Source: Antedon bifida
Taxonomy: Eukaryota; Echinodermata; Crinoidea; Comatulida; Antedonidae
NCBI GenBank assembly: GCA_963402885.1
Contig: OY727097.1
Span: 12,586,001 to 12,650,000, forward strand
DNA length: 64,000 nucleotides
Direction of reading: 5' to 3'
The notes under the pieces: model-generated
The model's input: only the letters and a program-made list of their open reading frames with translations
The model's database searches: none
Told to the model about the DNA's origin: nothing
In this document: piece after piece, positions 1 through 64,000 of the stretch
Layout: every line of letters begins with the position of its first letter
How positions within the stretch are numbered: the first letter of the stretch is position 1
Position numbers and translations under genes: made by a program

Positions 1-1340
1 ACAGTAAATGGAACTGATCCTTGTACATACAAAGATGACCTTGGTTGTCTCTTCTCTTTTAACTTTGTTATGAATGGAACAATGGAGGTGATTCTGGTAC
101 AGAAAATAACATGTAAGTAATGTAAAAAGAAAACCCCAGCAAAATGATACCCAATACATTGTCTAAAGCTCTGTCTACACTATCAAACTTTATGTGACAA
201 AAACATGTTATGTGCCCATATATGGTGATGAAAACTACCGTAATGGGTACATTACATCTTTTTGTCAAACTATTTTGATAGTGTAGACATAGAGCTATAT
301 ATTGAGATCTCTGTGCACTTCACACACACACCTTCATGTATACAGTATACATCCCCTCATTTGACAGGGACAATTTGATGGACATCAGCAGGCATTATGA
401 AATTATGAAAGAGTACAAGTAACCTGTATTCTTTGTATATTAAACATCTTTTATTTTTCAATTTGAGACATGCACTTCATTAATATACTAGACTTGTTTG
501 TACAAAGTATGTGAAATGCATGATAGAGTTAGAGTGAAACAAATGATTGTAATGGCTTTTTTGTAGGAAATATTTGCAGAAAAATAAATGTCAGTGCAGC
601 AAACACGGCTTGTCTTGATTCAACATGTGCAACACTTCATGTTAATAATTTATATGAATGTTTATCAACATGTGGTACTTTATTTTCAGCTTGCCCAGAA
701 GGAATAGATGCCTTATGGCTGGCTATTGGCATCATTATTGGTATATTACTAGTTGGTCTAGCCCTTCTGCTGGCCTGGAAGATAGCTACATATATATATG
801 ACAAACGAGAATATGCTAAATTTTTTAAAGAGTTAGAAAATGCACGAACAGATGCAGTAAGGAATGATTATTTTTCTTATCTTGTAGTTAATAATGTTTA
901 TTTATTTATTATTTATGGTTTCCCTATAAAGACCAGACCATTTTTATGTAGAGTCACCACTACATAGCATCCAAGTTCACTGTAGCTGATGTTCCAAGAA
1001 AACATTATTTATTTTAAACATTTCTATTTGCATTTGAACTCTCTATCTATCTCTATATCTATTTCTAGTATGATTATGATGTATCGTAGTATTGTAATTG
1101 AAAATGTTAAATCTAACAGTACTAGTAAATACCTTTAATTAAAAGTATAAGTATATATTTATGTCAATTTCTGTGATTAACATGCATTGCATTGGAACAT
1201 TAGCATTGAAAATACTAATTGAAATTTAATTATATGTTAATGAAAATATTACCTAGACATACTTGCCTTTCTTTCAGAATATAAATCCCCTTTTTAAATC
1301 TTCTACAACAACCTACAAGAATCCAACATATGGTAAATAG
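1..1340 (+). CDS. Integrin beta subunit, last three exons (5' part outside window)
   Basis: Three exons are seen: 1-112 (donor GTAAGT), 690-856 (acceptor TTTTCAG, donor GTAAGG) and 1278-1340 ending in TAG. Phases agree. Exon 1 encodes the end of the membrane-proximal ectodomain (…DDLGCLFSFNF…). The middle exon encodes a single transmembrane helix (LWLAIGIIIGILLVGLALLL) followed by the cytoplasmic WK-I-x-x-x-x-D-R/K-x-E-F/Y-x-K-F signature of integrin beta chains, here WKIATYIYDKREYAKFFKE. The last exon carries two talin/kindlin-type motifs, NPLF and NPTY, separated by SSTTTYK, the usual tail layout. Integrin beta pairs with an alpha subunit at the plasma membrane and links matrix to actin. 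The first motif is NPxF rather than NPxY. A possible poly(A) signal AATAAA lies at 1514-1519. The subtype cannot be assigned from the tail alone. Confidence 0.95.
167..296. repeat. MITE with inverted ends in an integrin intron
   Basis: The left end reads AGCTCTGTCTACACTATCAA and the right end, reverse-complemented, reads AGCTCTATGTCTACACTATC. Both continue inward to a matching TGACAAAAA, so about 35 bp per side can pair. It is about 130 bp with no coding capacity. It is a small non-autonomous DNA element; superfamily unassigned. Confidence 0.75.
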
Positions 1341-4300
1341 AAGGTTTTATGCAAGATGTTGATACCTGTTGCCAAACAAGACCTCATTCAGAACCATCCA
1401 ACAAGGCCCGATCAATTTGATAACTGATACACAGTGATACTAGACTAAACGATATCAGAATAATAATTTATGGCCAAGTTCAGACAGTAACTCATCAAGC
1501 CTGTTATCAGAAAAATAAATGCCCACTAGGCCACAACTGACATCAGATCAATGTGACTTGTCCAGATCCACAAGGAATGTTAACATACCATGAGATACTC
1601 TCCACTAGGCCACACAGTAGGATGTCAGATCAAAGTGGCTTGTCCAGATGCACAAGGAATGTTCAGATAATTCCAAGAGGCCTAACATCACTTCAACATA
1701 ACATAAACCAAGGCAAGCCATGCATAAACAACATGATTTATTATCAGACAATAGTTGTTATTAGAGTAACTGGTTAAGTTGCTACACAACTACAAGAAAA
1801 GTATATAAATTGTTTTGCAATATTAAACCTTTCATAGATGACTGTGATGATAATGCCACACCTTTTATGGCAATTAAATAAGTTTAATAGATTAAAAGAA
1901 ATACAATTGTAATAGTGACTATCAAACATGCCTTGTGAATGATGGCTCCTCTGTTAGTAAGACATATTACTCATCAATACCGGCGTTTTGTATGGTATTT
2001 GTAAACCCGGGTGTTTTACTTATTATGGTTTAGCTGGTATCCAGATAAAGATCCCAGAAATACCTTCAAATAATATTTAATAATACCAGATGATGTAGGC
2101 CAACACAAAATATACCACATAATTATATAAAATGGTCTGATACCTGAAACTAACAACCAGAGCATCTTGTCAAACAGAATTCACAACAGGTATCTGACAT
2201 GAATTTTCTGTACTATAACTTGAAGTATTAATTGATTGGCTAGAGAGCTAACTCCATATTTAACAATAAATTGTTCTATTCATTACCATAAAAAAATAAG
2301 TAATTTATAAAAACTGGACTGTACGTTTATGTATGTTTATATTTAAAAATATATATATATATATATATTTTCTGACTCATGTATTCTTCATAATATTGTA
2401 AGTTATTGTTTTATATTAATTATTACTAAATAATATTTTTTAACAGATACAGCAGATAATTTTAAAGCACCAGCACTGTCTCATCATTTTGCTGTAACAT
2501 AGTTAGCACTCTAGTCAATCTATTAATACCTCAATGGTACTAGATCATGCTGAATTTGGTGCTAAGTTGCAATATGTGATAAAATTAGAGGTTGACAAAA
2601 AAAATTACGATTTAAGAATAAATTAGAGTAGCGTATAGTGGTGTGGCCATGTCATCTGCCTTTAAAAAAAAGTGCTTTATTTTATTTAAGATAAATATTT
2701 TATATAAAACATGTTATCTGTTCACATATTTTTTAAATTATAATATCTTATATTATGACAGTATAGTGAGCTTACCAAAAGTACTGTAATTGGTTACTCT
2801 ATAGTGAACCTTAAAACACAGTACTGACTGTATAAATAAGAACTCCCAGCCAGTGTTCAAGGGAAACTCTATTAAGCTTGGTTCCCACGTGACTAGGACG
2901 CAGTACAAGGACGTAAGCCGCAACGCAAGTTCGAATAATCTTTTGCGTTGTGGCTTACGTCATTGCATTGTGTCATTGCATTGTGTCATATTGGTAACCA
3001 GACTTTAAGGGGACACTGGTCCTAAAGGTGTCCCCTTAATACAGTTTCCACTGTAATATTTATGCAGGTACATAACAAAGATGGGGGAATTTTCCCTCTT
3101 CTATAAAAATATCCTAAATATCTAGTTTTTTGATTTGATGATAATTCTCCAATTTATACATGGATATGTTTCAAAAGTTTAATTATTAAATTAATACATA
3201 AAAGTAATATAAAGCTAAAAAGAATATTTATAATGTTTAAAGTATTGAAAACGTCAAAAATCTTATATTTATCCTTCCTTAAATTCACGATATACACTTA
3301 CTACTGTTTTTTTTCTTGGACCATTCGGCAATGTATTCATTCTCTATTATACAATCACAGGTCAATACATAATATTTTTTCTTCTAAATTTGACTCCATT
3401 TACATTAGTTTCAAAACTGTACAAAGGTCATATAAAAGGCAAACTGTTCCATACTGTTGGGTACTATAAACATTAATAAGCAATACTGGTTGTAAAATCA
3501 TATTGTAATATTACTACTTACTACTGTTTTAAGTTTGTATTTATTATTACTTTGTTATTGTATGTGTATATTATTACTTATTTAAGAGATAAAAGATGTT
3601 TACTATATAATTTCAATATAAAATGTAATAACAAAAAGAGATAACAACGTTTATGAACCATCAAGATCAAACAATAATACAATAATATACCGTAACACAT
3701 CGAAAAGAAGTCCATCTCGATATCAAGCCTATTAGGCTTCTTTTCAAGATTCTATGGGCTTCTTTTTCGAAATATACTGTTTTATAATGTCAAAGGAATA
3801 GAAATTTATGATCGTGTTATTATACGGTATCGATATATTAATGACATTGCAACCATTTTTAACCATGGACTCGTATATTTATTCTACAATTTATTGTTTT
3901 CCAAATGCTACTTTTAGTTCATCTTGCATCTTCTTCTTGTCTGCTTCCTTGGCAAATATATAAAATTGGCAGAGAATGTTTTAAAAATCAGATATGAAAA
4001 ATCATTAATTTAATCATTTTGCCATTAGATTTTGTATTAGAATAATTTAATTCAAGTTTAATGTCAATCTTTAAATAGACATGTTTGATGAAATAACCGT
4101 CTTAAAAAAAACTGTTTACCGGTACATTATTGATTTTTTTTAGTATCAATGTGGTAGTGGTAGTCAAAACATTGAGTATTTAGTAAATTTAATATAAACC
4201 AATTCTTATTGTATTTTAGGCCTATGTAAGAGCACAAGCTCGTCCAAGGATGTCGGGTCGTTCGGTTCAAAATAATTCTAATCCTAAGGTGCCCTTTTCA

Positions 4301-6325
4301 AGTTAGAAACCAGCAGCGAAAGTGGTAAATAGGCCTCATGACAATTATTTGGCAAATCATTCATCTACTACTATACTAGGCCTATAGCTATATTTTCTTT
4401 TAAAAATCTTGGCTATGGACTAGGAACAGCGAAGAGTAAGACTCGTTCATCTTTGAAAATTACAGTACAAAGCTCCCGGCCCTTCAAAAAAACATCAACA
4501 ATACCAAAGTTGATATTGCTTTTTATTTTATTGTGAATTACTATAAAATAGTGTATTTATGTAATTATTAAATAATATATACTAAACACAATCACATCTA
4601 ACCCAATTCTGTGACAATAAAAAAAAGGTTTATCTGATTTTCCAACAGCATTTTTTATATAATCTTGTAATATATTTAGGCCTATAACTTAGTTTACACA
4701 ATTTTATTTTTATTTATTTTTGTAAATAATTGTATCTGATATTAATGTTGTACTAGCAGAAAGAGATCGGCAATAATAAATAGCTATGTGTGGCCATGAA
4801 GGCACCGACTTCAATTTGTATACCAGGTATAATATAGATCGCGTTTACTTATTATGAGTGTTGATATTAACTGTACGTGTATTTTGCCATATACTTTTCA
4901 TTAAATCAATTGACTTTAGTACAACCTTTACGTAACGTTATATTTTAGGATTATGAATGCTGCTTTATTAGTAGTATGGCCTGTGTGGTATATTACGGCG
5001 TTGTATCGTCTTCTCGTCTTTAAAATCGACAGCGTAGGACACTGCGATGTTTCGCAATGTCCAACAGATGAAGTAGTGCGCGCGGTGAGTGTCTTTAGAA
5101 CCATATGAATTTAGTGTATGTATATAATGTTTGAAACATTAAATTAGTTAAATTTAATCCGTAAGTGCCTTGAAAAAAAAGCTTGTAATATTTTGTATAG
5201 ATATTTATAGTATTAACCGTACACAAATGTTTTTATAATAGCTATATTATTATAGGATAATATCAAATAAAACACTTTATCACATCATTTTTTCCCTTTG
5301 TGTTACGTCATTGAATATAGCCTATATTCGTCTATTGATCCTTCTAATAATATAAGTTGTCAAAATAAAGTACCGGCACAAACATTTCTTTTATTTTACG
5401 ATCTATAAATTTATATTATAACTTAACTTAACATACGAATGAACAGTAATCTTTTACTTAACCACCAGCAGATAAATATGGATACTGTATGTAATAGGTC
5501 TATACTGTATTCATTTCTGCAACAGATTTTTATTTTATAATACGGTCGCGTTTAGTCTGAACTACGTGCGATTTTATGAAATTTTCAATACAGCACTAGT
5601 TTATAATATCAAAATGGTCAACTTTCTACAGAGCTTTACCATTTAAAATGCACACAATAAATGTCCTAAAACGTTGCCGGCCATTTTGAGAATTTCAAAT
5701 TATCATTTCATTGTCCGTCTTGTTAGCGTCACGCTCGTATTATGTACGGCGTACAAAACATACTTAACGAGGCCATTTTTTATGAACTAAAACGAAACAC
5801 GACATGTAATTTAAACTAATAATTCGTGCGATTACAGCGCCTCAGATGCCAAAAGCTGACAATGAAAATTATAGATGTACAATTTTTTTCCGATTAGTTG
5901 TTCCGAAAAATCATCATATTGCAAACTTATTTTTAGGATAGAGGATAATAATCATATTTCCATCACCGCATTTATAGGTTCTATACAGCGATTTGGCTTG
6001 AACTTGGTAAAAAAAATAACACATGACGTCTTATACGTATAATTCAAGCTTAACAGACACAGACTGGAACGCCCACTCACTGGAAATATTAATAAACAAA
6101 CAATAACTACTACAAACTTGTGGATCAAGTCTAGCGAATCACCTAACCGTACAATGTACACACGCAACAATAGCGGGCTAATCGTACACTGCATAAAGTT
6201 TTATTAGCTGGTCTAACTTATAAAATGATGATGGCTTCCAATTGGCCAGTGCAGTGCAGTCCTCTCCTACTCCAGAGTTTTATTCATTTTATATAGTCAC
6301 ATTAATATCAACTTCGTTTTACAAT
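1341..6325. other. Intergenic spacer between integrin and SLC22 genes
   Basis: Five kilobases of AT-rich sequence. It holds the putative integrin 3' UTR, a (TA)n tract near 2350-2370, a hairpin at 2910-2961 whose arms (GACGTAAGCCGCAACGCAAG and its near complement) pair, and a second perfect 12-bp-arm hairpin at 3005-3039 (TTAAGGGGACAC / GTGTCCCCTTAA). Both hairpins look like MITE pieces. Three weak exon-like stretches are listed separately. No full gene is recognised. Confidence 0.6.
3891..5084. other. Three unassigned exon-like stretches
   Basis: On the minus strand, 3955-3891 reads out as a short lysine-rich C-terminus (…KEADKKKMQDELKVAFGKQ, stop). On the plus strand, 4220-4306 follows an acceptor (GTATTTTAG) and encodes an Arg-rich end (AYVRAQARPRMSGRSV…PFSS, stop). 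Also on plus, 4953-5084 starts at ATG, encodes 44 residues beginning MNAALLVVWPVWYITALYRL and ends at a good donor GTGAGT in CpG-rich sequence. They could be terminal exons of a small minus-strand gene and small plus-strand genes, or chance. The family is not recognised and they are not shown to join. Confidence 0.25.
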
Positions 6326-9300
6326 ATGGATTTTGACGATGTTCTAAAACTTCTTGGCGACTTCGGTCGATATCAGAAGCGACAGTATGCCATGGTTTGC
6401 CTAATCGTCATTCCTGTTGCAATACATAGCCTATCGCATGTGTTTATCTCCGCTAAAACAGATCACTGGTGTGTCGTACCGGAGTTACAAAACTTTAATT
6501 GTACAAACAGTGATTCAGTCGAAAGGGATGCATGTATCAAAATAAAACAAAACTTAGCAAGACCTAAAGATGATATAAATACAATACCAAACGAAGCACA
6601 ATGCTGGATGTATACGAGCGAAGACATCACGGAAGCACTTTTTACAAACAACGTATCTCGAGAACTTGACATTACATTGTGTACAAATGGATGGGAATAC
6701 GATACCTCTCAGTACAAGTCAACTATCATCCAAGAGGTAAAGTCAAATATAGGTAGTTACGTAAACATCTAAAATAGTCCCATGCTATGATATGCTATAT
6801 GATACCGTAATATTGGTAAAAGTCTCAAAACTATCTTGCTTCAGCACTAGTGGAATGAGGTGAAGAAACCATCTCACCACCACTAACCACTGGAATCGCA
6901 TTGGCTCGAACCAGTGTATTGAGCTTCGAACAATTATTTTATATAATTAATTTCAAGCTGGACAAATTTTTATTTAATTTCCGGTCAACTAAAGGTCCAA
7001 TTCTATAAATGGCTCAGTCGCGCTATACGTGTCTTCTATTTCAAATTTTGCTGTTTTATATATTTTAATACAATTAATCGAAATCGTAATTGGTTGCCAA
7101 TAAAGGTTCAAATGTTTCTCAAATATGAACCCCTATAAGAATTATACGCGTTTGTTTCTTTTTGTAATACAAGTTCCTAGAGACACCGTGTCGAACCAGG
7201 GAGATACCTCTCCGAACAATGGTTAGAGAGCACATTATCTAGTACAAACCCATCCTTTAACTACAAAATTATCACAGAATTGGCGTTTTGTTGAGAAAAA
7301 TATTCCAGTGAGGGTTAAATGTCGACATTTTTGTAGGAGAGAATTTTAAGAGATATTGTACGCGTTGATGTTATAGCTGAATAGCATACGGTGGTAGAAA
7401 TTCACACTTTTCTGATTGTTGATCAATATGACAGTTTGTCTTTCTGTGTGGTACTGCAAGGACTGTATTATGGGGCTGGGAACAGGATTGCTGGGACAGA
7501 ATCTCCACTCACGCTCACGGAGGTTCAACTGTATTAACCATTTAAAAAAAGAAATGATTAGAAGGTCACTTTATCATGCACGATTGAGTGTGATGCTTTC
7601 CGTGTACACTTTGTAGTATATGATAAGTATAAATTGCAACGTTATATTGTCAGTATTATACAATAACATCTTTCATGAAATGTTTATTAATATGAATGAG
7701 TCCATGACTCTAATTGTTATGATGGTAGGCCAAATGGTATGAAATTTATAGGAATTAAAATTAGGCCAAGAAAATGTCAATAATGTGTCAATATATTTGT
7801 TAAAATATCGAATAATAGTCATAACTGCGTTACTTACAAAACAAGACATTTCAATTCCTTATAAATGCTTTGTGAGTATAAATAATGCCGGCGCCATCCA
7901 TTGAACTTAAATTACCACAACTCCAAACATTTCGTTTTAAATTCAAATGACACAAAAAAAGACCCGAACGTATCTTAAAATTATGCTGTATCAACCCTTT
8001 TTAATCAGGTAATCTTTAAAGAGTTGTTAGATAGTACATCAAATTTAATTTAGGTTTACCGAAAACTAAACTAAGTGGGTCAGGGTTATCAAATCTACGG
8101 TGGCCTGTAAGTGTCATTGCAACTTTTAAAAAATATCACGGCAATTTACAAAAAAGGCCACAGCAATTTAAAAAAAGCCACAGCACTTTTAAAAAAAGCC
8201 ACGGCAACTTTAATATAAAACATCACGGCAACTTAAAAATAAAACACATCAATTCAACAAAAATACCACGGCAACCTAAAAATGAAACACCCTGGCTTTT
8301 AAAAAAAATTGCCGTGGTTTATTTTGTAAATTGCCGTATATTTTTTGAAAGTTGCCGTGACGCTTAAAGGCCACCCTACACGCCACGATCGAAAGTATAT
8401 TCAATGAGTGTTCGCTCTACTTATAATGACGTCCTAATGATTGTGGTGGTGATTTTTCCCCCTTTGTTTGTTATTACGTTGGTAGGTGACATTGTTAGAG
8501 CTCATGAAGACACTGAATACAATTTCAAAGTAGCCTACTGCACATAATATATAATCGTAAAGAGCAAATGATGCATGTGATACGATTATAACGAGTCACA
8601 CAAATCAAAGTTAACTAAACGAATACCATGCACAGTTGTAGAATCACTAGTCCATAAGAAATTCGGCGAATCTCGGTTCGCCTGAGAAGCTGGTTCATCC
8701 TGAATCTGGACGTTGACTAGATCATTATCAATAATATAACTTTCCAGGACAACCTATGTAGTGCTTTCGAAGCTGGAAATGGGGTATCACGACATGTCCA
8801 CCATCGTATTTGGTAGGCCTACTTGTGAAATGTTAATTTACTAAGAGCATGGATAGAATACTTATTTTCTCCATTCTAGGAGAAAGTGGAGCTCTATAGC
8901 ATTCCTGGTAGTGTAATCGGTCTAATTGCACATATTTAGTTCAGACAGGAGGTGGCGCCAGTTGTGAAGTAACTCATCCAGGGACTCTACGTGCAAATTA
9001 TTGTAATTGAAATACTGCAATTTTGGCAATTCTTCAGTAAGATGTCTCTTTCGATACGTCTCTCTCTTTCGGACAATTTACTTCAACATAGCGGCGGTAT
9101 GACGACCAAGTACAGAGATCACGTCTAGCATGAGTTGGCTGTGGACGCTAATACATTATAATAAATCGTGATACACAAACTGCGGAAACCCCAATGGTTT
9201 ATGTTATGATTATAATACATACTCTCTAACGCAACTAAATAAGGGTTACAGTTTATACAATTTAATATTATTCCCCTTTGTAATCTAAGTGTATGTTGTT

Positions 9301-12300
9301 GTGCACTTTAACAAAGAATTACTTTTTGCTGTGGTTAGGAAAGACGACGATCGGCACAAAATAAGTCGAATACTAATGCCTTATTCAGAATGTTTGAATA
9401 AATAAAATACGAAAGTTGAAAGATAATTACAAGAAAGAGATAATAAACATATAAGGATCATTTAATATTAATATTTTGTTTGTATATGCTGTACAGCTTA
9501 CTGCATGTTTATTAAATCATTTACAGTATCAAATTTTGTAATGAAAATGTATAAGCAAGAAGGTTATCATATTATTACCAAACAGTGTTTAACGACGTCG
9601 ATATTACGAAGGCCTGTAATTGCCGTGGCTTTTTTCCGTGACACGTACTATTAACATTTTCTTTTAGTTTATCATTTGTAAACCATTATCTTGATTTTAC
9701 CAGTTTTTGTTTTATAATTTCAGTTTGATCTTGTCTGTGAAAAGGCCGCAAAGCCATCGCTTTCACAGTCAATTTTTTTTGTTGGAACACTAGTTGGTTC
9801 ACTTGTTTTTGGAGCTTTAGCGGACAAGTAAGTATTTTGGCATTTCCTAACTGAACAGACGACCGGCGACGTATTGGTCTTTCTGTAGTTTTTAAATGTA
9901 GGGGTATATGTAGTAAGTAGATTTTGATGAATGGTCTTACTTATATATTATCATTGCGAAATTCATATGTCAAATATATTTGCAACTAAACGCTTAATTA
10001 ATATAACATTCCAATTATTTATTGTTTTGTGTTGTTATATCAAATGAAACATCCTTGTTGGTGCTATGAGCTAAACAGCGAATGTTGTAACCGTACACAT
10101 AATTTCCATTGAATTGCTCTATAATCAAAATCACAGTTCGCATATGTACCGACTCAAATTATCTTTCATATACTAAACCACTCTTCCGTGACTTAAAAAC
10201 CTCAAATATCTTTGACATAAACAAATTACAGACATCCCTTTTCATATATCGACTTACCAATAAAATAATTCTTTCAATGACACTGTATTTGGGATTATGA
10301 TTTATTACATGATACAAATATGCATTTTTGTTTTAATTTTCTTCATAGGTTTGGTAGGAAACCTGTTTTGTTTTTAGCTGTAGGCTTACAGTGTGGCTCT
10401 GGAATATTAACTTCCTTTGTGAAATCGTTTGCTGCTTACACGGCGTTGCGATTCATCACGGCGGCAGCAAACATTGCTGTTTTCATCACTGCCTTTGTTA
10501 TAGGTAGAGTATTTTAATCTATTCATCACTGCCTTTGTTATAGGTAGAGTATTTTAATCTATTCATCACTGCCTTTGTTATAGGTAGAGTATTTTAATCT
10601 ATAACTTGAGTTATAATGCATCATGCTCTAGAACCCGCAAATGAAAACAATTTCAACAAATGCAAACAAACTGAAAATGGAAATGTCCTCAGCAAAAAAT
10701 GTAAAAATAAATATTATTAACCGCAAAATGTCAACAGAGCAAGTTAAATACAGACTTGGTGCATGTTAAAGGTTTTGCATTTACCGGTAATATATCTTTA
10801 CAGATTGAATAATTCATTTGGTCAAAATCTTTTTCAATAATATTATACACGAAAAAGATTACAACCAATGCACTAGAAATGGAATTTTTACATTTTGTTG
10901 TTACACTTGTTATACGTTTTTGTGAACATTTTTTACATTAGGAGCTCTGTGCAGATCTTCCATCACTGCCATAATATTTCTATTAAAACTAATACGATAT
11001 GCATAATCTTCGCTCAGTGCAGATCACCTAATTATATTATATATATTAATTAATTAGATAATTATGGTAGATCGAGTTTACTGTATTTTCAACAAAGATC
11101 GACACAATAACATATTGAAATAGTAGCTTGAGGCTAAACATAGCTCTGCTTTACTTTTCTTTAGTCGATGACTTTAGCGAACGACAACAACAATAGTTTT
11201 ACATTACATTCATGTGAATAATGGATGAAAAAAATCACCTTGTTTGGTCCTATCATTGATCAAGTGCTTCACTCGTTCAGTGCCCACCTTAACCAGATGA
11301 GACGCATAAACCAGGGAAGAGTTACTCTTCCCTGCATAAACCAATATGTCTGAACAGGGGCTGCCATAAGTGTCAGCAGTTATGATTTCAAATGCCTAAT
11401 GGAAGCAAGCTTCATATATAAATTATATACAGCACCCGATATTCCCAGATTCTTGTGAAAGCTCTAACCGTGCCAAACGTTGCTTAACTTTGGTGACCTG
11501 ACGAGAACCGATGTTTCAAAGCCGTATGCCTACATACATTATGCTTTAACGCTGACGAAAAAATATAATTATAAACAATAGTTACTTTCTTCCCGGAGCT
11601 ACCCTTTAAAAGTTTAATGTAAGTATACTAAATGCCAATTTACACAAACGATCGTTAACGGTAAGCGGAAAACAAAAATAGCCTATATAGAATCATGTTA
11701 TTTCGTATGACCTTTTACAAAACAAGGAGCGATTGAGTGGAACCCGCTCATGATAGATACAAATTCAACCTGGGACAAGCACAAGTTTTCACTACACTAA
11801 CCGCTCGAATTGTCTGTATAAATTGCCCTTAAACTGTACTAATACACTATAATAATGGTAATCATTGTTTATATCGATTCTCTTTAGGTACTGAGACTGT
11901 CGGTGTTTCCAAACGAACATATGCTGGACTTGTTATCGAATTCTTCTTTGCATTTGGTCTAATAATCATGGCAGGACTTGCATACTTTATCCGTGAATGG
12001 CGAACTTTACAGCTTGTGGCTAGTGTACCTGGGCTATTATATTTTCTTTATATACCGTAAGAGAAAGTTACAACACTGTATAAATACCGTTCCACTATTT
12101 GCATATTTTATTGTTTTATTGTCAAATATTCAAGTCCATAACAGGAGTTTTGCCCTTTCTTTGTAATTATTATAAATAATACAATACAAAGAGCGAAAGT
12201 AAATTGAAGTGATTAACATTTTTTCCCCATTCATTTATTTGGCACTGTGACCAGTGTAATGGTAAAACATGTATGAAAATGTTAAAAGCTATCAAATACG

Positions 12301-15300
12301 CTGAATTAACAAATACATTATTGTTTTGTTAAACTAAAATATGTTTTAACATTATAGGCCTAAAAGAAAATTATTTTAGTTTTATAACAAAACAATAATT
12401 AATGCATTCGCTCAAATTCTTGACCGAAATTACTCTCTTTAAATACGAATAATCTCTCTTTTCAAGATTTTTTCCAGAATCAGCACGGTGGTTGATTTCT
12501 CAAAAAAGATATGATGAAGCAAAGAAGATAACTGAGAAGGCAGCAACTGTAAACAACGTTAATTTGCCAACAGATTTTCACTTTTCTGAACACACTGTAC
12601 GTATAAAAGTTATTACAAATAATATCAGGTATATGAAACGTTGTCGAATATTTCTTAATTTTAAAACAATGATTGTTTATAATATTGACTATTTCCAGTA
12701 ATAATAATATTTATTCACATACAAGATACAAAATGTTTTTTATTGTTTTTTCCTGATGGTAAAATAATTACAATTTATACAGAGGTTTTAACAACAAACG
12801 GATATTAAGAGGCATAGAGAAATTACAAACCACCCAGAGTTGAATACTGGAATTAATTTATAAACGGTGAAGATGTATAATGTATAATGTATCTTATTTC
12901 GTATCTTTTTAAAAGTCAACATACACACCTTTACCTTATTTTTTTGTTCTGATATTCCTTGATAGACAAACGATAAAAATATGAAGAAAAGAGATTGAAA
13001 AATGTATACACCTACACACGAAACAAGGGTATTTCATTAGTTATCAACAGCAAAAGAAATGTATGTTTCCTTAAATGAAAACGCACCTACCTATTTTGCG
13101 GAAAAAGATTCTTAGTTATACTAGGATATAATTATTATTTAATCGTAAGTTATAACATTTTTTCTATTCACTTACTTAACTTTTATATTTTCAGGGTAAA
13201 CCATCTTCACTCATGTCGTTTCTTGATTTATTTAGACCATGGCCAGTTTGTAAGCGAACATTTAATGTCATGTTATGCTGGTAAGTTATTTTTATAGTAT
13301 GTTTTACCTGATGTGCACGCCCTTTTTTTCATAGGAAACAATAAACGTCTACATAAGCAAACTTTACAACTTCTGAAAAATAAAGGTTTATAAAGTCTCC
13401 ACTTTCCTAAAGCTTATTCTACACTAGCATAATTTACTTAACAATTTGGAGATGTTTTTGTGCCTGCTGGACACTAGTTACTGGAGGCTTTTGACGACCT
13501 AACTTCTGCAAACTAAATAGTTTTCTTTAGTTTTGTCAAATTTTCCGCTAACAGACATTGGAAAACTTCCTTTGTTCAAAATCGAAATTGTCAAACTAAA
13601 GCTGTCTAATACTTTAGCATCTACCATTGTTTGGAGAAGTTTGTTTGCCTGCTGTTACTGGAGTCTGTCATTTTGCAGGCCTTCTTCAAACTTCTTCTAA
13701 TGATGGTTGTCAGCAGTTTTCCAAAATCAAGTTTGCAAACTAGAGTTTGCTAGAAGATAGACTAGGCTGATTATCAATAGCGTGTTAGTATTATGCAATA
13801 GTTACCGTACGTCAAAGGCGACAATATATTTCAATTTTATCAATACCGTGACTATTTTAATAATAATAATTTTCTTAAATTGTTATATATATTGTTTTTT
13901 TTTAAGGATTGCTGTTAATATCTCCTACTTTGGCCTCTCTCTGAGTACTTCTGATTTTGGCGTTAATCATTACATATCTTTTCTTGTATCTGGTGCTACT
14001 GAGATACCAGCCTATGCATTGAGTATTGTAGCTCTGGACTATTTTGGACGCAGACGATCTTTATCAGCAACATTGTTACTCGGTGGCGTTGCTTGTTTAC
14101 TGACTATTTTTATTCGTAAGTAAACAACAACACCAATAATGATAATAATAAAAGAATTTATAATGCCCACAGCTGCAGTACATACATGTATAAAACCATT
14201 TATGCTAAAGAATGAATAAAACAAGTTAAAATTCCATTAAGGTCTACGACAACTAGTGATACTAAGGTAATTAAACTGTTTGTTTAAAGGATTTGGTATT
14301 TGCTTCCATAGTCTAGGAAAGGAAACAAATACAGAATTAGCTTTCGAAAGTATTACCTTTCGAATTCCAACGTAAAAGCTTACTCGAACACCTTTCAGTA
14401 GTTTTAATATACTACTTTATTATAAGAATGAGGAAAGTAACATTTCAGCACACATTACAAAAAAAAAAAAAATTAAATTACACATTAAAATTAAAATTAA
14501 AATGTAATGTGTTTTGTTTTTACTTAAAAGTCCTAATAAAAGTCTATGTAATTTAAACAAGTCATCAATAGATAATAATTCTAGCACTTTCAATATATAC
14601 AAATAAGATGTGTCCCAGGAACCTTTCTAAACATCATTATCCTTGTTGCTTTCCTTTGTATACGTTTTATTCTATTAATTAACTTCTCAAATGGTGACCA
14701 CATTGAAGATCTTGTTGTACGCGGTAAACTTTCCCATAACATTCTCCAGCTGTCCAAAGTCTGATGGAACTCTAAGCAGTATAGTATCATCTGATGATCT
14801 AAGTGAGCGAGCTGTTTAATACGATACAAGATTCTACTCAAATAATAATTTTGAGCAATATTCTGTAGTGCTTTAAATGTGGTTATGAGTAATTCATACT
14901 TAATCCTGCGATGAACTGGTAGCCAATGAAGAAGATCTATGAATTAAAAGTTCGTCTTAATTATTGGTGATTCGTACTAGAATCACCTATTGATTTTTTA
15001 TGAATAAATATAGTAAGACATCACTGTGTTTTGTTTTTACCAATAATTGAATTTGTAATATATTTTTTATTTTGTTGAAAAGCAATGGGAATAGGATGAC
15101 TGACAGTAGCGATGGTAGGAAAGTTTGGAGTAACCGCTGCATTCGGTATTATATTTTTCTATACTGCAGAGCTCTATCCAACTAATATACGGTTAGAAAT
15201 ATTATTTTCTTCTATTTAGTGGTTATATCTAGTCTAGTTCAATTGAAAAAAAGTTAAATACTGTGTTAAACGAGCAACTGTTCTAATAATTGTAATTATA

Positions 15301-16125
15301 TATTCGACGTCATGAGGTGTAGACTTAAAGCACATCATCTTTTTACTCCCCTATTCAACTCATACAGAAGAAAACAATGATTCTCGCCATCATTTTTATT
15401 TTGGCATTGTTATAATCTAGTTCTTTTTTATTGTAATGTTGATATGTTCTTCTTTCCATAATGATGATGATGATGATGTAATGATATGATATAAATGTAT
15501 CTTTGTCAAACTAATATACTGCTTTATTCATTTGGCAATAGGTCAGTTGCTGTTGGTATTTGTTCAACATCTGGTCGGATTGGAGCCATCCTATCACCAT
15601 ATATCCTCCACCTGTCAAGGTATTGGGCGCCACTTGCAATGTTAACATTCAGTTTATTAGCCATTTCATCTGGAGTACTTGTTTTACTTTTACCCGAAAC
15701 TGCCAATAGAAAGTTACCAGATACAATGGATGAAGTCACACAACTTAGAATGTAAGGGTTTGTTTGCAAATGTTTCAAAATTTTCATTCAGAATGTACAA
15801 CTATACCGCAGTCATTGATGGGTTCAGTAAGATGTCTAATCTATCAGGGCACGTATGCCTATGTTACTGGAATACGATCACTTTTGAATATCATGGTCTG
15901 AACAAACATGTTAAAACGTAAAATAGCTATTTTAGTTTAAACTAACCAGCCGTACCTTGGGTGTATTTGTATAATTTCTTTCACTTCATTTTCTACACTT
16001 TTTAATGTCCATTATTATTAATTAATATTAACGTTTTATAATTTATTTTCAGATCTGTGACAAAATTATCGTCAGCAGAATTAGGAGAAAAAGAAGCTAT
16101 GACACAAACAACATTGATATCATGA
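6326..16125 (+). CDS. SLC22-family organic cation/anion transporter, 10 exons
   Basis: Exons: 6326-6736, 9724-9827, 10349-10503, 11888-12056, 12467-12596, 13195-13280, 13907-14115, 15083-15191, 15542-15751, 16053-16125. Phases agree throughout and give 552 codons with the stop, the usual SLC22 length. The protein is a 12-helix plasma-membrane major-facilitator carrier for small organic ions. Visible features: [17 protein letters not shown] start (chosen over an upstream in-frame ATG at 6242 because this is the family N-terminus), a large Cys-rich extracellular loop (about 40-135), DKFGRK between helices 2 and 3 (171-176), PESARW (283-288), DYFGRRRS in the second half, AELYPTNIR (450-458). Exon 8, read from the better acceptor, has TGA at 15097-15099 (codon 427), where Trp is expected. 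An alternative acceptor ending at 15106 is in phase and would skip it, dropping eight codons. A possible poly(A) signal is at 16788-16793. The substrate cannot be told from the sequence. Confidence 0.92.
7512..7533 (-). repeat. Terminus of a pogo/Tigger-like DNA element (fragment)
   Basis: On the minus strand this reads TACAGTTGAACCTCCGTGAG, nearly the same as the end at 63602-63623 (TACAGTTGAACTTCCGTGAG). The CAGTTGAAC start is like pogo/Tigger termini. It lies in SLC22 intron 1; no second end was located. Confidence 0.45.
8099..8375. repeat. Fold-back MITE with internal short repeats, SLC22 intron 1
   Basis: The ends GGTGGCCTGTAAGTGTCATT and the reverse complement of GTGACGCTTAAAGGCCACC match imperfectly. 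Inside, CCACGGCAACTTWAAAAA-type units recur six or more times in one direction on the left and as TTGCCGTGG/TTGCCGTGA in the other on the right. A stray piece of the same family (GGCCTGTAATTGCCGTGGCT) lies at about 9611-9630 in the same intron. Intron 1 (6737-9723) otherwise shows nothing coding. Confidence 0.65.
10482..10601 (+). repeat. 40-bp tandem triplication across an exon-intron border
   Basis: Three identical 40-bp units cover 10482-10521, 10522-10561 and 10562-10601. Each contains the end of SLC22 exon 3 and its donor (TTATAG|GTAGAG), so the 5' splice site exists three times, at 10504, 10544 and 10584. Only the first keeps the reading frame, because the frame runs into TAA after GRVF when read on into the second unit. 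Confidence 0.95.
11430..11537 (-). repeat. 5S rRNA-derived SINE head, old copy (SLC22 intron 3)
   Basis: Read on the minus strand this region follows 5S rRNA: GTAGGCATACGGC, then CGGTTCTCGTCAGGTCACC, AAGTTAAGCAACG, GGCACGGTTAG, and GGGAATATCGGGTGCTGTA. It is divergent from true 5S and flanked by non-rDNA, which fits a SINE3-type element. A better preserved copy is at 36775-37181. The remainder of intron 3 (10602-11887) holds nothing else recognisable. Confidence 0.75.
14500..14946 (-). repeat. LINE 3' ORF fragment in SLC22 intron 7
   Basis: On the minus strand from about 14936 the sequence encodes [20 protein letters not shown] and then FKALQNIA, the C-terminal signature of CR1/L2/Rex-type LINE ORF2. 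After a frame change it continues as [18 protein letters not shown], the following conserved block. A stop follows at VVTI. It is 5'-truncated and broken. Confidence 0.75.
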
Positions 16126-16440
16126 GAAAGGTTACACCGACGTACCATGATTGACTTCCGTAAAAACGTGAAAAAACAGCAGTTCCTAAAAAAAAATAAT
16201 CCAGTCTCCTGTGGCTTGCTCATAAAAGCAATTGGGGTGATAAGGTTTATTAAATATTCAACGCTCTTACACTGTGTTTTAATCAACATTATGATGTTAA
16301 TTTGTATCAGTACTTCTAGGTATTCTATAGAATATATCCCAAAAAATTAATGAAAATCCATATAATAGGTTTAATTTAAGCGCATTTCATTAACTTGTAA
16401 GTATTTCACATGATTTAAATTTAGACTTGTTTTTAGCGTT

Positions 16441-16528
16441 ATTTAATTTTCTAAAAAGGAGAATTGATGCCTATTCTAATGGAATAACATGAGAATAGAC
16501 AGCAATTCGCCTTTTTAGAAAATTAAAT
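16441..16528. repeat. Short fold-back MITE in the SLC22 3' UTR region
   Basis: ATTTAATTTTCTAAAAAGGA at 16441 pairs with its reverse complement at the right end (…CTTTTTAGAAAATTAAAT), with further pairing of AGAATTG and GCCTATTCT. It is 88 bp in all and would be transcribed as a hairpin if the 3' UTR reaches 16793. Confidence 0.75.
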
Positions 16529-16936
16529 TTCAAATTATTGGAAGAGATAATCAAATTAGCCAATTATTGCCTTGCTAATGATTTAATAATACACTGTATA
16601 ATGGTTATTGATGTACATACTGTATATTTTATTTTAATGTATGGATGATGTTGCATATGACACTTTGTATTAACAGAAAAAGCCATAACATCAAAATATG
16701 AAAAGAAACAAAACAAAACATCATTTTTTTTATGATATGTAACAGTGATATACTAATTCTAATTAAGTTATGATGTACTGAAATTGAAATAAAGTTTAGA
16801 GAGTGAATCTCACAAAAAGACAAACAACTACAGCCAGCAATTTGTTTTCTTCCAAAATACTTATAAGTAAGCTTTTAAAACTAATTTGAAGACATCATAA
16901 TTATTAAATATTGCGAGTTTGAACAATACCATCAAA

Positions 16937-17008
16937 GCCCCAGTGGTCTAATGGTTAGGACATCTGCATATCAAGCAGACGGTCCGAGTTCGAGTCTCGG
17001 TTGGGGCG
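16937..17008 (+). tRNA. tRNA-Glu-like cloverleaf with ATC (Asp) anticodon, probably a SINE head
   Basis: A full cloverleaf folds: acceptor GCCCCAG / TTGGGGC, D arm GTCT-AATGGTTA-GGAC, anticodon stem TCTGC/GCAGA with loop ATATCAA, T arm CCGAG-TTCGAGT-CTCGG, and discriminator G. The D arm and sequence are Glu-like. The anticodon by position is ATC (would read GAT), whereas the sister copy at 17582 has TTC (Glu). The sister copy shares about 110 bp beyond the tRNA part, and a third partial copy is at 45892-45950, so this is more likely a tRNA-derived SINE than a working gene. A T-run at 17011 could end Pol III transcription. Confidence 0.45.
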
Positions 17009-17130
17009 ACTTTTTCTCATTCTCACAGATTTCCTCATCTTTATCGTTTCAAATTAATTAATTAAATTTCATTATATCACCGGGCGGTTTAGAATTAATG
17101 TTCATTGCCTGATGAGTTTATATATATTAA
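16937..17130 (+). repeat. tRNA-derived SINE, copy 1
   Basis: The tRNA-like head is followed by CAGATTTCCTCATCTT and AAATTAATTAAATTTC, then TATATCAC. The same order occurs after the second head. The right end is not sharply defined. Confidence 0.6.
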
Positions 17131-17581
17131 ATAGCCTATATAAATGCGTGAACGTGATTGGTTGAGTACGATGATATTGACTGAGTAATTATCGTGTCCC
17201 TGTCATTAAACATATATAAAATCCAGCAAATTCTCGAGTACGATGATATTGACTGTGTAATTTTCGTGTGGCAACACTCGCGTTTGGCGATAAATAAGTT
17301 AACAAAAGTAATAAAAGTCATCTACTGGGACTTGAACTCGCGATGAATTGTCACTCCATCATACGAAACTTGCTTGAAGAAATTAATCAACTAAACTATT
17401 TAAACTATTCATACATAGCGCCCTCGCTTAGTTATTAGTCCTCCCTAGATGTGACCTGATAATAATATTATTATGTATGCTTATTGATGGAAATTATTCT
17501 GTTAATTTAAAAGGCCTAGGCCTAAGAGAATATTTTATTGCCAAGGAATCATTAATTAGTAATTATCTGTATATTATTCTT

Positions 17582-17740
17582 CAGTGGTCTATTGGTTAGG
17601 ACATCTGCATTTCAAGCAGAAGGTTCCGGGTTCGAATCTCGGTTGGGACAGATTTCCTCATCTTCAAATAAATTAATTAAATTTCAGTATATCACGGTAT
17701 AGTATTTATTCTGTGCCTGTGATGTTTATAATATATATAT
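17582..17740 (+). repeat. tRNA-derived SINE, copy 2 (TTC anticodon)
   Basis: CAGTGGTCTATTGGTTAGGA starts a head with anticodon stem TCTGC/GCAGA and loop ATTTCAA, so the anticodon is TTC (Glu). The acceptor 5' strand is incomplete. The body matches copy 1 from CAGATTTCCTCATCTT to TATATCAC. Between the two copies, 17009-17581, nothing coding is seen; a motif starting GAGTACGATGATATTGACTG is present twice (about 17164 and 17237). Confidence 0.65.
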
Positions 17741-18400
17741 ATATACTATATATCCCATACTGTACATGTTGACTTTATATTTGCAGTAGAATAAATTAAA
17801 TTTTATATTAGTTTGTAAAGTGAAAATGTTATTGAATTTATACTGTCATTTTTCGCCAAGGTAAGGTAAACTAGGCAGTCTTATTACTTAGGCTAGCCGA
17901 CCCATACACTTTGCTACATATTTTAATATAGGAGATGTAAAAAAACATTCCCTCGGGGTTATATTTCACCTCTAAAAAAGTAGGCAATATCTGTATAATA
18001 TAAAAATTTGCAGTAGAGCAGAATCAGTGTCGTGAAATAAACCTTTATTTTTAAAAGTAATGCTACAGGAATATTTTGTAGTATAAGATAGGAAATTCAT
18101 CAAAATTGACTATACATAATTATGTAAAATTGAGGCATTTTTCTTTTTAAAAAAAGTATATAAATATAAATCAAAAGAACAATCAATTTGACAAAATACC
18201 ATTTTATTAAAAAGTATTACCCAGTTAAATGTGTGTAAGTCATTGAATCAAAATCAGTAAAATTCCAATCTTATAACATTATGAAAAAGGTGTAGCATCA
18301 CATTATAATACTTTGCTTTTAGATTGTCAGTGTAAAAAAGTAAGTAAGAATCTGCATCATTGTACAGTATATTTATTATATTCCGTTATTTTTCATTTAG

Positions 18401-19126
18401 TTAGATAAACTTGAAGTTGCAAGATTGAAGGAATTCAATTTAAGTGCTGGTGTAATACAGATATGGTGGAGGAAAATCCTGGCAACCAAAAGTAAACAAG
18501 AGGTCAAGCAGGTATTGATTGTAATAGTGTTTTGCCAAATATCTTGCAGGCATCATGCTGTTACCAAACCAAGCCACAGAAGGCTATTTAAACATTAAAT
18601 TACATCTTAACTTTTAATTTATTAATTTTAACATTTTTAAAGTTAAACTAAATGTGTTTATGTACTGTAAGATGCTCAGTTACTGATTGATATGTTGTAG
18701 GTTTTAGAGGCTGAAAGGTGAGATAAGATGTAAAGAGACAATATGAGGCAGCACATGTCATACAGTATGCTATGATGCTGAGTCACTAATTATAATTGAT
18801 ATTTTGTAGGTTTTAGAGGCTGGCAGGTGAGAGAAGATGTAAAGAGACGACATGAGGCAGCACGTGTCATACAGTATGCTATGATGCATGAGGGGTTGAC
18901 TAATTATAATTGATGTGTTGTAGGGTTTAGAGGCTGGAAGGTGAGGGAAGATGTAAAGAGACGACACGAGGCAGCACGTGTCATACAGTATGCTATGAGG
19001 CATGAGGGGTTGACTAATTGGAAGGTGAGGGAAGATGTAAAGAGATGACATGAGGCAGCACGTGTCATACAATATGCTATGATTGGATATTCAATTCGTT
19101 TACATCAACGCAAGTTAGAGGAATAA
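18401..19126 (+). pseudogene. IQ-motif gene remnant with tandemly duplicated segment
   Basis: Exon 18401-18511 (acceptor TTTCATTTAG, donor GTATTG) encodes 37 residues including AGVIQIWWRKILATKSKQEV, an IQ calmodulin-binding motif of the kind ending several ciliary IQ proteins. Joined to the next acceptor at 18700 it would end in VLEAER and a stop. Downstream, about 110-bp units repeat about four times (18690-19082). In another frame they encode RREDVKRR-like and AARVIQYAM blocks, and the last copy ends VIQYAMIGYSIRLHQRKLEE, stop at 19124, again IQ-like. In this frame copy 1 has TGA where copies 2 and 3 have TGG, and copy 4 has TGA where the others have CGA. No upstream exons are found between here and the SLC22 gene. 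It is probably a decayed or partial gene; the exact family is unknown. Confidence 0.5.
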
Positions 19127-20735
19127 TTAAATGAATTGGATTCAGATGAAGTAGGCCTTTACTTAAAACTCTCAATTCTCAATCTACGCTGCACCAACAT
19201 ACTTTACCATGTGAAGTATGTTCCTTCATCCTCATGTACTTTAATGATGTTGAATTAACACATCATCATTGATAATGTATTGAGTTATAAAACTAAAAAT
19301 GTTGAATAGAGAATATTTAATTTACTGAGACTGAGAGATCAGTTAATTTTTAACTCATGAAATATTCTCACTATTCAAATCATAAACATTTAGTTTATGA
19401 TGTTTATACCAATCTAATACTTTTTTTTTCTTGATACAATTTAACATTTATTTTTACCAGTTTGCTGATTTGCTGAGCACCTGAATATAAAACGTGTTAC
19501 AGAAGAGAAGCCTGTAAATCAAGGAACCATCATTAACAAGTTTTGCAAGTTGCAACCACTCCTGCAGTTGACATAGCTTTTGGTATTGTGTTACTTGGTT
19601 TGTTGTATCATGGTCCAGTTAGGCTATAATGCAGTTCATGTCACGATTAAGTATGTTAATCCAGGAACTACCACCAGTATCAAGGTTGTGTCAAATGCCG
19701 CAAATTGTCTACTATATAAATGTTGAAAGAAAAATGAATATTGACACAATTTTTGACATGCGTGTACTGTCGTACCAATTTTTATTCACAATACAAACAA
19801 TAATACAGTTGTTGTACAATACAGCTTAAGATCCATTACACTGTAAGAATTCAGAGTCTTTGTGAAGCTCTTTAAGCTTTGATTTGGTTTTCACGCATGA
19901 GTAAACTTTATGAAAATGAAATTAGTATCCTAATATTAAATTTTATTATAAACAAATCATGTAAAACTAACAATGTAAAACTAACAATGTAAAACTAACA
20001 ATGTAATTTCAGTAAATAACAATAATTCTCAGGAATATGATAACATTTTGTGATTTTTATGTCCTATGCATTTAAGATCAAATGAAGAATTCAATGTTGT
20101 GTTGTTTTTCTATTAAATTCTTTTTGACCCTATTGTTCGCGTTGAGATTTTAAAAATGCAATACAAAAAAGTTAACAATACTGTATATCATTTATTAAAA
20201 TAGAATATGAAATATGTATTTATGTAGTAACTCTACTAATAAATGTATATTTTTTAAGTTTCAATCAACAGCATGCATACACCACAACATTGTACTTTAT
20301 CTTTACAAGACTTATCTTGTAAAGATAAGTTTACAATTTTAGTCAGGTCAATAATAAAAAAGATTGAAAAAAGGCTATACCAATGAAATATATTAAATTA
20401 TGAATGTTAAGTATTGCTAATAAATATACAGTGGGTTTACACATATTTCTCATGTGAAATTTTGGGTACGCCACTAACACTAGCCATAGCCACCAAAGCA
20501 CAAAAGACTCATCGTAGACATTAACAATATATATATAAAAACAATCCAGTTACAGAAAGTCCTACAACAGTCAATTACTTATTGCACAGTTCATCATAAT
20601 ATAACATATTTTTATAGCAATATGACAGGTTGTATGTAAATGAGGAAGTAATTATTAATGTCATTTTCATTCCTTAAACCATTTTAAGTAAGAACTGTTC
20701 CCCTCAGAATAATTAATGACAATATTTACAACAAA
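19127..20735. other. Non-coding spacer
   Basis: AT-rich with no convincing exon. It holds a short GTAAAACTAACAAT triplet repeat near 19960-20000 and a small inverted repeat (TTACAAGACTTATCTTGTAA) near 20305. Confidence 0.55.
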
Positions 20736-22588
20736 CAACAAATAATTTAGGATAATTCAGTCCCTCTAATTGAATTCAACAACAAATAATTTAGGATATT
20801 CAGTCCCTCTAATTTAATTCAACAACAAATAATTTAGGATAATTCAGTCCCTCTAATTGAATTCAACAACACATAATTTAGGATAATTCAGTCCCTCTAA
20901 TTGAATTCAACAACAAATAATTTAGGATAATTCAGTCCCTCCAATTGAATTCAACAACAAATAATTTAGGATAATTCAGTCCCTCTAATTGAATTCAACA
21001 ACAAATAATTTAGGATAATTCAGTCCCTCTAATTGAATTCAACAACAAATAATTTAGGATAATTCAGTCCCTCTAATTGAATTCAACAAATAATTTAGGA
21101 TAATTCAGTCCCTCTAATTGAATTCAACAACAAATAATTTAGGATAATTCAGTCCCTCTAATTGAATTCAACAACAAATAATTTAGGATAATTCAGTCCC
21201 TCTAATTGAATTCAACAACAAATAATTTAGGATAATTCAGTCCCTCTAATTGAATTCAACAACAAAATTTAGGATAATTCAGTCCCTCTAATTGAATTCA
21301 ACAACAAATAATTTAGCATAATTCAGTCCCTCTAATTGAATTCAACAACAATTAATTTAGGATAATTCAGTCCCTCTAATTGAATTCAACAACAAATAAT
21401 TTAGGATAATTCAGTCCCTCTAATTGAATTCAACAACAAATAATTTAGCATAATTCAGTCCCTCTAATTGAATTCAACAACAATTAATTTAGGATAATTC
21501 AGTCCCTCTAATTGAATTCAACAACAAATAATTTAGCATAATTCAGTCCCTCTAATTGAATTCAACAACAATTAATTTAGGATAATTCAGTCCCTCTAAT
21601 TGAATTCAACAACAAATAATTTAGCATAATTCAGTCCCTCTAATTGAATTCAACAACAATTAATTTAGGATAATTCAGTCCCTCTAATTGAATTCAACAA
21701 CAAATAATTTAGCATAATTCAGTCCCTCTAATTGAATTCAACAACAATTAATTTAGGATAATTCAGTCCCTCTAATTGAATTCAACAAAAAATAATTTAG
21801 GATAATTCAGTCCCTCTAATTGAATTCAGCAACAAATAATTTAGGATAATTCAGTCCCTCTAATTTAATTCAACAACAAATAATTTAGAATAATTCAGTC
21901 CCTCTAATTGAATTCAACAACAAATAATTTAGGATAATTCAGTCCCTCTAATTGAATTCAACAACAAATAATTTAGGATAATTCAGTCCCTCTAATTGAA
22001 TTCAACAACAAATAATTTAGGATAATTCAGTCCCTCTAATTGAATTCAGCAACAAATAATTTAGGATAATTCAGTCCCTCTAATTTAATTCAACAACAAA
22101 TAATTTAGGATAATTCAGTCCCTCTAATTGAATTCAACAACAAATAATTTAGGATAATTCAGTCCCTCTAATTGAATTCAACAACAAATAATTTAGGATA
22201 ATTCAGTCCCTCTAATTGAATTCAACAACAAATAATTTAGGATAATTCAGTCCCTCTAATTGAATTCAACAACAAATAATTTAGGATAATTCAGTTCCTC
22301 TAATTGAATTCAACAACAAATAATTTAGGATAATTCAGTCCGTCTAATTAAATTCAACAACAAATAATTTAGGATAATTCAGTCCCTCTAATTAAATTCA
22401 ACAACAAATAATTTAGGATAATTCAGTCCCTCTAATTGAATTCAACAACAAATAATTTAGGATAATTCAGTCCCTCTAATTGAATTCAACAACAAAATTT
22501 AGGATAATTCAGTACCTCTAATTGAATTCAACAACAAATAATTTAGGATAATTCAGTCCCTCTAATTGAATTCAACAACAAATAATTT
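20736..22588 (+). repeat. 44-bp satellite array, about 42 copies
   Basis: The unit contains AATTGAATTCAACAACAAAT followed by AATTTAGGATAATTCAGTCC and CTCT; the period measured between neighbours is 44 bp. Copies are almost identical. A few units are 4 bp shorter (for example near 21085, 21265 and 22495). Between about 21300 and 21770 two variants alternate (AAATAATTTAGCATAA and AATTAATTTAGGATAA), giving an 88-bp higher-order unit repeated about five times. There is no coding capacity. Confidence 0.97.
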
Positions 22589-22918
22589 CATGAAATGAAA
22601 ACGTGTTCCTTTGTTCCCACTGCACATTAATATAATACATTTGTTTTATAACAATTTGATATATTAACTAAATATACTACAGTATGGCACTGCAATTAAG
22701 TTTTATGAATTTATTTTTTTAAGAGAGAGATTGAGCAACCACACGCTTGAGAAGAGTCCAGGCTGTTGATTAATTTAGCAACCTGTAGTGGCCTGCTGTC
22801 TATTTGTTCAACTCCATGTCCAAAATTGGAATACTGCCTTTTTGAATGGCATCATTATATTTTGTTATGATTTAACCAGATACAAAAATACATACAAATA
22901 TAAAAATATTTTGTCATT

Positions 22919-22952
22919 CACGTACCTGACATCTCATGATGTCAGGTACGTG
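22919..22952. repeat. Perfect 15-bp-arm hairpin
   Basis: CACGTACCTGACATC, a 4-base loop TCAT, then GATGTCAGGTACGTG. It lies in the spacer just 3' of the ROCO gene. Nothing else is seen in 22589-23151 apart from candidate minus-strand poly(A) signals (TTTATT on plus, for example 23040-23045). Confidence 0.85.
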
Positions 22953-23151
22953 ACCTATGTTAAAGTACTTGTATTACTTTATTCTATTAAAACATAGTTT
23001 TATCTTGCACTTTTAAAAACATTATTTCAATAGGTCTTCTTTATTGTCCTTTATTAACTATCCTATTGTTCATACAAATTGTTTATTTGTTGAACTGAGT
23101 TGCAATATAACTGCAGTTCATATGGTCTATTGTAGGTTTTCAATAGACACT

Positions 23152-25724
23152 TTAGACTGTTTCTAGTAATTCTACAATATCCATTCTCTCAACTGCTCTC
23201 AAGGCTTTTACTACTTCCTCTCGTTGGTTCACATCTCTTCCTTGCTTACATCGCCATTGTACCAGTGATTCCATTGTTGTTTCTACAGTCAGCGCTGAAA
23301 ACCTTCTCTCAGTTTGTGATAGCTCAACATCAGCAATACCAAGATGCCTACAGAAATTCTTCCAATCTGTCATCTTCTCAGAAATTATCAGGAAGTCCAA
23401 GTCTGTTAAGCATCCTGTAAAAACACATTTAATTGACTTCATTAAATAAAATACATTTGGTTGTTTTTCTTCAAACATTGAGGTGCTGAAATTAAGCAAC
23501 ATTTCTGGAATATAACATTCTATTGGTAGGCTTATTGGCAGTAAGAATTTGTTTTTTCCCATCAGGAAAAAAGGCAGAAATCATGAATAATGCATGAGCC
23601 TAATTACTAATTATTTTCTTATTATTGTATTCTTAGAATAACAAGATAGCTAACCTATTTCCTAAATACAAGAGAACTTAACGCTCGAAAATATACAAAA
23701 TTTGTATACGTCCTTACGTAAAATACATATTGCATAATCCTATCACAACAACATAAGTTACATAAATATTTGATTTTCCCCAAAAGTATAATGGGTCAAT
23801 AATGGATGTGGTTTACTGATTGGAGGCATCTGTATGGCCAGTAAAAATACACTTGTTTTATTGGTGATGAATGGGAAGAAAGGGACCATTCTCTTTTATG
23901 TTTTTTCAGATGCGTGTTCATTTTCGACAGTTTTTTCTGTTTGTTATCTAGGCAAATTTCCAAGGATAACCATAAGCGAATTCAATCACCAACCTTCTTA
24001 AAGGTGGCAATCCCGTTCACAAGACAAACATATACACAAGATGCTCTACATAAACAAAGTCCTATTACAAATCTTTGCGAGTGGAGTTGTATTTGTCATT
24101 AGAAAAAATTGGTAGCAAGCTTAATCACGTTTAAACATTTCTTGTTTATCAAATGATTGCTGATGACAATAAAAAGTCAAATAGTGATTATTTCTACAGT
24201 AGTATCAGGTATACATATAACATTTGTTTTTAATAACAATCATTACCCACCTTGTCCTGATTGGTCTGTAAACACTGCAACTTCTAAACTGACGTCATCT
24301 TTGTATTCATATCTTGTACACAGGCTATCAGCTAAATCAACACGTCCCTGTTGTTTTAAAGCCTTGATCATTGTAGGTAGTTGATGTGCTTCTGTATGTT
24401 GACAGCTATTTCTCCATTGGACCAATACTTCCATTATGGCATCTTCTACATGTTTGTTTTTGTCTGCAATTTTATTAACGTTTTCCCATTTGATTCCAAG
24501 TCGCACTGCTAGTCTTCTCCAACTTTGATGTAAATTGTCACAGATGAATAGGAGATCTTCATCATCAAAACAAGCTGTGAAATAATAAAAGCAATAAGTT
24601 ATTGAGTTCTGTTTCAATTAAATTCAACTCCCTATTCCATTCAATATTTTGTTTTGGAATCTCTCGTCCATAGAAAATAAACATAATTTTGTATCAATTA
24701 ACAAATTTAAATAAAAATATGATTATCAGAATATATTTTTTTTAAAGCATTCAGTACTATGAGCAAGATTTTATAACACACCTAAGACGATTCTTAATTT
24801 ATTTTGAGAATTGCGAGTCATATTTGATTTAAATGTGCTATTGCTCTCTTAATGACATCAATGAGAGTGCAATGTTGTTATATGTGCACAAAAGTACCTG
24901 CAATGTCACCATATTTGTGAAACAGCAGATCAGCAAGATCATTACGACCATGTTGTCTTAGTGCAGTGCATAATACTTGCTGCTGATTAAGGTCACTACC
25001 AACGTTGCTCCTCCAATGTTTCAGCATCATTGCTGTAGCTTTATCTGTCTGATTTTCATTATCAAAAATAGTATTCACTTTAGACCATGTAAGCCCCAAA
25101 CGAACACCAAATCGTCTGCAGGAAAGATCCATCTCTCTGGACACTTTGTCAATAGTTAGGTCATCCACATAGTCTACATCAAAAAACAAAATTATGAATC
25201 AATTGTGTTTTTAATCCTTCACAATAATAACTAAACATAATAATTATTTTATCATAATATATACCTTTGTTATCCTTGACATCTGACACCCTCCTTCGTT
25301 TACTAGATCCCTTTACTTTTGATTTTAGAGATGTTTGAATTTAATTTAAAAATGATGATCTTCAAAAATATACACTAATGATAATTTCTGTATTAGCTGA
25401 ACTAAACAGTTTTTCATTTATAATACTTTACCATCAACTTGTTGGCATATATTGCGCTGTATAGTGTTGATATTAATTTATATCTGTGAAAGTCAATTGC
25501 ATTCAACTATCGCATGGTTTAAACATTAAAAACCTAGAATTGTAGTGTACGATGATGATGACAATCATTCATAATAAATCTTTTACCATCAACTGCACCT
25601 TTGTTATCCTTCACTTTACGAGTGATTCTTTGAAGTCTTGAAGTGGAAGCTTGTGCATTGCTGTGACCATCACTGTCAGAATCTAGAGCTATGCTTTGTT
25701 TTGTACTATCTCTCGATTCAGATT
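23152..25724 (-). CDS. ROCO gene, charged linker and three death-domain exons
   Basis: Exon 25724-25587 is Ser/Asp-rich (ALDSDSDGHSNAQASTSRLQ). A small exon 25315-25265 (KGSSKRRRVSDVKDNKG) is basic and NLS-like, but its acceptor has a poor pyrimidine tract and it may be skipped without frame change. Then come three death domains, each on one exon between phase-1 introns: 25173-24898 (CRRFGVRLGLTW … ALRQHGRNDLADLL), 24574-24251 (WRRLAVRLGIKW … ALKQQGRVDLADSL) and 23414-23152 (WKNFCRHLGIAD … ALRAVERMDIVELL). The shared exon phase and paired motifs argue for tandem exon duplication. The death fold recruits other death-domain proteins. Confidence 0.88.
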
Positions 25725-28700
25725 CTAAACAAAAATAAATCAAAAAGCAACATTTTAAAAACTGTATAAACTAGATGTACAGTTTTTTTTTATTTTACTT
25801 CATCTTAAAATTTTAACCTATAGCATTGAAACTGATGGATAATACAAACACAAATCCTCTACCTTTTAGTACAATGTCTCCAAACAGATTACGGTAACGT
25901 TTCACTTCCATTCCTCTGCTTCCACATGGCAACACATCTTTGTCAAATTTGCGTACAACATGCATATGAGTATGTTCACCTTTTGAACCACACACACAAG
26001 GGATATACATCTTTACTTTAACACCATGTGCATTCTTCTCACTCAAAAAGTGCAATTCTTTTTCAAGAAAAGTTAGAACCTAGAAAATATAATAATTTGA
26101 TTTAGTTGATTATATTGCTACCCACAAAAAAAAGTAGTATTAGCTATTTAAAAAAAAAATTAGTAAATGGAGCAAAGAATGATAACATGTAAGCGTGTTT
26201 CAGAATCGGATCACCAAAACATATTGAAATACAAAATACATTAATATTTTACTTGTAAGTGTACATTACAGTATAACAAAATGTGTACTGTAATATTCAA
26301 AAGTTTTTATAAATGATCAAAAAAGTATTTACGCTTACAACTGAAATGCAACCTATCCATTTTGTTTAGAATAGACGAAAATAAAAGCTTGACATATTTG
26401 AATATTTGCACTGCAGCCTCAAGTTGTCCATGTTTAAATAAAGTAATTATTAATTATTGTTTAATTATCTTTAATCATCAAAATTGGTAATACTCTACAT
26501 ATCCAACTCATAAACATTATTTTTACATTAACTTACCTTCTTACAGATGCTAGGTTTTGGATCATCATCTTCAGGAAGGCCAGCAGCATTCATGATGTCT
26601 GTTCTAACTATTGTTGTCTGCAATATCAAAATCAATTTTTGTTTTATTTTCATTTCATAATTGTTTCTCTTTAATTTTCATTAAAGTAATTGCCACTATA
26701 ATCTATATATAATCTATATATAATATTATAACCATACAAGATGAATGATAAAAACACCTTTTAATGTAGATAAGTGCTATATTTTCACCGATTTTCTGCC
26801 AACATGTTTCTGTTTGTTTGTCTTATGTAATGCTTGTGTATTAATTTTTGTTCAGGTAAATATTGTACAAGCATTTGCTTTTTATTTTAGTCTCTTTCCA
26901 TTTTACTGTTATTACTGTTATATCTATATTGGAGAATATAACTGAAAATCTGAAACTGATAATGTTTCCATTATAATTCTATCTGAGGCTGATATTTTCT
27001 CAGAGGTAATTAAACATTTCCTAAGATGATACTTTCTCAGGTTTAGTTTTTAGTCTTATAGCATCATTTTTATTAAGCTTACCTGAAACAAACGGCAATT
27101 GTTGATGGTAGCTACATTTAGAACCACAAAATGATGGCCATCAATATGCAGTTCTACATGCTCATAGGACAATGTAGGCTCAACATCTTCCATTTGAAAT
27201 TCCTCGATAAATTTAGTTGTAACACGTTGGAAGAGATCATCTGGTAGGTAGCCATCAAAGTCATGAAATAGAGAAATAGCACGTTTCTCTTCATATTTAA
27301 CAGCCTTTGTATCATCACGTTGGGGCTTTAGGTGTGAAAGAACATAGAACGTTCGTCCAACATTCTATAGAAACAAAAATGGAACAAGAATAGTAGATGG
27401 AATAATTATTATATGAAAAAATAATTGAACTAAATATTTTAAATAAAATGTAAATACCTCTTTACTCCTTTTTTCACACATTAACCCAAAGGTTTGCATC
27501 AGAGACACAAAGAAGATAATCATCTCATCTGAATCATCCTTCCATATATGCCGCAACAGTTTTTCATCTAGTTTACCCCCATTTAAATTTCTCCAAAGCT
27601 GTTTCAAAGATGGCTAAAAAAATATAAAAGCACAAGTGTAATTTGTCAATGCAACAAAGTAATTACTGTTCTTCTGGTCAGTAAAACCTCTTCTTTGGGA
27701 CAACCTTATTGAAACTTACTTGTGCAATGAATGAGGTTAACATCACAGCTAACATCTATTAAGAGGACACTTTGTTGGGTCTTCCCTTAATGGGAGTGCT
27801 ACAGAAATACGTTTACAAGCATACATTTTAGTATTAGAATATAATAGAATTAATAAGATATAATTTCGTTCTCTGTGTGGCAGATATTACATTTTTACAG
27901 CTAAATCCATCACACTGAAAAACAATGTTTACGTCTGATATTCACCAATGATTAACACCACTCAAAGAAGTGAAGTTTACAAACCTGATTGCTGGGATCT
28001 ATAACTGTGATGATTGTTTTAAACTTGTCAACTACTCCCATCAAATCTATAACAATTTTGTCTTTGAGGATCTTGTCATCTGGGTAGAACAGAATCTCAC
28101 CAATGTCGTGCAAGTACTCAAGAAACTGTATTCTGTCAGTTATCTTACAACTAGCAAGTAAATCATTAATCTAAAAGGCAAATAAATATTATAATAAAAA
28201 ATGTAACGAAAGAAAATGTTGATTAATTACAAACTGGTTTTCTGTTGATGTTATCAATCATTTCGTTAATGTTGAAAGGTTGTTTATATATGACATAATA
28301 CTTAATCATGCAAGTGTAGATTTTAAATCTGAAAGTTTCCTAACCAACAGTAAACTCAAGGTTCAATTATCAATTTTTTTTTTCTTTAGTACCATTTGAT
28401 ACAGCAACCAGAGAAACAGGATTTAATGCTTTAATGTGATTTAAGAATAAACAAATGTAATGGATGTTAAACACTTATTATTAAAACACATTCATCAATT
28501 AATTTTTTTTATATAATGTATCTATTCTAACCTCAGATGTTGGTAGATATAGTTTGTCTTTTCGTAACTTTTGTATTTCCTGCAGTACTTGTAGCCATTT
28601 GATTGGCAAAGTAAGAATCATCATCTGGACTAATTTTTGTATTTGGAGAATGATTTTAGAAGCACCGCTCTTTTCAAATGGGAGACTGTTTTCAATGGTA

Positions 28701-31700
28701 AAGAGCTCTCCTTGCACCATGTCCTCAAATGGTTTTCCTTCCAGGGCTTTCCAAAGTATATTCTCTATTGCCTTTACCTAAAATAAATAACATCACATTG
28801 GAATTAAACGTATGTAAGGGAAATTTAAAAGGTGCCGTGAAAGCCCAGACCCCCCATCCCCTCCTATTTGTAAACTGCAAAAAGTCTTTCATTTAACTTA
28901 TGTCACGCATTTATGTACCCAGTGAACACTGTATAATTATACCAATATAAGAAATCAAATAAAAAAATGTGTACTAAATCATAGATATTTGTATACCCTT
29001 TTATTTGTTTTATTATAGACCTAACTGATGGAACACTATTATCCCAATGAAAGCGCACATAGTATTTCATTTACGAAATAATCTTAGATTTTTACAAAAT
29101 AATATTGTTTGAAAGTACTTTTAACCTTTACATATATTTTTTATTTTAATTAAGATAATCAGTTAAACACAAGCCAGCACAGTACAGTAGTATGTGCATG
29201 TCATGACAATGAAACAACCGTCCACCTGATTACATAATAGGGACTTTACGAAACAGGATGGTTAATTTTCTGTGTTTGCTAGAGCGCAAAAGCATAAACA
29301 AGACATAGCCGTTTTATTAGTTACGCACCACGTTAAGACGACAATGACAGGCCAGAGAGAGACAACTATGTCTACTACTAGCCTATAATAGGGCTAGTCT
29401 AGCTAGGGGGGCCTACCTAGATACTAATGGCAGTAGTTAGGCTACTTACTAGATATGCGTGTATTGAATTGGGTGTATGGCCTAGCTAGAACAGCAATAT
29501 CTCTCTCCCCCCCCCCCCCCCCCCCCCCCCCCTTGGTAGTACAGCAAATGCCTAGCCTTCCTAGCCAGGGGTCTATCAAACGCCGTGCAAAATTGCTTCT
29601 AACAGCCATTTTAATCCAATAACAATGTTATTTCGTTAAACAATTAAATTAGAAGTGAAAATTACACTTTAAGTGTTTTGAACTGTATTTAAGGTTATAG
29701 GTCTATTATGTACTAGGCTAGGCCTAGTTGTATTTCTTGTTCTCCGTAAATGGGGAAATGCCAACTTTATTGTCCTCAAAAAGCTCCGCCCACTTTGTTA
29801 AATTATTAATGAGCACCGTCCTGTTTCGTAAATCACCTAATATGAGCATGACATGACGTATAAAACAATCGCCCACCTGATTACACAATATATGATTGCC
29901 AATGTTAGGGATGAAACTACATAATGTTTCCAATGAATCAATTACAATATACAATTTTGTAATGTTTAATGAAACAAAATGTGATGACATATGTACCCTT
30001 TGTTGTCTTTCTTGTTCAGTTTTACCAAGGCTCTCATAATGTGTACCAATCAGCATTATCTTGTTTTTCTGTCCTTTTCTTACGTTTACAAAAACTGAAC
30101 GAATCCAAAACAGAATGATCTCAAGATTTGTCATTCGATGTTCATACATTTTTCCCTAAATCACAAAGAAAATGAACAACATTTACATTTTAAATTCTTA
30201 AACAGGTAGTTTGAAAAACATTGTGGCAAATTATCTTATTATTGTGGTAATTATAGCAGCACCAATTTATATAGAAAAACAACACTATCATGGAAATGGA
30301 AATAACAACAATCATATATTAGGCATCTGCTATTTGCACAGTTTTTGTTACGGTAAAGGATAACATGAAAGAAACATTTTAGTTATGTACAATTACATAG
30401 AACATTTGAAATTTGTAAAATATACTTACAGTTGTTGGATCACGAACTTTAGCTGGGGCATCAAGATCTTGATTTAGGTTAAATACCACACATACAACAG
30501 CATAAGACACCATGAATATCTATTAAAAATAATCATAATTATCAATATTAAAAACCGTTTATACACATGTGTCAGTATACTGGCACAACTGATCATTTGA
30601 TACTTATTTTTTTCCTCACAAACTGCATGTTCACCTTGGAAACATTTACAATAATCATTGGTTTAATAAATAATGAATGTTTTATTACATTCTCTCTCCC
30701 CCTCTCTCTCCCTTTGCTATCCATCTATGCTAATATTACATTATGGTATACATCAATGAATACTATTTTATTTAAAGTCTCCCAAAACTGGACACCCTTC
30801 GGCTGGGTTTAGGCCTACAGAAATTCTGATATTCCAAATGTGTTTTTAAAGGAAAAAAGAATTTTGAACTTTTTTGACCTCAAGTCTGGTTTTGGTTTCT
30901 GGTAATTAGAGACTAGAGACTGAGTTGACTGTATTCAATTAAATGAAGAATAAAATACTAGAGGGTTCGCTCGCTTTGCTCGCGCACCCTCTAGTGGGTG
31001 TACCCGAATGGTCCTCGAAAACATGACCAACGCCTCTGGAAATTGAACTTGACAACAATCGGTCGTTATAGGAACGTAAAGGGGAAAAGTTACTCAATAG
31101 ATTTATTTATTTGTAAACAAAATGTACATTAATTCTCCTGTAATGATGTAAAACTACAACAATTGGTATTACAACAATTGGTATTAATGCAAATAATATA
31201 ATTGTAAAGAACAGTATACGTATAATATACATATTATATTATATATATTATCTGAAAGTTACACACAGGATGAAACCATTAATAGGGGTCATCAATCACT
31301 GAAACAGTCTCTAACGTGACCGTACCAAGAGACCAAAAGCATAGTTTATCAAAGTGGGTGACAGTGAGTGATTGTATCACAATATATCATGACAACAGCA
31401 TCCTTAATTTTGGAACAAAATGATCAAATAACAACTTTCGTAGCCTACTTATATCGGTCGTAGTAGACACCATTTATAATTATAAATAGAGCAAGCAACA
31501 TATATAATCAATAATATAAACAGCAAAGGTGTTTCCCTGGTAGGCCTACCAGGCCTTCTATAGTAACATTGAATCGCACCTAAATTTGATTAAATGATTA
31601 ATAAAATAGCATAAATAATTAGTTCAATTAGCCTCCTATAGTAACATTGATCCTAACAGAACCTCAGAAGGAGGTATATGTATTATTAATAAGTACAAAC

Positions 31701-34700
31701 TCTTCAGTAAGGCTGTGTTTATACAACACGCTTCTTATTCACACGCATGTTCGTAGGATGCGTGTTATCACAGATCAAGGTCAACCCCCTAATCTGCATC
31801 GTTCATACATAAAAAATGAACTACCGTGTTGAACGTTCGTGTGTGCTTTGTGAGCAGGAAGTTTCGTCAGACACAATAGTGTTAGGCCAAAAAAAAAAAG
31901 TATTATTGTGTTGGCCACGCCCGACCGACCCTAAAGTGACGAAAATGAAGGTCAGCTTTTTTTTTGTGAGCCAAACGGCAATCGTGACACCAAATAGTGA
32001 AAATATATTGTCTTATTCATATTTCACCTCTGCCCGGACGCGAATTTTGTTTTCGTAGGTAAGTGAGGAAAAAAATTATGAATTATTCATGATATCCCAG
32101 TCAGTCATTTGCGCATGCGCATTACATTGATCGCGATTACGTCACCTTTCTCGCGCGACGTTATGAAAAAATAAAGTTACATAGAAGAAAACTTTTTCGC
32201 AATATAAAAAAGATAAGAATGACGGTATCCAAATGCGAAATTTGTGATGATGATGAGGAAGATGTAGGACGCGATATAATCTATGAAAAATTAGAGGTCA
32301 GTTATGCTTTATTATAATTTAGAGGATGAAAGGACGGCGATGATGACTCCCTTTCCTGAGTATGAATGATGTCGGTGCTGTCGCGCCTCCTTTACAAACG
32401 AGTTTGTTACCATGCCCACAATAATATAGGTCAGGCCTAGGCTAGGCCTATTATAAATATTATTTTTATAGGATAACAAAAGAAGAAGAAGAAGAAATGG
32501 CATATTAAATGATTTCATCAGATTGGAAAACAAATAGAGGGTTGGGTAGGCTATGCCATTGCTACTACTAACTACACACTAGCAACAGCGATGAGTGCAG
32601 TCGCAATGTACTGATGTATTAATAATAATAATGATCAATAATCATTTAATAATAATTAAATGTAATGATAATGATGATGATGATAATTAATGCAAGTATA
32701 TCTTAATTCTATGGTGTCTCAAACTGAACTGTACAAAGTTATGGGTAAACGGTGATCAGTGATTGGCTATTCTATATGGCATATGATAATATACTACTAC
32801 GACGGTAGTATTGTAACAGGAGGCATAATAAATTAAAGGCAAAAATAAGAAATTAGATAAATCAATACAATTTACCCGTTGTATCACATGGTATATAGGC
32901 TGCCCTCCAAAGTCCCAGATGTTCATAACAAACTTGTTGCTATCCACTTTAGAGTCACCACCTTTTCTTACAGAGCGAAGTTGGCTTTCAACTTTATTCA
33001 AGAACTCTTTAGGAATTTGTGGTGGTCTATCAAGTTTTTCTTCATACACTGGTTCTGTTGTGATAAAATAATAATACACAATACAACAGTTTAATTCAAT
33101 ATCATTTCAACATTTAAAAACAAATTAGAAATCCATCATAATAAAGCTGTTTCTTTTTATTTAAATCTTGATAATTTTAAAAACAGACAAGACAGATGGA
33201 GAGTATATAGAGCGGGATGACACTATAACTTTTTTGTTAAAAGAAAAGGTATTTCCAATGCAATATTTAATTATCTAAACCTTATTCTTTCCAATTAATG
33301 GTTTAGTGATTAGTTTATTTGACCATATTGTACTGCAGTGTCATACAATATACAAATACTAGTATTAACTGTCAAAGTAACTTGCAAGATAATATGTTCA
33401 TTAGCAGACACATGATTATGATCAAATTTCCGCTCCTTTAATCGTTTCAATATTTCTGATATCATTACTATGTATGAACAGCACAATCAAGCACATTTCA
33501 AAATAAATATTTACCCTCTTTTTGTGGGCTTGGCATTGGATTTGAACATTTTGATGTTTCAGCAAATTTGGCTTCCTGTTTTGATGTTGATGCTCCTGTG
33601 GGGTTTTTCTCTTTCTCATGTCTACTTTCTGAAAAATGTTCTGATATAATTAAAGATGACGCTATCTTTTTGTAATAAGGAGCATAATAAATTAACATTT
33701 AATAATATCATGCTTTATAATCAAATTAACTTGACAAGAACAAAGTTTAACTAAATTTGAATTAACTTTAATTAAATTCTTTTACCAGATTTGGTTTTCT
33801 CCTTTGATGGTCCTGCTATTGGTGTGTATCCTTCTGTATGGCGTGGACTTTTCAACATTTGTTTAACTGTGACATCAGTGACAGCATCCTGATACATTTC
33901 TAAAGCTTTTTAATTACAAAAATGTTAATAAAATCATATATATTATATTTTACACTGTTACATATTGGTTTTTAAAAAGCATTGAAACCATTTGATACAA
34001 ATAATTGATCCTCCTTGGTCAAAGTGGATAACAATTATATGATATTAAAATGGCAGTTTACTTATTTAGTTAAAAAAATACAAAAACACACTGTGACATG
34101 ACAAAGCATGTCACAGGGTGAATTTTAAAACATCTATTTTTATTTTTTAACAGCAGCATGTATCTGAATAAAGTGAATACTTACAAATATCCTGTGTTGT
34201 TTCTTTCAACATTTCTTTGTTACTGGGATCTGGTGTACACACCGTTGTTTTAACCATTGCATCAGTTATTATATGCACTGGATTAAACCTATGGCAAAAT
34301 GACGTTGTATAATTCAGAAAAGAATGTTTGCATTAATAATCTAGAGACACAAAACAATTTGATGGTATACTGCAATTACATTGTTTTTACGTTGCATTAT
34401 AATCTTATTTTAAACCTTCAACATACCCAGAACACTAAAGGGCCAAATAATCAAACAATAGTTTTAATAGTAAATTTTAATCAATTATATTCTTACTCTT
34501 TTACATTGTGATATTATTAAGATTATTTATGTTTAGATAACTTATAAGGATCCCAATAAAAATAAGGTAGTTAAGCTATTTTGGCTATGTGTATGGGTGA
34601 CTGGAATACAAGCTTTGTTTTGATGGTCACTCTTATCAATATTTTCAATGTATTTTGATATTATTTTATGATGAAATAATAAAACTATTCAGGAAAATAT

Positions 34701-37700
34701 GTTAAATGTCTTATTCTTTTAATTGATCCTACAGTAACAACTGTATGCAACAGTTTAAGCGGTTTAATGAAATAGTTTAAAAAAAAATTAAACCACTTTA
34801 AAAAAAACAGTAAGGTAACATCTATTAGGCCACAATTTTACCATGGCTAATTTTTAAACATTACCAAACCTAAACTCAATATCACCATATTTTGAGTTTC
34901 ACAATATCCTGTTGAAAACAAATTGAAAGCATCTGTTAATGTTTCTATCAGTAACTTTTCACTTATCCTTACAGACAGTATAGACCCTCAACAATGCGTG
35001 TTCACAGGAACTATGTGTGTACAGTTATATACCAGTCAAACAAAAATACATCTACGCAATAAAATATATAGGACACTGTTCCCAACTGCAAGTAGCAAAC
35101 AATCAATCAACAAAAATTGATACGATATAATATAATGTGCTTACTCTTTTCTTAAAAGAGAATTGATAGTAGAAGTTTTTCCAACATTCTCAAGTCCTAC
35201 AAAAATAGTTCTTCCTTGATTAAACTCTGTTTGTCCTTCTTCAAGTGCATTTTGAAATGCTTTCACCGCATCAGGTCCGCTTGCCAATATCTCCTCTGGA
35301 ACATGCATTTCTTAAAATAAACAAAATAAATTATTGTATAATTTCCTACTTTCATTTTTTCATGGAAATTCTAAATATATTGGTATCTGAAATAAATGCC
35401 TGTCATTGGCAGAAAATACAGTACCAACTCGTTATTTCACTAGGCTATTAAACAAGAAAACTGAGATCTAGACAACTCAAATATATCCATTCTTAATCAG
35501 AGGGATTTAAAAAATAGTGTATACCTTTATAAAATATTTCATTGCAGTGTTATAGATTAGGGTTTGCATAATTTTATTAATGTTTTGATTTAATTATTAA
35601 ATTTACTATATTAGCTCAATATTATTGTTATTATTTATTTCATTTCATAATTTTATTTCTTAAATAATCCCAATTTGATTCTATTAAAAAAATGTTAAAG
35701 AATATAATGTGATTTTAAGTAAAAATCTATAATCTGTTTTGAAGAAACTTGCATTAATAACAATCATTGGCTAAGAATTTACTTATATTGTTATTTATTT
35801 TACTTTAACAAATAAACAAGTAAAAACAAGACAATGTGAAAATTACAAACTAAACCTATTTTAGATAAGTGGTTTTTCATTTAAGTTTTTGTGATATTAC
35901 AGCTGGACATACCATATTGTTTCAAGATTAGTTATCAGTTGATTTACACTTGTTTACAGCCTACCTGTTAGCCTACTTTGCTAAACTCACCTTTTAATAT
36001 GTCAATTATCTCGGCTTTTTGACCTGCCCTTAATTCGTTGTCATATTTCTTACACGCATTTTCATTGTAAAAATCTATTACAGATTTGCCATACTGTGTA
36101 AATTAAAAATGAATATTTTATGTAAAAGAATACATTTTATTTTATTTATTTTTAAATTTTTTGTTTACATTATTAATCAAAATAGGAATCGAGTCATACT
36201 GATACTGATTCTAATGTATTCTAAAAAAAGACCACGTCCTGTAATAATGTCTGCACGTTTTGTTACATCTTCTAATTTGGTATATAAGTATAATTTTCAA
36301 TCGATTATACAAATTATTATGACAATATTTAATAGGGGCCTATAATGCAAATAAATTAAGAATATAAAAACAATAACAATACTATTGTTATTGTTTTTAT
36401 ATTCTTAATTTATTTGCATTAATTATTAAATTAGGCCTACATAATTATAACAAAAACTGTATACACAATTTAACAAAAACAAATTATCATTTTTAATTTA
36501 AATACTAATTACGTAACCTAACTTTATTTAACATTAAACCAACCTTATCTTCTTTTGAAACGTAAGATTTACCGGAACATTCCTTCATTAGATACACAAT
36601 GATGGCTATGTGTTCGTTGTACGTGAGATCTTGTGCGACACATGCATGCAGAAGTGTGCGTTTATCCTAGTAAATAATAATATGGTATTTTGTATAAAAT
36701 ATAATTTTGATTTGTTAAATGTTAAAATGTTAAATGTATTATTACTGGTCCTCAAGTTTAACTGGAAACTGAGGAATTTCGGATTAGGCCCTCCACGGAC
36801 CCACGGCAGCCAGCAGTGCAGCGCCTACCAGATCAGCACACCGGGAGACGATCCCCTCTCTTTTCGAATATTGTGCCAAGTTCTTTAACGTGCACTGTTA
36901 AGTACACGGGACCAACGGCTTTACATCCCATCCGAAGTACAAGGCAATGAGAGTAAAGCATCTTGCCTAAGGATGCAATTAGTATGGTACAGATAACCTC
37001 GAACCCATGCCTATCACATGCTAGTCCGATAGCACTATTGCACCATCACTCTCTGGTGTATATACAGCACCCGCCGCTATTTCTAGACGGTCTCCCATTC
37101 AGAACGCAACCGGGCCCAATGTTGTTTAACTTCGGTGATCTAACGAGAACCGGTGTTTCAACGCAGTATGGCCGTATATCTTAACATATATATGTTAATT
37201 ATTGAAATAAGTAATTAGTATCTTCATCACATAAATAACACAACACAATGACGTCAGATATTTGTCGTTTTGGTTGTGAACGCAGTGGGTTTTCAGCAGG
37301 AATTGAAAAGTGTAGATAGATCTTTCTATAGATATTTATATTCATAATGTTTACATGATTAATGATGATGGATCCCATTACCTGTCTACACAGTGTACTA
37401 TACGCTTTTTTCACACAACTGTAGGCCTTCTGTTTTTTTAAAATTCACTTTCAGATTACGATTTATACATGGCTCCTATTGAGAAGACACGTGATGCACT
37501 TGTACTGACATAGCGGTTTATATATAGTAGTGTTAACCACTAACGTAACACAAATCATCCACTAATGTAAAAGTAACCACTAACGTAACACAAATCAACC
37601 ACTAACGTAACAACAGTTTAACCACTAACGTAACCAAATTTAACCACTAACGTAACAACAGTAGAGATGTTAAGAAATCTTAGGCAATTTTTGTTTTGGA

Positions 37701-40124
37701 AGTTGGAAAGCTAGGACTCAAGTCCAGTCACGTTTGTCTGTACCTCAACTATCAATTTTTGGTTAAACAATGGTGTCAAATGGAACTAAATTAAAACATT
37801 TGTTTTCTATCCTTCAAAACCTTTAGACGTAAGGGTCTTAATTTTAAGCTTGAAATGTAAATTCCAATCTTAAAACTTCAGCCTATTTTTCCTATTTTGA
37901 ATCATATGTTTGTCTGTGTGAGTGTCCGTCCGGCTATCAATACTGTAACCGTAAGACACACTAGTTTCCGTATGAAAAGTTGGAGATACCTTATTGTGAT
38001 GAAAGCCGTGGCATTTACATGCTTATCTGTCTGTTTGTCTAACAATACTCTTACTTTCAATGACGTGACACGATTTTCTCTCAAGTATATGCTTTGATTA
38101 TGCTTTTCTGTCAATTTATGCATATTCAACAATACATTGTATATTGAATTATATATATATACAAGTCTAAAGGCTAAAAATGAGAAAATAATAATAAAAA
38201 ACAGAATGATGGACGGACAGTCGGACAGATAATCATAGACACGAAAGAGGTTCAATATCAATAGGGGCCTACATTTGAGGAAATAAATCATGTTGAAAGT
38301 AACAACTTTCTCATACAGTTATTAAAAAATGAGAATTTACTGATGGACGGACACTAAGACAATTTTGTGAAGGAAAATCGGACTAAATTGTTTTATGTCC
38401 ATAATATTTCTACTACTGTTGTTACGTTAGTGGTTAATGTTACATTAGTGGTTGATTTTTGTTACGTTAGTGGTTAATGTTACATTAGTTGTTGATTGTT
38501 ACGTTAGTGGGTGATACAGGACCTAGATGGTTAAAGTTTGCACAATACACAACCACACAGTTGTATTTATTTTGTATTTTGTGTGTACAAATACAGGTGG
38601 TAAAGATAACATGTGCGATTCATCGTAATCTAAAAACAAGTTGTGTGCAAACAGTAAAGTAGAATAATGTCAAACGGAGTCCATCACAAAATAAAAAGTT
38701 AATACAGATGATAACGAATGATTACAAAAACAGAAACCTCGAAAACAGCGACGAAACCCAGGGTCTCTGGTTTCGAGATTTGTTTAAAACATAGACCTCA
38801 ACACAATCTTCTCATTATTAGGCTATAAGGTTTTCGATATTTCCCGAATACAAAGACCCCCTCAAATGTTATCAATACTATGTTATAGGGGTATGTTGAA
38901 CTCACAAATTACTCACAGTACATAAATTAAATGTTATATTCAATCTAATGAAGTTTTTGAAGTACCGATAATAGGACTTTATACCGATGACATTGTTAAT
39001 TGGTTCATTTCTTTACCTTTTTTAAATGGTGGTACATCTTTTAGATCGAGAAAACTATAAAGAAAGTATGTATATACCCATGACGTAGAATTAGCGTTAA
39101 ATAATTACGGAAGAAACAACTATTAATTCATTCGGTCTTTGTTATAAAGGAAGAGGCAGATAGAGTTAAAAGAAAGAGAATCAAGGAAACGCGCGTGTTT
39201 TAACGCGAATTCAAATGGCTTTTCCTACTCTACAAATGACATCAGAGAGAATGCATTGATTGTGTAAATATAAATTATCTATAACAGCACACCTTGCTAT
39301 TCATTTGATTTCACAACGATTAAAAACATAGTCCAACATCGTTACGGGCGTTCTTACAGTAAATATTTACTGGAAATAATATCGCATTAGTCGATGTCTT
39401 CAGCCGTTTTTCATACAGTATTCCATAATTTTAGGATGAAGTTTGCTGTTAGAAAAGCGACACTGATGCAGCTGTTTATGGCATGATAGTTGAAGCACGC
39501 ATATATTAGGCTTGATTTATAACTTTCGTTATTAACTTATTTTGTGTTAATTTCAATAAAACATCTATGAGTCTTTTCAAGCTTCTCTTACATTCGTTAC
39601 AATACACTTCTCACTTCGTGGATACAATATTTATATTGTATAGTTTAATAGACCAGCTTCAGATTGAGATAGGTGCCACCCGGAAAGGACAATAATGACT
39701 CAATGTTTTCTTGGGTCCTTACATGTGTATGAACAGAAAGGTTGCAGGAAAACGCACATTTTGGGGTGGGTTGGGGTGATAATCCAAAATTGCCACCAAA
39801 ATAGTAAAATGTTAACAAAAAATACATTGTTGTCAGTAAGTATTGTCTTGGAACAGAAATGAGACCATTGATATGATCACATACCCTCTGTGAACTATCA
39901 TCACGCATATTTGTATAATGATACCATGCTTTAAATTTAGTAGTGACCACCATTTAATCAAAATCAAATCGAAGTGGTTTGAAATTACACATAAGACACT
40001 GAATATTATTGTGTAAATGACTTACGTGGTTCAAATGATTTACGTCTGCTCCAGAGTTGATGAGATACATACATGTACGCACGTGACCCTTAGCTGCAGC
40101 TACTATAAGAGGTGTATTCCCGTC
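23152..40124 (-). CDS. DAPK1-like ROCO protein: ankyrin-Roc-COR-three death domains (5' end missing)
   Basis: Twenty-one minus-strand exons join in phase to about 1,158 codons ending at TAA 23152-23154. In transcript order: 40124-40026, 36666-36544, 36093-35991, 35310-35145, 34288-34185, 33905-33786, 33628-33515, 33054-32876, 30519-30430, 30155-29997, 28777-28532, 28170-27985, 27613-27458, 27364-27083, 26617-26537, 26079-25863, 25724-25587, 25315-25265, 25173-24898, 24574-24251, 23414-23152. The layout is ankyrin repeats, Roc GTPase, COR, charged linker, three death domains. Ankyrin-Roc-COR-death is the order of DAPK1 after its kinase. No kinase is seen, and the first exon and promoter are not found; upstream exons may lie beyond 40124 or outside the window. 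Likely a cytosolic signalling scaffold in apoptosis or innate immunity (family inference). Three death domains instead of one is unusual. Confidence 0.88.
25863..28777 (-). CDS. ROCO gene, COR domain exons
   Basis: Exon 28777-28532 is the Roc-COR linker (ELFTIENSLPF). Exons 28170-27985 (FLEYLHDIGEILFYPDDKIL) and 27613-27458 (LWRNLNGGKLDEKLLRHIW) are COR-A. Exon 27364-27083 is COR-B (FHDFDGYLPDDLFQRVTTKF). Exon 26079-25863 closes COR with a Cys-bearing segment (YIPCVCGSKGEHTHMH … VLPCGSRG). COR is the dimerisation module that always follows Roc in ROCO proteins. Confidence 0.82.
27679..27804. repeat. Pogo/Tigger-like MITE in a ROCO intron
   Basis: CAGTAAAACCTCTTCTTTGG opens and, about 100 bp on, TCTTCCCTTAATGGGAGTGC followed by TACAG closes in the opposite sense. 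A TTAAGAGGACAC block lies inside. The ends resemble those at 3005-3045 and 63604. Family inference only. Confidence 0.45.
29507..29532 (+). repeat. Poly-C tract, 26 bp
   Basis: An unbroken C run preceded by CTCTCT, in the 28778-29996 intron of the ROCO gene. The same intron has a segment present twice, CCACCTGATTACATAATA at 29222 and CCACCTGATTACACAATA at 29875, each beside a GTTTCGTAAA-type block in opposite orientation, so a small element spans about 29190-29900. Length may be unreliable in the assembly. Confidence 0.9.
29997..35310 (-). CDS. ROCO gene, Roc GTPase exons
   Basis: Exon 35310-35145 carries the P-loop (FVGLENVGKTSTINSL). Exon 33054-32876 carries the switch II motif WDFGGQ. Exon 30519-30430 holds the beta-strand VSYAVVCVVFNL. 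Exon 30155-29997 holds IMLIGTHYES, the position of the base-specificity motif THxD, here THYE. Between P-loop and switch II, exons 34288-34185, 33905-33786 and 33628-33515 insert a Ser/Pro/Lys-rich stretch, longer than in compact Roc domains. The domain should bind GTP/GDP; G1 and G3 are intact, G4 is degenerate. Confidence 0.85.
30957..30995. repeat. GC-rich 39-nt hairpin ending in CTAG
   Basis: ACTAGAGGGTTCGCTCGC, loop TTT, then GCTCGCGCACCCTCTAGT: nearly perfect arms and strikingly GC-rich in an AT-rich intron. A hairpin with CTAG beside it recalls a Helitron 3' end, but no matching TC start was found. Confidence 0.7.
32100..32300 (+). promoter_or_regulatory. CpG-rich promoter-like patch with NRF-1 site and possible first exon
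   Basis: TGCGCATGCGCA at 32110-32121 is a perfect NRF-1 palindrome, followed by ATTACGTCACC (CRE-like, about 32137) and TCTCGCGCGACG, all CpG-dense in an otherwise CpG-poor intron. An ATG at 32219 opens 26 codons (MTVSKCEICDDDEEDVGRDI…YEKLE) ending at 32296 before GTCAGT, a usable donor. This may be the start of a gene nested on the opposite strand of the ROCO gene, but no second exon was identified. Confidence 0.35.
35991..40124 (-). CDS. ROCO gene, ankyrin-repeat exons
   Basis: Exon 40124-40026 is exactly 33 codons, phase 0 at both ends, and is one ankyrin repeat: DGNTPLIVAAAKGHVRTCMY … NSGADVN. Exon 36666-36544 continues with a looser repeat (RTLLHACVAQDL … IVYLMKEC), and 36093-35991 gives YGKSVIDFYNENA, a capping-like end. 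The one-repeat-per-exon layout lets repeats be gained or lost without frame damage. Large introns (36667-40025 in particular) hold a SINE, a fold-back element and a duplicated block. Confidence 0.85.
36344..36420. repeat. Perfect 37-bp-arm palindrome
   Basis: AATGCAAATAAATTAAGAAT through ACAAT pairs perfectly with the mirror half, leaving a 3-base loop. It is AT-rich and lies in a ROCO intron. It would be extruded or folded easily; a tiny fold-back MITE is the simplest explanation. Confidence 0.92.
36775..37181 (-). repeat. 5S rRNA-derived SINE (SINE3-like), minus orientation
   Basis: From 37181 down to about 37066 the minus strand follows 5S rRNA closely: ACGGCCATACTGCG, ACCGGTTCTCG, ATCACCGAAGTTAAAC, GGGCCCGGTT, ATGGGAGACCG, CGGGTGCTGTA. 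This includes the internal Pol III control region. It continues into a non-5S body with CTTGTACTTCGGATGGGATG, AAAGCCGTTGGTCCCGTGTA and GTGGGTCCGTGGAGGG. Better preserved than the copy at 11430. Ends of the body are approximate. Confidence 0.85.
37536..38512. mobile_element. Fold-back element with tandem CCACTAACGTAAC arrays in its ends
   Basis: The left end has five to six units of CCACTAACGTAAC separated by CACAAATCA or AACAGTTTAA spacers (37536-37660). The right end has five inverted units GTTACGTTAGTGG (38419-38512). The inner borders GTAACAACAGTAGAGAT and ATTTCTACTACTGTTGTTAC also pair. The roughly 750-bp middle has no recognised protein. The structure of long tandem-array inverted ends matches fold-back transposons. 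Confidence 0.75.
38882..39580 (+). repeat. Dispersed block, copy 1 (pair with 41309-42559)
   Basis: Starts GTTATAGGGGTATGTTGAAC and ends CATCTATGAGTCTTTTCAAG. About 320 bp at the start and 175 bp at the end match copy 2 at roughly 95%. Copies lie either side of ankyrin exon 40026-40124 in the same orientation, about 2.43 kb apart. No coding potential recognised. Confidence 0.85.
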
Positions 40125-41308
40125 CTGAAAAAAAAAGTATAGTACTTTATACAAAATATAATAGGTTGCTGATAGAAGATGCGATACTTGGAGTATGCCT
40201 AATGCACATTTATAAACTACTTGTACAATGATAGTAAACCTTCGCACACGAGTCGCAGATAATTGGCATAATGAGTATAGTTTTAGTCTTATACTTTTAA
40301 CTCTATTTTGGTTTTGCTATTCTGGTACCAGGAATACGGTAGTATATAAAATTAATTAAATAAATAAAACAAATTAAAATTAAACCAATTACAAGAGGTT
40401 AGAGAAAAGGTTTCTTCTATGTGTGAAAGCAATTATTATATATTTAGCCAGCTTCTAATGCTGTATTTGCCTCAGACAGATTACCTTTCCTCTGGTGAAG
40501 GCGGGCACTACACGAGAAGAGCTCTTGATTAATGTATAGGACCAAGCAAGGTGCTTAAACAGTCTTGGCTTAGTCATCACAACAAAACAGAGAACATATT
40601 ATAATTTCACTTAACAAAAATAAAACGGTATAACTTTTTCAAGATTCAAGCGACTCGCTTCGATTTGACGCTTGATAATGATATGAAACCTTTGGCAATG
40701 CAATAAGTACGTTTACCCAACTGAGAAAACATAATTATTAAGTGCCAAATACTGTACCATGACCCCTTAAGAAAGGGTTACAGGTCAATATATGTCCCAC
40801 TGGACATAATTAACATAATGAGTACACATATGAAACCAATCCTAAAATGTGTATTTTTAGAGTCAACAAAAGATTCGTCATTCTTATGTGTCAACTCGTC
40901 CTGTACCTAGTACATTTAAGAAAGCCATTAATTACCGCTATTTAACATTTTAATTAGCATAATCGAGTATATCAATAGAATCTTCGGCAATACCCAACTG
41001 AGACAACGTAATTCTTCAGTGCCAAATGCTGTACCATGGCCCCTAAGAAAGGTCAGTTTCTGTTGCAAAAAAACTTGATTATGCATAATTAGTAGCCTTA
41101 AAAAATGATAAAATATTTAAGTTCAGTGTCTACCAAAAGATTTATCTTTCTTACATGGCAACTTCTGTCAACTTATTTCACTCAAGGAAGCTGCTAATTA
41201 ATAATTATTATTAATTAATAAACTTAACTTAACAGGAAGAAAAATCGTAAACTCTAAACTTAAGTATATAGAATGCTTCTCCCTCTACAATACATTTTGG
41301 AGTTATGT

Positions 41309-42559
41309 TATAGGGGTATGTTGAACTCACGAATTACTCACAGTACATAAATTAAATTTTATATTCAATCTAATGAAGTTTTTGAAGTACCGATAATAGG
41401 ACTTTATAAATTATACCGATGACATTGTTAATTGGTTCATTTCTTTACCTTTTTTAAATGGTGGTACATCTTTCAGATCGAGAAAACTATAAAGAAAGTC
41501 TATATACCCATTACGTAGAATTAGCGTTAAATAATGACGGAAGAAACAACTTTTAATTCATTCGGTGTTTGTTAAAAAGAAAGAGGCAGACAGAGTTAAT
41601 AGAAAGAGAATCAATGAAACGCGCGTTTTTAGTCGCGTGGACGCGACTCTATAGTTCACTATGTCGGTCGGTTGGTCGGTCTGTCTGTCTGTCTGTCGGT
41701 CTGTCTGTCTGTCTGTCGGTCTGTCTGTCTGTCGGTCCGGTATCACTATGCGTTTTATCGCTTTCTGACCTTATCTTGATATCAGTTTAATCTAGCTAAG
41801 TCAATTTTTTACAGAATATTCCTTATGGCCAGGAATCGATGTGGTTATGTTTTCACGGTGCGCAATAAAAAATTACGCGGTCTACGCATGATTTAACGAA
41901 ATCATGTTTGTAATCATATCTTCACAACCATGAATCACAATTAAATAAAATGTGGTACTCATTTTTCAGGGCATAAATCATCATATGGCAATACAATTAC
42001 GTGCGTAGCGCATGTAACGCATGCGTACGTGCGCTCAAAATTTTCAAAATTTATTTTCGATGAAATAAGAGTACGTTTCAGGCGCGTTAAATGTTTTTGC
42101 GCACTCTTTTTGCCCCATTTCTGTTTTCTTGACTTACTTTTCAACTCGAAATTACGTTATGCGAGCATGTCAAAAGTGACAGGCTACGCACGTGTAAATT
42201 AAAAAAATATAAATGTTTTTAAACATTTCAACATTTTTAAACATGTTCAGTAATTTCGGTCAGTATAGTTCACTATGTCGGTCGGTCGGTCGGTCTTTCT
42301 GTCTGTCTGTCGGTCTGTCTGTCGGTCTGTCTGTCGGTTCGGTATCACTATGCATTGTAGCACGCAACTTAATGGCTGTTGGCCTTGTTCATACAGTATT
42401 CCATAATTTTAGGATGAAGCTTGCTGTTAGAAAAGAGACACTGATGCAGCTGTTTATGGCATGATAGTTGAAGCACGCATATATTAGGCTTGATTTATAA
42501 CTTTCGTTATTAACTTATTTTGTGTTAACTTCAATGAAACATCTATGAGTCTTTTCAAG
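41309..42559 (+). repeat. Dispersed block, copy 2, carrying a GTCGG-type insertion
   Basis: Same borders as copy 1, but its middle is replaced or interrupted by about 750 bp of the GTCGG/GTCTG family (41623-42390). No second ankyrin exon is found at the matching offset. Confidence 0.85.
41623..42390 (+). mobile_element. GTCGG-repeat element, copy A
   Basis: Order: hairpin GTCGCGTGGACGCGAC, then ATAGTTCACTATG, a (TCGG/TCTG)n array (41661-41740), a core of about 450 bp with CpG-rich runs, then ATAGTTCACTATG and a second (TCGG/TCTG)n array (42275-42341), ending near TTGGCCTTG. The same core in opposite orientation makes copy B. Non-autonomous; superfamily unknown, with a layout recalling microsatellite-bearing Helentron-type elements. 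Confidence 0.75.
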
Positions 42560-44352
42560 GACCAGGACGATACATCGTCGTTTTGACATAGTTACACAGG
42601 AATGCTCGAAAGTAGTTGACGTTGGAGATATACAAACATTAATTTGACTTTTGAAATTATATCGATACCTCCGTGTTTATCACCTCGCCTACAGTAGGAA
42701 ATTTAAAAACTCGCCTAACAGTAGGATCATCCTCACTTAACAATGATTCAGTACGGTAATGACTGGTAGGTTCTATCATTTTCAAAAACAATTCAACAAT
42801 TCAAAAATTGTAAATGTTGTATTACACACATACTGTACATTCCACATATTATATATGGTATTCTGTGTCAGGGTATTATTATAATTAATTATTATTTATT
42901 ATAATTAATAATTATTCGCATATTACAGATACTCAAAGAATTACATTGGCTTCCTGTTCAGCACCGCATTGTCTATAAAATATTGTTATTAGTTTATACA
43001 TGTATAACTTAGATTCGTTAAAACAAATTATTAAAAACTCATCTTTTTGACCAGGCTTATACATAGTCATAATTCTTTCCATTTTAAATTCAACATTTTC
43101 ACTTTCACAATAATTCTGTAATATCATGTGCATAATGATGTATTTTACAATTGTCATCATTTTATCTCGAATGTCTTGACACAGAATTAACGGGAATACG
43201 ATTGAGCCTCATCGGAAATCAAACTTGAAAATATCAGTTTCACTAAAATATACTATAGTGCCGCTGTGTTATCAAAGAAAGTATAGAATAAAATCAAATT
43301 GTTCAATTCTCACAAATATACCAATTGAAATGCCATAGTTTCTGTAATTCGTTTCTCTCAATATATAGAGTTACTGTATAAATGTTTCGTACAAATGGAC
43401 ACCGCCAGACAAGTGCGTCCTATCACTAGTAAGTAACTTGATTCACATTTTGATTCCTGTAACTTTGATACAGCGCAGATATCGACGCGTGAACCGCAAT
43501 GAAAATGAGTTCGTGAATTAGACGTTTTACTATTGGTTATTATGAATATGAACAGTTTATCTTAAATGAAAGTTAAATAGAATTTGAATTGCGTGTTTAT
43601 TGTATTAACAATTGTATGTAATTTTAGTATTAATTTGTTTAAAATGAATCTTATGAGGGTTAGTTTTATAGGAACATTAGTACTTGTTTTATTTGTTTTG
43701 GCAATTAGTGCAATTAAAGCGTAATTAATTCAGCAATCGTCATATTCCATTTGGAATACTACGTCCTGTAAAATGACTAGAATGTTCTCATGGTTGTATT
43801 GCAGCGCCTTTCCACGTATCATTTTAATCGCATCCCATCCTATTACTATTGAAACCGAATTGAAACATTTTTAAAAAGCTTTTATGATGGTCACAAAATT
43901 ACAAGATACATTAAAGGAACGCTCATCATCAGATATATGTAATGAGAAATATACAAACATAATGTTGTGAAGTCATGGGTGGGTGTTAGGTGTGGCGGCG
44001 TTCATTTGAGGGAGGCATTTGTTGGTAACAATTTATAGTAAAATAAATTCCCCTAGATATGAACAAGTACAACATCGTATTTGATATTATCAAGAAATGA
44101 TAACAGTCAACAATTGTATGAACATGCTTGGTAAATAAATAGATATAGCAGTCAATGAATTATTCAACAAATACAATTGTGTTTGTGTTATACTACAATA
44201 TTGTGTGTATAAATATACGTTGCGGGGCGTTTATTAGAGGGTGGTGGTTGCATATTCCAAACATGTTTTATGGGGGAGAGGGTGTTTATTCAAATAAATT
44301 CGGTATCGCCTAATTGGTATAATCAATACATTATTTATTTTAAATCAAACAC
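42560..44352. other. Spacer, no host gene seen
   Basis: AT-rich. The only recognisable content is a LINE tail fragment at 42929-43065 (listed). No ankyrin exon or promoter of the ROCO gene was found here. Confidence 0.5.
42929..43065 (+). repeat. LINE ORF2 C-terminal fragment
   Basis: Encodes ILKELHWLPVQHRIVYKILL followed by LVYTCIT and a stop, the LHWLPVxxRI signature of Rex1/CR1/L2-type LINEs. About 30 bp on, another frame gives LLKTHLFDQAY, the usual last block. Short, broken and 5'-truncated. Confidence 0.8.
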
Positions 44353-45207
44353 CAATAATCACCCGATTCTGTAGCTGTTAGTACACTCAGTGTGGAAGAC
44401 TGTCGACAGTCTGCCAGAGACCTGTCTGACTGTATTAAGTACTTTTAATACACGATATCGCTGTCATTAGGTTCATATCTATAGACAATTTGTAACGTTA
44501 TAATATGTATTCAATATAAAATCCACTCGGCAACCAGAATAGTATTAGTAGCAGGTTTATCGTATTGCCATGCATGGATAGGTGTTTTCCGCCGCTTTTA
44601 GGTCTTCTAGGCCTAGGCCTAGGCCTAGGCTAGTCAATTATTGTTATTGATTATACGAATTACGTAATTAGTTTAGTAGCTCATCTACCTTTTTAGCAGG
44701 GCATAATGAATATCGTAGCTAGGCTAGGCCTACTAGCGTCAAATCAACCAATTATTTGGGTGGTAGTAGTGGTACACGAGTTTAGGGAGTTAAGTACGAG
44801 TTGGCATGTACGAGTCGACCAGGGGGTGAATCGACAGGGTACACCTACTAGAGCATAGGCTATAGTCCTGCGAGAATGGGAAATCTGGCCTAGATAGGCA
44901 TAGGGTATGCCCAAAAAAAGCTATCCTATCATATCCTATGAGCATAAAAAGGCCTCGTAGAGCCAGAGGTGTTAGCCTACTATGGATCACTGATTACCCG
45001 GATCACTATTATTTAGGCCTAGCTAGCCTAGGCCTAGAGTTAATTTTAAATTAAGTAGGTAGGCCTAGGCCCCAGTAAGTTCGGTCGCGTTTTCGGCCTA
45101 TTTTTCAGGAAATGTGAGAGGTTAGGTGGGTTAGCCCAGCTAGGCTAACCTAACCTGTAAGTAGTATTCTAGCCCATCCATGATGGGTACGGGTTGGCAT
45201 TTGTACG

Positions 45208-45745
45208 GGTTGACCCGTATCTGTATTCTAGCTAGGGTGCTGGTCAACCCGTACCCATGCCAACCCAACTTGGTTAACTCGTACCCAAATCATTGGTCAA
45301 CTCGTACCCAAATCATTGGTCAACTCGTACCCAAATCATTGGTTAACTCGTACCCAAATCATTGGTCAACTCGTACCCACTTGGGCTAACCCGTACCCAA
45401 ACCAATTCGTATGTAATATAAATATACTTTTAATAGCATTCGGCATTAAACATAGGTACGGGCCAGCCCATGATTAGTACGAGTGAGCCAAAGTGTTGGG
45501 TTGACCCGTATCTGTATTCTAGCTAGGGTGCTGGTCAACCCGTACCCATGCCAACCCAACTTGGCTAACTCGTACCCAAATCATTGGTCAACTCGTACCC
45601 AAATCATTGGTCAACTCGTACCCACTTGGGCTAACCTGTACCCAAACCAATTCGTATGTAATATAAATATACTTTTAATAGCATTCGCCATTAAACATAG
45701 GTACGGGCCAGCCCATGATTAGTACGAGCCAGCCCATGATGGGTA
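45208..45745 (+). repeat. GTACGRGT-rich subrepeats in the left fold-back arm
   Basis: A 290-bp segment beginning GGGTTGACCCGTATCTGTAT at 45208 recurs at 45498. Inside, a 23-bp unit (CGTACCCAAATCATTGGTCA + ACT) is repeated four times in the first and twice in the second. The octamers GTACGGGT, GTACGAGT and their inverses recur many times over 45180-45810 and in the matching part of the right arm (51890-52370), where only one segment is present. Confidence 0.85.
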
Positions 45746-45891
45746 CGAGTGAGCCAAAGTGTTGGGTACGAGTAAACCAAAATTTGGGTACGGGTTGACC
45801 TGTACCCTTCTAGCTAATCGTACTAGGCCTCGAGTAGGTCTACGCTAAAGTCCGGCTACAATAATGGTCTATTCTGTTTATAGCTTTATTG

Positions 45892-45950
45892 ATAGCTGGG
45901 TTCAAATCTGGATTGGGACGGCTTTTCCTCATTCTAAAACAGATTTATGG
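45892..45950 (+). repeat. tRNA-SINE fragment, left fold-back arm
   Basis: GGTTCAAATCTGGATTGGGA then CGGCTTTTCCTCATTCTAAA and ACAGATTT follow the T arm and start of body of the SINE at 16937. The inverted counterpart is in the right arm at about 51748-51800, so the SINE piece was in the arm before the arms were duplicated or homogenised. Confidence 0.6.
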
Positions 45951-48900
45951 AAGGCAATCGCCGCCAAAAATACAAAAGTAAAACAAACAACGTACTTTCA
46001 CGATTTCCTTATCATAATAAAATAATATATGAATTTAACTGTAATATTGTATACATAGTAATTGCCATTGCATATATTATTATTATATATTATAAGGTTA
46101 GGCTTTATTTGCTCTTATGCTTATTTCCTCCAACGTACAGAGTACGTAGGGCTTCCAATTTGCTTTTATACCTGTTAATTTAAAAATCGTTTATGCCTAT
46201 TGTTGCATAACGTTCAAATTTAGACTGTAAATACTGGGATGATCACCCTAAATTTTCTTTTTCAATTAACAATTTTATATTTCACAGCTAGAAAAAAGCA
46301 TACAGAGTTTTTTTTATTCATAACTGTTGAATTGCATCCCAATACATGGTACCTATTGGTATTATATCTATAAATATAAAGTACTCTCTTATAAATAGAT
46401 ATCCAAACTACTCCAACTACCTAATCTAATAATAGTACTATTAGCATACTACTGTACACTTTGTAGACAAGAAATAAGTTGTATCCACCTAGAGGACTTA
46501 TGGTAGTACTGTACAGTCGATCGTCCTCTCACTGGCCCGGTCAACATAATCTACGCCTAGATTATTACAGTAATTAAAATACATATTTACAGAGATTTTT
46601 TTTTTTTTTGCAGAAAAGTTATGTGTAGAGAAAGCAGTACTCGTAATAAAAACTAAGCAGGTTGTACTCTTGAACGCAAACTGGCAGGATATTTTAAATA
46701 TTTTTTATTGTTGAAATGATGGAATCCTAACGTCATTTTCCACGAATTGGAGACAAAGACATATTACGATCCTTTTATTTAAATTTATTTGGATAGACCT
46801 CCATGTAAATTCATTAAAGGCTATATGATTGTTTTATATTTTAATATGTGATAGTAGAAAATCATTGTGCATAATGAGGACTAAGAATCTAATATTTACT
46901 TGCATTCTCATCTTTTTAAAATTGTATTTATAATGCTGGTAATGAGTTTACTATTGAAAAAGTCATGTTTCCACTTATCTCAAATTGTGGCACACCTCTA
47001 ACCTTGTTAGAACTGACTGTGTTCTACATTATTCTGCTATATAATAGTGCTTCCACCATACTTCAACCTGGTAATTGAATAAATTTCACCGGGGTAAAAT
47101 TTAAACTAATTATCATCCTTTAACATAAAGTATCCTCCTAAAACATGTATTTGTACTGTACTTCATCTAATATCCATTACTTAATACTAATTTGGGTGAT
47201 TTATGTCTAACTTCAGGAATGATCTGAGGCTAGAAAAACGAATTTCTGTACATATAATTTATATAAAAAATAAACCAATGTTTTCCTAATAACTTAACCC
47301 CTAGGTTGATAACTAACAAAGAAATTATTGAAATTGTGTTCTTACAATATAGGTGTACTGTATCTACATATGCATACTGCGTTGAAAAGAAGAATGTTTT
47401 ATAGTTATTATAGGTTATTTCCAAATATTAAAGGTCTGATATCTAACAGAAACTAAATGTTACCAAACTATGTTTTTGAAAATCTTTATGATATAATAAT
47501 TATAATAATATGAACATAATATTAAATTATATTGACTATTTTTGATAATCATCATGTCCTTATAAATTCATTTATATTTATTTTGTGGTAATATAGTTTA
47601 TATATTATGTATTAAATAAATTGGTAAGGCCCTATACTGTTTATATTTAAGGAAAGTTTATAATACACTATTATTTTATGCCTACCAATATTAGTATTAA
47701 TTGTTTATGTAACTATTTTGTCTAATTGCATTGAATTTTTGTATAGGCCAATGGCATTAACGTTTTTCTCAAAGTAAATTAGCCTAATAATGCCATATTT
47801 AGACACATAATTCATTGATTTCTGATATTCTGTACTTGTGTATGCATTACTAAAATAGTAGTAATTTTATTACTTTTATAATGTATGTATAAACATTTAT
47901 TCATTTTTTTTTTTACATTTTTAAATTTAAAAATTATTAAAATACCTATCTACCTTTCTGTTATTGTTACTATTATAATATTTTTTGAGGCAGATTGATT
48001 TCAATAAAAAAAATTTAAAACAATTAATTTGACTTATACTGTACTATGTTAGTTCAGGAGATGAAGTGTGTGTGGGCAGAATCTGGTGTGTTGGGTGTTG
48101 GTGATGTGAGGTGTATTTTTGTCACTTTAAGACCTAAATTAGATGTTTTCTGAAGAAAAGAAGTAAGCGGATAGGCTTTCAAACAACTTCAAGAAGATTC
48201 ACACAGAAATAATTACTTCCCAATAAAATAGTATGTAACAGTTTATATTACAGTACGTTGAATAAACTCGAGCGGAAAAATAACACACATAAAAAAACAT
48301 TCATTTTCTTGTCGAAAAGCGCCCTCTCTAGTTTTCTATTAATTTATTAATAATTATTATTAATTAATGAGTAATATAAACATATTTTTAACATTTAATG
48401 CTTGAAGCTGATTCTACTCATAACAAAGTTTCATACCTCCAAATTTCATGAACGTATTCAAAGCACTTCAATAAATATACCATTGAACATTAAAAATTAG
48501 GGTTATGATAGAATTTTGCTTAAAAACATATACAAAAAACATCGATAAAAAATACTTTTCGAATTTAAAAACATTTGAAACTTTTTTAATATGTTCAATA
48601 TAGGTTGCTCTATTCACAGAAACAAAATTTCATTCATGAACGGTTTTTTTTCGTTGTTTTTTCAAAATCGTTATTAGGTTTAAAAAATGCGTTGGAGTTG
48701 TATGATCTTTCATAAGTGTACATTTTGTAAAAACGTAAATTTAAAAAATCAGTGATATGGCTCGATATTTATTTATTTTTTGCAATATGGATGGAGCAAC
48801 CTATATTGAACATTTCTACCAAGTATCAAATGTTTTTGAATACGAAAAATATTTTTTATCGATGTTTTTTGTATATGTTTTTAAGCAAAATTCTATCATA

Positions 48901-51900
48901 ACCCTAATTTTTAATGTTCAATGTGATATTTATTGAAGTGCTTTGAATACGTTGATGAAATTTGGAGGTATGAAACTTTGTTAGGAGTAGAATCAGCTTC
49001 AAGCATTAAATTTTAAAAATATGTTTATATTACTCATTAATTAATAATAATTATTAATAAATTAATAGAAAACTAGAGAGGGCGCTTTTCGACAAAAAAA
49101 TGAATGTTTTTTTATGTGTGTTATTTTTCCGCTCGAGTTTATTCAATGTACTGTAATATACACTGTTACATACTATTTTATTTGGAAGTAATTATTTATG
49201 TGTGAATCTTCTTGAAGTTGTTTGAAAGCCTATCCTCTTACTTCTTTTCTTCAGAAAACATCTAATTTAGGACTTAAAGTGACAAAAATACACCTCACAT
49301 CACCAACCTCCAACACACCAGATTCTGCCCACACACACTTCATCTTCTGAACTAACATACTACAGTATAAGTCAAATTAATTGTTTTAAATTTTTTTTAT
49401 TGAAATCAATCTGCCTCAAAAAATATTATAATAGTAACAATAACAGAAAGGTAGATAGGTATTTTAATAATTTTTAAATTAAAAAATGTAAAAAAAAAAA
49501 TGAATAAATGTTTATACATACATTATAAAAGTAATAAAATAACTACTATTTTAGTAATGCATACACAAGTACAGAATATCAGAAATCAATGAATTATGTG
49601 TCTAAATATGGCATTATTAGGCTAATTTGCTTTGAGAAAAACATTAATGCCATTGGCCTATACAAAAATCCAATGGAATTAGACAAAATAGTTACATAAA
49701 CAATTAATACTAATATTGGTAGGCATAAAATAATAGTGTATATAAACTTTCCTTAAATATAAACAGTATAGGGCCTTACCAATTTATTTAATACATAATA
49801 TATGAACTATATTACCACAAAATAAATATAAATGAATTTATAAGGACATGATGATTATCAAAAATAGTAAATATAATTTAATATTATGTTCATATTATTA
49901 TAATTATTATATCATAAAGATTTTCAAAAACATAGTTTGGTAACATTTAGTTTCTGTTAGATATCAGACCTTTAATATTTGGAAATAACCTATAATAACT
50001 ATAAAACATTCTTCTTTTCAACGCAGTATGCATATGTAGATACAGTACACCTATATTGTAAGAACACAATTTCAATAATTTCTTTGTTAGTTATCAACCT
50101 AGGGGTTAAGTTATTAGGAAAACATTGGTTTATTTTTTATATAAATTATATGTACAGAAATTCGTTTTTCTAGCCTCAGATCATTCCTGAAGTTAGACAT
50201 AAATCACCCAAATTAGTATTAAGTAATGGATATTAGATGAAGTACAGTACAAATACATGTTTCAGGAGGATACTTTATGTTAAAGGATGATAATTAGTTT
50301 AAATTTTACCCCGGTGAAATTTATTCAATTACCAGGTTGAAGTATGGTGGAAGCACTATTATATAGCAGAATAATGTAGAACACAGTCAGTTCTAACAAG
50401 GTTAGAGGTGTGCCACAATTTGAGATAAGTGGAAACATGACTTTTTCAATAGTAAACTCATTACCAGCATTATAAATACAATTTTAAAAAGATGAGAATG
50501 CAAGTAAATATTAGATTCATAGTCCTCATTATGCACAATGATTATCTACTATCACATATTAAAATATAAAACAATCATATAGCCTTTAAAGAATTTACAT
50601 GGAGGTCTATCCAAATAAATTTAAATAAAAGGGTCGTAATATGTCTTTGTCACTCTCCAGCTCGTGGAAAATGAAGTTAGGATTCCATCATTTCAACAAC
50701 AAAAAATATTCAAAATATCCTGCCAGTTTGCGTACAAGAATATAACCTGCTTAGTTTTTAATACGAGTACTGCTTTCTATACACATAACTTTGATTTCTG
50801 CAAAAAAAAAAAATCTCTGTAATAATTACTTTAATTACTGTAATAATCTAGGCGTAGATTATGTTGACCGGGCCAGTGACAGGACGATCGACTGTACTAC
50901 CATAAGTCCTCTAGGTGGATACAATTTATTTCTTGTCTACAAAGTGTACAGTAGTATGCTAATTAGGTAGTTGGAGTAGTTTGGAGAGATACATCTATTT
51001 ATAAGAGAGTACTGTATATATCAAACTATCTGTGTTGGCCACTTTTTTTAGATATAATACCAATAGGTACCATGTATTGGGATGCAATTTAACAGTTATG
51101 AATACAAAATCTCTATATGATGCTTTAGTGCATTTTTCAGCTGTGAAATATAAAATTGTTAATTGAAAAAGAAAATTTAGGGTGATCATCCCAGTATTTA
51201 CAGTCTAAATTTGATACAACAAATAGGCATAAACGATTTTTAAATTAACATGTATAAAAGCAAATTGAAAGCCCTACGTACTCTGTATTTGGAGGAAATA
51301 AGCATAAGAGCAAATAAAGTCTTGACCACAGGGTGTAATTCACTATTTTAAATCAGTAGTATGACTGTACTTTTGTGTTGGACCATACTGTAATGTGGTC
51401 CAGGTTGACGGGCCAGGAATGATGGTAGTACCAGTATACCGTGTACTGTAGTTTAGCCTCAAGAAAATACCATGTAGTAGTTGGAGTAGTTTGGAGAAAT
51501 ACAGTAGAGATTTACGAGACTTGGTGTGTGATGATTCAGTATGATAATTTGTGCTGTGAAAGACAAAATTGTTGAATTGTGAAGAAAATATTGTAAAATA
51601 TAACAAGGAAATTATAGTTTTATACTATAGTATAATTAAGGGGTAACCGTATAATATATAATAATAATAATAAATGCAATGGCAATTACTAATATTATGT
51701 ATACAATATTACAGTTAAATTCATATATTATTTTATTATGATAAGGAAATCTGTTTTAGAATGACAAAAAGCCGTCCCAACCCAGATTTGAACCAAGCTA
51801 TCAATAAAGCTATACACAGAATACCATTATTGTAGCCGGACTTGGTAGCGTAGACCTACTCTACTAGGCCTAGTAAGATTAGCTAGAAGGATACAGGTCA

Positions 51901-52053
51901 ACCCGTACCCATGCCAACTCGTACCCAACATTTTGGCTCACTCATACCCTCATGGGCTGGCTTGTACTCATCATGGGCTGGCCCGTACCTATGTTTAATG
52001 CTATTAAAAGTATATTTATATTCATTAAAAAGATTCATTCGGTTGGTATTCCA

Positions 52054-52178
52054 AATAAAATATAATAGTTAATTATATCTCAACCGTAACAGTAATAGTA
52101 ATGGTAAATAAAATAATCGTTATTTACTAATACCGTATTACTATTACGGTTGAGATATAATTAACTATTATATTTTAT
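52054..52178. repeat. Hairpin MITE present only in the right fold-back arm
   Basis: AAATAAAATATAATAGTTAA … CTCAACCGTAA pairs with TTACGGTTGAG … TTAACTATTATATTTTAT. It interrupts arm sequence that is continuous on the left (about 45410-45430), with TTTATATT-like sequence at both borders. It inserted after the arms formed. Confidence 0.75.
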
Positions 52179-53160
52179 ATTTATATTACATACGGGTTGG
52201 TTTAGGTATGGGTTAGCCCAGGGTACGAGTTGACCAATTATTTGGGTACGAGTTAGCTAAGTTGGATGGCATGGGTACGGGTTTACCAGCACCCTAGCTA
52301 GAAGAATACGGATACGGGTCAACCCGTACCAATTCCAACCCGGGCGTACCCATCATGGATGGGCTAGAATACTACTTACAGGTTAGGTTAGCCTAGCTGG
52401 GCTAACCCACCTCACCTCTCACATTTCCTGAAAAATAGGCCGAAAACGCGACCGAAATTACTACTGGAGCCCTAGGCCTACTTAATTTAAAATGAACTCT
52501 AGGCTAGGCCTAGCTAGTAGTAGTAGTGATGCGTAGTAGGATAACACCGCTGGCTCTACGAGACCTTTTAATGCTCATATGATGGCTTTTTTTTTTGGGC
52601 GTACCCAATGCGATGGGGCGACTTTGTATTGGGCGACTTTGCGATGGGGCGACTTGACTGGATTCCTGTAGGCCTATGCCTTCTAGGCCTAGGCCAGATT
52701 TCCCATTCCCGCAGACCTATAGCCTATGTTCTTCTAGTAAGGCTAGTGGTTGTACCCTGGTCGACTCGTACCATGCCAACTCATACTTAACTTGCCTAGC
52801 CTCTACGATATTGAGTATGCCCTGCTAAAAAGGTAGATGAGCTACTAAACTAATTACGTAATTCGTATAATCAATAACAATAACTGACTAGGGATTCCCC
52901 TGACTAGAAGGCCAAAAAGCAGAGGAAAACGCCTATCCATTCTTGCATGGCAATACGATAAACCTGCTACTATTCTGGTTGCCGAGTTGATTTTATATTA
53001 AATACATTATTATAACGTTACAAATTGTCTCTAGATAGGAACCTAATGACAGCGATATCGTGTATTAAAAGTACTTAATACAGTCACACAGGTCTCTGGC
53101 AGACTGTCGACAGTCTTCCACACTGAGTGTACTAACAGCTATAGAATCGGGTGCAATAAT

Positions 53161-54474
53161 GAAAATCATCATTGAGCTGTTTCGGCATAAGGAAAACGTT
53201 TTAAACGGCTTGCAACATGGGCCAAATAACCCCGGGTCTCAATGGCGATAAAGTACATGCAGAGTACCAGAACTTAACGGTTCCAGAAACGGATGAAACA
53301 TGAATTTAATTAAGTATGAAAGCAAACATAGCCTACAACGGACAATGATTAATAGTTTCCCGAAGAATTGTTGAATTAAACTAAAATTTGAACTCATCAT
53401 CACCGTGATTAGTTCGGGCTATCCGCGTTAACTCACACCGTGTAACAAACATCTTAAAATACGCACATACCCTATGACCTGAAAAAAACTATTTATAGTG
53501 CTGAATTATTTATATTTTGTGTCATACAGTATTAAGTGCAAATAACCAATAAAGTTAATAGTGTATGTTTTCTTCGTAAAAAACCCAATGTATTGTATGT
53601 GATATTTTTCTTGATAGTATAATATTCAATCTGTTGGTGGATATGATGCATTCTGAAAGTCCTTTAAAGGTTCTGTTAAAAGAAACAATTAACTACGATT
53701 TAATTTTAAACAATGTTAATATATGTTTTGGTATCGGAAAATGTCATAGTTTCGATGCATTAAAAATAAAAAATTTGATCGCTAAAAGATGTATATTCAA
53801 CTGTAACATTTCCCACAAATTTAAAGTCATTGTTAAAAGAAATATTGAAAAAAATATATTGCTTTTGAAAATTTTAATTTGCATGCATATAACCTAAAAT
53901 AGAAAAATGTATGAGTATAGTCTGCCTTTTAACTACTCATGATATGTATACATTTTTGCTTGATTGGTTTTGTATCTTGTTGTTGAAAACGAAAGTGCGA
54001 AGGTTTTGGACAAAGTGTTATGTGACGATTATTACAAAGTGCGACAGGGAGTTTACAGATAGTGCGATGTTTTTGTTCTAAAGACAGTTTATCAGGAATC
54101 GACTCTATGTTTGTCCTTTCTTGAGTTTCGGAATCATAAATTTGATGAGATCTTGCTTGGAGGTATACAAGTCCAAGTAAATGACCGCGACTTTTAAACT
54201 ATCTTTGGTTGATCTGACTTCTCAATGTCAAGATTAACCTTAAAAAAGTAGCACACAAGCACGCGAGCAGCAATTGCACATGACGACCAATAAAACAAGA
54301 ATCATTTGTCATTAAGGAGTTTGGCGAGAAAGGGTATAGCACTTTTGGCATATCTTTAGGTTCCTTCGGTTCGGTACCTTTATGCCAAATATGTATTTAT
54401 ATCGTTTTGAGACAGAATTATTTTACTACTATACATTGGTTTGTAAATAAATACGTTTATAAATACCTATTAAG
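53161..54474. other. Spacer, nothing recognised
   Basis: An open stretch of 87 codons at 53634-53897 (plus) is AT-rich, low in complexity and resembles no family I know; I do not call it a gene. Confidence 0.5.
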
Positions 54475-56745
54475 TCATGTTAATGAAAATGAGAAGAAAT
54501 TACAATAAAGGTGGGTGATTCCCACGAAAGATAAAAAAAAATATCTTTCGGTTCGAGCACGGGGGATTAGAAATTCGTTGGATTTTCTAAGGAGCATACT
54601 GTTAGAACGAGAATTAATAGGAAACCACTCTTTGATGGAATTGGAACAGACGCATCGATGTGCAAATTCTTTAAATAATTTAATTCTTCTCGTATCAAGC
54701 GTCTGAAGATTAGTACTTTTAAGTGCGTTAAGATATGTGTCGTTCCAATATAATCCGAAGCGCTCTTTTTTTAATTCGCTCAATTATGAGAGACTGTTTT
54801 ATAGTAATACAACTATGTAACGCTGTTGAGGCATTCTCGACAATAGGACGAACGTACCCCACATGAACGGCCACCAAATCGCAAGCAGAAACTCCAAATT
54901 AAACGCCTGAGACGATTAAGCATATAAAATCTACGGCTACTATTAGAAATCATATTGCTAATAAGAGTATCCCATCTTAAATTTGCTTGTATAGGGATAC
55001 CGAGAATTTTTATTTCATGCACAAAATCCACCAATTTACCACCTATAACTAAGTTTGGAGGATCAAGAGGGTGTTTTTGCTTTACATTTTGATGGATTGA
55101 GGTTGAGAAAGTTGTGACTAGCCCAGTTGTTATCTAGATCACAAACCTCAGAATCAACAAAAGTGGGATCGCTAGCACGACGGACCTCAACAAGGCTAAC
55201 ATCGTCAACATACTTAAATTTAGATGATTGGGCGTTTACGGCAGCATCGTTAATTATAACGTTAAAAATAATTGGTCCAAACTTAGTACCATGAGGGACG
55301 CCACATAAAAAGCGTTACCCATTCAGAGAGTTCGGAATGGTAACGAACTCTTTGGCGTCTGTTGGTAAGAAAGTCAACTACCCAGGGCAATATTTCATTT
55401 CGAACACCAAGATCAAGAAGCTTTTGGATTGTAAGCCTATGATTGACGGAATCAAAAGCCTTGGTGAAGTCAGTCGCAACTAACGTACCGACTGTGTTTC
55501 GTTCGTCAGAGCCTTTATAAAGAGTATCCAACATCTCAACCAGACAATGAGTTGTTGAAGATCCCTTAATTCCAACAAATTGATGATGATCAATTGCGGG
55601 GGGGGGGGGGGGGGGGATGTGGAGATATCGTTACCGAACCATTTACAAACAAACTCCTCGTAGACTTTTGCTAGAATCGACGTGAGGGATATAGGGCGAA
55701 GATTTGAAACAATAGCAGGTTTAAATTTAGGGATAGGTGTAATAGTGGCGTCTTTCCACATTTGAGGAATGGAACCTTGGGCAAGGAATGCATTAAGAAT
55801 ACTAGTAACAGGGACACTAAATTCGCATGCAAATTCTTTAATCAACTTTCCAGGACGTCCATCGGGTCCTGGGGCTTTTCTGGCGTTAATTAATAAGGCT
55901 GTGAACATTTCCCAGATCTGAATCTGTGGGGGTGGGGGGGGGGGGGGGGGGGATGTGGGGAAGGGTGGGATGTAAGGTTGGAAGGTATCTTATGGCGTTA
56001 AATCGGGCGGCTATTATGTAAGATTGAGGCAAAACTCTGATTGATTGCGTTAGCAATGGGGGACTCCGGGGACTGAAATGTTGGGAAGGGATTGTAATTT
56101 ATTGCTCATAATTTGGATTCCTTTATGCCAATTGGATGGATCATTCTCTTTTAAATTTTAAAGGCGGTCTTGATAAAAGGATTTTTTGATTATTTGATAG
56201 AGAAAATGATTTTGTTTCTAAGGAACGTTTTATTCTGGCAAAAGGTTACTTGGCGCTTTTTAATGAGAATCTTAGTTTCTGGGGTCATCCAAGATTTGTC
56301 ATTAGTATGCATTTTAGAAGTTTTTAGTGGAAAGTGAGTGTTAATAAATAATTGACTGTACGATAAAATAAATCAGCCTTAGCTTGGGGTGACTTAGCTT
56401 CTAGGACTTCAACCCAAGATTGGCCAGTTATCCACCTCCCAAATTCAAACATATGATGCTTAGGCATAGGTCTAAAAATATTTTTCCTAATAATACCCTT
56501 TAATTTAAGGCCGCTCGGGGCCCAAAAACAGTATTATGGTCACTATTACAAATTGGTGCACAAACAACTGGTTTACAATAAACGTTATTAATGTTAGTAA
56601 CAATAATGTCCAAAATAGCAAGTTCACGTGTAGGTGTCACGAACACTTGCTTCATAGAGTGAGCACGCATATACAGTTATTCTTAATAACGGCTTCTAAT
56701 TCGTCAATTTTGTTTGAGTACGGAGCGAGTGTTTGTAAGTAAAAC
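54475..56745 (-). mobile_element. CR1/L2-like LINE, internally deleted (LINE-1 of two)
   Basis: Minus strand, 5' end near 56745. It opens with SNKIDELEAVIKNNCICVLT (start of the endonuclease), then jumps to VFVTPTRELAILDIIVTN and SDHNTVFGP (end of the endonuclease), so most of that domain is deleted. A linker (KSWMTPETKILIKKRQ) follows. Reverse transcriptase blocks are APGPDGRPGKLI, LRPISLTSILAKVYE, ATDFTKAFDSVNH and PHGTKFGPIIFNVIINDA, with the active site FKYVDD near 55215. Then come KILGIPIQANLRWD and the C-terminal FGLYWNDTYLNALKSTNLQT / ARTERYFF block. Several frame breaks; two poly-G runs (55600-55616, 55937-55952). The 5' end abuts GTCGG element copy B. Confidence 0.85.
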
Positions 56746-56749
56746 AAGG

Positions 56750-57550
56750 CCATATACATGGCTGCAGTTGCGTGCTCAAGTTAGTGTTTACCGACCGACC
56801 GACCAACCGACTGAAATTGCTGAACATGTTTAAAAATGTTGAAAATGTGTAAAAGCATTTATGACAATGACAATGACAACTTTTTTTATTTTCTTTGTAA
56901 ATAAAGTAAATAAATTAACTTTTATAATTACAAAATTGATTTAACAAAGAAAATGGGAAAATTCTTGAAGCAGATGCTTATATTTTTTTAATTTACACGT
57001 GCGTAGCCTGTCACTTTTGACGTGTTCGTATAACGTAATTTCGAGTTGTAAAGTGAATCAAATATGATGACATTAAGGAAAGGTGGTAAAACAGAAATCA
57101 TGTGCAGTGCGCGTGCTAAAATCTGCGCACTCATTGCAATGTTTTAAACGCTTAAAATTGACTGAAACGTACTCTAATTTCATCGAAAAAAAATTAGACA
57201 ATTTTTAAAATTTTAAGCGCGCGTACACATGCGTTATATGCGCTATGCACGTAATTGTATTGCCATATGATCAAAAATGTCCTGAAATTTATGAGTACCA
57301 ATTTTTATTTAATTGTGATTCATGCTTGTGAAGATATGATTACAAACGTGATTTCGTTAAATCGTGCGTAGACCGCGTACTTTTTGATTGCGCACCGTGA
57401 AAAACATAACCACATCGAAAAATGGACTTAGCTAGATGAAACTGATATCAAGAAAAGGCCATATACAAGTTAGTGTTTACCGACCGACCGACCGACCAAC
57501 AAACCGACATAGTGAGCTGTAAAGTCGCGTTGCACGCGACTAAAAACAGG
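56750..57550 (-). mobile_element. GTCGG-repeat element, copy B
   Basis: Inverted relative to copy A: GGCCATATACATGGCTGCAG, GTTAGTGTTTACCGACCGAC and repeats, about 650 bp of core matching copy A in reverse, then a second GTTAGTGTTTACCGACCGAC array, GACATAGTGAGCTGTA and hairpin GTCGCGTTGCACGCGAC before TAAAAAC. Core homologies include GCGTAGCCTGTCACTTTTGA and ATTGTATTGCCATATGATCA. Confidence 0.8.
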
Positions 57551-57593
57551 TATAAGACCGCCAACGGTTTTGGGAGTGAAATGAAAAGTGTTC

Positions 57594-57840
57594 TTACCCA
57601 AATCCGCCAGATTCTTGAGAGATCATGTTTACATATATTAAATTGGCATTAGGCCTACGTATCATGGAGTTGGCATCACGAAAATTAGCGATATGTCCAT
57701 AGCACCAAGAAACAACACGTATTCTACGCTTAGTACCACGACGGTGGCTTCGTTTTCTACGTTTAACCCGCTTGCAGGTGGTACGCAAATAGTTCGTCGA
57801 GTTCACGTTGTTCCACATGTGCACTACGCTGCTCCCGTGG
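57594..57840 (-). CDS. Basic ORF fragment, possibly a LINE 5' region
   Basis: An open minus-strand stretch reads YLRTTCKRVKRRKRSHRRGT and KRRIRVV, then MIRRPNANLIYVNMISQESG. Arg/Lys-rich starts followed by an RNxNL-like block occur at the beginning of ORF2 in some CR1/L2 LINEs. It lies between the 3' end of the second LINE and the hairpin end of GTCGG copy B. Function not established. Confidence 0.3.
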
Positions 57841-59536
57841 TATGCATTTAAACAAGATACAAGATACAAGATAACTTTAATGTCAAATAGTCCATCAACG
57901 AAACATTTGAAATTGGTTTTTCTCATGGCAACTTAATATACAAATAGAATAAAATCAGTAAACTGTTAAAACACAAAGTAAAATACACAGAACTGTAAAA
58001 TATGTACAGATAAGGATAAATGCTATCAGGTGTTCAATGGGGGCTAATACACAGCCTTGTGGGGCGCCTGTGCTGACTTTGCATACTTTCTATCTTAACA
58101 TACTGTGGTCGTTCCCTAAGGTAACTGATAAGCCATAACAACATTTTAGTATTGACATTTAATTTATACAATTTATCGATAAGTAAGTGAGACTGGATAC
58201 AATTGAAAGCACTGGAAAAGTCAATAAAAGTTGATCTGATTAAAGATCTAGGCACATCAAGGTATTTATATTCGCTATCAGTATACACTATCACTGCATC
58301 ATCAACAACTCTGTTTTGACTATATGCAAACTGATTAACATCATTATCAATATCATCATTCGACATAATCATTTTAAGCATTATTCTTTCCAAACATTTC
58401 ATTGGATTTGGTGTCAAAGCTATGGGACGGTAATCGTTTAAGGAAGTAATTTGTTTAGTTTTAGGCAATGGTGCTAATAATGAAGTCTTCCAAATAGTTG
58501 GGATAACTCCAGTATCAATAGTACGTTGGAAAAAGTTGTAAATACTGGAGAGAGTTGGTGACTACAAAACTTCAGCACTTTATTGCTAATACCGTCAGGA
58601 CCCGTAGCTTTGTTCACATTAACACCTGAGAACACCTGCCCAACTAAAGTTTCATCAATACTTAAAATAGTGGATTCTTTATTGGTTTCGTTTTCTAATG
58701 ACCTAATGTTATCGCTAAAATCATGTTTATCAAATCGGCAGTAAAATTGATTTAGGTAATTTGCGAGTTTAAAATTAAAATTGTTAGTATTACTATTATC
58801 ATTACTTTATTTACAGTTAAAACCAGACATTGTTCGCATTGCCTTCCATGCTCCGCGGCTATCACAGTTCTTAAATTTATTTTCAAGAGTTCTACCATAT
58901 TCAGCTTTACCGGATTTGATTAACTTGTTGATTTCTTTTTGTTTCTGTTTAACAAGACTGCTTTTGTTATCTGCAAAAGCCCGTTGTTTCTCAATTAATA
59001 ACAGTCTTATGTTTCTCGACAACCATGGTTTGTTATTTGCGTATATACACTTTCTTGTATTTGATCGGGATCACATTTCCAACACAATATTTACATATAT
59101 TTACTCATTTACAGCAGTAGCATTAGTGTCGATATTATTATCGTCGAACACCGACCAGTCCGTACATTCGAAGCAACCGCGTAATGTATCCACTGCATCT
59201 TCCGTCTAGGCGCGGTATTCAATTGTGATTGGCTTGAATTGCTTAAAACGTTGTCTGTATTTCGGCAGCATACACATTGTATTATGATCAGATGCTCCTA
59301 GTGGCACTCGCGATTTCACATTATATTCACACCTAATGTTTCTGTAACATTTGTCTAAGATCGTAGTGCCTCTAGTTGGTTTGGTAATATATTGCACATA
59401 ACCCGGATAGCTAAAGCGGCATTTGTTAAAATCACCCAGTACGAGTTTAATGGAATCCGGTGATTTACTTTTCGAGATCGTTTAACCTGCGTCTTAGCTC
59501 TTTGTTTGCAATCACCTCATTTGCATTTGGGTGTAT

Positions 59537-61265
59537 CATGGATTAAAGAATAGAAGGATATGCATCGACGGTGACATCAAACGATTTTACAACGCGCTTG
59601 CCTATACTAAAGCACTGCTGCCAATCAAACAAACACGTTCATTGAACTCCGTGTCTCTAACCGCGGCCCTCTGTAAAACGCTGCGAATCAACTGTTACAT
59701 TTTTTGAGACCAAAACGTAACCATGTAGAAATCGTATGCGCAGCCTGAATGTTCTATTGACATGTCTGCGTCGATGATTAATTGACAACAAAAATATATT
59801 GCTGAACAATTCTGTTTTAGTTTCATCACAATCGGACTACGAAAAGTTACTTTTTTACGACTGGTAATTTTAAGTAGTTGGTAATATTAATAAAATATGC
59901 AATTTTTATATTTGAATTATCATTATTTGCCTGCCATCTTCTGTCATTAAAAATTGCGTTAATCTATAGAATATTAAATTATGCATTTGACCATGTATGT
60001 TGTTAGCGTGGCCGGTGTTCACACATACAACAATCGTGTTTTTAATATATGGCTAAGCAGTGGTTTCTTCATAAATCTCCTTAATTATCGATGTGATTAT
60101 TTTTAAATTGTAGTGCCTGGTGATTGGCTAGTGGTTATGTCATCCACATCACATCCAATCACCGGGCCTAATTGAATGAAAACAGCGATCCCTGATCCGG
60201 GATTGGCTGGCTATGTATAGTTGCGATACGTTACCCAGCGGTCGTTTTGAAAAGTACACGCAGGGCAAACTTAATCACGAACAAACGAAGTACCTATTAT
60301 TATTCACACAAGAAGTAAGACAACGGTATAGATCATGATTAAATGTTGTATCTACTACACTTAAAATTAGCAGTATCAATGTCGGCAAATCATATGGTTT
60401 ACTAGTAAGCCTAGAAGGCCTAGGCCTAGTATTCTTGCTGATTTTGTAATTTTACATGTAGGCTGAGACAACAAGTAGTTATTGTCTCAGATGTAGGGCT
60501 ACTACAGGTCATAACATGCTACTTTAATGTCATAAAAACATTAGCGAAGATCAATCGCGGCAGAAACCTATACTAATTACAATTATAGCATCTACAATTC
60601 TAAGCCAATAACAATATAGTATTGTTTTTATCTGGTATATTGATGAAGTAGGCCTACACTAGGGTCTTCACAATAACATACAATGTAATTTAATAACTGT
60701 TTTCAATAAAAATTATACTCAGTGGCTTGAGGCAGAGGCCTGAAGCCACTTGTTTAGGAAACCTAAGTGGCCCTCCAAGTTTCAAAGATCGAGGCCTGGG
60801 ACGTTTTTAGCATTTTCGACATATTTTATGCCTGTTCCTCTGGGCACTGCTCATGGGCCCCAAGCTTCAGGGCCCCTGGGTTTAGCCAGTAAGCGCACAT
60901 AGTCGTTACGCCACTGATTATACTGTTCAAATATGTATGAATACATAGGTGCAACAATATTTTCTATTTTCTAGATAGAAAATGAGCAATCACCAGTTGT
61001 GTCTGCAAACGATTTGTAGGCTATGTGGTAGCAGTAAAGTTTCTATGAAGGACCGGAAACCAAAGAACGCGCGAAAGAAGCGTAGCCAACAAGGTTAAAT
61101 GTCGTTGCACATGTGCAGTAAACAATATATTAGGCACGCGACCGTTTCGTTGTTACTATGCGGTTAATTAAACTGTAACATTGTGGGCGGTCCGCGGTCT
61201 GTCGGCGAGAGTCAAGGAACCCTTGATCTCACGTCGATTCATATCCTTCTATTCTTTAATCCATG
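59537..61265. mobile_element. 1.73-kb inverted-repeat DNA element inserted in LINE-2
   Basis: The terminal repeat CATGGATTAAAGAATAGAAG continues as GATATG-ATCGACG on both sides (about 40 bp with few mismatches). GGTGTAT flanks both ends (59530-59536 and 61266-61272), and removing element plus one copy rejoins the LINE frame as VYIHPNANE. CA…TG ends with a 7-bp (8-bp if GGGTGTAT is counted) duplication are compatible with P-like or related superfamilies. No transposase is recognised, so it is non-autonomous. It contains a hAT-like MITE. Confidence 0.85.
60720..60916. mobile_element. 197-bp hAT-like MITE with perfect 8-bp target duplication
   Basis: Starts CAGTGGCTTGAGGCAGAGGC and ends …GTCGTTACGCCACTG, giving inverted CAGTGGC ends. 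ATTATACT stands on both sides (60712-60719, 60917-60924). An 8-bp duplication and CAGTGGCG-type ends are typical of hAT elements. The body is GC-richer than its surroundings. Confidence 0.85.
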
Positions 61266-61690
61266 GGTGTATGTAGACAACAACAACAAATACCTGGGTG
61301 AATTCACGCGGCAAATAAAATGGCCGCAAACCAACTATAATCAACTCTATGTCGGGTGAACAATAACGTTCTTTAACGGATGAATTATTGCACCATTTAT
61401 TGTTGAAGTAAAGACATACACCACCACCTCTGTTTCTGTCCGATTCACTGGTTCTGTCACCTCTAATAAGCTCATAATTTGGTATGTGTAATGCACTATC
61501 GGGAACGTCTACCCCCAGCCAGGTCTCGCTAAAACACATTAAATTAACATCACGAAACTCCTGTAAATATCTCAGATTACTGCTAATTTCATCAATCTTA
61601 TTTGGTAGCGATCTAACGTTTGCAAGAATGATGGAGGGGAGTGGACTCTTAATACCACTTTTCCTCATTTTTACCCGAGCCCTAAGAAAC

Positions 61691-63603
61691 TTTTAAAGTT
61701 AAAACAGCCCCAAATCATATAGGCCTATATTATGATAAAGTTGTGTTTGCGTTTGAACTGGCAGTTACGACAAAAAATGTATCCAAACTCCAAAATGTGT
61801 TCAGGTAACATATTTTGACTGCTAAATTCTTAACTATTGGTTTCATTTTGCCGTTACTGGGAGGGGATACGTTTAAATAAAAATGTTTTAACAAATCAAA
61901 TGGATACCTCGATCATATCTATTAAGTGTACCATTTTCATAAAATAGTGTTGCTCTGTAGGCTACATCACAATACAATACAAAAACAGAAAAATCACCAT
62001 TAACAAAGACATTCCCTAACATTCAGTGCTCTAAATGGTAAAAACTATTACGGAATCTATTTGCACGAGGGGTGATGGACCGCTTTCTTGAACTTCAAAA
62101 ATAGTGCATATAAGATGGGTTGGGTCAAATGTGTTTTCTTAGTATAGTAGAGTGATCTATAATCAATCAAATTGAGATCTGCTCAATTCTAAGTATACGA
62201 GAAGCATAATTAACAATACATTTGAGTTCCAACTTATCCCGGTAAACCATGCTTCAATGAAAAAAAGTGAGAATACTTTCAATGACCGATTTATATAAAA
62301 AAAAAACATAGGCCTAATGGGAGGTTTAACTTCAAAATATGCAAAAAGTAAAAACGTTGAGCATGGGCCTTTTTGATAGCCTTAGTAATAATACTTATTG
62401 TCGTGCCATTTAAAGCTCAGGTACAGGCATGAATTTTAAATATAATATCTGGTTAATTGTACATAAATCAAATATTTGTAACAGAAATCAAGACAAAAAA
62501 CATGAATTTCCCTTAATATGGTCAAATACAAAATTTAGCAAAATTCTGCCATAAAAGCCAGGCATACCTTTTTTCAGTAGTTAGGTAGTTTAACCTAATG
62601 TAATAACATGTCTGTTGACTCCCTAGAAGGTGAAAAAAATGGTGGATATACGGTGGATAATTATTGCTATATACCATGAAAATAAAAATCTGAAATTGAA
62701 TAAAAAATACCAGAAATGTAAAATTCAAGTTATATTACCTATAATTCGTCATCTGATAACATTTTTTACCACACCGTTTATTTTTCATAGCTTTTTAAAA
62801 TGCCTCTCTATTTACAAAATTTGTGTACAAAAGAATAGAGATTTTACTGTGTAATTTGAACTATCCCCCCACTGATAAGAAAGTGCTTATTTTCAACAAG
62901 CTCGTGTAACACAAATAAAATCCCAAAAATTATGAAACATAGGGGAAACTATAGATCGATAATTATTGGAATGTATGATCAATAGAAATGTTTTGCCCGC
63001 ACCTGGCCTTTAAGATCTCTAGTGCTTTATTTACAATGTCAATTCCAGAGTGGGTATTTCATATTGTAGGTGATTTACATTTGTGTGTTATAATTATTTC
63101 GAGTGTTTCACCTGCTTTGATAGAAACTATACTGTAATGAGTTGAAAATGTAAACATATTAGTGTAGGCCTATTGGTAAACACATGATGTACTGCAAACC
63201 AAAATAGTGTATTTGTGCACATAATAGTAGGTGACATTTGTAATTGAGACCGTTTTATTTGACACGAAAAAGCATGTGAAGTCTTTAAAAACGTACGTAA
63301 TCATATAATGTAGTACATTTTGAATGTTGACATGACATGATAAACAATAAATATGTTCCTTCTAACAGAGTTCAACTTAGATTTTTCTCGGGTTACTTGG
63401 ATTTCGTTCTTAAATACGGTGTATTGTTGTATTTATTGTAATGCCATGTGTTCTCTACAGGTCGATATTACATAGTTTGGGTGCGGACATTTCTCTTAGT
63501 ATTATTGGGTAACACCGTGGCTTAAAAATATATTGTTTATTATAAAACATAGACCTCTTCAAAAACACTTTAAAATTCAGAGAGTTTTAGTATTATAGTA
63601 TTA
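61691..63603. other. Spacer, nothing recognised
   Basis: AT-rich. Short open stretches are present on both strands, but none has splice context or a family resemblance. Confidence 0.5.
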
Positions 63604-63800
63604 CAGTTGAACTTCCGTGAGCGGCCACCTCCCTTAACGGCCGTACTTTCAAAAAGCCTGTTTGTTCTTCATCTAATTAGTGGACCTCCTGTAAGCAGCC
63701 ATATGACGTGAGCGGCCGCGGCAAATTTGTTTACAATACATTAGATTGTTTGTATGGTAAATTACCTCCCTGTAAGCAGCCACCCCAAAAAATCGTATTG
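63604..63800 (+). repeat. Pogo/Tigger-like DNA element end
   Basis: CAGTTGAACTTCCGTGAGCG and GCCACCTCCCTTAACGGCCG open the fragment. Subterminal CCTCCTGTAAGCAGCCA recurs at 63686 and 63769 as a tandem-like motif, and TGACGTGAGCGGCCGCGGC lies between. Only one end is visible; the same terminus appears reversed at 7512-7533. Confidence 0.55.
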
Positions 63801-63812
63801 ACTTTTGACAAC

Positions 63813-63930
63813 AAGGCCATTATACATGACTGCATTCACGTGCGCACATTTTAGTTAGTGTTTACCGACCGACCAACCGACCGACCGACATAGTGAGCTG
63901 TAGAGTCGCGTTTTGCACGCGATTAAAAAT
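63813..63930 (-). mobile_element. GTCGG-repeat element, copy C (short form)
   Basis: AAGGCCATTATACATGACTG, GTTAGTGTTTACCGACCGAC, ACATAGTGAGCTGTAGAG and hairpin GTCGCGTTTTGCACGCGA before TTAAAAATG. It is the end module of copies A and B without the core, showing that a unit of about 115 bp can exist alone. Confidence 0.75.
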
Positions 63931-64000
63931 GCAATGTTGATACTTATATTGTGCTTTATATAATTATTAGCTTTATTTCGAAGCGGTTTTAAAAATATTC

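Follow-up and report, generated by a model that had tools for sequence, protein, structure and literature searches.

A giant fold-back element with an exact 7-bp target-site duplication and no recognisable transposase

What kind of element occupies positions 44360–53153, and by what means could an inverted repeat of this size, in which no transposase is recognised, have been inserted? The segment was analysed within a window of 64,000 nucleotides, this being the whole stretch of DNA studied, to which all coordinates refer. Elsewhere, the window contains exon-like pieces with animal-type domains, and pieces of retroelements.

Positions 44360–53153 form a single inverted-repeat unit of 8794 bp, comprised of two arms (4257 and 4366 bp) and a spacer of 171 bp. 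The left end starts with CACCCGATTC and the right end finishes with GAATCGGGTG, giving CA...TG termini, and both termini are directly abutted by exact 7-bp copies of CAATAAT (44353–44359 and 53154–53160, plus strand). The start, the end, the termini and the duplication were all found again with the coordinates and letters given in the original prediction. The letters adjoining the termini rule out a duplication of 8 or 9 bp. Two 7-mers drawn at random from the window match each other at a rate of 0.000315 (200,000 draws). The 27-bp outer end, searched with up to three mismatches, occurs at two sites in the window, which are the two termini, and at none in 100 shuffles. Read in the usual way, the duplication shows that the target was cut with a 7-bp stagger at insertion, and insertion of the element as one unit is supported. 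Features of the fold-back class are present, as most of the element consists of long inverted arms with internal tandem repeats and the duplication lies directly at the termini.

Inverted pairing runs along the element, with inner arms scoring 3890 bits. When the right arm was shuffled 20 times base by base, no minus-strand match scored above 30.7 bits, the shuffle search and the real-arm search having used different word sizes. Global alignment of the arms (4257 against 4366 bp), proposed in the original prediction, yielded 3606 matches, 297 mismatches and 817 gap columns, which gives 92.4% identity over the 3903 aligned columns, gap columns apart. The arms had been described as similar; their similarity is not uniform. 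Over aligned columns, identity is 84.8% in the outer part (left-arm positions 44360–46100, plus strand), where the tandem repeats are located, and 96.7% in the AT-rich inner part (46101–48616, plus strand). The corresponding segments of the right arm lie on the minus strand, the inner part at 48788–51320, where it pairs with the left inner arm, and the outer part at 51645–53153. The left terminal block (44360–44505, plus strand) is 97% complementary to 53008–53153. The description of the whole 8.8 kb as one inverted repeat agrees with this pairing and is slightly overstated, as positions 45310–45655 barely align with the right arm (52%), because tandem repeats differ there and the right arm has an insertion.

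Within the inner part, identity changes by block, from 93.4% (46101–46750) to 99.2% (46751–47662) and 96.5% (47663–48616). The 99.2% block differs from its two neighbours with Fisher p values of 1e-10 and 4e-5, for borders that were taken from the repeat listing and therefore chosen after inspection. Such differences between blocks are suggestive of gene conversion, or of exchange from one arm to the other or from copy to copy, while differing mutation rates or selection could also have produced them. Base composition was found to be uneven as well, with G+C of about 36–41% in the outer arms and about 25–27% in the inner arms (2-kb windows, some of which straddle the borders). A separate inner palindrome (46101–51320) nested in the outer one was considered and rejected; no duplication was seen by eye at its borders and pairing extends outward past them, so it is treated as part of the arms.

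The central spacer (48617–48787, unstranded) is 171 bp long, and replaces the previously proposed 183 bp. It could not be regarded as a structured element, since the fold z-score of 48610–48795 is -0.03 and 89 of 200 shuffles fold as well or better. Two segments are private to the right arm. One of them, 324 bp long (51321–51644, minus strand), is absent from the left arm in the alignment, and short stretches of it resemble 50967–50993 (96%) and 51135–51176 (76%); it may represent either an old local duplication or a segment lost from the left arm. The other is a nested insertion of 165 bp (52023–52187, unstranded), with the left arm uninterrupted at the matching place. It is comprised of 153 bp carrying a 43-bp inverted repeat, plus one copy of a 12-bp flank, TATATTTATATT, the two copies of which border the insertion (52011–52022 and 52176–52187).

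Long arms separated by a short spacer are a form in which palindromic assembly or library artefacts appear, and the original prediction had raised this concern. Such an artefact is scarcely credible here. Arms differ by 297 substitutions and by private insertions and deletions, the nested insertion is confined to one of them, and an exact 7-bp duplication is located at the termini. Divergence of the arms, together with their private insertions, indicates that the element is not an assembly mirror, which largely answers the concern, as judged from the sequence. It is also improbable that the element is a chimera, in which two arms of one family were joined by ectopic recombination and then perhaps moved as a unit, perhaps not. 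Outer arms that are merely 84.8% identical would fit such an origin, and chimeric copies are described for Galileo (PMC3573991), but the 7-bp flanks of those copies are reported there to mismatch, whereas the flanks of the element studied here match exactly.

Coding content was addressed by comparing 12 frames, which together span the two arms and the spacer, with Pfam-A, with stops masked and E-values accepted up to 1. No transposase could be recognised at this sensitivity. Eleven frames gave no match, and the remaining one, in the right arm, matched PF02444 with E 0.5 and 11.4 bits, which is at chance level against the cut-off of 27 bits and was rejected. The claim that no recognised protein is encoded is in agreement with this result. 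The suggestion of a very large non-autonomous element is likewise supported by the inverted arms, the 7-bp duplication and the lack of any credible protein match. We consider it very likely that the element is a two-armed, non-autonomous DNA transposon of the fold-back type, which was mobilised in trans by a cut-and-paste transposase. Because no recognisable transposase lies inside, an autonomous relative elsewhere must have supplied it.

Search for related sequences was extended beyond the window. The exact pattern of the 25-bp end had no match in contigs of viruses or of bacterial and archaeal genomes, nor did a 30-bp repeat pattern match any viral contig, as expected for DNA that is animal-like. 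Six end and repeat strings, searched as text, were absent from the searched literature, a collection that omits most subscription journals.

The outer arms hold short repeats that may be relevant to recognition by a transposase. In the left outer arm, a 23-bp unit is tandemly repeated (4.8 and 2.5 copies), and the stretches that contain it recur at a spacing of 245 bp. Repeats of the outer arms have GGGTACG as their core. Of the 24 occurrences of this motif in the window, 22 lie within the outer arms, 15 in the left and 7 in the right, compared with shuffle means of 0.17 and 0.18 for the two arms. A subterminal repeat array of the left arm lies at 45207–45803 (plus strand) and is possibly a transposase-binding array. 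The THAP consensus TNNGGGN(A/T), as given in PMC3464256, is not enriched relative to dinucleotide shuffles. It was found 17 times in the left outer arm (shuffle mean 10.8, largest 23) and 10 times in the right one (mean 7.7, largest 14).

The original prediction left the family unnamed and pointed to sea urchin TU elements as the nearest known kind. TU elements have long inverted-repeat arms and 8-bp duplications; they are alike in their arms, and differ from the 7 bp observed here. Galileo, of the P superfamily, is closer on account of its 7-bp duplications, its long repetitive arms and one copy of nearly identical size. A Galileo-like autonomous relative of the P superfamily is our leading guess for the source of the transposase, at slightly less than even confidence, and this guess rests on the duplication length, the CA...TG ends and the architecture of one copy.

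According to the description in PMC4168063, Galileo has long repetitive arms and mostly 7-bp duplications, within a range of 7–8 bp for the P superfamily, and the duplication in our element is of the Galileo length and inside this range. The P element and zebrafish Pdre2 are reported with 8-bp duplications (PMC10983969, PMC3706591), so that 7 bp favours Galileo over the P superfamily in general. For Galileo copy 112 of D. willistoni, a length of 9021 bp, arms measuring 4246 and 4680 bp and the lack of a transposase segment are described (PMC4168063). According to the same source, this copy contains tandem repeats and AT-rich segments, harbours fragments inserted from other elements, and is flanked by identical duplications. 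The present element, with 8794 bp and arms longer than 4.2 kb, likewise lacks a recognisable transposase segment and shares with that copy direct repeats and AT-rich arm segments, inserted pieces and identical flanking duplications. Growth of Galileo arms is attributed to tandem repeats, recruited inner sequence and nested insertions (PMC4168063, PMC3573991), and measurements show that a THAP domain from Galileo binds sites located in the repeats of the arms (PMC3688188).

Differences from Galileo, as far as it is described in these sources, were also noted. Repeat units are about 140 bp in Galileo and 23 bp here, and the Galileo target consensus GTATTAC has no match in our case. At this one insertion site, two of six fixed positions of GTANTAC agree when compared by eye, the motif being a preference and not a rule, and two of 15 positions agree with the 15-bp target palindrome of Galileo, below the window mean of 3.9. 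Galileo has a conserved terminal stretch of ~40 bp, and CA...TG is what was observed at the ends of our element. The ends of the P-like zebrafish Pdre2 also start with CA (CATACCTGTCAAC), but Pdre2 is described with 13-bp terminal repeats, an 8-bp duplication and a transposase gene (PMC10983969). A more specific proposal is that the element belongs, within the P superfamily, to a fold-back branch of Galileo type living in a non-drosophilid animal, with subterminal GGGTACG arrays as multiple THAP-type transposase sites and with an origin that was either independent of the Drosophila elements or much older than they are. This we hold as a tentative and rather unlikely interpretation.

Competing with the P-superfamily guess, and not with the main reading, is a transposase of the Mutator superfamily (Phantom/FB-like) or of hAT acting on the same non-autonomous fold-back kind, an alternative to which we give an appreciable chance, well short of even. 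Mutator seems to be the home of most fold-back elements (PMC4079207), Tm1 combines fold-back arms with a Phantom-like transposase (PMC3169594), and duplications of 4–10 bp, given for MuDR with its prokaryotic relatives (IS256), include 7 bp (PMC10045372). Arms of Tetris and Tm1 are likewise described as long and composite, with tandem repeats in them, and coding sequence is often missing from such elements (PMC4079207, PMC3169594). Duplication lengths reported for particular families are nevertheless different from 7 bp, being 8–10 bp and mostly 9 bp in Tm1 (PMC3169594) and 8–10 bp in Tetris (PMC4079207). For hAT they are about 8 bp (PMC3706591), while 8 or 9 bp is impossible here, given the adjoining letters. 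In addition, the end motifs of Tm1, CGGTTAA/CCTACCC, differ from CACCCGA in our element (PMC3169594). A Dada-type element is very unlikely. Its reported duplications of 6–7 bp are compatible (PMC3706591), but Dada elements with defined ends are described there as sitting inside small RNA genes, whereas the closest tRNA, rRNA or other Rfam match in our case is about 7 kb from the insertion. Terminal inverted repeats are furthermore said to be absent from the Dada-U6 and Dada-U1 families (PMC3706591), and those observed here are long.

Returning to the non-autonomous fold-back transposon, a transposase of an autonomous relative would recognise the ends of the element, and perhaps its subterminal GGGTACG repeats too, and would mobilise it in trans by cut and paste. 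The arms would most likely have grown by expansion of tandem repeats and by template switching in the course of abortive gap repair, through which internal sequence was drawn in. The blocks of unequal identity may then stem from exchange that took place later, either from arm to arm or with further copies. A fold-back replication step, as suggested in the original prediction, is a possible origin.

This large fold-back element lies in what seems to be DNA of another animal group, its kind being already described in the fruit fly. The element extends a known pattern, in that arm growth in the style of Galileo is apparently encountered outside fruit flies. Should the link with the P superfamily be correct, elements of this sort would repeatedly end up with giant arms, and the present copy would be a candidate site for palindrome-driven rearrangement.

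Gene-like features outside the fold-back element include two 5S rRNA-like Rfam matches, both on the minus strand (37059-37179 and 11424-11537), and two tRNA-like Rfam matches, both on the plus strand. One of the latter, at 16937-17008, was identified by ARAGORN as tRNA-Asp (anticodon atc), and the other, at 17582-17645, is without an ARAGORN call. Exon-like pieces resembling sugar/MFS-type transporters are located at 12453-12698 and 15495-15752 (plus strand; Pfam, both under the cut-offs). Two adjacent exon-like frames on the minus strand match the Death domain (23155-23580 and 24246-24617, spanning 23155-24617), and an Integrin beta cytoplasmic domain match lies at 533-964 (plus strand) and an Ankyrin repeat match at 39957-40316 (minus strand).

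A satellite array at 20734-22588 is comprised of 42.3 copies of a 44-bp unit, with 96% matches. Direct repeats form two pairs, 38879-39202/41304-41631 (93% identity, 2.4 kb spacing) and 39403-39581/42382-42559 (97%, 3.0 kb), and GTCT microsatellites are found close to both. Inverted copies of one dispersed repeat, at 41836-42264 and 56806-57418, share 88-93% identity in three pieces; related pieces are present at 41625-41692, 57468-57547, and 63853-63929.

Short palindromes at 36343-36421, 16441-16528, and 12317-12399, with self-complementarity of 80-99%, are possibly hairpin MITEs. In addition, reverse-transcriptase pieces were observed on the minus strand at 55066-58561. Pfam RVT_1 was matched by two of the five frames tested between 55066 and 61692, once over the Pfam cut-off and once under it. 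Our guess is that these pieces are probably broken non-LTR elements.
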